Source of the DNA: Daphnia pulex
Taxonomy: Eukaryota > Arthropoda > Branchiopoda > Diplostraca > Daphniidae
Direction: 5' to 3'
Assembly (NCBI RefSeq): GCF_021134715.1
Contig: NC_060022.1
Location: forward strand, 811,001-875,000
DNA length: 64,000 nt
The notes beneath the pieces were generated by a model that was not told the origin of the DNA, did not search any database, and saw only the letters and a list, made by a program, of their open reading frames with translations. A program made the position numbers and the translations under genes. This document shows positions 1 to 64,000 of this stretch, one piece after another. Every line of letters starts with the position of its first letter. Within the stretch, counting starts at the first letter, position 1.

Positions 1-1057
1 GATTGCGGATTTTTTCTTCTTCGGGAAGGGGGTGGGAGGCACTCAACTTGTACGTGCTGTTGCTGCTGCTGCCCAGCAGAGAGTAAATAAATTTGAATTT
101 GTAACGCCAGACAATCGCCTTCAGGAGAAAGAAAAAGAGAAAAAAGGATTTTGAATTTATTATCGATTGCAATGTCAAAGGCGATAGAACTTGTTTTCTT
201 TCCCAGAAAACTCGTTGCTGGACTTTTTGGAGACGACGACGGACGACGGACGACAATGTGTCGCACAAAATCTAGCATGTTTTTCTTTGATTTTATTTTT
301 ATTTTTAATTTGGCCGGCGCCTCTCACTTTGAACATTTCCAGTTTTTTTCAAGGTTTTCCATCCGTCCGTCCGTCCATCCGTCCGTCCGCTTTTTGTGTC
401 TATTTTGTGGTGGGTAATATATAATGTATCTTTCGTCTTCGTCAATCTTGACCGTCTTTGTCTAATTGCCGAGTGATGTTGACCATGGCCAGCTGACTGA
501 TTACTCCGGTTAGAACCCGTTGCTTCCATTTGGGAATAAATTTTTTCGCTTGACTTTATTTTCTTTATCCTTTTTTTTCCCTTTTGGGTTTTTCTCGTTT
601 GTCCCTCACTTTCTTCGAATCCATTTAGCCTTGCTCTTGGCCGTCTCAAAGTGTTGACTTGAAGCTCTCGGCTTGGCTGGACACGCCAACCCGGTGGCGC
701 CCCTTCGCCATTCGCCAACCGTCTTGTTGTTGACTTGTTGTTGTTGCTGGCCTTTGCTCGGGTCCTTATCGCCTTTCCCTCTCGTCTCTCTCTTTTACCA
801 CTTTGAGATTTTGTCCGCATCATTAAAACAATTGCAATTCCTGTCCATCTGCCCAGAGCTCTGCTGCAATAGCACCAATCACTTTGGCTACTGTTGGGTT
901 CAACTGGACAAGTTCCAGTTGACTCGACAGTTTTTTCAACTATTTTTCGTGTTTGTTATCTGATTATTACCGGTCGTTTGTGCTGGAAAACTAAAAAGAA
1001 AAAAAACCAAATGAGATTAAGGTTATTCTTGATTCAATTAGGGTTATTACCGTCAAG
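1..1057 (+). other. Intron of the TTC28-like gene, upstream of the first exon seen
   Basis: No convincing exon is visible here. The sequence is T-rich with a CCGTCCGT/CCATCCGT simple repeat around 358-390. The acceptor ending at 1057 (CGTCAAG) opens an exon that needs one base from an upstream donor. TTC28 family proteins have an N-terminal TPR block before this point that is absent here, so earlier exons are presumably outside the window. Confidence 0.6.
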
Positions 1058-4000
1058 GAGTGGCCCTTCAATGTCTGGGCCGGCATTCCGATGCTTTGGC
1101 GGCCTTCAGCTCGGGACTGGCCCAGGATCCGAAATCCCTGCAGCTCTTGGCCGGCCTGGTGGAGGCGGCCATGAAATCGCCGCTGCGGTCCACCTTGGAA
1201 CCCACCTACAGGCAACTGCAGGCCATGCGGCTGGACAAGTCGCCGTTTGTCGTCATCTCGGTGATTGGCCAGGAATTGCTGGCCGCCGGACACTACAAGG
1301 CCGCCGTCGTCGTCCTGGAAGCCGCACTCCGCATCGGCACGTGTTCCCTCAAATTGCGCGGGTCCGTCTTCTCCGCACTGTCGTCCGCCTACTGGGCACT
1401 TTCCATGCTGGACCAGGTAAAATCATTTTTTCCATTTCTTTTTTTGATTTAAATTCATAAACTAAATAAATGTTGAATGTTATTAACTGTCCAGGCCATC
1501 AGCTACATGCAACAAGATTTGTCTGTGGCAAAGTCACTGGGCGACACGGTGGGCGAGTGCCGGGCCCACGGCAACCTGGGATCGGCCTATTTCAGCAAAG
1601 GCAACTTCAAGGAGGCGCTGACGTCGCACCGCTACCAGCTCGTCCTGGCCATGAAGTGCAAAGATAACCAAGCGGCCGCTCTGGCCTTGACTAGTCTAGG
1701 TATGTCGTAATCATCCATCATCATTGTTTTTCCCCTCTTCACCCAGTCCCGTCCAGGTTCACATTATCCATCCGTGATGAGCAATTACTCAGTCCCAGGC
1801 AGTCCAGGATACTAATCGCCATTTATTTCATTTTCGACCCTTTAGGTCACGTTTACACGGCCATCGGCGACTACCCGAACGCCCTGGCCAGTCACAAGCA
1901 GTGCCTGCAGCTGGTCAAGCAGCTGGGCGAGCGATTGCCCGAAGCCCGCGAGGTGGGCAACGTCGGGGCCGTCTACCTGGCCATGGGCGACTTTGACGCG
2001 GCCGTCGAGTGTCACATGGAACACTTGAGGATAGCCAAGCAGCTGGGCAACCGGGTCGAGGAAGCTCGAGCCTATTCCAACCTGGGCTCCTCCCACCACT
2101 TTCGGCGCAATTTCGAGCGGGCCATCACCTTCCACAATCACGTCCTCCACATCGCCCAGGAGCTCAACGACCGCAACATCGAGGCCAGGGCCTACGCCGG
2201 ACTGGGCCACGCGGCCCGCTGCATGTCCGACTACGGTCAAGCCAAGCGATGGCACGAGCGACAGCTGGACATGGCCCTGGCCACTCGCGACAAGGTGGCG
2301 GAAGGACGGGCCTGCTCCAACCTGGGCATCGTCTACCAGCTCCTGGGCGATCACGACGCGGCCCTCAAACTGCACCAGGCCCATTTGAACATTGCCCGGG
2401 TGCTGCAGGATCGGGCCGGAATGGGGCGGGCCTACGGCAACATTGGCAACGCCTACAGCGCCATGGGCTACTACGAGCAGGCCATCAAGTACCACAAACA
2501 GGAGCTGACCATCTCCAAGGAGGTGAACGACAGGAGCTCCGAGGCCTCGACGCACGGCAACCTGGCCGTGGCCTACCAGGCCCTCCACATGCACGACATG
2601 GCCATCCTGCACTACCACAGCCATTTGAACATTGCCCGCGAGCTCAAAGACACGGCCGGCGAGGCCTGCGCCCTCCTCAACCTGGGCAACTGCCACAGCT
2701 CGCGGGCGGAATTCGGCGCCGCCGTCACTTTTTACGAGCAGTACCTGATGCTCTCGCAGGAGCTCCAGGACGTGGAGGGAGAGGCCAAAGCCTGTCACTT
2801 TCTCGGCTACGCCCACTACTGCCTGGGCAACTTTAAGGAGGCCATCCGCTACTACGACCAGGATCTGGCCCTGGCCAAGGACTTGCAGGACAAGATGAAC
2901 ATGGGACGGGCCTACTGCAACCTGGGTCTCTCCCACCTGGCCCTGGGCAACATGGAAACGGCCCTCGAGTGCCAGCGCTACTTCCTCACCATCACGCACA
3001 TCACCAAGCACGCCGTGGGCAAGTTCCGCGCCCTGGGCAACATTGGCGACCTGATGCTGAAGATGAACCAGGCCGAGGAGGCCGTCAACATCTACCAGAA
3101 GCAGCTGCAGCTGGCCAAGCAGATGCGCGAGAAGGGCATGGAAGCGTCGTCGTACGCGGCCCTGGCCGTCGCCCACCGGCACATGGGCTACCAGGACAAG
3201 GCGCTCGGATGCTACACGCAGGAGCTGACGCTCAGGCAGGAAACGGGCGACGTCCGCGGCGAGTGCCGGGCTCACGGCCACTTGGCCAGCGTCCACATGG
3301 CCCTGGGCAACTACACGCACGCCATCAAGTGCTACGAGGAGCAACTGGATCGGGCCAAGGAGCTCAGGGACTCTACGATGGAAGCCCAGGCTCACGGTAT
3401 AATGACAAATTCTCATGTCCAGGTTGAAAAAACAAAAAAACAAATCAATTAATCATCAATTTGTTGGATCGTATTGTGTAGGTAACCTGGGAATCGCCCG
3501 GCTCAACATGGGTCATTACGAGGAAGCCATCGGCTATTTCGAACAGCAATTGGCCACATTGGCGCAGCTGTCGACTGCCACCGCCATGCTGGACAAGGGC
3601 AGGGCGTTCGGCAACCTGGGCGACTGTTACGACGCCCTGGGCGATTACGACGAGGCCATCAAGTGCCACGAACAGTGTCTGGCCATCGCTCTCAAGACCA
3701 AGAGCCTTCGTGACCAAGAGCACGCCTACCGGGGCCTGGGCCAGTCACACCGCTGCCTGGGCAATCTCCAGCAGGCTCTGGTCTGCTTCGAGAAGCGCCT
3801 GGTGGTGGCCCACGAGCTGGGCAACACGGCGGCCAAAGCCCAGGCCTACGGAGAGCTCGGCCAGCTGCACAGCGTCCTGGGAAACTTTGAGCAGGCCGTC
3901 TCTTGCCTGGAACACCAGATTTCTATCGCCCGCAAACTGAGCGACCGGCAAGTGGAGGCCGAAGCGGCCAGCGGCCTGGGCTGCGTCTACCAGCAGATGG

Positions 4001-7000
4001 GCGAGCACACCAAAGCGCTGCAGTACCACCAACTCGATCTTCGGCTGGCCGAAGAGACGGGCTCGTCGGGCGGACAGTGCCGGGCCTACGGCAACCTGGG
4101 AGCCACCCAGGAATCGCTGGGCCGGCTGGACGAAGCCGTCCACTGTCAGGAGCAGCACTTGAGCATGGCGGCTCAGATCAACGACAAGGTGGCCAAAACC
4201 AAAGCCTTTGCCAGTTTGGGCCGGCTTCACCACGGGTTGGGGAATCCCAGCCAGGCCGTTGCGTACCTCCAGCAGGGCCTGCAGATCTCGGAGGCCCTGA
4301 GTCTGCGCGAGGAAGAAGCCCGGATCCGTCACCGGTTGGGACTGGCCCTTTGGGGCTCGGGTGATCTGGACGGCACCCAGGTGCACATGGAACGAGCAGC
4401 CGGACTCCTAGAGGCCGTCAGGCGGGAAGCCCGGGGTAGTGCCGACTACCGGCTCTCACTCTTCGACCTGCAGACGGCCTGCTATCAAATCCTGCAGCGA
4501 GTCCTGGTCGATCTGGGCCGCTCTAGCGAGGCCTTGCTTGTCGCCGAGCGCGGACGGACCCGGGCCTTTGTCGACCTGCTCCTGGAGCGCCAGGGGGCGG
4601 CCACCAGCGACGCTGAAACACGTGGCAGTCACGGCCGCGTGGCCCTTTTCGACGACTCTCTGCCCACCAGCGTCGAGCAAATTATGGAAATCGTCAACAA
4701 GCAGAAAGCGTCCGTCCTCTACTACAGTCTGGCGGCCGGCTACCTCTACTGCTGGCTCATCGTTCCCACCAAAGGTGTGGTGGCCTTCCATCAAGCGGCC
4801 ATCAATCCGGACGGAGGAGTCAACGGCAACGGAAGAAGCGGAGAGTCGAGTTCCGATTCCGGCAGCGCCCGAGTGGCGTCGCCGGACGATGAGAACCAAG
4901 TGCAGAAAGGCGAGGGCAATTTGCTGGACCAGTACATCCAGGGCATTCGCGAGGCCCTGGGAGTCGAGTGGCAATCGACGGGCAACGGCGGCGGCGGTGG
5001 GCGGGAGGACAACAACGGCGACTTGGAGGATCTCTGGTCGCAGCATTTGGGCGAGCTGGGCGACAAATTGAATCAGGAAGGAGATCGTTCCGGCTTTTTG
5101 CGGATGGTCAACCGCTCGCACGCCTTCAACAGCAGCAACTACAGTTTGTCCAGCTTGTTCAGCCTGGGCAGCGTGTCCATCAACAGCGGGCAGAGTCAGC
5201 TGTCGTCCGTCTCCAGGCCGGGCAGTTTGCGCCACTCGCGGCGAAGCCTTTGGCAAGGGCCGGCCTGTCTCCGCTCCCTCTACGATCTGCTCCTGGCGCC
5301 CGTCGAGGATCGGCTGACCCAGTACGGGCAGTCGCCGCTCTCGGCCAGCTCTACCTCGCGGGAATTGGTCCTGGTGCTGGACGGCGACCTCTACCTGGTC
5401 CCGTTCGCCCTCCTCAAACCGCAGAGCAGCAACGACTACCTGTGCGAGCGGTTCAGTCTCATCGTCAGTCCGTCTCTGACGTCGCTGCGAACCGGGCAGA
5501 AGAGCGCCAGTCGCAGCAACAAGCTCCTGCAGATGCACCAGGCCCGTTCGCTGACGAGTCCGCTGACGGCCGTTTCGCTCTCGACCTACTCGTCGGCCAT
5601 GGGCGGCGGCGTCGAGTCGCTGGAACAGCAGCCGGCCACTTCGGCCCTGGTTATCGGCAACCCCAAGATGAGCCAGTCGGTGGTGGAGCAGTGGGGCTGG
5701 ACGGACATTCCCTACGCCGAGCAGGAGGCTCTCGTCGTGGCCGAAATGTTGCAGACGCCTTCGCTGCTGGCCGGAGCGGCGGCCACCAAGGACGCCGTCC
5801 TCCGTCACTTGTCGCAAGTCGAGTGCATCCACTTTGCCACTCACGTCTCGTGGAAAATGTCGGCCATCGTTTTGGCGCCGTCGATGGTGGACGGACTGGC
5901 CGCCAGCGACGGCGACGGGGCCAGCACGACGGGCAGCACTCGCCCGTCTCTCCACCAGCAAGACAACGACGACATCAAATCGGTGGCGTCGGGAGTGGCT
6001 CCGTCTTCGTCGGCCGCGACGGCCGACTTGCCGGCCTTGTCGGAATTCCTCCTGACGGCCGCCGACATCCTCAACCTGCGTCTCTGCGCCCGTCTGGTGG
6101 TGGTCAGTTCTGTCCACACTCGAGACCATCACGGCGTGGCCCATTCGGACGGAGTCGTCGGCTTGACTCGGGCCTTGCTGGCCGCCGGTGCCCAATCAGT
6201 TCTGGTTTCTCTATGGCCCGTCCCGGACACGGCCGTCAAGATTTTCATGAGAACTTTTTACTCTTCCCTCTTGCAGGTACCAATTTTGAATTGAATTGAA
6301 TTGATTTAACCGGATGAGGTAATTAATCTTTGATTTCTATAGGGAGCGAGGGCTAGCCGGGCGTTGTCGGAAGCCCAGCAGACTGTCCAGCACACGAAAC
6401 ACTTTGCCCACCCGGCCAATTGGGCCGGCTTCGTCTTGGTGGGAGCTGACGTGAGGCTGTCGAACAAAGTGGCTCTGATGGGCCAAGCGCTGACGGAACT
6501 GCTCAAGACGCCGGACAAGTGCCGGGACGCTTTGCGGGTAACTCTGCACTTGGTTGAAAAGTCGCTGCAGCGGATCCACCGCGGCTATCGCAACGCCATG
6601 TACACGACCCAGCGCAGCATTGAGAACAAGGTCGGCCCAGTCGGCGGCTGGAAGGAGCTGCTCATCTCGGTCGGGTTCCGATTCGAGCCGGCCGCCAACA
6701 ACATTCCGGCCTCCGTCTTTTTCCCGCAGAGCGATCCCGGCGAGCGACTGACTCAGTGCTCGGCCAGCCTCCAGGCTCTGCTGGGATTGACCACGCCTTC
6801 CCTGCTGGCCATCTCCAAATTGCTGGCTAGCTCGGAGGCTTCGACCGACGACATCACGGCCGTTCTGCGCAACGCCACCGTCCAGCTGGGACTGCGAGAC
6901 CTCGAGAGCGAAAGCGTCGACATTCCCGTTCCGGTCAAATTGTGGCGCCTGCCGGGCTGTCACGAATTGTTGGCCTCGCTCGGCTTCGATCTGATGGAGG

Positions 7001-9519
7001 TCGGACGCAACGAGGTGACGCTCAGGACGGGCAAGCTGGCCAACAAACGCAACATCCAGTTCGCCCTTCAGGCCCTGCTGGCCCTCTTTGGTAAGTCCCG
7101 CTCTGCGGAATTTTACATTCCATCCATCCATTCATCCATCCATCCATCCATCCGAAAGAGCGATTTATTAATTGGCCCGTTTCGGTTAGAAACTTTAGAT
7201 TCGCCCACCAGTTTATCGCTGGAATCGTCGAGTTCCGTCGAGAGTCTGACATCCGACGAGGAAGAAGAGGAGCAAGAACAGGACGGAGTGGCCGGCAATC
7301 AGCGCAACGTCGTCTCGAATCGATCGGGTCGATCGGCTCCGTCGATCGTTGGCGGCGGCGGCGGAGGAGGATCTGGCAACGCCAGCGGAGCCGGCCGAGT
7401 CGCAACGGGCAGCCATCAAACCTATTCCAGTTTGGTGTCTCGCCGGATGCCGCTGTCGGCCAGCGTCAAATCGGCTTTCAGCAGCTACGTCCGCAGCGGC
7501 TGCCGGGGCGAACCTGACGGGCGGACGGCCGTCGGAGGCGATTCCCGCGGCCGGGAAAGTGACGCCGCTTTTACTCCCAGTCCCGTCGATCCTGTACATC
7601 GCACAAGTAAAAAATGAAATGATTTGACTTTGAATAAGAACCTTCCGGCTAACTGGATAACTTTGATTACAGGCATGGGTCATAGGGGAGGACAAGGCGG
7701 AATCGCTGGTCTGTTGGCCGGCATGTCGAGCAGCGCTGGCAGTGATCGAGGAGTTCCGGTGCCCAGTCTGCGCATGTCGCTGACGTTGGCCCACCAGTCG
7801 AAAATCCGTTCCATGTACTGCTCGCGCCAGAGTTTGGCGTCGCAGGAGAACAGTTCGCCGGCCAGCGAGATGGGCACTCCATCCATGATGATGCCGAGCA
7901 ACAACCCGTCGCGCCCCGATTCCTCGTCCAGCACCACCAGCTCGGCCGACTGGGAGAGCGGCCTGTCGACCGTTCGCCGCCAGCCGCCCATTTCCACCTC
8001 GCTGGGCAAAGCTCCGTCGTCCAACAATCCGCGCAAAGTCGAAGACATTAGCGCCTTCAACGAGTCTCGGCTGAGACTGGACGCCAAAAGTTTCGGCCTC
8101 CACAGCAACAACAACCACAACAACAACAACAACACGATGGCCGACGCCCGATCGCGATCCCGTTTCAAGCCGCCCGGCGGATTTGCTGCCGGACTCAAAC
8201 GACAAATGGCCCTTCACCAATCGGTGGCCGACGACGGCGAGAATTCCGGCGGCAAGACGGGATCGGCCCGGTCTGGCTCGCTGGACACGCTCGACCGTTT
8301 GAGCGTCCGCAGCGAAGTGGCCAAAGCTCCGTCGGCATTCCCGGTGAGCGGGCCGGCCATGCAGCAGCGCCGCCGGCATCGGTCGGTGGAGCGACAGCTG
8401 GACGACGACACGGACTCGGTCGCATGCGACGCTGGCGACGCCGCCCCCGAACGTGATGTTGTGGCCCAGCAGGTGAACGAGCGTTTTTCGGCCGCCGTCT
8501 TCCATCACTCGAAGCCGGGCAAATTGGTGATGGCCAAAGCGGCCGCTGCGGCCACGACGAGGACCCTGCACAAGAGCGGCGCCACTCGCCCGTCTGTGAT
8601 GATGAGCCAGCGACCGGTCGATCACAATTGCCCGTCGGATCACGAAATGGACGCCTCGAGCGTCATTTACTCGCTGCGGCCCGGCGAGTCTGAACTGTCC
8701 AGTGGCGTCCAGCTGTCGCACAACGCCGGGTCGCGCAGCATCCAGGACCACATCATCGCGACGCAAATGAATCGACTCAACCGCGAAATGCCCATCTCGG
8801 ACGTCTACCACGAGCGCAACATGGGACTGGGTCTGGCCCCGCCCCTCTCGGAGCTGCTGGTCAACACCGGCGGCGGCGGCCCCAACGGCCCCAACTCGGC
8901 GGTGGCCGCCGCCGCCACGGGGTCCGGCCTCAGCGTCGCCTCATCCGAGGACGTTTTCAATTCCTTCGATCAAATTTCGCTGGCCGACACGGTGACGGAA
9001 CTGAGCAGCGACAAAGCCTCTGATCCGGCCGCCGCCGCTTCCAATCTGAAGAATCTGGGCTACGCCAAACGACCGCCTCCCCGGCCGGCCAAATTGCCTC
9101 AGCCGTTTGGCTCGTCGTGGGGCCCGTCGAGCGGGGCTTTCCACGCGACGGGACCGCGGCAGCAGCAGCACCAGCGCATCAGCGTGTTCGACACGTCGTC
9201 GCCCGAAGCGGAAATCTCGACCTCATCGTCGGCCAGCACCATGACTTTGCGTCACGGCATTTTGGACATGACGAGACGCGACGAAGCCGACGGCCGCTCC
9301 ATGACCGACTCCAACTACAGCGGCTACTCGCCGCACCGCAACCTCAAGCTGTCGACGGCCATGCCCATGCACCAGCAGCTGCAGCACTCGTCGGGCGGCG
9401 GCCGGCTGGCGGCCGATTCGTCGTCGTCGGCCATCAACAAGGAGAATAAAAGTCACACGATTCACGCGGTGGCCATCATCGAGTCGTCGTGCGACGCCAG
9501 AGCCAACGACGTGGCTTGA
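1058..9519 (+). CDS. TTC28: Tetratricopeptide repeat protein 28-like (TPR + CHAT), 5' partial
   Basis: Seven phase-consistent exons: 1058-1416, 1495-1699, 1846-3396, 3482-6276, 6343-7090, 7190-7606, 7673-9519. They encode about 2,640 residues ending in TGA. Roughly the first 1,000 residues are back-to-back TPR units of about 40 residues with the recurring pattern ALGNLG...A...H, as in vertebrate TTC28. A CHAT (caspase-like) domain follows in the second half of exon 4 and exon 5, with LVLDGDLYLVPFALLK near 5365, CIHFATH near 5824 and LVSLWPVPD near 6205. The last two exons are Ser-, Ala-, Gly- and Asn-rich and probably disordered, including a poly-Asn run near 8103-8134. Vertebrate TTC28 is linked to midbody and mitosis functions; that role here is inference. 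The N-terminus is missing from the window. The CHAT segment lacks an obvious catalytic cysteine. Confidence 0.93.
7113..7154. repeat. CATC tetranucleotide microsatellite in a TTC28 intron
   Basis: About ten imperfect copies of CATC lie between the donor at 7091 and the acceptor ending at 7189. The tract is intronic. Confidence 0.85.
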
Positions 9520-10890
9520 GAAAATTCAACAACAACAGTTGATTGGTTGATTGATAGACACGACTCACTCGACCAAATGAAAAAGAATTTAGAATCAAAG
9601 CTGGTGCCTTATTTTGCCAAATCAATTCCAATTGTCATTTGTAATTTTGTTTTTTTTTCCGCCCCGAATCGTCTTTTTAAAATGTTGTAGAAGATTTGAA
9701 GGTGTACATAGAGTTCCGTTGTTAACTCATTCAATTGCTGCCGACAAGTGTGATGGGCGAGGGTATGTGGTAATTATCATCGAACATGTTCGAGAATTCT
9801 GGGGAAAATAACAGATAATTTATTCTCTTTTGGGTGGGACCCTCGTGTGAAATATGATGCACCTTCGTCTGCTTGCGAGTTGTTTGTTGGCCATTGTATT
9901 TGATTTTGCTAAACTGTTTGCTGTGTGCGATTTCTAATGAGCGCTCTCGATATTATCCTGTTCCCCGTTTTATATGTGAATTGTCTTTTGAGTTACTACA
10001 TCAAAGTATTTGTATGTTTTATTGAATTTGGAATGTAGAACAAATGCCTTGCTATAATAGAAGACTTGTTTTTATTTAATGACGAAGCCGAGTTTGTGTT
10101 GACCGTTTATTCACATCTGGGAAACCAGATTTATTGCCGTTCCATCGGTGAACAATCCTTCTTTTCTAGCGACCGGATAAACGTCGTTTGCTATTTTTTA
10201 TTTTTTAAATGACACAACAATCATCTATAGCCTTTCTTCGAGAACTTATGCTAAAACACGCACGGTGGACGACAGGTAGACGACACTTCCACAAGGGAAA
10301 TGAACTAAATGGTTACAGCTAGATGTCGTTACCATCGCATTGTTTTCTTGTCACAGGGCGGAAAGTTCTGGCTGCTTCTTCCATGTTTCTTCGTTATTTT
10401 CTTGGTGTTTGTGAAATCAATTCTACACCATATCAAATGTAAGTTTCTTGACTGATTCTAGTGCCTCCATAGTTTGATTTGATACGCCTGTGTTGGTTCA
10501 ACTTGAACTTCTAGATTATGTGGCGCTGACTGTTTGATGATTCATAGTTGATTCACATAGAGTTGCAGGAAAACAATGAAATTCTCTTGCTACGTGCAAC
10601 TCGAGCTTTGATTTTTTTTTATGAAAACAAAATTGCCAACAACCCTTCGGGTACCTTGCTGACAGCACACGCAGTGGCGCAGGTAGCTGACATTATCTTA
10701 AGACCACAGTCTGTAAATACTGAGTTTTGAGACGTGCCAAATAGATGGCGTGTTGATTGTGTCAGTCATGGGCTAATGGCGGTTTGCTGTCAAAAGTTAC
10801 GCTATTTTTCTTCGAAAATAAACAAATACCAATGAATTCATAGGTAAATTCGAGTGATTTCGTCTCTAACTTGTCGGTGATGTGTTCTAT
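9520..10890 (+). other. TTC28 3' UTR and downstream intergenic DNA
   Basis: A+T-rich sequence with no supported gene. The first few hundred bases after the TGA at 9517 are presumably 3' UTR. No clear AATAAA was found near the stop, so the transcript end is not placed. Short open frames here show no protein-like character. Confidence 0.5.
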
Positions 10891-11775
10891 TCCGTGTACA
10901 TGTTGGATAACCTTAATGTTTCTCATCAACTTATAGGAGGAAACATGAAAGTGTCGTGGCCGCGCGTCGTGCAGCCTACCGTCAACTGTGTTGTTCAAAA
11001 TAATTGTATTCTACTGAATGTGCCATCGAAATGATACAGGTAATAACCAACACTAGCTTTTTTCATTTCATGTATTGCTGAAACATTTATTCTTCTCGTC
11101 TTTTATTAGGAGTCATAATTATCTGCTGTTTGTTTTGGATTTGCTAGATCACCAACCTCAGCATAGACCAATCTCTCATTTCTTCTTCTCGAGAGAAGAT
11201 TGGATAACTGATCAATGGTTTCATGTGTAAGTTCACTTATCATGTCACTGAACTTTTTCCGTTGCAGTTTAAAATGTATTTAAAGTATTGATCTCCACTC
11301 ACATCTATCTAATGTTTAAGAGACACTTTTGAGTATACTGATAATTGTTTATTCTTTTAGATCATAGACATCAGGCACATTGATGACACAAATTATTAAC
11401 AAGGTGACTTATTTTTCTTTTTTATTCACAGGTTCTTAACTCCAGGTTTCTAAATTTGCAGATTGGCAGACTTTATGAGAAGTCATGTCCTTTCAAGAAA
11501 GTCAACAAGGTCCCTTGTTTACTAACCTGTTGGCTGCTACCCTTGAATCTCCCTTTTTACTTTCTTAAGCGGGCCATCTTTATTTGAGGTATTGCTTATT
11601 CTGTCTCTAAAATTTTGTTTGAATATCATTGACATCCAAATAAATGTTCATTCTGCTTACAGGGTAATCCTTCGCTACTGATCATGGACATCATCCATTG
11701 GTGAAAACCGACGCGAGAATGCTGTAATTGAAGACTGATAAATTGTGTAGTTAGATTTAATTACAAGTGCATATC
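10891..11775 (+). ncRNA. Candidate multi-exon noncoding RNA
   Basis: Several short blocks are bounded by good splice signals on the + strand. Candidate exons end at 11039 (ACAG|GTAATA), then run 11110-11226 (TTATTAG| and |GTAAGT), 11361-11403 (CTTTTAG| and |GTGACT), 11432-11588 (TTCACAG| and |GTATTG) and from 11663 (CTTACAG|) to about 11775. No reading frame stays open across them; the longest is a 30-residue ATG frame from about 10944. This pattern fits a spliced long noncoding RNA. The 5' end is a guess and chance splice motifs cannot be excluded. Confidence 0.35.
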
Positions 11776-12055
11776 TGGGCTCCCTTCTTTTCTGTGGCCC
11801 CGTTTCCCTAACTAACCACTAACCAACGCCCGCCGGTGGTCACTCGCCCGCTGTGAAACCAGGAGGAGGGGAGGGCTCTGGTCGAACGGGGACTTGGAAG
11901 GCGCATGATCCGATGAAAACTTTTGGAGGGTCATGAGTCTAACCCGGAAGCCTAGTATGACTACATCTCCCCAGTAAAACTTGCCTCGTACTTCTCTCTT
12001 CTTCTCGGTCCAGATAAATATCTCTGGGGGCCGTAGACATATCCTATAACAGCAT

Positions 12056-12488
12056 GTGCGAGTTAAACAATGCAACCCACTACCCAATGAAACAAAAAGC
12101 CATGGTTTATTATTTGCGCAAATCTCCGTCAGTTAAGTTACAAATTTTTCTAATTCAACAACTCGTGTAGAATTTTGCATCTAGTCTATTAGTGCAAATC
12201 GCGATTCCATGTGTTTGGTAGTTAAGAAAATGGTTGTTTAAAAAACACACAATGGGGTGTTCTGAGTAGCCAAAAAAACTCACCATTGTTTGTTTTTTAA
12301 ACAACCATCTTCATACTACCAAACACATAGGATCGCTATTGGCACCAGTAGACTAGATGCAAAATTCGACAGAAGTTGATGAGTTTGAAAAATTTGTAAC
12401 TTGACTGACGCAGATTTCCGCAAAACCAGACCATCGCTTTTTGTCTCATTGCCGCAGCGGTGGTGGCGGGTTGCGTTTAATCTCGTGC
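12056..12488. repeat. Long inverted repeat, MITE-like (about 433 bp)
   Basis: The two halves are imperfect reverse complements over nearly their whole length. The outer ends are GTGCGAGTTAAAC on the left and GTTTAATCTCGTGC on the right. Further pairs include AGTTACAAATTTTT near 12135 with AAAAATTTGTAACT near 12390, and ATGGTTGTTTAAAAAACA near 12231 with TGTTTTTTAAACAACCAT near 12291. The loop is near 12262-12285. No transposase frame is present. It looks like a nonautonomous foldback or miniature inverted-repeat element. Weaker pairing may extend outward to about 12010 and 12530. Confidence 0.75.
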
Positions 12489-12950
12489 AGTAGTAAAACG
12501 TCTTGAACCGGACGCTGTGTTTATTGAATTTTTTGAACATTTTAAAAAGAAAATAAAAAATTGGTACATGCAATATATTTATTTTTATTTTTTACAGATA
12601 TTACATGGGTAAGGTTTAACATTGGTTTATAAGGTTAAGGGTATAAATTTAGGGGTTGTAGGTGTATGTTTGTGGGGTGTGAAGGTATATAAGTTTGTGG
12701 GGTTGGCAGATTAGTTGGTAGGGATATGTTGGGATATGTTTGTAGGGTTATAGATTAACTGAATTTTTATCCAAACTTGAAATATCCCTCCCCCACCTCC
12801 AACATCCTCCACTTTTCTTCCCCAACCCCAAAAACATGTTTATTATTTGTTTGACTTGAAACATCCCATATTTTTTTTTGTTGCCTCTTAACATATAAAC
12901 GGTAAACTGCATAGTCACGATGACAATTTTAAGAAATAATGATGCAACTT
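12489..12950. other. Intergenic A+T-rich sequence
   Basis: No gene supported. G- and T-rich sequence at about 12600-12770 carries repeated short phrases such as GGGATATGTT and TTTGTGGGGT, like degenerate simple sequence. Confidence 0.5.
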
Positions 12951-14240
12951 AACACGACACCAAAGAACGGCCAATTGAACTTGTTGAAGAAAGATTTTTC
13001 ACCAGCATAGGCTGCAACAACGTGACACATCGGGCAGTAACTACGCGAACATAAACGATAAACCTATAACCGAAATGAAATAAATTAATCTTCAACATCA
13101 ATGGAAATGCTGTCAATGAAAAGACAAATATCACTTTATGTTATTTACAAGAGTTAAGCCTATAATCATAGTTATACCAATAAGAAAATTGTACATGTCA
13201 AATTCAACAGACTGGCTGAAAAAATCCATGTCTGAATTAGACTGGAATGAAGAAGAAGGTGAAGCTAAGACTTCAACTAGTTGTAAATCCTACTTGAAAA
13301 AATCAATTACTATCGTGGAATGAAGTCTCATGTGATGCTCACAAAAATGACAAGTATATAGCTAAACTACACATTCTCTCAGAATTATTCTTAGAACTGT
13401 TACAAAGGAATCTAGTTAACAAGCTTTACGAACAAGCAATACAATTAGAAAATTTGTTAAAATAATTACTTCACTGGTTCTTAAATGTTTCTTAATGGGA
13501 CTAAACATACAGCAGTACAGGAAGCACACCATTTACCTGCCGACTATATCATATCCATGTGAACATTGGGCAGTAACGAAGAAGCTCAGACTTCACCAGG
13601 CTGCTAATCCTATTTGGAAAAAAAAAAAAAATTACTATCAGAAAACAGAAGTGACAACATAATTACAGAAGATAAGTTTTAATATAGGACTACTGGACAA
13701 CCTACAATCCTTCAGGATTACTTTTAAAGGAATTACAGTTGGCAAGTTATTCCTATGTAAACTAGACTGAAAGTTCTACAACAGATGAGCAAAGAACTAG
13801 TCAACAACTAACAATACTGTATCTGTAGCATTCAGGTTAGAGAGTTGATCAACATAATTACTTTCATTGTTCCGAAGTGTGTTGTTCATTCTGTGAAGTG
13901 TTTTGTATGATATGAAACATATTACAGCTGGTACAGGTAGCAAGAAGAACACCTATTATCACCAGCTGGGCTGCAACAAACCCATCTGCACATATTGCAT
14001 TGGACTGACACAAAGAAGCTCAGAACTCGCCAGCCTGTTCTAAGAAATCTATGAAAAACAAATTCAATTAATCAAATACTCATCACAATAGTCAATTGCA
14101 AAATTACCTCAAGTGCGAGTAATAATTTGTCAGGGTCCGGCTATTTATATGCATTACTTGACATTGAACACATCACAACAGGGGCTGGCAGCAAATTAGC
14201 TCCAACTCCACACCAACATTTAAGGCTAAATTCTTCATCT
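12950..14240 (-). repeat. Diverged tandem repeat with exon-like modules
   Basis: At least three and probably four diverged copies of a 300-450 bp unit follow each other. Landmarks on the + strand are GGGCAGTAAC at about 13032 and 13568, and GAAGCTAAGACTTCA / GAAGCTCAGACTTCA / GAAGCTCAGAACTC at about 13261, 13581 and 14015. On the minus strand each conserved core is flanked by acceptor-like and donor-like sites, so it could be a set of duplicated exons of a noncoding or decayed gene. No long open frame links them. Confidence 0.5.
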
Positions 14241-14662
14241 TTTTGTTGCCATCTGTTAAAGTCAATAAAATTTCATTAGCTATGAATTTGGAAAGAGATG
14301 CAAACGTTTCCTCTTAACTGGAGTTTTAGAAGTAGTATATTGTATATACTAGTACTAACATTGATACGTTATTGAGTTATTGAACCATCTCCTCTTCAGG
14401 GGAGTCCTGGGCTGTTTCAAACATTTAGAACCATTGAATGCTTTTTTTTTTCAAACACGTTGTTGGGGGACGGGACACTCATGTCTCATGGATATCGCAG
14501 ATCCTACGATTGAGCAATCGATAAAAAAAGGACAACAGAAAATTGAAACGGCCATAATTGATAAATGCTCACAACAATAAAGCTTTTCAATGGATAAAAC
14601 TACGACGCTATTTTAAGTTTGCACTTGGCAGGCTTACCGTCAATGGTCTAATGTTTAATGCA

Positions 14663-15093
14663 CCATCAGTCCATCAGCCTTCAACCATGAAGAAGAATGA
14701 CAGGAGAAACAACGGAATAGGCTAACAGACCAAAATCTGATATCATGCTGAAGCCTGGCTGGAACTAAACCGCTTGGCGGCGCTGTGCGGTGGTAGGGCA
14801 GTTTTGCAAAGCAGTGGGAACTGGGAAGGGAAAAAAAGATTCAAATAGTCATTTCGAGAACATAAATTCACTTCTTCATAAAACAAATTAACTTAAGCTA
14901 TGTTGAAAATTCAATAAAACTTTGCTACAGTAGCTAACTTCTACTAATGTTGTAAACACAAAAAGTAAAACTGCCCTACCACCACTCAGCGCCGCCAAGC
15001 GGTTTAGTTCCAGCCGGCTTCAGCATGATATCAAACTCTTAGTACGTCGTTGTTTCTCCTGTCTTTCACTTCACGCTTCAACTGACAGGTGAC
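14663..15093. repeat. Long inverted repeat, MITE-like (about 430 bp)
   Basis: A near-perfect core pair of about 65-70 bp starts TGATATCATGCTGAAGCC at 14738 and ends with its complement at 15033. It includes the G+C-rich block CCGCTTGGCGGCGCTG. Outside the core, GACAGGAGAAACAACG near 14699 pairs with CGTTGTTTCTCCTGTC near 15048, and weaker pairing continues to about 14663 and 15093. The internal 150 bp is A+T-rich and noncoding. No transposase is present. Confidence 0.78.
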
Positions 15094-15115
15094 AGCAAAC
15101 CAAGAAGAAGGTAGG

Positions 15116-15150
15116 GGCTAAAGGGCTAGCGCTAGCCCTATGCCCTTTAG
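15116..15150. repeat. Short palindrome
   Basis: GGGCTAGCGCTAGCCC is a perfect palindrome, nested in an outer CTAAAGGG...CCCTTTAG pair. It lies just outside the preceding inverted repeat. Function unknown. Confidence 0.7.
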
Positions 15151-16023
15151 TCCAAATCCGACAACAATTTTCCATGACTGCCGCCAGATGACCCATATCT
15201 CGACGATTTCGCCATCTAGGGTGGTCAATTTGAGTAAAAGTTTTATTTTACTAAACGGTTTAACGATTTAACGGACACGCTTGTGTTCAGTGTAGCCTAA
15301 TGCATGCATACATAATAATCTTCAATGAATAAATTTTTTCCTCGAATCTAACGGCCTGCACTTGCGATGCAGATGCATCTTGAGGCAGATTCCGTATCCT
15401 CACGCGTCAATGGAAAATTATACAATACATGGCCGGATGGCCCGGGCCATGGCCTTCTTCAAAATCATCAAAGAGAAATTCTGAAACATTACTCATTAGG
15501 GAAAAAAAGGAAAACTTCGTGGTTTTATTACGGTTGCGTGATTTTGGAGAATGTGAAAGAGAAATTGAAATATATCTTTCGTATGCATCAAGTAAAATTT
15601 AGTTATGATTAATATTGCGCTTATTTTAGCATTGATTATATTTATTCATTTTGATCTGTCTTGTGAAGCCGATATTTACAAAATGAGAAACTTTTATTTC
15701 ATTTATTTCTCTTCCCTTTGATTGAATATTTTAATCAATAATGCATTAATAAAAAGTGGGTGCTTACCGGTGCTTACTCCTACTTAGTAATTGGCAATGG
15801 TGCGATATCACCTGAGAATGACAGAATGCTGACTGCTGTTGCTTTTAGCAGTAAGCTACTAAAGGTAAACGAACATTGAGAAAACAACTCTCTCTCTCTT
15901 GTTAGATTCAGCAGCGGTTTGTTCAATTATATATCTGCTATACTTTCACTTTCTATTCGTAACTCGTAAGTGCTTTCAAGTGTGATAACGGAAAACTTTT
16001 TGAAGGCAGCCATCGTCTGAGAA
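15151..16023 (+). other. Intergenic and 5' leader of the CRAL-TRIO gene
   Basis: No supported coding gene. An 81-codon open frame at 15367-15612 has no recognisable motif. The last 150 bp before the ATG at 16024 contain a CTCTCTCTCTC tract and probably the promoter and leader of the next gene. Confidence 0.45.
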
Positions 16024-16890
16024 ATGAGTTCTCAAGCTAATTTTGAGCAAAACTTTAAGGAACTAAAAAATCGATTAAAGTTGATATCTGACGCTGATCC
16101 TGATCAGGTATAGTATTTTTTTACTCAAATATCCTAATTTGATAGCAAATAAACCTGAGTTTTTTATTTTTAAGTACCATAATGACCATTCACTTACACG
16201 ATATTTGAAAGCATTCAAGACTGTTGATGCAGCTTTTCAGGTATAGTAAATCATCATTGTAAAAAAACGGCTGATTAACTATTTGTTGTTTTTTAAGGCT
16301 ATCCTGAAAACCAACAAGTGGAAAAAAGAGTACAATGTTGCAGCACTTACAGAGGACCATCCAACTATCAAAAATAACTTGGCTCTGAAAAAAGCCAGGG
16401 TACTTCGTCACAGGGATATGCAAGGTCGATCAGTCATTTACATTCCTGCAAAGAACCATAGTGTAAATGATAGGGAAATTGATGAGCTGACTCAATTTAT
16501 TGTCTTTTGTCTAGTAAGAAGCAAATTACCCACAACAATTACTGCTGCACTTTTACAAATCTAATTGAAATTATTATTTAGGAAGAAGCTTCCAAGAAGT
16601 CATTTGAAGATGTAATTGACAATTTCTGCATTGTCTTTGATCTCAAAAACTTTTCATTGACCTGTATGGACTACCCTCTAATTAAGAACATTATTTGGCT
16701 GTTGAGTAGACACTATCCTGAAAGATTGGGAGTGTGTCTCATCTACAATGCACCCACCGTATTTTCTGGTTGCTGGGCCATTATTCGTGGTTGGTTGGAT
16801 GAGAATACATCAAGCAAAGTCACCTTTGTTAATTCAGAAGAGGATTTGTGTCAGTATTTGATACCCGACATTCTTCCAACAGACATGTAA
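16024..16890 (+). CDS. CRAL-TRIO (Sec14-like) lipid-binding protein, 224 aa
   Basis: Four phase-consistent exons: 16024-16107, 16175-16240, 16298-16513, 16582-16890. The product is 224 residues. The N-terminal third has the helical feature LTRYLKAFKTVDAAFQAIL typical of CRAL-TRIO N domains. The rest carries lipid-pocket features: RDMQGRSVIYIPAKN, then the DLKNFSL strand, then the YPERLGVCLIYNAP helix-strand, then FVNSEEDLCQYLIPD. Family members bind hydrophobic ligands such as phosphoinositides, retinoids or tocopherol and move them between membranes. The ligand here is unknown. It lacks a GOLD domain, signal peptide or membrane segment, so it should be cytosolic. The ATG follows a plausible leader. 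Confidence 0.92.
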
Positions 16891-17711
16891 CTGAATCATA
16901 TTGTTGACTAGATGCATGATCTTTCATATAGGGTGACTCCTCATGTTAATTTAAAATACTATGAATTTTTAGATAAATGTAATTTTTTTTTTTACATTTG
17001 CTTATTTGATAACAGTTGCTTGTTGTCTCACCACACCCATATGACCAAACTTATGGGGCTTTAAGCTTCAATCTCTTTCTTACAGTGGTAACCTGATACA
17101 CCTGTCTCCTACCTGCATGTTGTGGCACACTTTCATTAACCCATTCTGAGATTATTATCCCTGAAGTTTGCTGTTACTGTCTGCCTTGGACAAATGACTG
17201 CCAAAATATTTCAACCAAGGAAAGAAATAGATTCATATATATTTACCACAATACACAGCCGTACAAATAATCAAAACAACAACCGGTTTTACTTTACTTT
17301 TTCTGTGGAAGCCAGAGAGACGAAAAAATGGGAGGTCGCATCATTAACAAAATATTTTTATCAATATCTTGAACAAATTTTATTATCTTATTATTTTTTT
17401 TTTTTTATTAAACAGCGACAAGGCGAACGCCTAATTGGAAAATAAAACACGATGAAAAACGGGTGGTTAAAAATGTGCGCACGAAGTTTGAAAACAGAAG
17501 GAAGCGGTGATCTTACAGATCTCGTTAGATCTCCTCCTCCTCACTTGCAGAACCATCGCTCTCCTCAACTCACGTTGACGAAGCTCGTCACACATCAATT
17601 GTTGCTTCTTCCATTGGCTCATTTGCTACTTGGTTCACTGAATAAATAAATTACAGCGTAAAGAGGAGGAAGTAAAAAATAATTTCGATTCTCCTAATTG
17701 ATGAGCGACCA
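16891..17711. other. Convergent 3' ends of the CRAL-TRIO and Stim genes
   Basis: No supported gene. This holds the 3' UTRs of the flanking converging genes. An AATAAA at 17441 (+) and a minus-strand AATAAA near 17405 could be polyadenylation signals, but neither is assigned. Confidence 0.5.
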
Positions 17712-20700
17712 TCAGGTCTTATTCTTGTTGCGCTTGACGAAACTGGGAAATTGGAATCGTTGCTTTTTCTTGAGCTTGCGGCTCTCTTCGTCGTTGGATG
17801 GAAGGCTTGAATCAGTCGAGACGTTTTCCTCTTGTCCGCTCTCGGCTTCCACCTGCTGTGCCATAGCATTCTGGTAGGTTACATCTAGTGCCGACTCAGA
17901 ATGCGAAGTCTTCCTCAACAAAAATTGAATTTGCTCAAGTACAAAATGTGCGTTTCATGGATTAAAAATTACTACCTTAAAAACTGGTGTTGGATCGTGG
18001 ATGTCTTGCGAGAACGCTTTAGTAGGAAAGCTAGTTCGAGTATTCAATTTGGTGGGTAATAAGGGGCTCTTTCCAACGTTTTCCACATTTTGACTCGGAG
18101 TCACAACCGCTGGCCTGGATATCGGGTGAAAAAAAAGAATGACAAATCGTTTCGCAATTAGAAAATGAATACTTTTCCAATATTGGTAACGTTTTTGGAA
18201 CTGCCCCAGGGGAAGACTCAATTTTAGGAAGACTAATGGGCTTTGATTGAGTAACGTTCGATAAAGCCACAGCGCGGGATGGAATGACGGTGACATCATC
18301 CTCGGCGTTTGTTCCAACGGAAACGATCGATCCGTCGAAAGCTGAATCTTTGCTGTCCTCTCGATGCTTCAAACGCTGACGGATGACTACGTCTCCGCTA
18401 ACAGCTGGCACAGACACTGTCGGTGTCTTGGGTAACTCTGAGAGCGAGACCGAATGGGACGACAGTCCGTTGCCTGCTAAAAAGACGAATTATTATAAGC
18501 AACAATTTCTACAACTACAATTTCTCATAAGTTCCAAGCGCCATAGTTACAAACAGAAAAAGCCCCCAAAGCAGTTCGTAAAACGGAAAAGAAAACGACA
18601 AATATTTAAACAAAAACAAAAATCTGGTCGTTCGCGACTAGACACTACCGTAACTGTTTATGAGGGCGGATGCTGATTCTAGCGATACGCTGCTATCGCG
18701 CTTGAGTAGAGGATATTTTCTATTGTGGAAATGCTGGCCAGGGCGGTTACCAGTAGCGTTATTTCGCCCGTCCGAGAAGGGTAGAAGGGCAGCAGCAGTG
18801 GCGGTGGGTGGTCCGGCAGCTGAAGAGAGGAAGACAACAGTTGATGTCGATACTAATTGCTTCAGGGCTGCATTGCGTTCGATGGGAAAACCGAAAACAA
18901 ATGACCCAGTCACCGAAGAAGAACAGAGCGAGAACAGAGAGAGAGAGAGAGCGAGCGATATAGAGAGAAAAGAGGATTCAACGAGAAACCAAGCCAGAAT
19001 AATGGAAGTCGTAAAGAGAGGACATTTGCGGGTAGAAAAAGAGAAAAAAAGCGACATCATGAGCTGTTAAAAGGGACCGAAAAAGCTGACTAAACCGCCA
19101 GTACACCACCGATGGCGAACGAACGATTGTACCTGCGCAAGAGCTGACCATACTGCCCGTTTCGTCGATATCCTCCTCAAAAGTTCCGCCGTGACGAGCT
19201 GATGTAAAAAGTAAGTTATGCCATGCTTTATTCAGAACCCTCCTTCAACAATTTTTCATTACAGGGATTGAAAACGACGAAACGCGAAGAATTTAATCCG
19301 CTGCGCAATAAAGTTTCAAGGTAGCTCAGCCCTGGATTGGTGGAAATAGAAAAGCCACACAGCGATTCGATCTGCCTCCAACGGGTGGTGCGTTCCTGCA
19401 AGTCTTGTTTGACTTCCATCAGGGACGACCTTGTGAATAAAAACAAAAACCAACGGGTAAGCAGCGCTGGGGTTGCAGTCAACAAAAATAGTGATTTACC
19501 TAGCTTCCAATATGCTTTTATCGACATCGTCGATGGCACGGCCGTGAGTAGATACAAAGGAAGCCACGAAGCTTGACCGTTTTCTGTTCAATTTCTCACA
19601 CTAAAAGAAAAAGGACTATTTGAATAAAGAATTTCAAAGGAATGAAAGGAAGTAACAATCAAATTTACGGCATCTTTAGCTTGTTCGAGTTGTTTTTCTG
19701 CCTGCAGCCGTTTCTTGTTATAAACACGCTGTTCCAGTTCGTATGTCAACTGCAACCAGTGCTGGAGATCCACGGGAGGAGTCCAGCACAGCCTGTCTTC
19801 CAGCTCACCTTCAGCTCGTTGCAACTCTCCGCGTAAAATATCAACCTCTTCCCTGAGACGTCTGAGTTCAAGTTCCGCCAGTGGGTCGGGTTGATATAAA
19901 CTGGCGTTGCTACCTCGTACCTCCTCCTCCAACTTCCGCTCTAACTGCTGTTTCTCGGAGAGAGTTATGTCTTGCTCCTGACGGGCGTGCTGTAACTTGA
20001 CCTAAGGAAAAAGGAAACGAAACATATTAAGTCAAAACATACCCGATACTAAAACCATATTATAACCAACCTGGAGTTCTTGGAGTTCCTTTTCTGCTGA
20101 GGACAGGATTTCCATATGCTCCATCAATTTGTTAAGGTGCTGTTTAGAATGCCGGTTGCTTTTGTACGTGTACAGGGCACCGGCCAAAGCAAGGACCAAC
20201 AATGTGATGAGCGTCACATCTTTAACATAGTTGCTGCTGTCCTTGGGAGTGCCGAACAATACCACATCCATAGCTTTGACAGCGATCTTTTGTCGATGGA
20301 TGGGATCCTTGATGCCAAGTACGCCCGAAATGTAGAGGACATTGTTCACGGCAAGCCTAGAAAAAGGGAAGAAAGTGAAGTAACTCTCAAAAGACCGGTA
20401 ACATGACCATAAATGGGTGTAAGGGTGCTAGCCAGTTAATTACCTTGGCAGTTTGGTGCCGTCAATGTTGTGTTGTTGGAACTGCGAGACGTATTGTGGC
20501 AGCTGTACGAAATGGCTCAGCCATTCGGTTGTTTGCTCGATGGTCCAGTTATGCACCTCAGAGCGGGTCCAAATGTCCCACAACTCTCGGACCGAGATGT
20601 GCATATCGTCGTCACGGTGGAAAGCTTTTTGTCGCCGTTCGTGTCCGCCTTCATAGTGCAACTCTTCTCGTAGGAACTGTACATCGCCGAACAAAACAAG

Positions 20701-22234
20701 AGTGAAGATTAATCCAGCTAGAGCGCACACGGATAAGAAATTCATTCTCTGACACATTGGAAATGCTACCCAACGTCCATGTTTTTGTTTGGCACGAGTC
20801 GTATCGTGGCTGTGATTGAAAAATCCAACCGTGGACAGACTGATCAATAAGACGACGCGAACTGAGCTAGCGCCCAGCTAGGACTAAAAATAAAGTAACA
20901 AATTTTAAAATCTTCTCACGCGCCCCGGAACCACGTTTTTTGGGCAAGCCGCCAGTACGAAAACCTGCGCGGGAAGCAACCGTGTTTGTTTTTACTCCCC
21001 ACGTTGAATTCCGAGCAATTAACGGTCTGCATCAAGCCTACTGATTCGGTTACATCTCGATAATAATAAATTCGTTGGTCTTCATCTCTTTGATGGTGGT
21101 CCATTCATTTCGAATTTGCATCTTTTTCACTAGTTGCTTGATGGAGAGAACAAAGAAATTACGCAATGCATGTCGCATAATCCCAAATAAGAATAACGAG
21201 GTCTGATCGTATGACTCGGTGCTTGTTTTGTCTCGCTCTCTTTCTGGCTATCCCGCCAAAACCGCCAGATAGCCGGGATAAGTTGCTTCAGGTTTTTTTT
21301 GTTTCCCTATTACCACAACTAGTTGAAATTGCTTTTCTAAATCTAAATGGCCTTTTTTGACTTTTGTCAACAAACTGCACTCAATAATGAAAAGCTTTCA
21401 ACTCAGTTTCGAAAATGAGATTTGACGTCCGGCTGATAAGCGCTAGGTGGCAACCAGAGGATTTCCCATTTTTACTAAATTGATATCTGCCGCCTATGAA
21501 TGCTTAATAACTCAAAGAAGTGGTACGTACCTCGTCAGACTCTGAAAGGTCAATGTTGCCGTTTGCGTCGTCATCTAGCTTTCCGTGCAAAGTGCGGATA
21601 GCTTCCAAATTGAGACGCTCTGCATCGGATAACCTTGCGGCCAAACAGGAATACTCGTCGAAACATGGTGTTGCTTGACTATTACCTGTTTGATTAAACG
21701 AGTGGATATCACGTGCTCTAGAGTATACCGATGACGCATTTAGTGTTAGCTCAGATGGAGCAGACTCCTCCATCATCATCACAGACACACCACACAAAGA
21801 GAGAGAGAGAGAGAAACATCCTTGGCCTCCTTCTATTGGTTGAATCTTTTCAAGGTGGCAGAGTCATTCCATAAGAAACAGAGACTATTTACAGCTAGCA
21901 CAATCTCAACAGCTGCTATAACTTGGTCTATATACATTCACTCTCTACGTTTCAAATAAGGATTTTGTTCTTAAATCTGATTAGCGTACAGTTGTGCAAG
22001 ACAGTTAACTGAGTTGATAGTCATTGCAAATCTTCACATACCTTGCGTATAAGGTTTCCAGATGTTGGCAGCCAATGGAACAGTTATTACATCATTCTTT
22101 ACTTTCTTAACAGATGAATCTGGACGACTGGGATATGTTATATCGCTTTGAACACCGCTATTGATAAGTGACACTATGCAAAAGATGTTAGTAAAACATT
22201 CAATTAAGGAAAATCTGACGTGGGTTTTCCCCAT
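17712..22234 (-). CDS. Stim: Stromal interaction molecule (STIM), ER calcium sensor, about 834 aa
   Basis: Twelve exons on the minus strand, 5' to 3': 22234-22042, 21820-21531, 20676-20444, 20356-20071, 20001-19669, 19600-19500, 19429-19263, 19198-19133, 18819-18649, 18476-18173, 18114-17976, 17933-17712. All junction phases agree. STIM senses ER luminal calcium and opens plasma-membrane Orai channels. The N-terminus looks like a signal peptide. A canonical EF-hand loop DDDANGNIDLSE sits near residue 147, followed by the luminal SAM domain (SEVHNWTIEQTTEWLSHFV), one membrane span near 285-302 (VTLITLLVLALAGALYTY), and a long coiled coil. The Orai-activating segment includes WLQLTYELEQRVYNKKRLQA and RWRQIESLCGFSI. 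The tail ends in a Lys/Arg-rich stretch (RKLKKKQRFQFPSF), as in STIMs that bind phosphoinositides. The junction into exon 2 (CCAAG|GATG) has a weak pyrimidine tract and is the least certain part. Confidence 0.93.
21797..21813. repeat. GA/CT microsatellite inside predicted Stim exon 2
   Basis: An uninterrupted GA run on the + strand reads as alternating Ser-Leu codons on the Stim strand in the predicted frame. It could instead be the pyrimidine tract of an acceptor further downstream. Confidence 0.7.
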
Positions 22235-22876
22235 GTCGGTGTAGGAGTGGTGGAGCCAAACAACTGATTCATATATCACAAGGAAATATACCAAACACGT
22301 TCGATTCGAGAGGAGAATTCACAACTAATGAAAACCGTTCATGGCACATCGCTCGGGAAACCAGACATACGTAAACTAGTGATAGTGAGTGAACGTCCCA
22401 GCAATGTAATCGTTAACTCGTTGCCAACACAGAAACCTGCCATCTAGTATCGTTCATTTGATTTTTCACAATCGTCAAACCATCTGTGTTTCAATTCTTG
22501 AACCAATCAACAAAAATGTAAAAATAAAATTTAAAAAATATCAAAAATAAAAAAATTCAGAGTAAATATTTACTACCTTTGTATTCATGATAATTTCTAT
22601 CATGAATCATTTGTATTATTACTTAATTATCTTTCTTACGTAAAAATGGATATTTTTGTTTTTGTAACTAAGAAAAATTGCCGCTAGATGTCGATGGAGT
22701 TTAGTTTGTTATCCGAACATGTGCTACAGTCAAATTCAAAAACGACAAAATTTCCAATTCTGTCCTCTAAAAAACCACGTCCCAATTACAAACACTTTAA
22801 TTTATACGAATCAGTTTGATTATTAAAAAAAATAAAACTACTTTTTATACACCTTTGATTCGGATGTGACGCAATC
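22235..22876. promoter_or_regulatory. Divergent promoter region between Stim and the F-box/WD gene
   Basis: 642 bp separate the predicted start codons of two divergently transcribed genes, so both promoters must lie here or in upstream untranslated exons. The sequence is A+T-rich. No TATA box or initiator was assigned with confidence. Confidence 0.5.
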
Positions 22877-24972
22877 ATGGATGTGGTAGATGATACCATT
22901 CCTTGGCCTTTTGGTATCGCAATTAATCCTCTACTCATGTTTCTTTATTTAAAACAATTTTTTTCTTCATTAGATAAACAGAATATTATGAAGAAAATAC
23001 TTGGATACTTGGATTATGAATGTCTCAGACATGCTGATGATGTTTGTCTAAGCTGGAAGAAGATTATTGCCGATGAAAAGCTCTGGGAGAAACTTCTTCA
23101 AAGGAATGTATGTATCACTGTTATAACTTTACAAATACTAATTCAAATCTGTCTCTATTGTGAATTTAATATATATTTCAATAAATTTCTGTTCATGTCT
23201 GTATGCCAATCTCCATATATAGGTACAGCAGATACCAGATTGGGGGAAAATGGAACAAGTTCTAAGATTAAGAAACTCTGCTATATTTCTATTGCCTTTT
23301 AAAGATAGCTTTGAATATCAAAAGGAAGTTTGCTGTCAAATAGGGGATTCAATCAAGGTGATTTTCTAAACAAGTTTATTTTTTCCCCTCAAGTTAATAT
23401 TTGGACCTACAAAACATGTTTGGTAGAAACTTAAATCAAACTGGATAAATGGAATAAACACTGGCACGAATTACTCTTTCAACACAACTCCTACCAAAGC
23501 AAGAGCAAATAAGCCTATTCATTTGTCCATGAACCAACGTTGGATAATAAGAGTTTCGCCGAACGGACGAATCAGCACCAGAAACCGATGGGCGCCAGAA
23601 GAAGAGCATGTAACAACACATTCTTTGACTCCATCATTTATTTTATTGTTTTAGCTAATGAAAATGACTTCAATTGCCCGGAATAGGTTGCCAAATTGTT
23701 GCCTGACAGAAGAATCCCAATTGATGACGCTGAACGACATCCAATCATTGAATCAGTTCAGTTTAACGACGAACTCTTTGCTGCAGTCGGGGTAGTAGGA
23801 ACCCGTACAATAGTATTCATATTCGAAGTAAAAGAGCATGAAGCGGAGTCTACACTGGTAATCAGCGAACTACTATTCTATACTCATACTTAATACCTGT
23901 CCAATTAAATCAAACATTTCCAAACAGTTAAAATGTGTTGCATGGAGGAAAATTGAAGACACGGCAGCTACCGATCATGTTTACAACTTTGATTCCAAAA
24001 ACTGCATTCGCTTAAAAGGCGACCTACTCCTTCTTTGCGGGAGAAAGGTAAAGAGCTCCTAACGTTTTCTTTTGCAATTTGTATGAAATTTGAACTTTGA
24101 AATAATAAATGATTACTTACAATTGAAAAGATAGCAGATCAGTCGACGGTAGTCACCTTGATGAACGTAAAAGAACTGAGAACCATTTACAAACATAAAG
24201 AAGTCACGAGTCGTGTCGGCCAACTGACTGACTTTGCGGTTGACGACTGGTGCGTGGTCTTACTCTTCGGGAGAAAAGAAACTCCGCGTGCACCACGAAT
24301 GAATCGATACATGTTGCAGATACGGGATACGGCTTCATTTGAGTTCCTCCAATCTTTCGTGTTGCCCATCATTCATTCTGATGTTTGTCGTTTCGACTAT
24401 TCGCGCGGATTTGTTGTTACTGGATCAGACGATAGTCGTGTCAGGTTAGTTTCCTTTCATTTAACCGGTTTTTCACACGACTGATGTGTTTCTTTGATTA
24501 GGATTTGGAATGTGTCCGAAGGAACATGCGATGGAGACTTCCAGCACGGCTGCAAGACCCTTTCTTCACTCAAGTTTGTTGATTCAACAAGTTTCATGGG
24601 AGGGTGACTTTTGTTTTAATCAGACCCGTCCAAATTGTCTTTAGAATCGTTGCGGACAGACTTATTCTGACGTGTGATGGTGGGGGCATTGTCAAGTTGT
24701 GGAGATTGGACGCAGCAATGAATCCCGAGACTCGTGATGACCCTTCTAGCGTCTTGCTCAAAACCCTTGATGCTCCGCTTCCACCCTACTGGACATTTCG
24801 CCAAGTCAAATGCTTGGCCATGCAAGCGGACGAATTTCAAATCGCGCTAGTTTTACAGTACGACACCAAGTCGCCCACACTTTACGTCATGGATTTCTTC
24901 GCCGAGGACGAGATGAATGAGAGCGGATGTCCGACAAAGAAACGAAGAAATCGTAAACGCCGTCTCGTGTAA
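22877..24972 (+). CDS. F-box/WD-repeat protein, about 507 aa
   Basis: Nine phase-consistent exons: 22877-22913, 22974-23107, 23223-23357, 23427-23609, 23687-23857, 23928-24047, 24131-24444, 24502-24603, 24645-24972. Residues 13-54 match the F-box pattern (IMKKILGYLDYECLRHADDV then CLSWKKII...LW), which in relatives binds Skp1. The C-terminal two thirds has degenerate WD repeats, the clearest being GSDDSRVRIWNVSEGTC and CDGGGIVKLWRLD. Such proteins are substrate receptors of SCF ubiquitin ligases. The substrate is unknown and no orthologue name is assigned. The tail KKRRNRKRRLV is basic and could act in nuclear localisation. Confidence 0.88.
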
Positions 24973-27900
24973 TAAGCTTGGAAAGCTCAACGTCTATGCC
25001 GTGCCGTCGCCCAGAGGATTGTGTTTCCTACTGACATCCTGCAGCACTTTCGGTTTGCCTCCATTGATTTGTTGATCAAAATTTACACAGTTTCCTTTCG
25101 AGAGCTGCCATGTTGTGATGTTAAATAAGTTGTCGAGTTTTGATGAAACTGATGAGCAACCTCTCGTGACACGTTAAAATTAAATGTTTATTAATACAAT
25201 TTGTTGGTCACCCCAAAAGGCAAAATGACTGGAATCCTGACTGCACCTTGCGAAATGGTTGATTCGGTTTTTCGGCTCTACTGTCGCATCGCCGTTGAGG
25301 GAATTGTTTATCCATTTGGAACAATCATCAGTCATTCGTGACAAATGGATGTTCCACGCCGTCGATCAATGAGCGAGAAGAGCAACAGCAACAGTCACTT
25401 AAATCTCTTGACAGGTTGGAATCGGCCTCGAGGACAATAGAGCTGGAACCAGTTAGCATCCCTATCTTTTGTGTATAGACTCCGCTTAATGGCTAGAAAA
25501 TGAAGAAGCGAGGTCAAAGGCCTAGGTGACCTATTTAAGCAGATTTAGAACCGGGTTTCTTTTCAGGACATTTTCGAAGCTGGCGGGTTCAGGTAGAAAA
25601 TCTGACCTTTTACAAGAGAAAAGGGCTTTGAACTTTACAAACGGCTGTTAAATGTAGAGCCTCAGTGTTAAAAATGTCTGGGCAAAAAATAAAAATAAAT
25701 TTGGTGTACGTGAATGACCACAGGACTATTGTCTGCGGCGCTCGTCCAACAATAACCGGTGGGTAGGACCAAGTTGAGTGAAATTTCCCACAATAAGATG
25801 GATGGCTGTTGGACTCGAGTACACCCAAGGTGAGAACGAAAGTTTTCCATTTCATTTTTTTGGTTTTATAAAAAAATCCAAGATTATCGTTCGACGCCTC
25901 GCATTCCCATCGGAATCAGGCAACTGACTCAGAAATTACCCGTTTTTACATGTTGAATTCAGAAATTCGTCAAATTAAACTACAGCAATATTCCCCCCAC
26001 CACCAACTTAATCACTTTAAGATTACCTCTGTAGAAGTATAGCGCTTTCTGTACTCGACACATGTCAAAGAGTGACATAGAAATGACTGTAATCTCAAGT
26101 TCAACCCACGTGGAATGAGAATAAGGCGCCATCATTATTTGGTTTAGATAAAGATTTGAAATTACGTTTCCAACATCTCGACCGTGTGAGCCAAGCTGAC
26201 ATGACATGCCAGTGATAGCAGGATAACGTAGTTAAAGTATACGTATATGTACTATATACAGCACTTAATTGCAAGTTGCAGCGCTTTCCGAGTTGTTGGA
26301 ACTGTCAACTCGACGTCTCATGCCAGCAAATGCCCGGAGTGACTCGGAATTACTAGGATATCCATCATTATTAGAGAAAGCGGATTTAGTGGGACTGAAC
26401 GAAAAATTGACTCCAACTGCTGCCATGTGTAATTCACATTTGGGAAATCGCACGGAAAACTTAATAAGCTTGACGACTCACTATAGGCGACTATAGGCAT
26501 CATCGCATCATTAATCTGATTATCGCGGTTATTTATTGTTTTATCGACTCCGATATAATCACTCAATGATTTGAGTATGGTATAATATTCATAGCGAAAC
26601 TAGAATAAGAGCTAAAATAAAAAGAATTCTTTTTGATTATTTAGGCAGCAGTTGGCTGAAAGACCTTGACATTTTAACGTTTTATTGTTGGAATTTGATG
26701 ACGTAATGATTGCCTCCGTCCTAACTTAACCCAAGCTTGCTTACCAATATTATTCAAATGAAACTCGGGAAAAACCCTTTACGAAAACTCGTTTCAAATT
26801 TTTTCCAGCGTTGAAGAAGAAATAATGTTTTTAAAAGAACTGACGTCATCGTTATGAACCCAAGGATAAAAGCGACTAATTTTATAGAATGTTGGGTGGG
26901 ATTTGGGTGTTGCCACAGCTGATACCTATCGGACGCGGACCGTTTTCAATTTGCATCTGATGAAAGAGAATTGAGTGTTCCTGAAAGAATGTTTAAGAAT
27001 AACATTTTGTTTAAGCCTTTGGTCGAAAGATCTTGATATAGTTGATATTGCAACTAACAGATACTTATTTCGTCTAAATATTTTACTCTATTTTACTTGT
27101 AGCTGTAGCCTATAAAGTGAACTTTAAATAGGCTCCAGGGGCCCCATACATATCCACTCTCGTTTCTGAGGCTGAATGCAGTCGTTCAAGTGACATTATG
27201 TATCCTTTTATGATGCAATACATCATCGGATGGAACTGCATAATCCACTGTTGCCGCTTTGGAGAGTTGTAATACAAGTGCGTGAAAACCCGTGACATAA
27301 GTGAAAGTTATAGGTATAATAACGTAACATTAATGGGTTTTTTTTCCGCTTTTATCTGGAATGCTTCCAGGTAGTGTAGGGAAACATCGGGTCCCTATCC
27401 GCTAGTGAACATAAAAACGATTGAAATGTTTGCAAATTCCGGCGCTGCTCACAGCCATCACCGAATATGGCCATCGTGCGGTCGCCAAATATTTCGATTA
27501 CGCCATGAATATCAATTTTCTCGCGTACATAATTTACGAATTCAATAAAGGTATTGCATAAACAGACTTAAGGTTACGCCGATAATAATGTTATGCAATC
27601 ATACTTTTATGTGGTCATATTGCAATTGACTTAAATAATGTCCCCTCTAGCATGAAAATTTCCCTTCAGGAAATGCTTTCGTTCAACATTTTCTAAAACA
27701 GAATTGAGAATTGCCTAAAACTGAATATGTAATTATGTATCATTCTTTCAATCAAAATTGAAAATAAGAGTTCTGATATTTGATAAATCAAAAAACATCA
27801 AAATATTTGGTAAAGCTAAAAAAATTGATGAGTGAAAGTTTAAAAAGACGAGTTATCCTTGAAAAAACAGCATTTTTTATCAAAAGAATTTTTCCGATCT

Positions 27901-28240
27901 TGAGCAATAAGAAAAAGTAACTATTGTTTTTTCCTGCAAAAAAGTATAAATGTGATTCAGCACTATATAGACTTAATTTTTGGCTCTCTTCAAACGACAA
28001 AATGCAAAAGAAGCGACCTACAGAAAAAAAAACCCAGACGCTTTTATGTATGTTTGTTTGGGTATTAGGCTACGTTCCCATACGCATCGGCCGTACAACG
28101 CACAAGTGTTGGCGTATATACCGGAACTTTCGTAAGGACGAAAAGGACAATTGTCCTTCTTTTATAGAATGAAGGTCACGAAGCAACAAATTCTTAGCAT
28201 GACGCGCAACAACATCTTTTAGTACTCTTGCACTCAACAG
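24973..28240. other. Gene desert downstream of the F-box/WD gene
   Basis: A+T-rich DNA with no confirmed gene. A 75-codon open frame at 26269-26496 is protein-like in composition and could be an exon. Another frame ending at about 27265 has Cys-rich residues. Neither has a recognisable family. Confidence 0.45.
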
Positions 28241-28554
28241 TTGAAAGGGGGAGCAAAGCCGGGCGGACGGGCCGTCTATGACACCATCAGCAAGGCTGAT
28301 ATCGCTCATCCTGGGTCCGGCAGACAAAAGTGTCTGTAAGTAAAAAAAATAAAGTTTCCCATGTTTCTTTACGATCTAATGGGCCACTATTATTTATTTA
28401 TTTCACTCCAAATTAAATCGAAAACTGTGCAAAATTTCCTAGCGATGGATCTTTCGACGGGTTCGCAATCATCATTCCAAGAAAGAAATCTGCGAAACGA
28501 GAAAAGCGAATTGCCCCTTTAGCCAAAAGCGACCTTCGCACTAATCGCGGTTAA
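28241..28554 (+). CDS. Candidate two-exon coding fragment with dibasic sites
   Basis: Exon 28241-28335 follows CTCAACAG and ends at TGTCT|GTAAGT. Exon 28443-28554 follows TTTCCTAG and ends in TAA. In the phase-matched frame the join is open, with 68 residues. It reads through VYDTISKADIAHPGSGRQKC, then DGFAIIIPRKKSAKREKR, to TNRG. The first exon is clearly more G+C-rich than its surroundings. KR and RKK sites are reminiscent of a processed peptide precursor, but no known neuropeptide was recognised. An upstream exon with a start codon was not identified. It could be chance. Confidence 0.3.
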
Positions 28555-31032
28555 AAATGCGTTACCTTCAGCCCCTCAGGTACGCCGTACACCTGAAAAT
28601 TGAAATGTTTTAATTCAGAAAAAAAAAATTGGCATTCTCAAAGATATTCAATTAGTTAAGAACTTTGAAAAATAATTTAGAAATAAAGGAATTTCTTGGA
28701 GAAGAGGGAAACCAATGATAGATGTTGGCCAAATCCTGTCAAATTCCCCTGCTGCTGATTGTCGGCTTCTTGTGTCACATTTATTCGACTTTCTGTCAAA
28801 TAAAATAACGAGTTCTTTCCAACTGTCGCAGTTGGGCGTCATTTGCGTAAATAATGCATAATAAGGGGGCTTATGTAACAACTAGTTTTGCGAGCAATAA
28901 ATTACCTGGGGAGTGGACACCGTCAAGGTGCTCTTGAAACTCTTCTCCTCTCTGTAAATATGTCGATTGTAAAGGCAATAAAGTCAATGACTGTTTCAAC
29001 TCTGAATATAGGAGTCAACTACTCGAAATGGCTATATACTCCGAGAAGAGTAAGAGTAAGACATGCCATAAAAATAGGGGACTCTATACAGTGCCCATAG
29101 CCATTGGCGTGATATTCACTTTGGGCGGACAGCAACATAAAGGCTCGAGGTCAACAATTTAAGAAATGCTGCGAAATCTTTAAGACACAATTGCCGTCTG
29201 GTGGTTTCCACTTGAAATATTATTCAAACGTTGTTGACTTGTTGTCTATGTTACATTGTCCAGAATCGGAGTACTAATTTTTCCTTATTGCTATGGGCAT
29301 CACGAAATCGTAAATTCAAATTCAAGTGAGTTACAGTTACCTATTACTTATACCTTAGGGGAAATCACATATTCATGTATTACTATTCAGCAGCCAAGGC
29401 AGTATTGCTTCTGGACTTGTGGTCAAGTAAAATCGAGTAAAATCGCAATAAGATTGCTTATATTCCACCAGCCGCGAAATCTGAAGGAAAAAAAACACGC
29501 AACAAAAATAAAAAATTGTGCGAATCATCGGGACATAAAAAAGTGACATTACAACACTTATTCATCCGTACGTAGCTACGTTGTATAAGAAAAAATCGTG
29601 CGGTGCGTGCTGTGAGAGAAAGATTAAATCCTAAAGCAGATCTGTGCACGTAACATCAATTATATCAAGGCAACCTCCAACGTGAAAGAGGTGGAGATTG
29701 ATCACGCTGCCGTCTACCGTTTTTTTATAGGAATAATAGTCCTGTAGGGCTCAAAACGGACGAAGGCCACAGCGTACTCACCTCTGGCGGGCAAAGTTCT
29801 CCCCTCAAATGTTATATACCTGTCAATTGGCATTGAGATAAATCAGGAAATGGAGGAGGCCGTTAGCACCAGACACAAATAGATGCAAATTTTCAAATAT
29901 TTTGCAAGTCGATGATGGTGCACGATACTACTAACGAGTGTCGTTCAGAACCTCAACAACAAGAACGAAGAGAACGAGTAACAACCTCAACAACGAGTTG
30001 GCGACAGATACCATTTTTCTTTAAATCAGCATAAATCTAAGTATGGTGGTGTGCATCGAATAGTACAGCATGTAGCAATTAATTATTCGATTAAGGAAAT
30101 CGAGAAACAAAATGGTTTTTTTTTTTTTAATTCTTTTTAACTTTTCTTTCTTTTTTGTTTTCTTTTGGGTTTAAAAATCTTGTTTCATTTATACAATTTT
30201 CACAATTACTGAAACATTGACCATTTACAAATGGTATACAGACATTGATGTGCTGGAGCCATCACTCACGACTTTCTGATTCCATGAGATACGAAAGAAG
30301 TCAAAGAATTGTACAATTGTGTGTGCTTGTCTTTCCCCTGGCATACGACGAGAAAATGTGTCGATTTCTTGTTTTTCCCGTTGGTTACTTCCATGAATGG
30401 TAGGGGTACCCAGCCGGTTTCAAAGGAATGAGGAGGTCCATTAAATTAATGCTCATTTGCTACTAATGCAAGGCTATCGAGTCCATTTTTTTCGAATCAG
30501 AATTTCGGTAATATACATTTTGAATCCACATTCTACAACATCCGAAATTGAAATTCTAGAGTGGAAGCGTGATGGCTGAGGGCAATCGGCAATTCATTAC
30601 GTGTTTCCAAGGAATGCCAGAGGACAAGCCTTTGATGGAATCGACGTTCTATAGGCTACTTTTATTTGTATCGTTGGTTTCTAGGCGTTCTTATGTAACA
30701 TTACACAATGAAGTGCCCTGCGTATTGCAAACCTATTCCATAAGATATACAGTATATAACCAGTTGGGGTCGTAATAAATGTTGATTTTATTTAACCTTC
30801 ATCAGCACTTCTCATCGTTGTCCTTTTATCTTTTTAGAAAACTCTGAGACGATGGTAATAAAACGTATTTTTTCTCTCTCTGTCTATGTCTATCTTGCTG
30901 ATAATATGTGACGAGACAAGCGGTTTATACTCCCAGCTGCTCTTATTAGGATGCATCTGTAGAGAGCCAACAACTTGCCAAACAACTCAGATCATATTTC
31001 CAACAGTATAAACGCCAGCACAATCTCTCGAC
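28555..31032. other. Intergenic A+T-rich DNA
   Basis: No gene supported on either strand. Open frames here are short and have no recognisable motif. Confidence 0.5.
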
Positions 31033-31322
31033 ATGAGAGGCGATGCAATATCGATTGCCCTCATTTTAAATGTTGGAATTACTGTAGGATTCGCGGGTTT
31101 TAATAATGCTGCCAACATTCTCACAATATCAATAATTCAAGTAAAATATTAGATTTGAGATCTCCTTATGAAGCGTGCGTGCTTGTCTTTTATTTCGATT
31201 TCGATTGAATTGGTCGTGGAAAACCCGATTCCTTTTCAATTCGGTAATATAATTTGGCGTTTCAGTCGGATTCAGTCCAAGTTGAATATTTTTACGACCA
31301 TTCCTGTCCGTCGTCGAAGTGA
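31033..31322 (+). pseudogene. Possible GILT-like first two exons, truncated
   Basis: The ATG at 31033 opens a 36-codon hydrophobic leader ending at a phase-0 donor (ATTCAA|GTAAAA). The next acceptor (GTTTCAG|) at 31266 opens a frame reading SDSVQVEYFYDHSCPSSK and then TGA. The segment VQVEYFYDHSCPSS resembles the active-site strand of the GILT genes at 41.4-46.1 kb (LDVYYESLCPDS), and the exon phase after the leader is the same. The rest of a GILT, including the CQHG motif, was not found downstream. It may be a decayed GILT paralogue, or the exon may end earlier at AA|GTGAAC. Confidence 0.35.
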
Positions 31323-32905
31323 ACGTGAAATCGAAGACTTTTATCTTAGCAAAACATCGTCACAAAACAACATAGCAGCCTAGATTGAAAAACAAAACAA
31401 AATTCCAAATGAAATATATATCCATTCATCAATCTCTGCTGTGGATCCTAAGAAAAAAGTCAAACTTCTGGATTGTCGAGCTTATATAACTTCAAGGCCA
31501 TCATCAGCAGGCGAGCTATAAGAAATGGTATATACAGTAATACAGTATTCAATTTCATTCGAGCCGGATTCCAGTTGATGGAAATTCATACATCCTGATT
31601 ATACGCTCAGTCATCCGATCCTGATGGACAAAAGCGAAATCATCCGGCGCTCCCAATGAGGATGGGCCACCTTGCAGCAGCATCCAAAAAAGCACGTTTC
31701 ACGAAATAAAAAAAATCTAAATCTTTTTATCGTGAGTCACGTGTCCTCAAACACCTCCCCCTCCCCGTTTGACTTTAGTGTGTGTGTATACATGTTTAGG
31801 CGTTTGTTGTACCCCTTTTCTCATGGCCATAGCCTTAAGCGTGATGTAACAAGTTTGGGTTATCAGCTCAAATAAGAGAAACGCTAGTCCACCTAAAAAT
31901 ATCTAAACGTCTACGAATCAAAAAAGCCAGTTTTTCAATTCACTCTTCATTTGCACGCGCTTCACGCCAGACGGGAGTCTATAGCACTCCATCTCGTATA
32001 TCCGGTGTAACGAGAACAGAAAATTTCAATTTTCGGGTTAATACAAAAGTGAGACCGCCGCCGAAAGTTCAATGTGTAACAGATCGCACGCACGTGATGA
32101 CGTTTGTCGGTGAAAACGCCCGAGAGAACGAAACGGTTGACCGAAGGATAACAAAAAAAAAATAATATCTCAACAGATATCTGCTGCACTGCGAGAGAGG
32201 GCGATAGATAGAGTATATACTATAGTGTTGGCCGCTAGTATAAGAGTGCAACCGCTGCTCATGCGAGAACTTCATTCCACAAACGTTCACTGCACCAGTT
32301 GCAGGTCCCCAGTTCACTGCTGACGGTGGACCGGTCTTTTGGCTCTGCAGCAGATTCATCCGGGGCTTCATCAAGATTATCTGCTGGCGTTTCATTTAAA
32401 ACAGCGCAACAAGTGCGTCATTCGTCGTCGCTGTGAACAAGTGAGTGGTGGAACCAAACCAGCAGCAGCTAAGAATCGATGCAAAGTTCTTCCAAGTCAC
32501 CAGTCAACGCTCGAACGTCAAGCCACAGAGACGTTGAAATATTTCAACGAGACTTGCTGATCGTTGGCTCGAAAAGCGAGTTTATCCCGCGCGTTCACTC
32601 TGAAAGTTGCACTGAAAATTTTCGTTTCATAACCTTCAAACTTGTGTGTTTGTGTAATATAGAAAAAAAAAGTCGGACAACTTTCGAAAAACACTCGGGC
32701 AAGCTAGCTTTCCAATGTAAGTAGACAATGTCTAGAGGATCTATTTTTAGCTTTCATAAAGTTCCCCGTGTACTATACAGAAATTACATAACAGTTTCGC
32801 AATGACAAAAGGTGTGCAGTGCATTTTCGTACCCAAACCATTTTCCTATCCGTTTATTATTGTCATTGCAGAGAAAAACGGCAGAAAAGAAAGAGCGCGA
32901 AAGAA
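31323..32905 (+). other. Upstream region and possible leader exon of the scavenger receptor gene
   Basis: Mostly noncoding. The stretch from about 32270 to 32716 ends in a strong donor (CCAAT|GTAAGT) and probably forms an untranslated leader exon that splices to the acceptor ending at 32870. An A/T element (GTATATACTATAG) near 32210 could be promoter-related. Confidence 0.4.
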
Positions 32906-35900
32906 ATGAAGACTGAAGCCGACTGGAAGTACTCGCCCGTTCTATTATGTCGGCCGGATATCCATCCGTACGATTTACCCAGGATGAGACCGAGTTTCCC
33001 AAGGGCGGAAGGACGACAGGAGCAGGAGGAGGAATACCGGATCCGTACCTCGACGCTACGCTATTGGCTCATCGGTAAGGATAAAAACAAACAACAATTA
33101 CTATGAAATATTTTGAACTTTTTCATTCCTGGAAATCCAATTGACAACCTTGCGACAATCAGAGCTACGGCGTCAAATCTTTTGAGTCCTATCCAGTATA
33201 TGTCTCGGTATATCTCATACTCAAATGGAAAATCAGCGCTAAAATTTCGGACTGCTCAAGGTTGCCCGTGTTTATTATCTTTCCATCACTCTCTGACCAT
33301 ATATAAAAGCTTGACGTTATTTTACATCGGTGAATTGAGTCCGTTTCTCGCTAGATAACCCACCACCGAGATTGTTACAGTAAATGTTGACTGTGTTTTT
33401 CTGATTGGAGTAGGCTATTAGGTTCGTTAATTTTGAAGACGTCAATCGTCTGTTGTTTGACGTGTTTTCTATTCAGTGACGGAATCAAAGAGTTCGACTC
33501 GGTACGTTCCCCATCACAGATAGCATTGTTGATTAATAAAGATTATCAAGGGAACCATTTAACTAACGATGAAGCAATAGTGATTTCAAGATTATTCAAA
33601 TCGTAGCTGGGAAATTCCGTAGACCAGCGACCAGGTTAGTACAAGACAACTCTGGATCTTTAAATCTAGCATAGCACAGATTTGTCTGATTATGAAATTC
33701 CTGACATTAAAATTGTTGAGATTTTTGCTGTTATTTTTTGGCACAGGACCAAGATTCACTGCCGCCATAAACAAGTTTAATATAATTAAACCGAGTTATA
33801 TTTATAATTGGATGAATGAAAAGGAAAGAAAGAAATTCTTGCTTAATTGTGATCTACCTTGCCTTTGGAATGAAAATATTTGCGCGATTCGATTCACGCA
33901 AACCCAACAGTTAGTAAACCATTCGACCGCTAGATGGCGTGGTGTTATCGCATTCACGCACTTGCAACAGGTAGGATCAAATTTTCTACTCGGCGGTTTT
34001 AGAAAGCTCGCGTACTATGCCCAGTTATGCTACTTTGTTGTCAAGGGATATGATCAAGGGATTCCCGCTGGTTGTTCATCATATCAGGCTTTATTTTGAG
34101 ATCTCATTTTTCGGACATACTCCTGTCGCTGTTTAAAAAAAGAAAGAAAAATGAACGGGACATGAAACAATTTCTATCGCTAAAAATATCCTTTCCATTA
34201 CCAAGAAACCAGACGCTACAAACTAGTTTTAATTGGATATGAATTACAAAACAATTATTGAATTACAAAATAGGATCGCACTATAACTCGAATCAAGTCT
34301 TTTGTTTTGTTATTTAAAAATGAAAAAAAAAACGATCTCGATTAAAACACCAAACAAGAAATTCATGGTCAGTCATTCAACTGTTTAGAGTTAAACTTCC
34401 AGTTTCTCTCGACTACTTTGGTTTTGTTTTATACTTATCTTGCTTTATTTATCTTGCTGACTTGGCAAACTCGGAACCCGCCGAAATAGTCAGAGCCAAA
34501 AACCAAGAAATGTCCAGAGTTGTTATCTTTTAGCTATAATAATATTTTCTTTCCTAATCTTTAACGGATATATGCAGCGAGGTGAAAGTGAACTTCTTCT
34601 TTAAAAGAGGGGGGACGAGAAAAAGATGCTAAGGGTTCACTCTTCCATAGGTATGGGGGAGTTGTAGGGCCGGCCGTGTATGTTGGGTCCGTTTCCTTTT
34701 TACTTCTCAGATTTTTTTCCCGGGCAATGAGCAGCGCACAGGTGAGCGCGCCAGACCCCCACCACTAACTATTTCGTCTTTGGCCTCGGGGTGTCTTTTG
34801 CGGCTCAGGTGAGTTCAAGGTTTTTCTGGAAAACCGTTTGGTTTTTCTTTTTTTTTTCGAAAAAAAAAGGGAAAATGTCTGACGAGAAGACGACGTAAAC
34901 TATTGGCCGCGCCTTTATTCTTGCATCTCTTATTAACCAAGAAAACCGATTTCCCAATCTTTCGGTTAACCTCTCCAGACATTGCCCAACATTTTGTAAT
35001 TAAACCGGGGAAGGAAAAAAGAACTTTTTTTTTCTCTCTTTAATTTGTTTTAAAATATCTAAATAAAAAAAAGGGAAAACCCAAGGTAAAATACAATGTA
35101 ACGTGGTGGGTCACCAGCACCGAAAGTTGACGCCTGGTGGTCACACCGCTTATTAGACACCAACCACCAGCAACTTCCTCCGAACCGTGAACAACTTTCT
35201 TCAACGTCAAAGCGTCTCAGATGGAAATCTTTTTTTGTGTCCATTATGTCACGTCTGGGACTATTATTCAAAGGAGGCCAACATATTAATGCTGGCCTGT
35301 GTGTAACCTTGACAAGAGCCTTGCTCGGCCAACGGTTATTTTCTTTTTTAACATGAAAAACTGACCAAAAAACATGAGGCTTAACTTTGGTTGGTTGGGG
35401 GGGAAAAGAAAAAGCCCCCCGCTCCCCCAACACCCCCTGAATTTCTGGTCGAGCGGTGGCGCTGGTAGTCGTCCACGGACTCTGAGCTGAGCCGAGGGAG
35501 AGAGTATTGGGACGGGGGGCATTCAAACCTACCGGCAGTCGGTAGCTGAGGGTTCCAACGGTCGGTCGCTCGCTCTTCTAACGTTGGCCAGTTGTCAAAA
35601 TCAACTTGCCTCTCTCTCTCACTCGTCGTATTCTTTTATCTATTTCTGTTTGTGTCCCGAGTGTGTTGTGTGTGTGTGTGTGTGGCTGTGAACTTTGTGT
35701 GAGTGTCTCGATTTCGGATGCTACAGACGCGTCTCGTCGAATACAAATTTAAAAAAAGATAAAAATCCTACGTCTACGAAATGCGTCGAGCCATCTGCAG
35801 TGGTGAGTAACTTTGTAGAGCGCGATAGTCTTTTCAAAAGATGCCCAGAGTGTATCGCAAATTGACACAAGGAGACATCAGATCATACCGAATGTTGATT

Positions 35901-38900
35901 CTCAAATTCCTTCTGCTGCGTCTGCTGCTAATATAAAAATATGACATGATGGCGGCGAATTTTTGTTTTCGAAAAACAAATTCTCCGATTACCGCGATTC
36001 GAAAAAAAATAGTCTTGGTAATCTAACGTATTTTCTCGTTATTTTCCGTTTCCAGGAATCCTGGCCGTCAGCGCCATCCTGTTTATCGTGATGGGAATTC
36101 TGGTGACGATGTTCTTTTCCCAAATCATCGACAACTTTATTTACAAGGTAAACTTTTAACCCCATTTTAATCAGCTGTTTAATAGTTGGTCGTCTGCTCG
36201 TCTCGGCTCATCTCGCCCACAATGCAAATCAAAACAGGCCACCGACCATTTTTGTTTGCGCAGTGACGTCAGATTCCTTTCGTTTTTTTTGTGTTGCATA
36301 TATTTAATAACAAAAGAGCATTTCGGGTGAGGCAATGGGCCAGCAGCAGAGTGGAGATGCCAAAGAGAAAATAGGTCAACCCAATGTGTGTGTCTGAGCA
36401 CCTACTTTCACTCTCCGTATAGAAACGGAGAAGCTGGGGGAAAGACTTTCTCTGTTTTGGCTTTGGGTGCGACCTTATCAAGTTTTATCGGCCACCAGAT
36501 TCGTTGTTTCGACGAGTTTTCTTTTCTTTTTTAAAACAAGAAAAACCTTTTGGAAATTTTCATCCAGACACGACTTAATGTAAATCACCATGTGGAATTT
36601 CCTGTTGGGATGTCTCGGTTAATATATAAACGTGAGATCAATAATTCAAAGTAATGACAAATATTTGACCTCGTCGGACTTTCCCTTTTTTACTTGCCAT
36701 GCAAAAATGAAATGTCATCGTCATGATTTGGTGCTTTTTCTCGTTTAATAACAGGAGCTAGTCTTGAAAGTTGGAGGCGAAACGTACGAAATGTGGCGCA
36801 AGCCGCCCGTCGAGCCCCAGTTGAAAGTTTATTTCTTCAACGTCACCAATCCGAGGGATTTCCTTCAAGGCGAGAAACCCATTTTTCGCGAAATTGGGCC
36901 TTACGTTTACAAGTAAGTATATTAACCTTTCCTTTTTATTACAATTACAATTATTATTAATTCCCATGGTCCCTGCCTAACCGAACCAAACAGCTGTTGT
37001 TGTTGTTGTGGATGGCAGGACATTGGGAGTTGCACATCACCTTGTAACACACTACAACTATTCCAAGGTCTTATGACTTCTCCCCGGTGGTTTTTTCGTA
37101 ATTTGATCCGACTAAATTCACGAGGAAACTAAGCATATAGCTTGAACGTATCTATCCCGGATTTTCTCTATGCATTTCCACTAAGCGAATCTGAAAAATC
37201 CAGACATTGAAATTTTCTTGGAAATTGCGCAAATGTGATGACGAACCGTCCAGGTGGACGGGAAATCTTATTAACAAAACTTTTCATTTCTTTTTGGTTT
37301 TTTTTTTTTTTAATGGCGTTTCGGTCCATTCCCCACGACATATGGTTGTTGTTGTTAAACACTAGAACCAGAATTGACGGGTTTTCTCTTTTTTATTTTA
37401 TTTTTTTGACAGCGAACGATGGGAGAAGGTTAATTTCACCTGGCATCCAAATGGAACCGTCTCCTATCAGCCGACCAGAACCTTCTTTTTCAACCGGGAA
37501 ATGTCCTATGGTGATGAGTCTGATTTGGTGCAGACACTCAACATTCCACTCGTCGTAAGTTGTTTTTCTTTTTTACCTTCATTATCAACTTGAATAAAGA
37601 AGAAAAAAAAAGAACCTGTCTTGTAATCACATTCTTGTTTTGTTGTACTTTCCATATTATATTTTCTCTTTACGTCTTGATTCTGGTCATACCAGTCTGC
37701 AGCGGATCAAATGAAATACGCCGTCAAGTTGACTCGCCTCGCTCTCGGCTCAATGTTGGGCGTCCTCAATCAAGAGACCTTCACCGTTCGCTCCGTCCGG
37801 GATCTCATGTGGGGCTACAACGACAGCCTCTTCAAGTTGGCCAAGGATGTGATGCCTCCAGAGAACGTCGTGCCCCACGATCTATTTGGCCTTTTTGTTG
37901 GCGTATGTTTCATTCTTTTCTTTTTATCACATTTGTCTTTTCTTTTTCTTTTTAAAAATTTTAACCAACAACGGTTGTTGACATTTTGGTTATTATTTTT
38001 ACAGAAAAACGGGTCGGCCAGCGACGGAGTCTTCACTATTGCGACTGGCGCTAAATCAATGTCCAACTACGCCATCATTGATAATTGGAACGGAATGACC
38101 AAGTTGCCGTTTTGGCAATCCGACCAGTGTAACCGTATCATCGGCACAGACGGAACGGCTTTTCCACCGGAGCTGACGCCCAACACCACACTCCATATGT
38201 TCAATCCCGAACTGTGCCGGGCCATGCCGCTCGTCTACTACAAGGACGTCGTGCACAACGGAGTCGCTGGTGAGTTGTGGCTTGCAACCGCACATCATTA
38301 GAAAAGACAATTTTCTTGACTTCGCGGCTCCGTGCGTTTCTACATCTCATTTGTGTGTGTTCCAAGGTTACCGTTTCGGACCTCCGATCAACGCGTTCGA
38401 CACGCCGGCCACAAATCCCGATAACGCTTGTTTCTGTCCTCCTGGCACGATGGAACGCGATGGCAATTGCGGCATCAAAGGCCTGTTCAACATCAGCTCC
38501 TGCAAATTCGGCGCCCCCATGGCCGTTTCCTGGCCTCATTTCCTTCACGGAGATCCGAAATTAGTCGAAGATGTTGTAGGATTGAATCCAGATATTAATC
38601 GCCACGGATTTTTCTTGGATTTCCAGCCCGTACGTCTATTAGGCACTTGAATTGGTTTAAATACTAATTTTCTTTAAATTTTGGATAGAAATTGACTATC
38701 GCCATGCACGCTACAGCTCGTATGCAGATTAATCTTATGCTGTCCAAGGTAGAAGATATCAAACAGGTGGTTGGACTTCGTGAAATGGCATTTCCGCTCT
38801 TCTGGTTTGAAGATGTAAGTTGTTTCATACATAAAAAAAGGGGAATTTCTACGATATTGATCAATGGCATTTGTTGTTTAGGGTATCGACAAACTGCCAG

Positions 38901-39163
38901 ATGATGTGAGCCAAAAACTGAAAATGGTGGCCGAGATGCCCGAAGCAGCCCGAGCTGGAATCTCTTACTCTATGTTCGGTTTGGGTGGTATTCTGCTCTT
39001 TTGCGTGGCCCTGATGATCTGGAAGCGGATGAAGAGCAAGTCGTACGGTGCTGGGGGAGTCAACAACGCCGACGTCGAGTTCGAGAAACGGACCGACGCC
39101 GTCACCGTTCACAAGACCAACGGCAAAAGTCGGTCTGCAGAAGATTCTGATCTCCCCCGATAA
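32906..39163 (+). CDS. CD36-family class B scavenger receptor, two alternative starts
   Basis: Common exons: 36056-36147, 36755-36912, 37413-37554, 37696-37902, 38005-38269, 38367-38629, 38689-38814, 38882-39163. Two alternative first coding exons both end in phase 1 and fit the exon at 36056. Exon 35781-35802 gives a 518-residue protein (MRRAICSG...). Exon 32906-33074 gives a form 49 residues longer (MKTEADWKYSP...). The topology is typical of the family: a first membrane span (ILAVSAILFIVMGILVTMFF), a large glycosylated ectodomain with many N-X-S/T sites, clustered Cys near CFCPPGT, NCGIKG and SSCKFG, and a second span (MFGLGGILLFCVALMIW). Family members bind and take up lipoproteins, fatty acids, carotenoids or microbes. 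The ligand here is unknown. Confidence 0.92.
33075..35780 (+). other. First intron of the long form and promoter region of the short form
   Basis: No supported coding exon. A 135-codon open frame at 33692-34099 with a hydrophobic start is A+T-rich and unconvincing. The last few hundred bases before 35781 are CT- and GT-rich (TG repeat near 35668-35684) and probably hold the promoter and leader of the short form. Confidence 0.5.
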
Positions 39164-40030
39164 GCTTTCTTCTCTTCTCCCGGTCAAATGTTTTGTATTT
39201 AAATTACTAGTTCTGTCTTCTTTCTTATCCCATCTTGCTCCAATTCAATTAATCGAGTTCAACAGTTCCGCTCAGATATAGACTCCTCCTTCTATTTCTC
39301 CACTTATTTGGCCATTGTGTAATGACGAGCGTGTGTGTGTAGTGCGTTTGCGTGTGTGCGATTGTGTGTCGATGGTTTGTACGTGGTGCCAAACGAGTGG
39401 TGTGGACTTGTTTTGTAGACGATTCCGATTGTGACATTGGCGATTTCTCTCTCATGACTCTTGCGGAATCTATTAATCACCCCATGTATATCATAAAACT
39501 ATATAGAGAGAATGGAAATATCACACACTCATCGATTTTTGCTCCCTCCCTCCCTTCTTTGTTTGTTTCAGTGGTTTTACTACTCCCATGTCTATCTTGT
39601 AGAGATTATCGCGACTTGTATCTCCACGTGACAACATTCCTCGAATATTCTTTCCTTTGGGGAATAACAACAAAAGAGAAAAAGAAAAGAAAAAAAAAAC
39701 AATCGAAAAATAGCATTCATTTTCACAGTGAAATAGTTTTTCGTTTCTTTTTTTCTAATTATTTTTTCTCCAAAAAGTAATGCGCTCAAATGTTTCGTGC
39801 CTTTCATTATTTTGCTGGTCCCGTGTTTTATATAGTAGTTATAATTTGTTTTTTTTTTCCTCTTTCTTTGATGTCGTGCTCTCTCTCTCACATATCTCGT
39901 AATTTTGTTACGGACGAACGAATGAAATGAAATTCCCAAGGACCCAAGACGATGACCGTGAATGAGCAAATGTTGATGAATGAACCAGCCGTTTCTTTTA
40001 CGAAATAAATAAAAACTCAAAATAATTAAA
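39164..40030 (+). other. Likely 3' UTR of the scavenger receptor
   Basis: Sequence downstream of the TAA at 39161 includes a TG-rich stretch near 39330-39360. An AATAAA at 40004-40009 is a plausible polyadenylation signal, giving a 3' UTR of about 860 bases. Confidence 0.45.
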
Positions 40031-41452
40031 ATCTACTTATCAAAGGGGAAATTTTGGCGTTTCTTGCGTGCGTCAACGGACGTTTCGCTTTCACTTTTCA
40101 TTCGGTTTCGCATCAGTCACGATTGTCGGTGTCACCTTGAGATCTCGTCGTCAGTGGGTCATCATCATCTCGGATTATATGATCTAGAGAAGAGGCCACA
40201 CCCAGTGAATTTGCCGATCCATTCCAACAGTCACGACGAATCAACGGAATCATCACCGTATCATCTTATTGTTTGCTGTCGCCATTGTGAGTTTCCTCGG
40301 CCCTGAATACGACCTGAATTCAATTGTGCTCATTACAATAATATATTTTAAAAAAGATGATGGATAGAATGAAAATGTTGTAGAAAAGGGTATAAAGTAT
40401 TAATCAGGTTTCCGTTTTCGCGGCTTCCACGAATCCCCCCCGCAAACCAGTGATCACCCAAGGAGAACGCGAGATATCAAATGACGTAATTGAACTTGTC
40501 GGCAGGATGTGTGGAGGACGCGCACGAGTCCTTATTTAGTTTTTTTAAATATTCGTTTTTTATCTCTTTCGTCCACACTCGAGTTATTATTTTTGCGCAT
40601 ACAACGAACTTGTGTACTAAAACAGTTCCGGTTGAACGAACAAACTCAACTCGTGAGTTTCCGGGCTATTTCGTCGCCAATGGGCGTTATTGCGTTTATA
40701 TTTCGCTGCAAGCGTTCTGCCATATATTGTAATTCAATCGTAGCCCAGGGAAAGTGAAAATATGACTCAGTTTTTGTCAAAACAAAAATTCAAACAGCCG
40801 TCAGAAAAATTACGCAACTCAGTGAGGGGTGACGGCTGCGGTGCTGAGCTACTCAAAGTCCTTGAAAAATATAGCCACAAAATTACTAAGCGAAATACGT
40901 AGAAAGGCGATTACCCTTCAAAAAAACTAATATTATTTGACAAATTTTTTAAGCATGACCAAACATAAATTTGTATATTCAAAAATATGTTTTCGTTAAT
41001 TTCAACTTTGGATCTTAAATTGTTATTGTAACCCGTGTAACGGATATCTTCCTGTCTTGCATAAATAGATGGACAAATCCGTTAATGCCAGCAGTGAACA
41101 GACGTCATCACTTTAACATTTGACCCGCTGAATAACGTTCTGCGTTCACATTTTCTCAAAACTATTCCACACATTGGTTGCGCGTGATAATCACGTGTCA
41201 TGGTGAAGACACTCACGTACGCCATTCGAAGAAAAAAGGTCATCACTCTTTTTTGACTGATTAATGGATTGTTTACCACAGGTTTCTGTTTAGCTTAAAT
41301 TTCTTTATTGACATAAGGGAAATGATTTCAACTGAATACAAATGAGCTGACATTTGGGCCACTCATATTTGAATTGAAATTGAAATTGGATTCCGTATTA
41401 GGTGACGAATTAAATGAAAAGATGTGTCAATTACGTAATCACATACGAGTGA
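40031..41452. other. Intergenic A+T-rich DNA
   Basis: Nothing supported; short open frames only. Confidence 0.5.
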
Positions 41453-43173
41453 TTAAACCGAGCAGGCGGGGGTATTGGCCGGGGCGTTTTTGCAAGCGAC
41501 GGCTGTCAGATTGGTCAGGCTATCAAATTGGTTGTTAAAGTCCCACACCTTTAATTGAAAGAATAATGAATTCATTTGATATCCAAATGAATTAAAAAGA
41601 CAACAACTTTCTTTTCGTTATTACCTGGTTGTAAATTATCCAAGGAACAAAAAACAGAGTAGGTTCAAGGTTCAAAGTTTCCACTCCGTGATCGTGAACT
41701 AAATCCTGACCCTCGATGCTCATTTGGCAAGTATCAATAGGCGCGTAATCCAAGCCAGCCAATTCGGCGCACTATTCAACCAGACAATTTTCTAATTTTA
41801 CCACACCCGTAAAAAAAACCACTGCGCATTTACGCGGCATCGTAAAATAACAAACGAACCAATTCTCCGTTCTTGGGTAGATCCATAAGGCAAGTCGTGA
41901 AATTTAAAGCCTGGCAAGATTTTAACTAAAATTAAGCAAATCTCTAAACGAAGTATTACATAAGTGAACGATACCTGAGTAATCGTTGGACTGTATTTGA
42001 TGCCACAGGCATGGAGAATATTGCCAGTACACTCATCTTTCATAAGAAATGTTTGATGATAAAATTAATCCCAAAAGAACTTTGCAAATTGAAATAATAA
42101 CTGTACCGGGTCCATGTTGACATTCGAAACTCCATCCGCCTTCCGCATTCGGTAGAAACTGCATGGAAAAATTTAAAATAACTTGGATAAGGATTAGGTG
42201 TGTGATTAAAAATAGAGCTCAAATTTTACCGTTGCTTTTCCGAATGGGATCAATCTTAAATCGGTAAAAGTGGAAAGCGTCGGCCAGTTGGGATTTAATT
42301 GATTCACGAGGAAATTGCGGCTGTCGGGACAAAGGGATTCGTAATAAACATCCAGGGTCATTCGTTCACCAGCTCTAGTCTTTTAATTTTAGAACAAATT
42401 AAAAATCATATAATAGATTACAAGTTGTTGCATAATAAACGATAATAAGTCTAGGATTAGATTAAGCACAAAGTATGACGATGCTATTTTATTTTATCAA
42501 CAAGCGTGGCATGCTGCTGGTTTCATCAGGGATGGAAATGACTTAATCCAGCATGGATAAAGGCATGATAAAGCATGTCAAGGATAAAATAAAGAGCATA
42601 AAACAATCACGTGAAAGGTGCGTTGGCCAGAGTCGATTGTAAATGTAGGCTAACACACTATGCTGGTATCCCCCCCCCCCTGCTGAACATTTTTCTTTCG
42701 ATATTGTCACACATCATCGCTGTTCAGAAATAATAGTATATACTATAATTCTGGCTTAACGCCATATAAGCTTCATCAAAAAACGTTCTCGCTTGCTTAA
42801 CCACGTGTGGGTTATATAAGCGACGAAATAAAAAAAGTGACAGTATCATCAGAGCTATACGACGCCCCATTGTTGGAAAAAAATGAGTCACCTCCATCAC
42901 TTTCCACATGGGAAAAGAAGTTGACAATTTGGGCACACATGTACATATAAGACCGCGTCTTTGATTAACTCTGTATTTATTCATAAACTCTATGACGCCA
43001 ATAAAGACAGGTGAGAGCATATAAAGATTGACGCCTGCATTGCTGTATAAAGAGTGGACCACACACGGATAGTTTCTATTAAATAAAAAGAATTCTTTTT
43101 GTAATATTATTACCTGAGGGGCTCCACCAACCACGCAGATCAAGGCGAACCCACATAGAATAAGCGATCGCAT
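41453..43173 (-). CDS. GILT-like lysosomal thiol reductase A, about 205 aa
   Basis: Seven exons on the minus strand, 5' to 3': 43173-43114, 42379-42230, 42158-42107, 42036-41975, 41910-41860, 41771-41625, 41548-41453. The first exon encodes a signal peptide (MRSLILCGFALICVVGG). The mature protein has the GILT active-site region LDVYYESLCPDSRNFL, the family signature CQHG in WSFECQHGP, and conserved Cys in ECTGNILHACGIKY, TCLMDL, CAEL and DTCQ. Relatives reduce disulfides in endosomes and lysosomes and affect antigen processing and immunity. The usual CXXC is CPDS here, so the second active-site cysteine is absent. The donor after exon 5 (GAATTG|GTTCGT) is weak. A tandem paralogue lies about 1.4 kb away on the same strand. 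Confidence 0.92.
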
Positions 43174-44542
43174 TTTCGGTGTTAGTTTGATGTGAATTTT
43201 TCTTAAAGAATCAGGATCGAATCAAAGTAACTGTTTTTTCAGCTCACCCTGCAAGGATCTGTGTGTTTTTGTAGTGATGATTTACAGTCAGGATGTAACC
43301 TCTGTATGCCTATATATAACATTTGATAAGGTGGAATTATTTGCTATCGCGATAGAGCGAGATGTCGTGTGCTCCATTAGACCTGCCCATGAAGCATAAT
43401 GATATCATAATTGATGCTGGTGAACTTTCGTCTAGGAGATAGAAATCGGACCATTCAACTTGTTACGTAATTCGAAAGAGAAAGGGAAGTCTATCGTGAA
43501 CAATAACATTTTCCCCTTCGTTGAACCTGTTATAAGAGAAATTGGTTTAATTCCTACGAACTCACAAAAACTTGTTCACTTGCAAAATGTACACACAGTT
43601 TCATTAAATGTGTGTCATTTAAGTATAGTTGCAATTCGCATACTTGCATTCCTATAGCAACAAAATATTAGCCAATAACGTAAAATTATATAACAATCAA
43701 ATGTTTGCGGTAGAAAGCGTTATCACGTAGTTAGTAACAAAACCAGTCAGACAGTCTCAATTAAAACAGAGGAGAGAATTCCCAATTAGGGAGCAATTAA
43801 AACGACAGGGGAACATGTTCACTTTCTGACGTTCTTTTATAATTTTGGTTGTTGCCCTTATACTCGCCACTTGGCAAAGCTATCAGTACATTTTTTTTCG
43901 GTCTTCAATTATCGTACAGCGGCGAGACCTGATCAGAATATTCAAATTTATTTTAACGTAACATAAATTATTCACATTTTTTTTTTCATCCACGAAATCT
44001 ATTTAGAATAGTTGCTCATTTTCCGTTGCGATGTTAGCGGTGTAACACGACGCCAGACTATTCATCTTCATAATGGGTTCATCTTTCATTTGATCCTGCA
44101 TCATTTGAACCCGATGAACCTAAGCAGTCAAAAATCAGGTCCATTATATAGTCATAAATGTTTCTTTAATTTTTGGCTCATTGTGAAAACCTATTTGCAT
44201 AATAATAGTATAAAATATTTCATAAAAACTTGCACAATGAAGGTCACCGTGTCGAAAACAGACCACCTTTCAAAGCAAAATGAATACCAATATAAAAATA
44301 ATTCGGAAATCGGTGCTTTCTTTTAAGAGTTAACTTTCAAGTGAGTCTTGTATTTATAATGTAGGGCCTATCGAAAACAAATGTATTACAAAATGTTACA
44401 TTTTGATACATTACTTCAGTACCCAGCATTGAAGTTAACTAAAATTTGGACGGAATAACAATATTCGAATAAATGGAATGTCGATTTTTATGCTTCACAA
44501 TCCCCAACGGGGATGGGTTTGCTCATCATCTAGACGGATCAC
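43174..44542. other. Spacer between the tandem GILT genes
   Basis: A+T-rich with no supported gene. It contains the promoter of copy A and the 3' end of copy B. No TATA box was assigned. Confidence 0.5.
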
Positions 44543-46089
44543 CTAGAGAACATTGGAAAGGCAAGACGGAGCGTTAAATCCGTTATGATTGCAAGCAACA
44601 GATCTTAGATTGGAAAGACTACTCCATTGCTTGCCATCATCAAACACCTGTAAAATACCCCCAAAATTAATAATCAGTTGGAAATATTATTAAAGTTAAT
44701 AGTAATTTTCACCTTATCATAAACAACCCACGGGACAAAAGTGAGAGTAGGTTGCAGAGTTAAAGTTTCCGTTCCATGCGCCACAGCCAATTCTTGGCCC
44801 TCGCTAGTCTTCGTGCAGGTGTCAATCGGTGTAAAGTCCAAACCGGCTAATTCGGCGCACTATATGAAATGGAAATATTTATAAAATTTCTTCAATTTTC
44901 ATTCGGAGAATCCCGTACTAACCTGAGCTCCAGAAGTTGGTGCTCTCATCAGACACGATGCGTAGTTCAGCGCCTTATTATTGAAATAGAATTTAGTTTC
45001 CCAAGCTTTTATGAAACCCACATGTACATTTCGAAAGAGATACCTGAGTGTTGTCTTTACTGTATTTGATACCGCAGGCGTGCAGGATATTTCCAGTGCA
45101 CTCAGCCGAACCGTGTTGACACTTGAAGGACCATCCACCCGATGAGTTTTGGGAAAACTACAAACAATTGTCAAGTTCATTGTATAAACAGGCAATTTCT
45201 GATTGCAACAAAGAAATAATAATAACGGGACATAGGACATACGCTTGCTTTGCCAAAAGGGATCAGCCTGAGGTTGACGAAAGAGGAGAGACTTTTCCAT
45301 TGCGGCGCCAACTGATTGACCAAGAAGGCCCGGCTGTCGGGACACAAGGACTCGTAGTAGACGTCCAGATTCGTTCGTCCACTATTTCCGAGCTATTAAA
45401 TCATCAAAACATTATGAAGGCACAGTCACGACTCACGAGTAAGAAATTAAAATCCAAACTGTCAACTAGATAAATTGAGCTATGCGAGGATGGAATGGCA
45501 GAGAAAATCATTTTTAAAGTTTCAGCTGTGTGACAAAACAAAAAGAATAAAACCCAACAAATATTTGAGGTTCAGCCGGAATGCGACGTGCGAGATTGAT
45601 GAAATTCTTCGAGCAAAATAGTTGCCTACTATACAATTTCTATCACTTCCCTGAAATTCTGGCGTCAAGGTAGTTTTCAATACCTCCGCATGATTTCCAG
45701 CGGGGATGGCGCAGTCTATTGACCTTGGGTCCATGAGCCTTGCCTCTCCCCGGAGCTTTTTTTTCTTTTTTTAATTATTTCTTTCCTCTTATGTTTTTCT
45801 TAGGTGTTGTTTTGTTTTTACAATTTTAAGGTTAAACGAGAAAAAGGGGCGTGCCAACTTGCAAGGAAAATATTACACAATTTTTTTACAACACTTAAAA
45901 TAACAAATCTTATAAATTAAGAAAAACAAGAAAATTATTAAACAATGTTTTACTTTAAATATATGAGCCAATTAAAATTAAAAATCTGAAATTAATTGAC
46001 AATAATTAATTGTTATGCAAAATGATTACCCCAGCAGTGTTGACAAAGCTGACGCACAGCAAGGCAGAGGCTAACAAAAACTTGAACAT
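44543..46089 (-). CDS. GILT-like lysosomal thiol reductase B, about 208 aa
   Basis: Six exons on the minus strand, 5' to 3': 46089-46030, 45392-45243, 45157-45044, 44973-44923, 44859-44713, 44647-44543. The leader is MFKFLLASALLCVSFVNTAG. The core has LDVYYESLCPDSRAFLVNQL, the CQHG signature (WSFKCQHGSAEC) and the same downstream cysteines as copy A. Five of the six exons match copy A in phase and nearly all in length (60, 150, 51 and 147 nt identical). The 114-nt third exon equals exons 3 and 4 of copy A (52+62 nt) without an intron. As in copy A, CPDS replaces CXXC. Confidence 0.92.
45393..46029 (-). other. First intron of GILT copy B
   Basis: 637-bp intron, very A+T-rich in 45770-46010. 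No nested gene supported. Confidence 0.6.
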
Positions 46090-46721
46090 TTTGGCAACTC
46101 ACAAGGTGAAGTCTACAAGAAAGTTGAATTCAAGCACCGTCTGCAAGCACGTCCACTCTCTCCCGGAACTTGCTGAGCAATGTCTGCATATTCGAGCGAG
46201 CCGAACGACCAAGGCTATACATGTTATCCACTCCTCGATTCCTATTCTTTTCGCCTCTCACTGATCAAACAGGTGTGCTGAAGTGAGAGTCGAGCTGGAC
46301 GCCAGCTGTGAATGTTTTCACGCGTGCATTGTAAACGAAACAACGGATCTTTTTTTTTTCAAATAATACAAAATTGTCCCAACAAAAAAGACTATTCTTC
46401 GTTGAAGTTGGCGCCAATAAACTGAAACTAGAACAAATCCATTACGATATTCTGGACAAAATCGAGGTCGCCAATTTACAGCTAAAATGTGCTGTGCTCT
46501 ATTTCCTGGTTGAAACGCCCGTTGGTATCAGAATTTTCAAGGCGTGGCACTTGAGCGCCAAAAAAGTGCTACCCAATTGAACTAAAATACCAAAATGGCC
46601 ATTCTGATCTTATTTCATTGAAGGCAGACTTACAGAATAAGGAACAACAAATCGTGTTACTTCCACCCCAGTGTAAAATAAGAATAATGTAACAAAATTG
46701 TATAGTACAGACACACTGCCA
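46090..46721. other. Spacer between GILT copy B and TCF25
   Basis: This holds the GILT B promoter and the TCF25 3' end. A 68-codon + strand frame at 46374-46580 (VETPVGIRIFKAW) faintly resembles the N-terminus of NOP58/NOP56 proteins and could be a pseudogene scrap. Otherwise nothing is supported. Confidence 0.45.
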
Positions 46722-49286
46722 TCAGTCAGAGTGATCGTCTTCATCATCGTTTGAATCGTTGAAAGGAAGATCGGGAAGCTGAATGTTGCTCAGCAAGTCA
46801 CGCATGGCCGCCACCAATGTGGCAACGCTCTGTTGAAGATTGGCTCCCGCTCCTTCGGCAGCAATCTCTTCATTTTCTTGCAAATCGACATTGGCACGAG
46901 GAGGTCTGCAACAATTAAACATGTTGAAATAATTTTAAAAAATCAAATAAAATACAAGGCATACCTTCCAGGTTGTCGCTGAACGGCTTGTTGATTATTA
47001 ACAACTTCCTGCGGATTAAAACCGGGTAAGAGTGACCGGAAGAACGAACTGATCAAACCTCCTTCCAACTGGCTGGCGGCTGTGGCATTATTGGTTCGAG
47101 TTGGTCGACTGTAGCTCGAGCTACAGTAATTTTATATAAATTTTATAAATTTATTTAATTTAATAATAATAATTTAATAATTAATAATTTCTATTTTTTA
47201 CTATTACTTACACCGATTCTACAGGCGGTAGAGGATCAAAAGACATGACTGAACCAGCTGCCAGTTCCTGGATGTTTAAACAAGAAATAAATAAGAACGC
47301 TTCTTATTTAGAAAAGTATTTTGAGTTGAACCTGGGGTAGCGTGGCGGTAGCATCTTTGATATCTGACAGGAGAATATGTCGGTAGATATTTCTTGGCGT
47401 TCCTTGGTAGCGCGTTTTACGCTTTTCCTCGTATTCTAGGGCAATCGAAGGCTGGCGATCAACCTCATTTAAACAGCTGTTGGCGTTTCGTTCCAACTAT
47501 AATTTTAGAGTTGGTTGTTAATACAAATTGATTTATGGCAACACATTGTTAAATACCCAAGGAAGGAGTTCAGCATCTTTCCAAAGGTGAAATGAGCGTC
47601 CGATGTACAGTTGAATTAAATTGTTCAACGACGGCGAATGACTACGCATGCAAGCAATTAATACTTGAACGCGAAATATTTTAAACTTGGTTACGTACCT
47701 GAAAGGTGTTTTGGGTGAAAAGTACTCGTGTCTGACTACTCTAACGTCAGCTTGAATGGAGCACTTATCTAACAAAGGAATTAATACTCCTGGGAACATT
47801 AGCAGGGCCTGTTTAAGGTATTCGTCTGCAAGTGGAAGGCTTTTGGGGTCAGTTTTTGAATGGTAGAAGTGGGCCAAAGCAATAGCGAAAGCCATATTAG
47901 GCAGTTGGGACAAATTTTTCTTGGATTCAAAGAATCCAAAAAATTCAATGAACCAAGAATATTCACTGGCTTGAAATAAAGACGTCAAATTAAACGAACG
48001 ATTCTTTTTACATTAAAAAAAATTAAAAAAATGCGTAATACCTTTGATGGCGTAAAAGTCTATCATCAGAATAACTGCCAAGGGATCGGAATCCAAATCC
48101 AATGTATAAAGAAGTTTACAAAATTCCAAAGCAGTTCGGTAACATCCTCGCAAACCGATGGAAACCAAATGTTTGAATATGGCCAAAAATAATGCCCTTG
48201 AAGTAAACCAAATATGTGATTGAAGTGTAGGACAAAAGTCTGAAATAATTATACCTGTTTTCCTGTTGCTTATATTCGAGGCGACAATTTCCGGATGCCA
48301 AATTGAATGAAGGATGAAAAGCACTTTCAAGAATGTATAAGGCTCGCTCGATGAGTTCTCCTGCCATTTGCGGGTCTTCACTCATTCTGCAGATATCAGA
48401 CAGCTGGATCAGCGAGTCTATATGGTATGGATACATATTCACAAGTGCAACAATATTTGTGGGATTCAATGAGCTGACAGCCTCCCAGAAATCGTACTGT
48501 ATTTGACGATACTCTTTGTTGTGCTCATATTTGAAATAGAAACAACCATCCTTTGTTTGATCCAAACTCATTGAAAGTCCTAATATAAAACATGAATTCA
48601 ACATCATATTAAAATTCATAAAAGATCTTTTAACTTCACAACACAAACCTGTTTTTCTTATTTGGGACCAATTGTCTTTGGAATTGATTAGCCATGTTGA
48701 CTTTACATAAGCCCTCCCCCTGGCTTTCTTCTTTTGTGCTGAAACCACCACTCTGCTGCCAAAGATTTTCTTCAGCTCATTGTCAGAATTAAGATTTTTT
48801 TGTTCTAAACTGAGGACATTTTTAGCAGCAACTTGTTTGGAAACTGGCGTCTCATGGCCATTTGAAGGTGCAATATTAACTAGAAATTCATTGTCCAAAT
48901 CATCAGCATCATCATCAAGCTGTGCACTTTGCTTCTTCTTCTTCTTGGTCTTTTTCTTAGGTTTGGTTCCTGTTTGAACTATGTGTGATGTGTCTTCTTC
49001 CGATTCATCAGGAGTGGGTGGTTCTTCGACACTTTCCTTGTCTGAGTCGTCACCTTCATGCAACTAGGAGAGTAAACAGGATGAATTTTGAATCACATTT
49101 ACATGACACGATTATTTTATATACCAAATCAAACATATTGATGGCGGGTTTCTTCTTTCGATTTCCATTGACATTTCTTATGACAGGCGCATCATCAAGC
49201 TCCTCTTCTTCTAGTTGTAGGCTTGATGCCAATGTTGATAACTCATCCTTTTCTCCATGAATTTTGCGAAGCTGTCTATTTGACAT
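46722..49286 (-). CDS. TCF25: TCF25 (Nulp1/Rqc1 family), about 657 aa
   Basis: Ten exons on the minus strand, 5' to 3': 49286-49125, 49063-48649, 48579-48255, 48196-48042, 47969-47699, 47641-47557, 47496-47332, 47267-47212, 47120-46965, 46905-46722. All phases agree. The protein starts MSNRQLRKIHGEKDEL like TCF25 orthologues. It has an acidic stretch followed by a Lys-rich run (KPKKKTKKKKKQ), then the conserved TCF25 region (QIQYDFWEAVSSLNPTNIVAL, YHIDSLIQLSDICRMSEDPQ). It ends in an acidic tail. The length is close to vertebrate TCF25. Family members act in ribosome quality control (yeast Rqc1) and have been described as transcriptional regulators. The donor at exon 8 was placed at GT|GTAAGT because it fixes the phase. 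Confidence 0.94.
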
Positions 49287-49956
49287 GATCTGTATTTAAT
49301 AAATTGCAAATCAGAAAAACAAGATATCGCTCCCGATATAGTAATCGTTTGGACAGTGTGTATTTTGGGTTGTGGGCCCACGTAATCGTCTGCATGAAAC
49401 AAACCATCTAGCGGTCAAAAAAGCACTTAATTATTTTTGGAATTTTGGTAAAGTAGTTTTCGTGACTTTTCGATGCACTATTTGATTTTGGAATCAATTT
49501 AAAATGATTTTATGGTTGTGTGGTATTTATTGAAATGATTTTGATACACTTTTGGTCAATATTTCGTAATGGATGATTGCTACCCATAGTGTGCTGCCAC
49601 CTGGCGCTTTTCACATTCGAAAAACGCTCAGTCAAACGCTTTCTGTCAAACGTGTAAAACCCTAGAAATTTGCCCATCGTGCTGAATGAAAATTCTTGTG
49701 TGCTTGATGTTTCGTTTTATCAAAAATGATTTCATCCGACCTTGGTGATAATGACTCAGTTATTGGTAACCGTTTGAACTGATTGGAAAAAGAAACGATT
49801 CTCCCACAAAACTTGGCTCAACTGAATTGTGCATTTATTTTATGTGCTTGGGAAAAAAGGGCATTGAGAGAAAAAAAAAGGAGGCAGCAAACGTAGTAAA
49901 CGGCGCCTATCGGCAAAAGACTGAAGCTCGTTTCAGTCTGTACTGGTGCTCCCATC
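49287..49956. promoter_or_regulatory. Divergent promoter region between TCF25 and PPP4R1
   Basis: 670 bp separate the predicted start codons of these head-to-head genes. No TATA box was assigned. The PPP4R1 leader just before the ATG contains GTTTCAGTCTGTACTGG, which includes an initiator-like TCAGT. Confidence 0.5.
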
Positions 49957-52900
49957 ATGGCGGGTTAGTTGGCTGTTTCAGACTGTCAAATTTCATTTTT
50001 TTCCCTCATCTAGTTTGCTAGTTGTTAGTCATTCTCATGTTTAACCTAACTAGTACCATTGATATTGTCTGATTTGTAAGTAAAAGGCTGTACTTGTTGA
50101 CTTTGCAATGGCTGCTCTCGTGGTACCATGTAGTCTAGGCGATTACGGACGTGTAGTAGAGTAGAGAGAGATTGTGTGTTGCTCAAAGTGTTTGGTTGGC
50201 GTGGTGTGTGCTGAAAGCGTGTTGATTTTGATCTTATTTATCATTGTCAGATGATCCACCTTCGTCCTCGCCACCGGAGGAAGATGAAGAAGAAGATGAA
50301 GACTCGAAATCATCGCAGCAACAAGGTAATAAACCCGAAATTCTTGTCGTTTTATTCCAGCCCGAAAAATTCCTCAGTCGGCGGTGGCATGTGGTTCGTC
50401 GATTTTCGCGTTACTGGCGCGACTTCTTTCTCTTGACAACAGTCAACAGCAGCAGCAGTTGAAGAGAAAAACGGCATGCCTGTTTTTTCACGGTTCAAGT
50501 GGCTTTTTTCCCTCTCATTTTTGTGTAAAAATCTTATCTTGAATGGAGTAGAGGGAGAAGAAAAAGAGGGTAACAGGAACCTTGTTAGTAGGGGGGGTTA
50601 TTGGCGCCAAAAAAGAAAATGCCAGGCCTGGGCCGCATTGTGTTACACACAGCGCCATCATTTTCATTCTGGGAACAAACATTCCTCTCTCTCTCCCAAA
50701 AAGATTTTTCCTTTTTGTTTTTTTTTCTCCTTTTAAAAATTCTTGACGTCGTTAAAAAAAAAAGTCGTTGGAATGTTTTTCCGACCGATTTCTCTCTCCC
50801 CCCCAACACTTAACGTTATTTGGAAACTGTTGTGTGGTATTTTCTTATTTAAAAAAAACCAAGTAATGAAGTTTTCAGTCTTTTTTTAAAATGTATGCGG
50901 AATGTTGCCAAAATCTGCAACTTTTATTTTTTTGGCTAATAAAACTTAAAATTTTTCTTCAGATGATGAAGGCGATTCTTCTGAAGAGGAAAGGAGTTCC
51001 AGCGGTCGTGAATCGGTTTCAATCACGGAGATGGAAGCCTGTCTGGAGAACGGCAACGCTTTCAACAGGTCAGTTCAAGAAACATGTCCTATTATTCTGT
51101 ACAAAAAGCTTAAGGCTAAGTCATCTAGAGATTCCACTTTTAACTAGTTTTCCGGCTCAAAAGAAATGAATAGCTTTTTCGAGATGGATTAAAAAATCTG
51201 TCACTTTAATGAATAATGGCACCTGCTCCGAGTAAAAACCCTCCTTTTTAGTAATCATTTAGTATAAGAAGCATATCTCTCACATTCCGATTGAAATCTG
51301 TTTGAACACGTCCATATTGGGTTTGTATGGCGTGATAGATTACACGACCGATAGCCCAACGAATTCTGGTAAATCTGATAGTGAAATCATGACTTTTAAT
51401 TAATAACGGTCCGAAACACCTGCCGTTGAGCATCATCCACCTGGTATTATTATTAAATTCATGTTTTGACATTCAACGCTGTATGGACAACACTGGGACA
51501 AATGACCTAATGAAGGTGGTGGTGGAGGCCTGCTGTTGGTTGCGTGCGCAGTTACACGACGCCTTAATAGTGCGTTACTACTCGCTTTTTTACTCCAATG
51601 TTGACGGTGCAGCCTTTCCCTCGAGCTCTACTTCTCCCATAGAATAAAAACTGCGTCATTTGCTCGTGTACATTTTTTGGCGGGAAAGTCGATCGATGGA
51701 GATAATTCGATTTTTTAGTCCCTCCACTCGAGCATGTTGTGTGTTGTGCACCGTATCATTTTCTTTTATGGTTTCATTTTATTTTGGTGGTGGTCGTTGG
51801 TAGGCCAGTGGATATAGTTACATCGGCCAAAAAATTTTGAAATTATTTCGGCGCGCTCGAATTATGACGCACGCCCTTGGCCTCAATTTTTATATTTTTT
51901 GGTTGAGCCTCTCTACGTCGTCGTCGGTTGTTCAGGTCAATCCTTTTTATTTTCTCTCGCCAACAATTTCCACGAGATGGTGCGCCGATCGAAAGCAAGA
52001 CCGGAAGTGAAACTTGGAAGAAGAAGAAGAATGTTGGCGCCAAAAAAGTGAAAAAGGAAAATTGAGAAGAGGAAAAACGGCCGATAGGGACGCCATTCAA
52101 AAATGTTTAGGGGGTGAAAAAAGCGCCCGAGGCATAGTGATGTAAGCGCCTCTCGGTGGCCGTTTGGTGAACGAATCCCCCCTCTCCACCACCACCCTCT
52201 TTTAAGGCGATGGAATGGCCGCTGTTTGTGCACCAATCGCCATGGGGCGATTTTTTTCTAGTCTGCAACGTGATTGGCCACCTCGTCTCCCACCCTATGT
52301 GGGCGGAGTCTGGTCTGAAAACGCACCCCTAGAAAACCTTAGATACGTACGCACACACGGGCAGAACACGTTCTCCTGCTCCCACCCCACACTCTCCACT
52401 CTTTTTCCGTCTTCGTTCACTCGCGTGTGTGTGTGTGTGTTGGCTCGGCGTGTTGTATTCAACCCCCCTGGCGGTCACTACGTCGTAGTACATTTCGGCT
52501 ATCGTCGTCCGTGTGTGTGTGTATGTGTGTATGTGGTTGGAGACGTTTTGAACTGCAGACAAAAACAGCCGAAATTCTTGTGCCCGCGCGCACAGAGTCC
52601 TTTTTTTTCGTTTCTGACTATTCGTTCAACAACTTTTAACAGACTTGATTGGAGTGTGTTTGTTTCCTGTGACGCCATCGAAGAATTACTAGCCGAAAAA
52701 AGTGATGGACGCTATGGCAGGGAGACGCACATTGGGGGTGAAACAAAACTTTGGACGAGGGGGGAGTTCAAGACCGGAAGCGCGTCCCTCCCTCCCTCCC
52801 TCGTGTGTGTGTACGTGTGGTGAGGAGTAGCCATCTGCTCCTCTTTTTCTTTTTACACACACACACACACACGTTCAGCTGCCATGTTGGTTTCATTCGT

Positions 52901-55900
52901 CGTAGGCCTTTGGGGTACGTCGTCGTCCAAGTAGTCGGAGCACCACCCACCAGCCCTCCCGATGGCGCTACTTGATTGACTACTAACCCCCCTCCAGCCG
53001 ACGCGTCTCCCGACCTTTTTAATGATGGTAAGAGTTGATGTTTTCTCTCTCTCCTTCCCCATGCTGGCGTTTGTTTTGACGATGAGTCAGGCCTCCTCCT
53101 CCCTTTAAATATATTTTCCGGTGGCGTCGTGTGTGTGACGTCATCCTGTGAATGGTATTGATTTATACCCTGCCTCCTCCTCGCAACAGCGACAAAATTT
53201 CCTTGGCCTTGCGCAATGGCGTCCTCACGTGATGAGACTCGCGTGTGTGTTGACATTGCCGACGCCGATCTAAATCGCACGTCAATGAGGAAACGTACTC
53301 GGAAAAAAGTTTCTTTCCCCCGTACAAGGCGTTGGGACGGAGAAATTCCTTTTCTCTCTCTACATGCCCGCCTCTTTGCCCACAGGGTTCATGTTTGACT
53401 GCATTCCTCAACCAACCCAACCAGCCAGCCTCCCTCTTTCTAGTTGGCTTGGCCGAGATACCACCGATTGATCCGTCCCCTCCATATAAAAATAAATAAA
53501 TACTTGACCTAATCGTCTTTGGAAACCCCAGCAAAAATATTTTAAAAGTTCTCAGGTGTCGCTTCTTCCGGTTTCCGTTGTGTGTGTAACGCGAGTCGAC
53601 AGGAACAAGTTTTTTCGGTGCGTCTTTTTGGAGAGAAAAAAGAAAATGGCGCGCGCGCCTCAAGGTGCAAGACCGGAAGTCGAGGATATTCCACGGGTTT
53701 CTCTTCTCTGGTTAAAAAGAAAAAGGGTCACATATATTTTTCAATCGGTTTTTTGGTTAAAATAAATAAAAAAAATTTCGTTGTGGCAGCAGCAGCCATC
53801 TTGAGGTCGCAAGAATGCTTATCTCCTCCGTCTTATATATATATTTTTATGTATGCGAGGAGAGAGAGGAAGCTGTTAGCCATGGGCGCATTCCTGTGAA
53901 CCGAGGGGGGAGAGATGAGCCGAGCAGCTGGAAGGGCCAAATTCTCTTCCGTTGGGTTTGGTGGTGGTGGTAGGCTTACCCCTAAAGCTCTACTCTGCCA
54001 TTGGCTTTGCCACTATTCTCTTACCCGTCGTCGTCTTTCTCCGATTTCAGCATCTTTTTCCCCGTTTCTCCTACAACCCTGACCATCACTACAAGAAAAT
54101 CTTAGGCAATCTTGTTACCTGACGATAATGATAATTTACTTATCTCGGCGACACAAAATGGGGTCCAGGGCTTCCCACGGGTTTTCGGTTTCTTTCCAGT
54201 CATAAAACAAAATGGTCGCCCCCCTCCTCTTCAGTTTTTTGGGAAAAATCAAAAGGGAAATGGCGGACTGGCTACCACCACCTAAACGATGGAATTAATC
54301 AACTTGATTGAGAGTAATGACTGTAATTTCAGCATTTTTCGGATGGTTCGATCGGAAAGCATCAATTAAATAATTTCAATTCCCATTGACAGAATTTTCA
54401 AAAACATGGTTGTGTGTGTGTGTAGGGTGGGGAACGCGTCGCCGCCATTTTGTCGAGCCGTGAAAAACGCGTACAAAATGGCCGCCGACTCCATTTCCCA
54501 AGTTTATACGGCGTGCCGTTCTTCAGAAATTTGACGATTATTTTCAACTGTCGAGCGCTAAAATAATGAATTTCTTTTCAATATCGACGTTGTCATCTGG
54601 ATGCGGGTTGTTGTTTTTTTTCTTCTTCTCCCGAAACCATCTGGCGATCCCGGGGAAAATGCTCTGGCTGGGGTTAAGGACGATCCATCACCTCTTCTTT
54701 CAGCAACAAACAACATGGTGGAAATTTGAAAAAGAGAATTGGGGTGAGAGAGGGGGAGAAAAAGAAAGAAGAGGATTCGTCGTCGAATGATGGGAGGGTG
54801 AGAGTGGGGCCCTTGGGGTAAATATAGAGAAGAGGGGGAACTCACCCTCCGCTTCTTCCCTATTTCGCCCCAAGGCTTCTGCGGAAAAATCAATACTTTG
54901 ACCTCCTCCCCTCTCTACTACGTTCTCCCCCCCTGTCTGTTTGTGCAGCGGCCATAGGTAAAAACTTGAAAAAGTTGTTGGGTTCATCAACAAAAATATA
55001 TATAATACTACTACTACTACCAAGGTAGTAGTAGTTTAAGCGCATAGGAGTTGATCCAATAGAAAACCGAGTAGGTAAACCTATTAGCTCAAATAACCAT
55101 CCGTCGTTTTGGACTTTACCAATCGATATCAGTCGAAATAATTTGGTTGCACGTTCAATTGTTGTAGGAATAGTGTTCATTTGTTGAAAATAATTTCGAA
55201 TCGAAAATGTTTGGCCTATTGGGTGAAATAGCCACCTGAAACGGTTTTGCGCGCCTTTTAATCCTCTGAAAATGCATAGGCCGCCACCTGGTGTGGGGTT
55301 TTGAAACCACTCGGTGCAACCCACCCCGATCGGCCAATAGAAATCGAGCCAAATTACAAATAGAACGGAGAAATAAAATGTCTTCTTCTTCTTAAAATAA
55401 AAAGAAGAAATCAGAGAAATGACTCAATAATAATTCCTTGTCTTGATTTCTATATTTATAACAACACAGGGAGCTGGTGGCGCGTGTGATTTTAGAAACG
55501 CTGCGTTCGATTCCCGTTCCCGATGTTCATCACGACCTACGCCGAGTGTTGGCCATCATCTCACGCCTGGGCGAAGATTCAGGTATGACTGTGGGGACGA
55601 CGACGAAAATGTCTGTGTGTGTGTGTGTCGCCCAAAATAATCATCATTATCATAACAACAATGCGGGGTCGCGATTGGTTCTGGACGGAGACAAGAAGAG
55701 GCTCCCGCTGATGGATGGGTTCCAGAGTGTAGTTAGCATTTCTCTTCCGTCGTTTCAGGCGCGCACGCGTTTCGTGTCAAATCTCCTCCTCGGCCAGTTC
55801 TTTTTTCGAACGACCAAGTGACTGTGTGGTGGAGGGAGACTATTCTTATTTATAGAAAAAAACATCAGGCTAAAGGAGCGCGCGCTCTAGGAGAGATGGA

Positions 55901-58900
55901 TTGGGTAACTGTGTGCTGCTGCTGCTGCTCGACTATTCCGGAATTGGATGCCCTTTGCCAAGATGTTTGGCGGGAGGAGGAGGAGCTTTGGTCCAGTTTG
56001 TGGGTTTCCTTCCTCATTGGTCCAATTCGTTTTTCTCTCTTTTTTTTCCGGGCAGCCACAAGAGTTGATTAGACTCTCCGGAATACAGGAGCAAGGAGCA
56101 GCAGCAACAGCAGTTGTCGCATCGAGAGAAGAAGACGGATGCGCTTCACTGATGCTAATTAAAAAATACCCGAGATTGGGAAGAAGAAGAAGAAGAGGGG
56201 GTGGGGTGAAATAACTTTGAGCTCTCCTACCTAAACCTTATAGATAGATAGTGGCATGCCACCACCACTAGTACACATTTCTTTTCTTGTGTGTGTGTGT
56301 GTGTGTGTGTGTCCCGGAATAAAATTAGTGGGCAAGGATCGTAGAGTGTTTTAGTATCGCTTCCGCGCTCAGTTGCGTCACACCTACACAAAAACTCTCG
56401 TCTCCTTCCTTCCTTCCACTCGGGAGCGCGGACGGCGGCTCCTTCCGCACTCGACAGTTCCGGTCTACCCCAAATGTCGATTCGAGGTTTGATGTGTTGT
56501 TGTTGTTGTTGTTGTTGTGTCATTTTTGGTCGGGTTGGAGGGGGGAGAAAATCGATTTATGCTCCAGTTGTAGTCGTAGTGCGTAAGGAGCCATGTGGCC
56601 GGGTTGAAACGACGTTGTAGTACAGCTGGCCGGCCCTCTTGCGGTCCAGACCAAGTCTCGAGGTATCTCCTGCAAGTTGCAGCAGCCGGGATTGTGTGTG
56701 TCGTTTGCAAGTAGAGATGCGATTGGTCTGGGGAGTGTCGCGCGTGCGGCACTGTTGTTTGAGCTTCGCACGTGCGCTCCAACCCTCCTTCTTCTTCTTC
56801 TCCCCTCTTGCGACGTTCATCCATCAACGAGTCTGCCAATGAGTTGCGTCTCCCATGTTCTCATTATCTCGGCTTCTTGAAGCCACCCTCCTACTCCTAA
56901 TGTCTACCCAAGCGGAAAAGGGTTACGTCTTTGACGTGACCCCCCGGTCGTCGTACTACTCGTAAAAAAGGAAAAATTTCCCCTGCGATGAGCGGAAGTT
57001 CGTTAACGTTGATGAGTGTCGAGAAAAACAGAAAATGGAGGGAAAATGTGTGGCTCAAACTGAGATTTTACTTTTGCAGAGCCTTCAGTTCGGGCTGAGC
57101 TGATGGAGCAGGTGCCCCACGTGGCCATGTATTGCCACGAAGAGAAAGATGAACACCAATGGATGCACTTGGTCCCTTCGTTTTTACTTCCTTTGGTCGT
57201 CCGCTACCTCACCGACGTCAACAATCAGGTTGGGTTTTATTCATTTTGCCTATTTTATTTTTATTTATTTATTCATCGATTGGGTTTATTTTTAATTCAC
57301 GAATGGAATAGGTTCGTAAAACAGCTCAGGCCGCCCTTTTGGTGCTTCTGGAACAAGAACTTGTGGCTCACAACGACGTCGAAGATCAAGTCTGTCCACT
57401 TTTGCTCATGTTGACCAATTCGGACGCTCACGATGATTTCCGAACAGAAGCCGCAGCTGTAAGTGTTCCATCTCTTGTCCTTTAATTCAATTTTGGGGGG
57501 TTCTATGTATAAAATGTGCGTGAAAGGCATCGGCCTGAAAGACATGGGTAGTGAGATGTTGGCCTGGTAGTTCCTCACCTCTCACTACTTTGTCGTTCAT
57601 GTCGTGCACTTTTCCAAATCTTCGCTCATTTTACAATCGCCGTTTCGACCGATTTCGGGCCGTCAGAGTCGACTGGGAAATGCTATCGATACGATGAAGT
57701 TTCCGCGCGAAATTTCAAAAGTCATATCACAGCCAGCTTTGACGAGCCGGATATCGAGTCTCATTCATCTTTCGTCTAAATCAACACGGGGAAATAATAA
57801 TAATTTAATACGAAAAAAAAAAAAGACATTTGACGCAATTGCGCCGCTCGTCGGAAAGGCTGTGGTGTGTTGCCATTTTACAATTTCATATCACAGCCAT
57901 TCTAGATGCGCGGAGCTGCCGGAAGACGCAGAGAAATTATTATTTGAGCATCGAGTTTGGTTTTCGCTACTACGTGCCGCTCGCAAAGTGGCTGTCATGT
58001 GTCCCAATTTCAAGTTCAGCGTTTCATATCACAGCCAGCTTTGATGAGCGGGACGTTTTGTGGCCTTCCTCGGAAAATCCGGTAAATCATCGAGCGGAAG
58101 TGTTGTGTAACTCTTGTTGATTATGTCACTGTTTTTCCAAGGGTGTCGTGTGTATTAGCTTGTCAGAGTGGTTGCGATGTGCGTCATGTTGTACTCGTAT
58201 CACAGCCAGCTTTGATGAGCGCTACGCTCGACTTGTTGCATCAGGAAAATGTTGATTTTAACATGTCACATTGGGGGTTTTTGTCTTTTTAAAATAAAAA
58301 TATAAAGCTCGCCATGTATTATGCTAACTCGGCTGATGTTTGTTTGACACCCCAAAGTTGATGTGTCGGATGGCACCGCTGCTGGGCGGTGACCTGTCGC
58401 GCCGTGTTTTCCTCGAAAGATTTGCCGCTCTGTCGGCAGACGGCCTCTTTCACGTCCGCAAGATCTGCGCTGCCAATTTCGGAGAGTTTTGTGCGGTCGT
58501 CGGTCAAGAGGTCACCGAGTCCATCCTGGTGAGTTTTTTCATTTTTCTTTTATTTTTAATTCTATTCAACCGGAAACGAGATGATGATAATTATTTAAAA
58601 TGTCCTTTTCTCTCTGTTTATAACAGTTGGACAAGTTTTATGCACTGTGCCAAGATGAGCTGTGGGGTGTTCGCAAAGCCTGCGCCGAAGTCTTCATGAG
58701 CCTATCGCGCGTCGTCTCGGCCAGCAAGAGACGCAACGACCTGGGCAGTCTCTTTGTCAACCTCCTTCAAGACGAGTCGCGTTGGGTTCGAATGGCCGCC
58801 TTCCAGGCCCTGGGTCCTTTTATTTCCACCTTTTCACGGATGGAAACGGAACGCGAATCGACTTCGACTTCACTGTCGTCGTCGGCCACGGCCGAAACAG

Positions 58901-60876
58901 CCGAAGCCGAGCCGGTCGAATCGGATTTTAATTCTTTTTATTTCTGGAGAGACCCTCTACCGCAATTGAATTTGATGCCTCCAACCACCAACAACCAAGG
59001 CGATCCGTCGCAGCCTCTTGTCTCATCCGAGGCAGCAAACAACGAAGAGTCGGTCTCGGATAGCGTCGAAAAGGCACTAGAGGATTTGATGGCTCGTGTC
59101 GAGTTGGGCGGTGGAACAACAGCAACAACTATTGAAGCCGCTGCCGCTGCAACAACTCAACCAGCATCCGGTGAACTGGTTCCCGAGCCAGTTCACGCCT
59201 TTGACTTGAGGAGAGTAGCCTGTCAGGAATTATTAGGAGCTCCGGTGGCTGCCAGCAGTGGTAACATCGTTAGCTCACCACCCAATACCGCCGCCGATGA
59301 GGGAACCAACGATTTGTCGGCCGAGTCTAAACCGACGGCCGCCGACGGTTCGGTCCAGCCGACGTTACTCTCGTCTAGTGTCACTACCTCTTTGGCGACC
59401 GTCATGTCGTCGGCTTCGTCTCTGTTTCAACCCAATCTTCTTTTACCACCCGCCTACGTCAAGAGTAACGCCACCACGACGACCAGTGCCAACAGCAGCA
59501 GCAACGACTTGTCCACCACCACCGTCTATTCAAATTCATTTTGCCCCTATTATTCACCGCGACGGCGTTCAGACGGAGGCAGCATGAGCGGCGGTGGCAT
59601 CATCGAGGCCGGCCGCTCACGACCCTACAGTCCCTACGGCTCGTCTTCCAAGCGCTCGTCCATCACCCTCAGTCAATCGGTTGTACCGCAAAATCTGATG
59701 GACTATTACCTGCAGATGACGGACCCTTATTACGTGGAGACGGTCGACGCCGAGATCACTCGCCATTGCGCCTACAGCTTGCCGGCCGTCGTCTGCACGC
59801 TGGGCAAGGAGCACTGGCCGCTGCTGCGCGATCTCTACACGACGCTGGCCTCGGACATGCAGTGGAAGGTGCGCAGGACTCTGGCGTCGAGCATCCACGA
59901 GATTGGCGCCATTTTAGGCCAAGAGGTGGTGACGCAGGACTTGTTGCCCGTCTTTGATGGTTTCATCAAAGACCTGGACGAGGTGCGCGTCGGCGTTTTG
60001 AAGCACTTGAGCGATTTCCTTGGCTTGCTGGCCGAGAAGGAGCGCCGGAGTTATCTGCCTCGCTTGGCCGAGTTCCTCAAGCTGGATAACGAACAGAATT
60101 GGCGCTTCCGTCAAGAGTTGGCCCTGCAACTGCAGTCGGTAGTGGCTCTCTTTTCGCCCGCCGACAGCGCTCAATCCATCTTGCCACTAGCCTTGACTCT
60201 GGCGTCGGATCGCGTAGCCGCCGTCCGTCTCCCTGCCTTCACACTCGTAAGTATTTTGCTTCCATCCATCCGGCCATAGCAGCAACACGATAGACACACA
60301 TTTTTTTAAACTTTGTTCTTCCTTTCAGGTTAGTCAAATAATGAAGCAGGTGTCGGAAAACAGCTGGGCCGACGATGCCGAATCGATGCTCACTCCTCTT
60401 CTTGCCGACCTAACGACCCGTTTCTGCTCCGGCAATCGCTGGATGCTCCGACAGAGCTACGTCAACATCTGCAACCAGCTGGTGACGGACCGCGCTTTGC
60501 CGCTGGAAGAGTTTGGTAAACTTCTTCTGGCACCTTTGCTGGCGCTCAAACAAGACCGCGTGCCCAACGTCCGGCTCGTCTTGGCCAGAGTCATCAATTT
60601 CCAGCTCAAATATCACGGTTAGTATTATTTGTCTTTCAATTGTTTTTTTTTTTTGTTTTCAACACTTGGTGTGTGGTACTACAATGTGTTTGTCTTGAAT
60701 TACCAACAGAGTTTTTCGCTGGATCAGACAGTCCGTACCGGGAATCGCTGGACGAGACGCTCAATCAACTGTCGGCCGATGAGGATCGTGACGTTTCGTA
60801 CTACGCCACAGTCAAACGGAATCAGACGCAAATCAATTCATTGGATCTTCCGACGGAGGACAACAACATTGCGTGA
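49957..60876 (+). CDS. PPP4R1: Protein phosphatase 4 regulatory subunit 1 (PPP4R1), about 947 aa
   Basis: Ten exons: 49957-49963, 50251-50325, 50963-51068, 55470-55582, 57080-57228, 57312-57458, 58358-58528, 58627-60246, 60329-60617, 60710-60876. All phases agree. The first coding exon is only seven bases (ATG GCG G|GTTAGT), giving MADDPPSSSP, similar to the MAD start of vertebrate PPP4R1. Conserved HEAT-repeat blocks include PSVRAELMEQVPHVA, LPLVVRYLTDVNNQVRKTAQ, FHVRKICAANFGEFCAVVG, DELWGVRKACAEVFM and SRWVRMAAFQALGPFISTF. A long Ser/Thr/Ala-rich insert separates the N- and C-terminal HEAT blocks. PPP4R1 scaffolds the PP4 catalytic subunit. The 57459-58357 intron carries microRNA hairpins. 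Confidence 0.94.
52425..52441. repeat. TG dinucleotide microsatellite
   Basis: Uninterrupted GT run in the large PPP4R1 intron. Similar AC and GT tracts occur near 52855 and 52513. Confidence 0.85.
54435..54492. promoter_or_regulatory. Inverted pair of YY1/Pho-like motifs
   Basis: GCCGCCATTTTGT on one side and ACAAAATGGCCGCC on the other form an inverted pair within 58 bp. The core GCCATTTT/AAAATGGC matches the YY1/Pleiohomeotic binding consensus. Other AAATGGC-type sites occur at about 54208, 54259 and 53644. Binding is inference. Confidence 0.35.
55583..57079 (+). other. Fourth intron of PPP4R1
   Basis: No exon supported. It contains a TG microsatellite at 56288-56312 and a TTG trinucleotide run near 56499-56518. 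Confidence 0.55.
56288..56312. repeat. TG dinucleotide microsatellite (about 12 units)
   Basis: Uninterrupted run in a PPP4R1 intron. Confidence 0.9.
57515..57613 (+). ncRNA. mir-71: microRNA precursor mir-71
   Basis: The 5' arm at 57536-57558 begins TGAAAGACATGGGTAGTGAG, the conserved miR-71 sequence. The 3' arm at 57580-57601 begins TCTCACTACTTTGTCG, close to known miR-71-3p, and pairs with the 5' arm through a loop of about 20 nt. It lies on the host strand in the PPP4R1 intron, so it is probably processed from that transcript. miR-71 is found in many protostomes and is absent from vertebrates and Drosophila. Confidence 0.95.
57655..57756 (+). ncRNA. mir-2: microRNA precursor, miR-2 family (copy 1)
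   Basis: The mature-like 3' arm at 57725-57747 begins TATCACAGCCAGCTTTGACG, with the ATCACAG seed intact. A partly complementary 5' arm lies near 57661-57690 (GTCA pairing TGAC, CTGG pairing CCAG). The stem is less regular than in the next copies. Confidence 0.82.
57841..57917 (+). ncRNA. mir-13: microRNA precursor, miR-13-like member of the miR-2 family (copy 2)
   Basis: The 3' arm at 57889-57911 begins TATCACAGCCATTCTAGATG. The 5' arm GGCTGTGGTGTG near 57858-57869 pairs with the seed half, and CCGC/GCGG pair at the base. CCAT after the seed resembles miR-13 more than miR-2. The 3' half is unusual for either. Confidence 0.85.
57973..58055 (+). ncRNA. mir-2: microRNA precursor, miR-2 family (copy 3)
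   Basis: The 3' arm at 58027-58049 begins TATCACAGCCAGCTTTGATG, matching the classical miR-2 sequence. The 5' arm CCGCTCGCAAAGTGGCTGTC near 57978-57997 is almost fully complementary, giving a strong stem. Confidence 0.94.
58146..58228 (+). ncRNA. mir-2: microRNA precursor, miR-2 family (copy 4)
   Basis: The 3' arm at 58198-58220 has the same mature sequence as copy 3 (TATCACAGCCAGCTTTGATG...). The 5' arm around 58158-58182 (GTCAGAGTGGTTGCGATGTG) pairs with G:U and mismatches. About 130 bp separate it from the next PPP4R1 exon. Confidence 0.92.
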
Positions 60877-62433
60877 TAGCCCCAATTCAAAGAATACAAA
60901 CACAAAAAAACTGTACACATTCACACACATTTGATTCTTTTTGCATGATGCCAACACAACGAAAAACAAAACTTGTCGACTCCTCCCTTCCATCCTTTTT
61001 TCCTCCTCACCTCTTCTCTTATCATCTTTGATCTCTTTCGTTTTTTAAATAATCAGCCCCCCCACTAACACAAGGGAGTTCCCCCCTATAAAAAGTCTTG
61101 GCGCGGATGAGTGTTGCTGTGTGGTGCCTTGTACAAACAAGACGATTACCTGTGTGTTGTGTAAGTAAATCACGCAATTGGTGCGGGAGACGAACGCCCC
61201 GATTTAAAAACAAATGAAATTCAAACAAAAATCAATTCATTCATGTTTCCCTCCTTTTTTTAAAAAATAAAAAAGTTTTTCCTTTTTTCTTTTGCAAGTA
61301 AAAAATCGTGTAGAGAGATGGGGGGAGGAGGGATTGTTGTACAAGTTGTTGTCCGCTATGCCCTTACTGTGATGTGGTGGTGACCGCCACCTAACCTGAT
61401 TGGTAGACGGAAAAAAAAATACATCAAAATAATTTTTGCCTACGTGCAACCGCGTTCTTGTCGTTCTTCTTCTTCTTCTGGCCCCAATATCATTTGGCTC
61501 CCGAAATAATGGAAAAAATGTGCTCGCTTGGTTTAATGAAGCCATCGATAAAACAAAAGTGCAAACATCTTAATGAGGTACACACGCGAGTCGAAAAAGA
61601 TTAAAAAACAAGGAGTGGCCCCCGTCTTGTGTGGGTGGGGGAGCTCGTTGTTTACTCGTGTAACAAGAGAAACGGTTCTATATTTATCAAATAAAAAAAG
61701 CTGCAACCATTTTCTTTTTTACCATTGCTCTCTCCCCTCGCCCCTTTTTTTTTAAAGAAACAGAGCCAACAGCTTTGAAAATAGATTTTCCTTAGCTGAT
61801 CGTCAAGACGCGCACTGATGACGACAGACTTTAAGGGAAAAAAAAAGTTATTTTTTTTTTTTAAGGAAAAGTAAAAAAACATGAGACAAATTTTGTGGTT
61901 TTTTCTCCATTTATTTATTTTTTAAACGGAAAGACGATTCCATAGCTTCTTCCGGTTGTACTTGAATTGAAAAAGAACTTTTCCATGGGGTTTCTCACGG
62001 TTTTACGCCCATTAAGCAAGTCAGAAAAAAAGAAAAACCTCCGACACCATCACGGAATGAATAGCTAATAGAATTCATTCAATCACACCAAATTGTGTGA
62101 AAAATGAACTCGCGAGTTTATGTAAATTAAATATCAAAGTGAATAGAGATAATAGCGGGAATAGTTCCGGAGAAGAAGAAACGAATCGAGAGTGGGTGTC
62201 TGCGTACCAATCACGTCAAGGGAGCGACGATTGGCCGAAATATCTTTTCGAGACGATATTTCTATTCGAGCAGAGTTGACTCTGCTGCTGCTGCTGCTGG
62301 CGCGGTGGAGGAAACCCAAGGGAAGGGCTCCAGGTTTATTTCTGTCTTCCGACGACGCAATCACTTGGCTCGGCTAACAGACAGCACAAGCACAAGCTGC
62401 TTCTGTTTGTTGGACAAGTCGAAGCTCGAAAAT
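60877..62433. other. PPP4R1 3' UTR, intergenic DNA and GINS3 upstream region
   Basis: No supported gene. Homopolymer T and A tracts are frequent. The PPP4R1 transcript end is not placed; an AATAAA occurs near 61266. The last part presumably contains the GINS3 promoter. Confidence 0.5.
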
Positions 62434-63754
62434 ATGGCGGCTCCTAGTTTTCGACAAGAGATTACCTGTCTCGGAATCCTTGGCGCAATAACTCGCAAAT
62501 ACATCATTTCTCTCAAGTAATTACGAGCCAGGTGAACGGCTGAACGCGTGACTCAGCTCGCCGTCACACGTAGACCCTTTTTTACGATGAGGTTTTTCGG
62601 GGGAAATAACTTTAACCAAAACCGTCAAGCAATTTGTGGCATAGAGTCGACCATTTTGGGCGTCTTCCCAAAAGAAAAAAGAAAATGTTGACTGTGGATG
62701 ATGTGGCAACGCGGTGCAGAGCGGGAAAACGACTGCTGACATCTCGTTGTGACGATCAAACAACATTGAATTCTAATCTTGTCTTTACAATTTTCTTTTC
62801 ATTCTAATTTTGACTTGTAATCAACTCTTGACGACTTTTATAATGCCTCACTTGCATTTTAGCTATAGTCCAAACTATTTTTCTATAGAAGACATTGTGC
62901 TTCAAGATGTCAGGGTGTCTTGCAAATTCGAAGTGGCTGTTCCCAAGTTAGGTAAACAATAGCTTGTTTATTAGATTTTAAGTTTATTGGTTTTTAAATA
63001 GTTAATCATGTAATTAAGCTGATTACAAAGTTATATCTCCTTTTCTTCCAATTCAGGTATGCTTGATCAGTCGGCTGACGATGAAAACCTCAAACAAGGA
63101 AGCAAAGTAGAATTGCCGTTCTGGATGGTACCCACCCTTCATGCCAAAAAAATTGTAACACTTGAAATTCCAAGGCACTACAAAGTCAATTACAGGTAGT
63201 TAAATATCTTGACAAAGTTTCGTTTTCTGGATTAAATCCAATTTCACTTCCAAATTCTATAGACAGATCCTCCAGGCAGACAGTATAGTTGTTGACCTCC
63301 ACAAATGGGGACCCTATTTCTATGATCTGGGACTTCATGTGGCAAATCTTGAATTAAAGGATTCTCTTGATATCAAGAGGAGCCTGGTTGAGGTTGATTA
63401 CCCAAATTCTGTTTGCATATAACTTTCTCTAACTACTACAAATTTTTGTGTGCAGACCCTTCGTAACCGTTTGAGACAAATTATGGACATGTCTCAACAT
63501 TCCACACACCACGAAACAGTACACATAATTGCAAACTTGGATGAATTAGAAAGAAAGTTGTTTGGAGTGGGTCAGTTGAGTTACAGAAGCTACAAGGTAT
63601 TCATTAATATAGATTTTGATGCATCATTTCTCTATTGTTTTTGTAATCACTTTTGCTTCAATAGGAATGGGTCCGAAGAGAATCCAGCAAGATCAACACA
63701 GCTACTCTAGTAGCCAGTCACAGAAAGAGAAAATTTGCAGAAGTGACTGTTTAA
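62434..63754 (+). CDS. GINS3: GINS complex subunit 3 (Psf3), about 223 aa
   Basis: Six phase-consistent exons: 62434-62516, 62863-62951, 63057-63195, 63263-63392, 63456-63596, 63665-63754. GINS is part of the CMG replicative helicase with Cdc45 and MCM2-7. The Psf3 signature is clear: YSPNYFSIEDIVLQDVRVSC, then FEVAVPKLGMLD, then the helical segment KWGPYFYDLGLHVANLEL. The length is close to vertebrate GINS3 (about 216). The first exon (MAAPSFRQEITCLGILG) gives an N-terminal extension longer than usual. It was chosen because its donor phase (CTCAA|GTAATT) fits; another start is possible. Confidence 0.92.
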
Positions 63755-64000
63755 GATTCAATTACCAGTTTGTCAGATGTATTTGGCCCCTATCTAATTA
63801 ACAATTATATTGAGCAACTATGAAGTTCGACACAGTCAATCAGAAGCAATTAACTCGTTTGTTTTTAATAGAAATGACGCACATTTGAATGGAAAAAAAA
63901 CCCCTGATGGTAGCAACACGATGGATATGTTGAGTCCCTGTTATAGTAATTGTGCTACTCATCTTTGGAAAATATTTGCCGCGCAATTCTCAAATCGAAT
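63755..64000 (+). other. GINS3 3' UTR and downstream sequence to the window end
   Basis: Noncoding. No polyadenylation signal assigned and no further gene seen. Confidence 0.5.

Follow-up and report, generated by a model that had tools for sequence, protein, structure and literature searches.

The 64,000-nucleotide stretch of Daphnia pulex DNA analysed here (the window; contig C6, 811001-875000) carries a conserved miR-71/miR-2/miR-13 cluster. It lies in sense orientation in an intron of a gene that is best read as PPP4R1. We consider it probable that the cluster is co-transcribed with this gene and that the nesting dates back to an ancestor shared by Daphnia and the honey bee.

The host intron spans 57459-58357 on the plus strand (899 bases, GT..AG, phase 0), as read from the open frame and the splice dinucleotides. 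The flanking exons, 57312-57458 and 58358-58528, have exact borders: both are open and in phase 0, with AG/GT on the intron sides. A preliminary description of this DNA, made from the letters alone, had placed a 0.9-kb intron between these two exons, and frame and AG/GT confirm the borders. Five hairpins on the same strand lie within the intron, in the order miR-71, miR-2b-type, miR-13-type, miR-2a and miR-2a; by their mature sequences, they comprise one miR-71, three miR-2 and one miR-13 type. The mature motifs are on the plus strand, which places the cluster in sense orientation within a single predicted spliced intron. As expected of a protostome miR-71/miR-2 cluster, a mir-71 hairpin above the Rfam cut-off is followed downstream by mir-2 hairpins on the same strand. 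The distance from the 5' splice site to the mir-71 precursor (Rfam start 57530) is 71 bases, and the distance from the last hairpin (Rfam end 58224) to the intron end is 133 bases. A mirtron reading was rejected, as the splice sites do not set the hairpin ends.

With the curated Rfam cut-offs (50 bits for mir-71, RF00832; 45.5 bits for mir-2, RF00047), three matches were found in the whole 64-kb window, all of them in the intron. The mir-71 precursor at 57530-57606 scored 57.8 bits, with its 5p arm from 57536 and its 3p arm from 57580. The two mir-2a-type hairpins scored 52.0 bits (copy 1, 57977-58053, 3p mature from 58027) and 56.1 bits (copy 2, 58156-58224, 3p mature from 58198), and their 3p mature sequences are identical across 23 bases. 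A lax threshold applied to the intron alone gave 20 Rfam matches, most of them weak. Among these were two plus-strand mir-2 matches below 45.5 bits: 57844-57915 with 42.0 bits and 57663-57742 with 20.6 bits. The mature sequence of the former (from 57889 on the 3p arm, TATCACAGCCATTCTAGATGCG) starts with TATCACAGCCATTCTAGATG, which we take to be the miR-13 type. The latter, here called the mir-2b-type hairpin (57645-57763), has its 3p mature sequence from 57725 (TATCACAGCCAGCTTTGACGAGC), which differs by one base from both miR-2a copies over the 23-base mature length.

The folding z-scores were −4.4 for mir-71 (57522-57612), −3.6 for the mir-13 type (57845-57925), −6.8 for the first mir-2a copy (57970-58058) and −4.5 for the second (58145-58232). 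The length-scaled energy of each hairpin was matched by only one or two of 240 random window stretches of similar G+C. A fold of the entire intron, which had been proposed as a check, gave z = −7.1 (20 shuffles only). The reverse strands fold too, with z-scores of −4.8 for mir-71, −4.7 for the first mir-2a copy, −1.9 for the second and −1.5 for the mir-13 type; the value for mir-71 and that for the first mir-2a copy are significant. Hence, the strand was called from the family scores together with the mature motif. On the reverse strand, the Rfam scores fell from 57.8 to 32.8 bits for mir-71 and from 56.1 to 17.3, 52.0 to 22.6 and 42.0 to 18.9 bits for the three better mir-2 matches. For the mir-2b type, the difference is small (20.6 against 18.2 bits), and its strand rests on the mature motif. 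Rfam scores, folds and mature motifs together bear out the earlier claim of one miR-71 followed by four miR-2/miR-13 hairpins on the host strand. The hairpins were found where they had been located, except that the mir-2b-type stem starts at about 57647, upstream of the core that is easiest to spot by eye.

All four miR-2/13 hairpins start their mature sequence with TATCACAGCCA. The window has four copies of this motif, where 0.05 would be expected; all lie in the intron and on the plus strand, and none of 100 shuffles reached four. The motif TATCACAGCCAGCTTTG occurs exactly three times in the 133-Mb genome (133.19 Mb, 13 contigs), each time in the cluster intron. In the genome-wide model searches, mir-71 had one place among the matches listed (best 60 of 15,512 candidates scored), and mir-2 had four (best 60 of 25,338 scored), three in the intron and one on contig C8. 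As the best 60 candidates were scored and the mir-2b-type copy is not among the matches listed, these searches are not a full census. The C8 match (L008, 1508-1553, within G000 C8:1419779-1419836, reverse strand) scored 40.0 bits, below the cut-off, and on inspection we did not accept it as a miR-2 gene. It is a near-perfect palindrome, AAAAATGGCTGTGAGATAC..GTATCTCACAGCCATTTTT, and does not have the miR-2 seed: it reads TATCTCACAGCC, not TATCACAGCC. The mir-2 model also matched below the cut-off in one of 14 control genomes (Caulobacter vibrioides).

The modelled part of the host gene spans 55470-60876 on the plus strand. It consists of seven exons (55470-55582, 57080-57228, 57312-57458, 58358-58528, 58627-60246, 60329-60617 and 60710-60876), with GT..AG at all six introns and a TGA stop. 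Besides the cluster intron, the introns measure 1497, 83, 98, 82 and 92 bases. The frame is continuous over 884 amino acids, from 55471 to the stop at 60876. The first modelled exon was read from the AG at 55468-55469, and a search by pattern and by a presumed N-terminal stretch for 5' coding exon(s) beyond it gave nothing convincing. A 71-residue stretch of the host matched one place in the genome, its own.

The first 264 residues of the host matched PP2A A subunits best in the PDB (best E 7.4e-21), the rest being designed repeat proteins; no entry named PPP4R1 was among these matches. The Pfam families above their cut-offs were HEAT, HEAT_2 and PPP2R1A-like HEAT only. For the PPP2R1A-like HEAT model, two genome places were listed, one on C2 and one on C11, and neither is the host. 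The C2 gene (L010) resembles the PP2A A subunit when compared by eye with the PDB-matched PP2A A chain, and the C11 match is presumably the splicing factor SF3B1. Taken together, the PP2A-A matches, the HEAT families and the separate C2 gene describe a PP2A-A-like HEAT protein distinct from PPP2R1A. Approximate stretches of human PPP4R1 aligned to the host with 57% identity over 263 residues and 50% over 278 residues. Because PPP2R1A is a separate gene and the human PPP4R1 stretches align, we take the host to be PPP4R1, as had been proposed. The frame, the separate PP2A-A gene and the two alignments support this name, which draws partly on approximate sequence.

The linkage of miR-71 and miR-2 was described beforehand as known in protostomes, and the accessible literature agrees (Marco et al. 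2013, PMC3763532, and others). Coucheron et al. (2019, PMC6828783) report mir-71, mir-2b, mir-13, mir-2a-1 and mir-2a-2 for D. magna, with sequencing reads from three stages. Their paper names a miR-2/miR-13/miR-71 cluster, states that 13 D. magna clusters occur in the same order in D. pulex and notes that miR-2a-1-3p and miR-2a-2-3p are the same in sequence. The Daphnia cluster of that paper shares its five names with the present one, a likeness by names, and our two identical miR-2a copies fit the remark on identical miR-2a-1-3p and miR-2a-2-3p. A host gene for the Daphnia cluster is not named in the accessible text.

For the honey bee, Weaver et al. (2007, PMC2394756) place a single mir-71, a single mir-13a and three mir-2 together in intron 3 of GB15727; they describe this gene for a serine/threonine phosphatase as "lost from Drosophila". 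Compared by composition and location, the bee cluster has the same five members in a single intron of a gene of serine/threonine phosphatase type. It differs in species, and its host is GB15727, which may be PPP4R1. In Drosophila, unlike here, the mir-2/13 genes are split into two clusters without mir-71, mir-13b-1/13a/2c and mir-2a-2/2a-1/2b-2, and miR-71 is lost (Marco et al. 2013, PMC3763532). The cluster has also been reported in Strigamia, Parhyale, chelicerates, the pea aphid and mosquitoes; the accessible parts of these papers name no host gene, and those of the lepidopteran and silkworm papers give no cluster host. PPP4R1 as a host of the miR-71/miR-2/miR-13 cluster was not found in the literature searched, which included few subscription papers. 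The two papers with both miR-71 and PPP4R1 were on other subjects, judged by their listing, and GB15727 was found in the bee paper (PMC2394756) only.

Expression data for the cluster members come from the D. magna counts in PMC6828783. From juvenile to subadult, all five members drop by a log2 of −0.65 to −0.82, with a spread of 0.063. Only 11 of 200,000 random quintets from 66 D. magna miRNAs matched this spread. Because Coucheron et al. (2019, PMC6828783) divided reads equally between mir-2a-1-3p and mir-2a-2-3p, these two profiles are not independent. The triple of mir-71, mir-2b and mir-13 is unaffected by this, and its tightness in the same step was matched by 153 of 45,760 triples. Taken across both stage steps, the members were less tight (as tight in 4,079 of 200,000 quintets and 6,682 of 45,760 triples); in adults, mir-13 shows a steep drop and mir-2a-2 an increase, which accounts for the looser fit. 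The D. magna profiles thus moderately support members that move together, as expected of a shared transcript; they have no bearing on the host mRNA.

A shared transcript could also arise from a promoter of the cluster's own. The cluster would then lie in the PPP4R1 intron but be driven mainly from the upstream 1.5-kb intron or nearby, and the strand would be shared by history rather than for co-expression. We regard this as unlikely, though it deserves to be taken seriously. The intron at 55583-57079 has 1,497 bases, far above the four introns of 82-98 bases, and could offer room for such a promoter. The cluster intron itself offers little, with just the 71 bases ahead of mir-71. These contain a single TATA-like word, at 57508, and a start about 30 bases past it would fall in the mir-71 5' arm, so that an intact mir-71 primary transcript would hardly be possible.

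Two further alternatives concern the parts of the arrangement, and both appear very improbable to us. Some of the five hairpins may be decayed copies from which no miRNA is made here, and the mir-2b type, the weakest by family score, would be the obvious case. Its Rfam score barely exceeds that of its reverse strand, and its short cut (57663-57763) folds no better than shuffles (z = −0.1; 86 of 200 shuffles fold equally well). A cut at 57635-57775 reached z = −2.3 (3 of 200 shuffles), and the cut at 57645-57763, with −43.9 kcal/mol, reached z = −4.0 (0 of 200), against −2.3 for the reverse strand of a longer cut. The hairpin has a long stem that fits the Rfam mir-2 model poorly. Its mature sequence, one base from the miR-2a type, also speaks against decay, and so does D. 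magna mir-2b, for which PMC6828783 gives 48,232 juvenile reads, making it more abundant than any other of the five members. Judging by the member names and identities, D. magna mir-2b would be the counterpart of this copy. The other alternative is that the host is a different PP2A-A-like HEAT protein. Such a host would fit the top PDB matches, which are PP2A A subunits with none named PPP4R1, and the HEAT-type families in Pfam. Against it stand the PP2A-A-like gene on C2, assigned by eye, and the identities to the approximate human PPP4R1 stretches.

The mir-2b-type hairpin is also of interest for annotation. The Rfam mir-2 model alone would miss this member, the likely D. magna counterpart of which is abundant.

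If, as we prefer, the cluster is co-transcribed with PPP4R1, the intron would be transcribed as part of the PPP4R1 pre-mRNA. Drosha would then excise the five hairpins from the intron, and the exons would be joined into the PPP4R1 mRNA. The miR-2/13 family acts on K-box targets. The four miR-2/13 members, with one common seed, would repress such targets, and miR-71 would add a second seed. It is plausible that the location in PPP4R1 ties expression of the cluster to its host, as was suggested from the sequence.

We also looked for sites of the cluster's miRNAs in the 2 kb past the host stop codon. One miR-2/13 7-mer site was present there, CTGTGAT at 61367, and no miR-71-5p 7-mer was found in this stretch. 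The chance of such a miR-2/13 site is about 5% (274 of 5,000 simulated 824-base sequences). The host mRNA may already stop short of the site, as there is an AATAAA at 61266. Self-targeting of the host mRNA is possible if the 3'UTR reaches 61367, and is mentioned here as a lead only.

Several other features were seen in the window. Downstream of the host, the neighbouring gene (62843-63754, plus strand) encodes PSF3, a subunit of the GINS complex; its manually joined exons scored 55.7 bits for Pfam PSF3_N and 43.9 bits for Sld5. The region 1695-9519 on the plus strand is rich in G+C (0.58-0.64 in 2001-10000) and contains four long open frames. The one that was tested, 3406-6291 on the plus strand, encodes a TPR and CHAT-domain protein (Pfam CHAT 171.8 bits) that we presume to be TTC28-like. 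A CD36-family coding stretch (Pfam 142.9 bits) lies at 37681-38298 on the plus strand, and a TCF25 coding stretch (132.7 bits) at 48119-49063 on the minus strand.

The arrangement as such is largely known, as far as the accessible literature goes: the cluster is catalogued in Daphnia, and nesting in a phosphatase gene has been described in the honey bee since 2007. What is new is the assignment of the cluster host in a crustacean, which is best read as PPP4R1. As a finding in a single genome, this is ordinary. The PPP4R1 host here and the phosphatase-gene host in the bee suggest a shared ancestral host, with bee GB15727 as a candidate PPP4R1.

One could go further and assume that the cluster already lay in PPP4R1 in the common ancestor of crustaceans and bees, if not earlier. 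In the fly lineage, PPP4R1 would then have been lost, which took this host away and went along with the disappearance of miR-71 and the dispersal of miR-2. We put this forward tentatively and with less than even confidence. If true, what became of this microRNA cluster would have followed the loss of the gene that hosted it. Why flies lost miR-71 could be approached by comparing lineages that kept PPP4R1 with lineages that lost it. If the bee host is PPP4R1, the nesting has persisted from the time when branchiopods and insects diverged, and this would argue that the position of the cluster matters for its expression.
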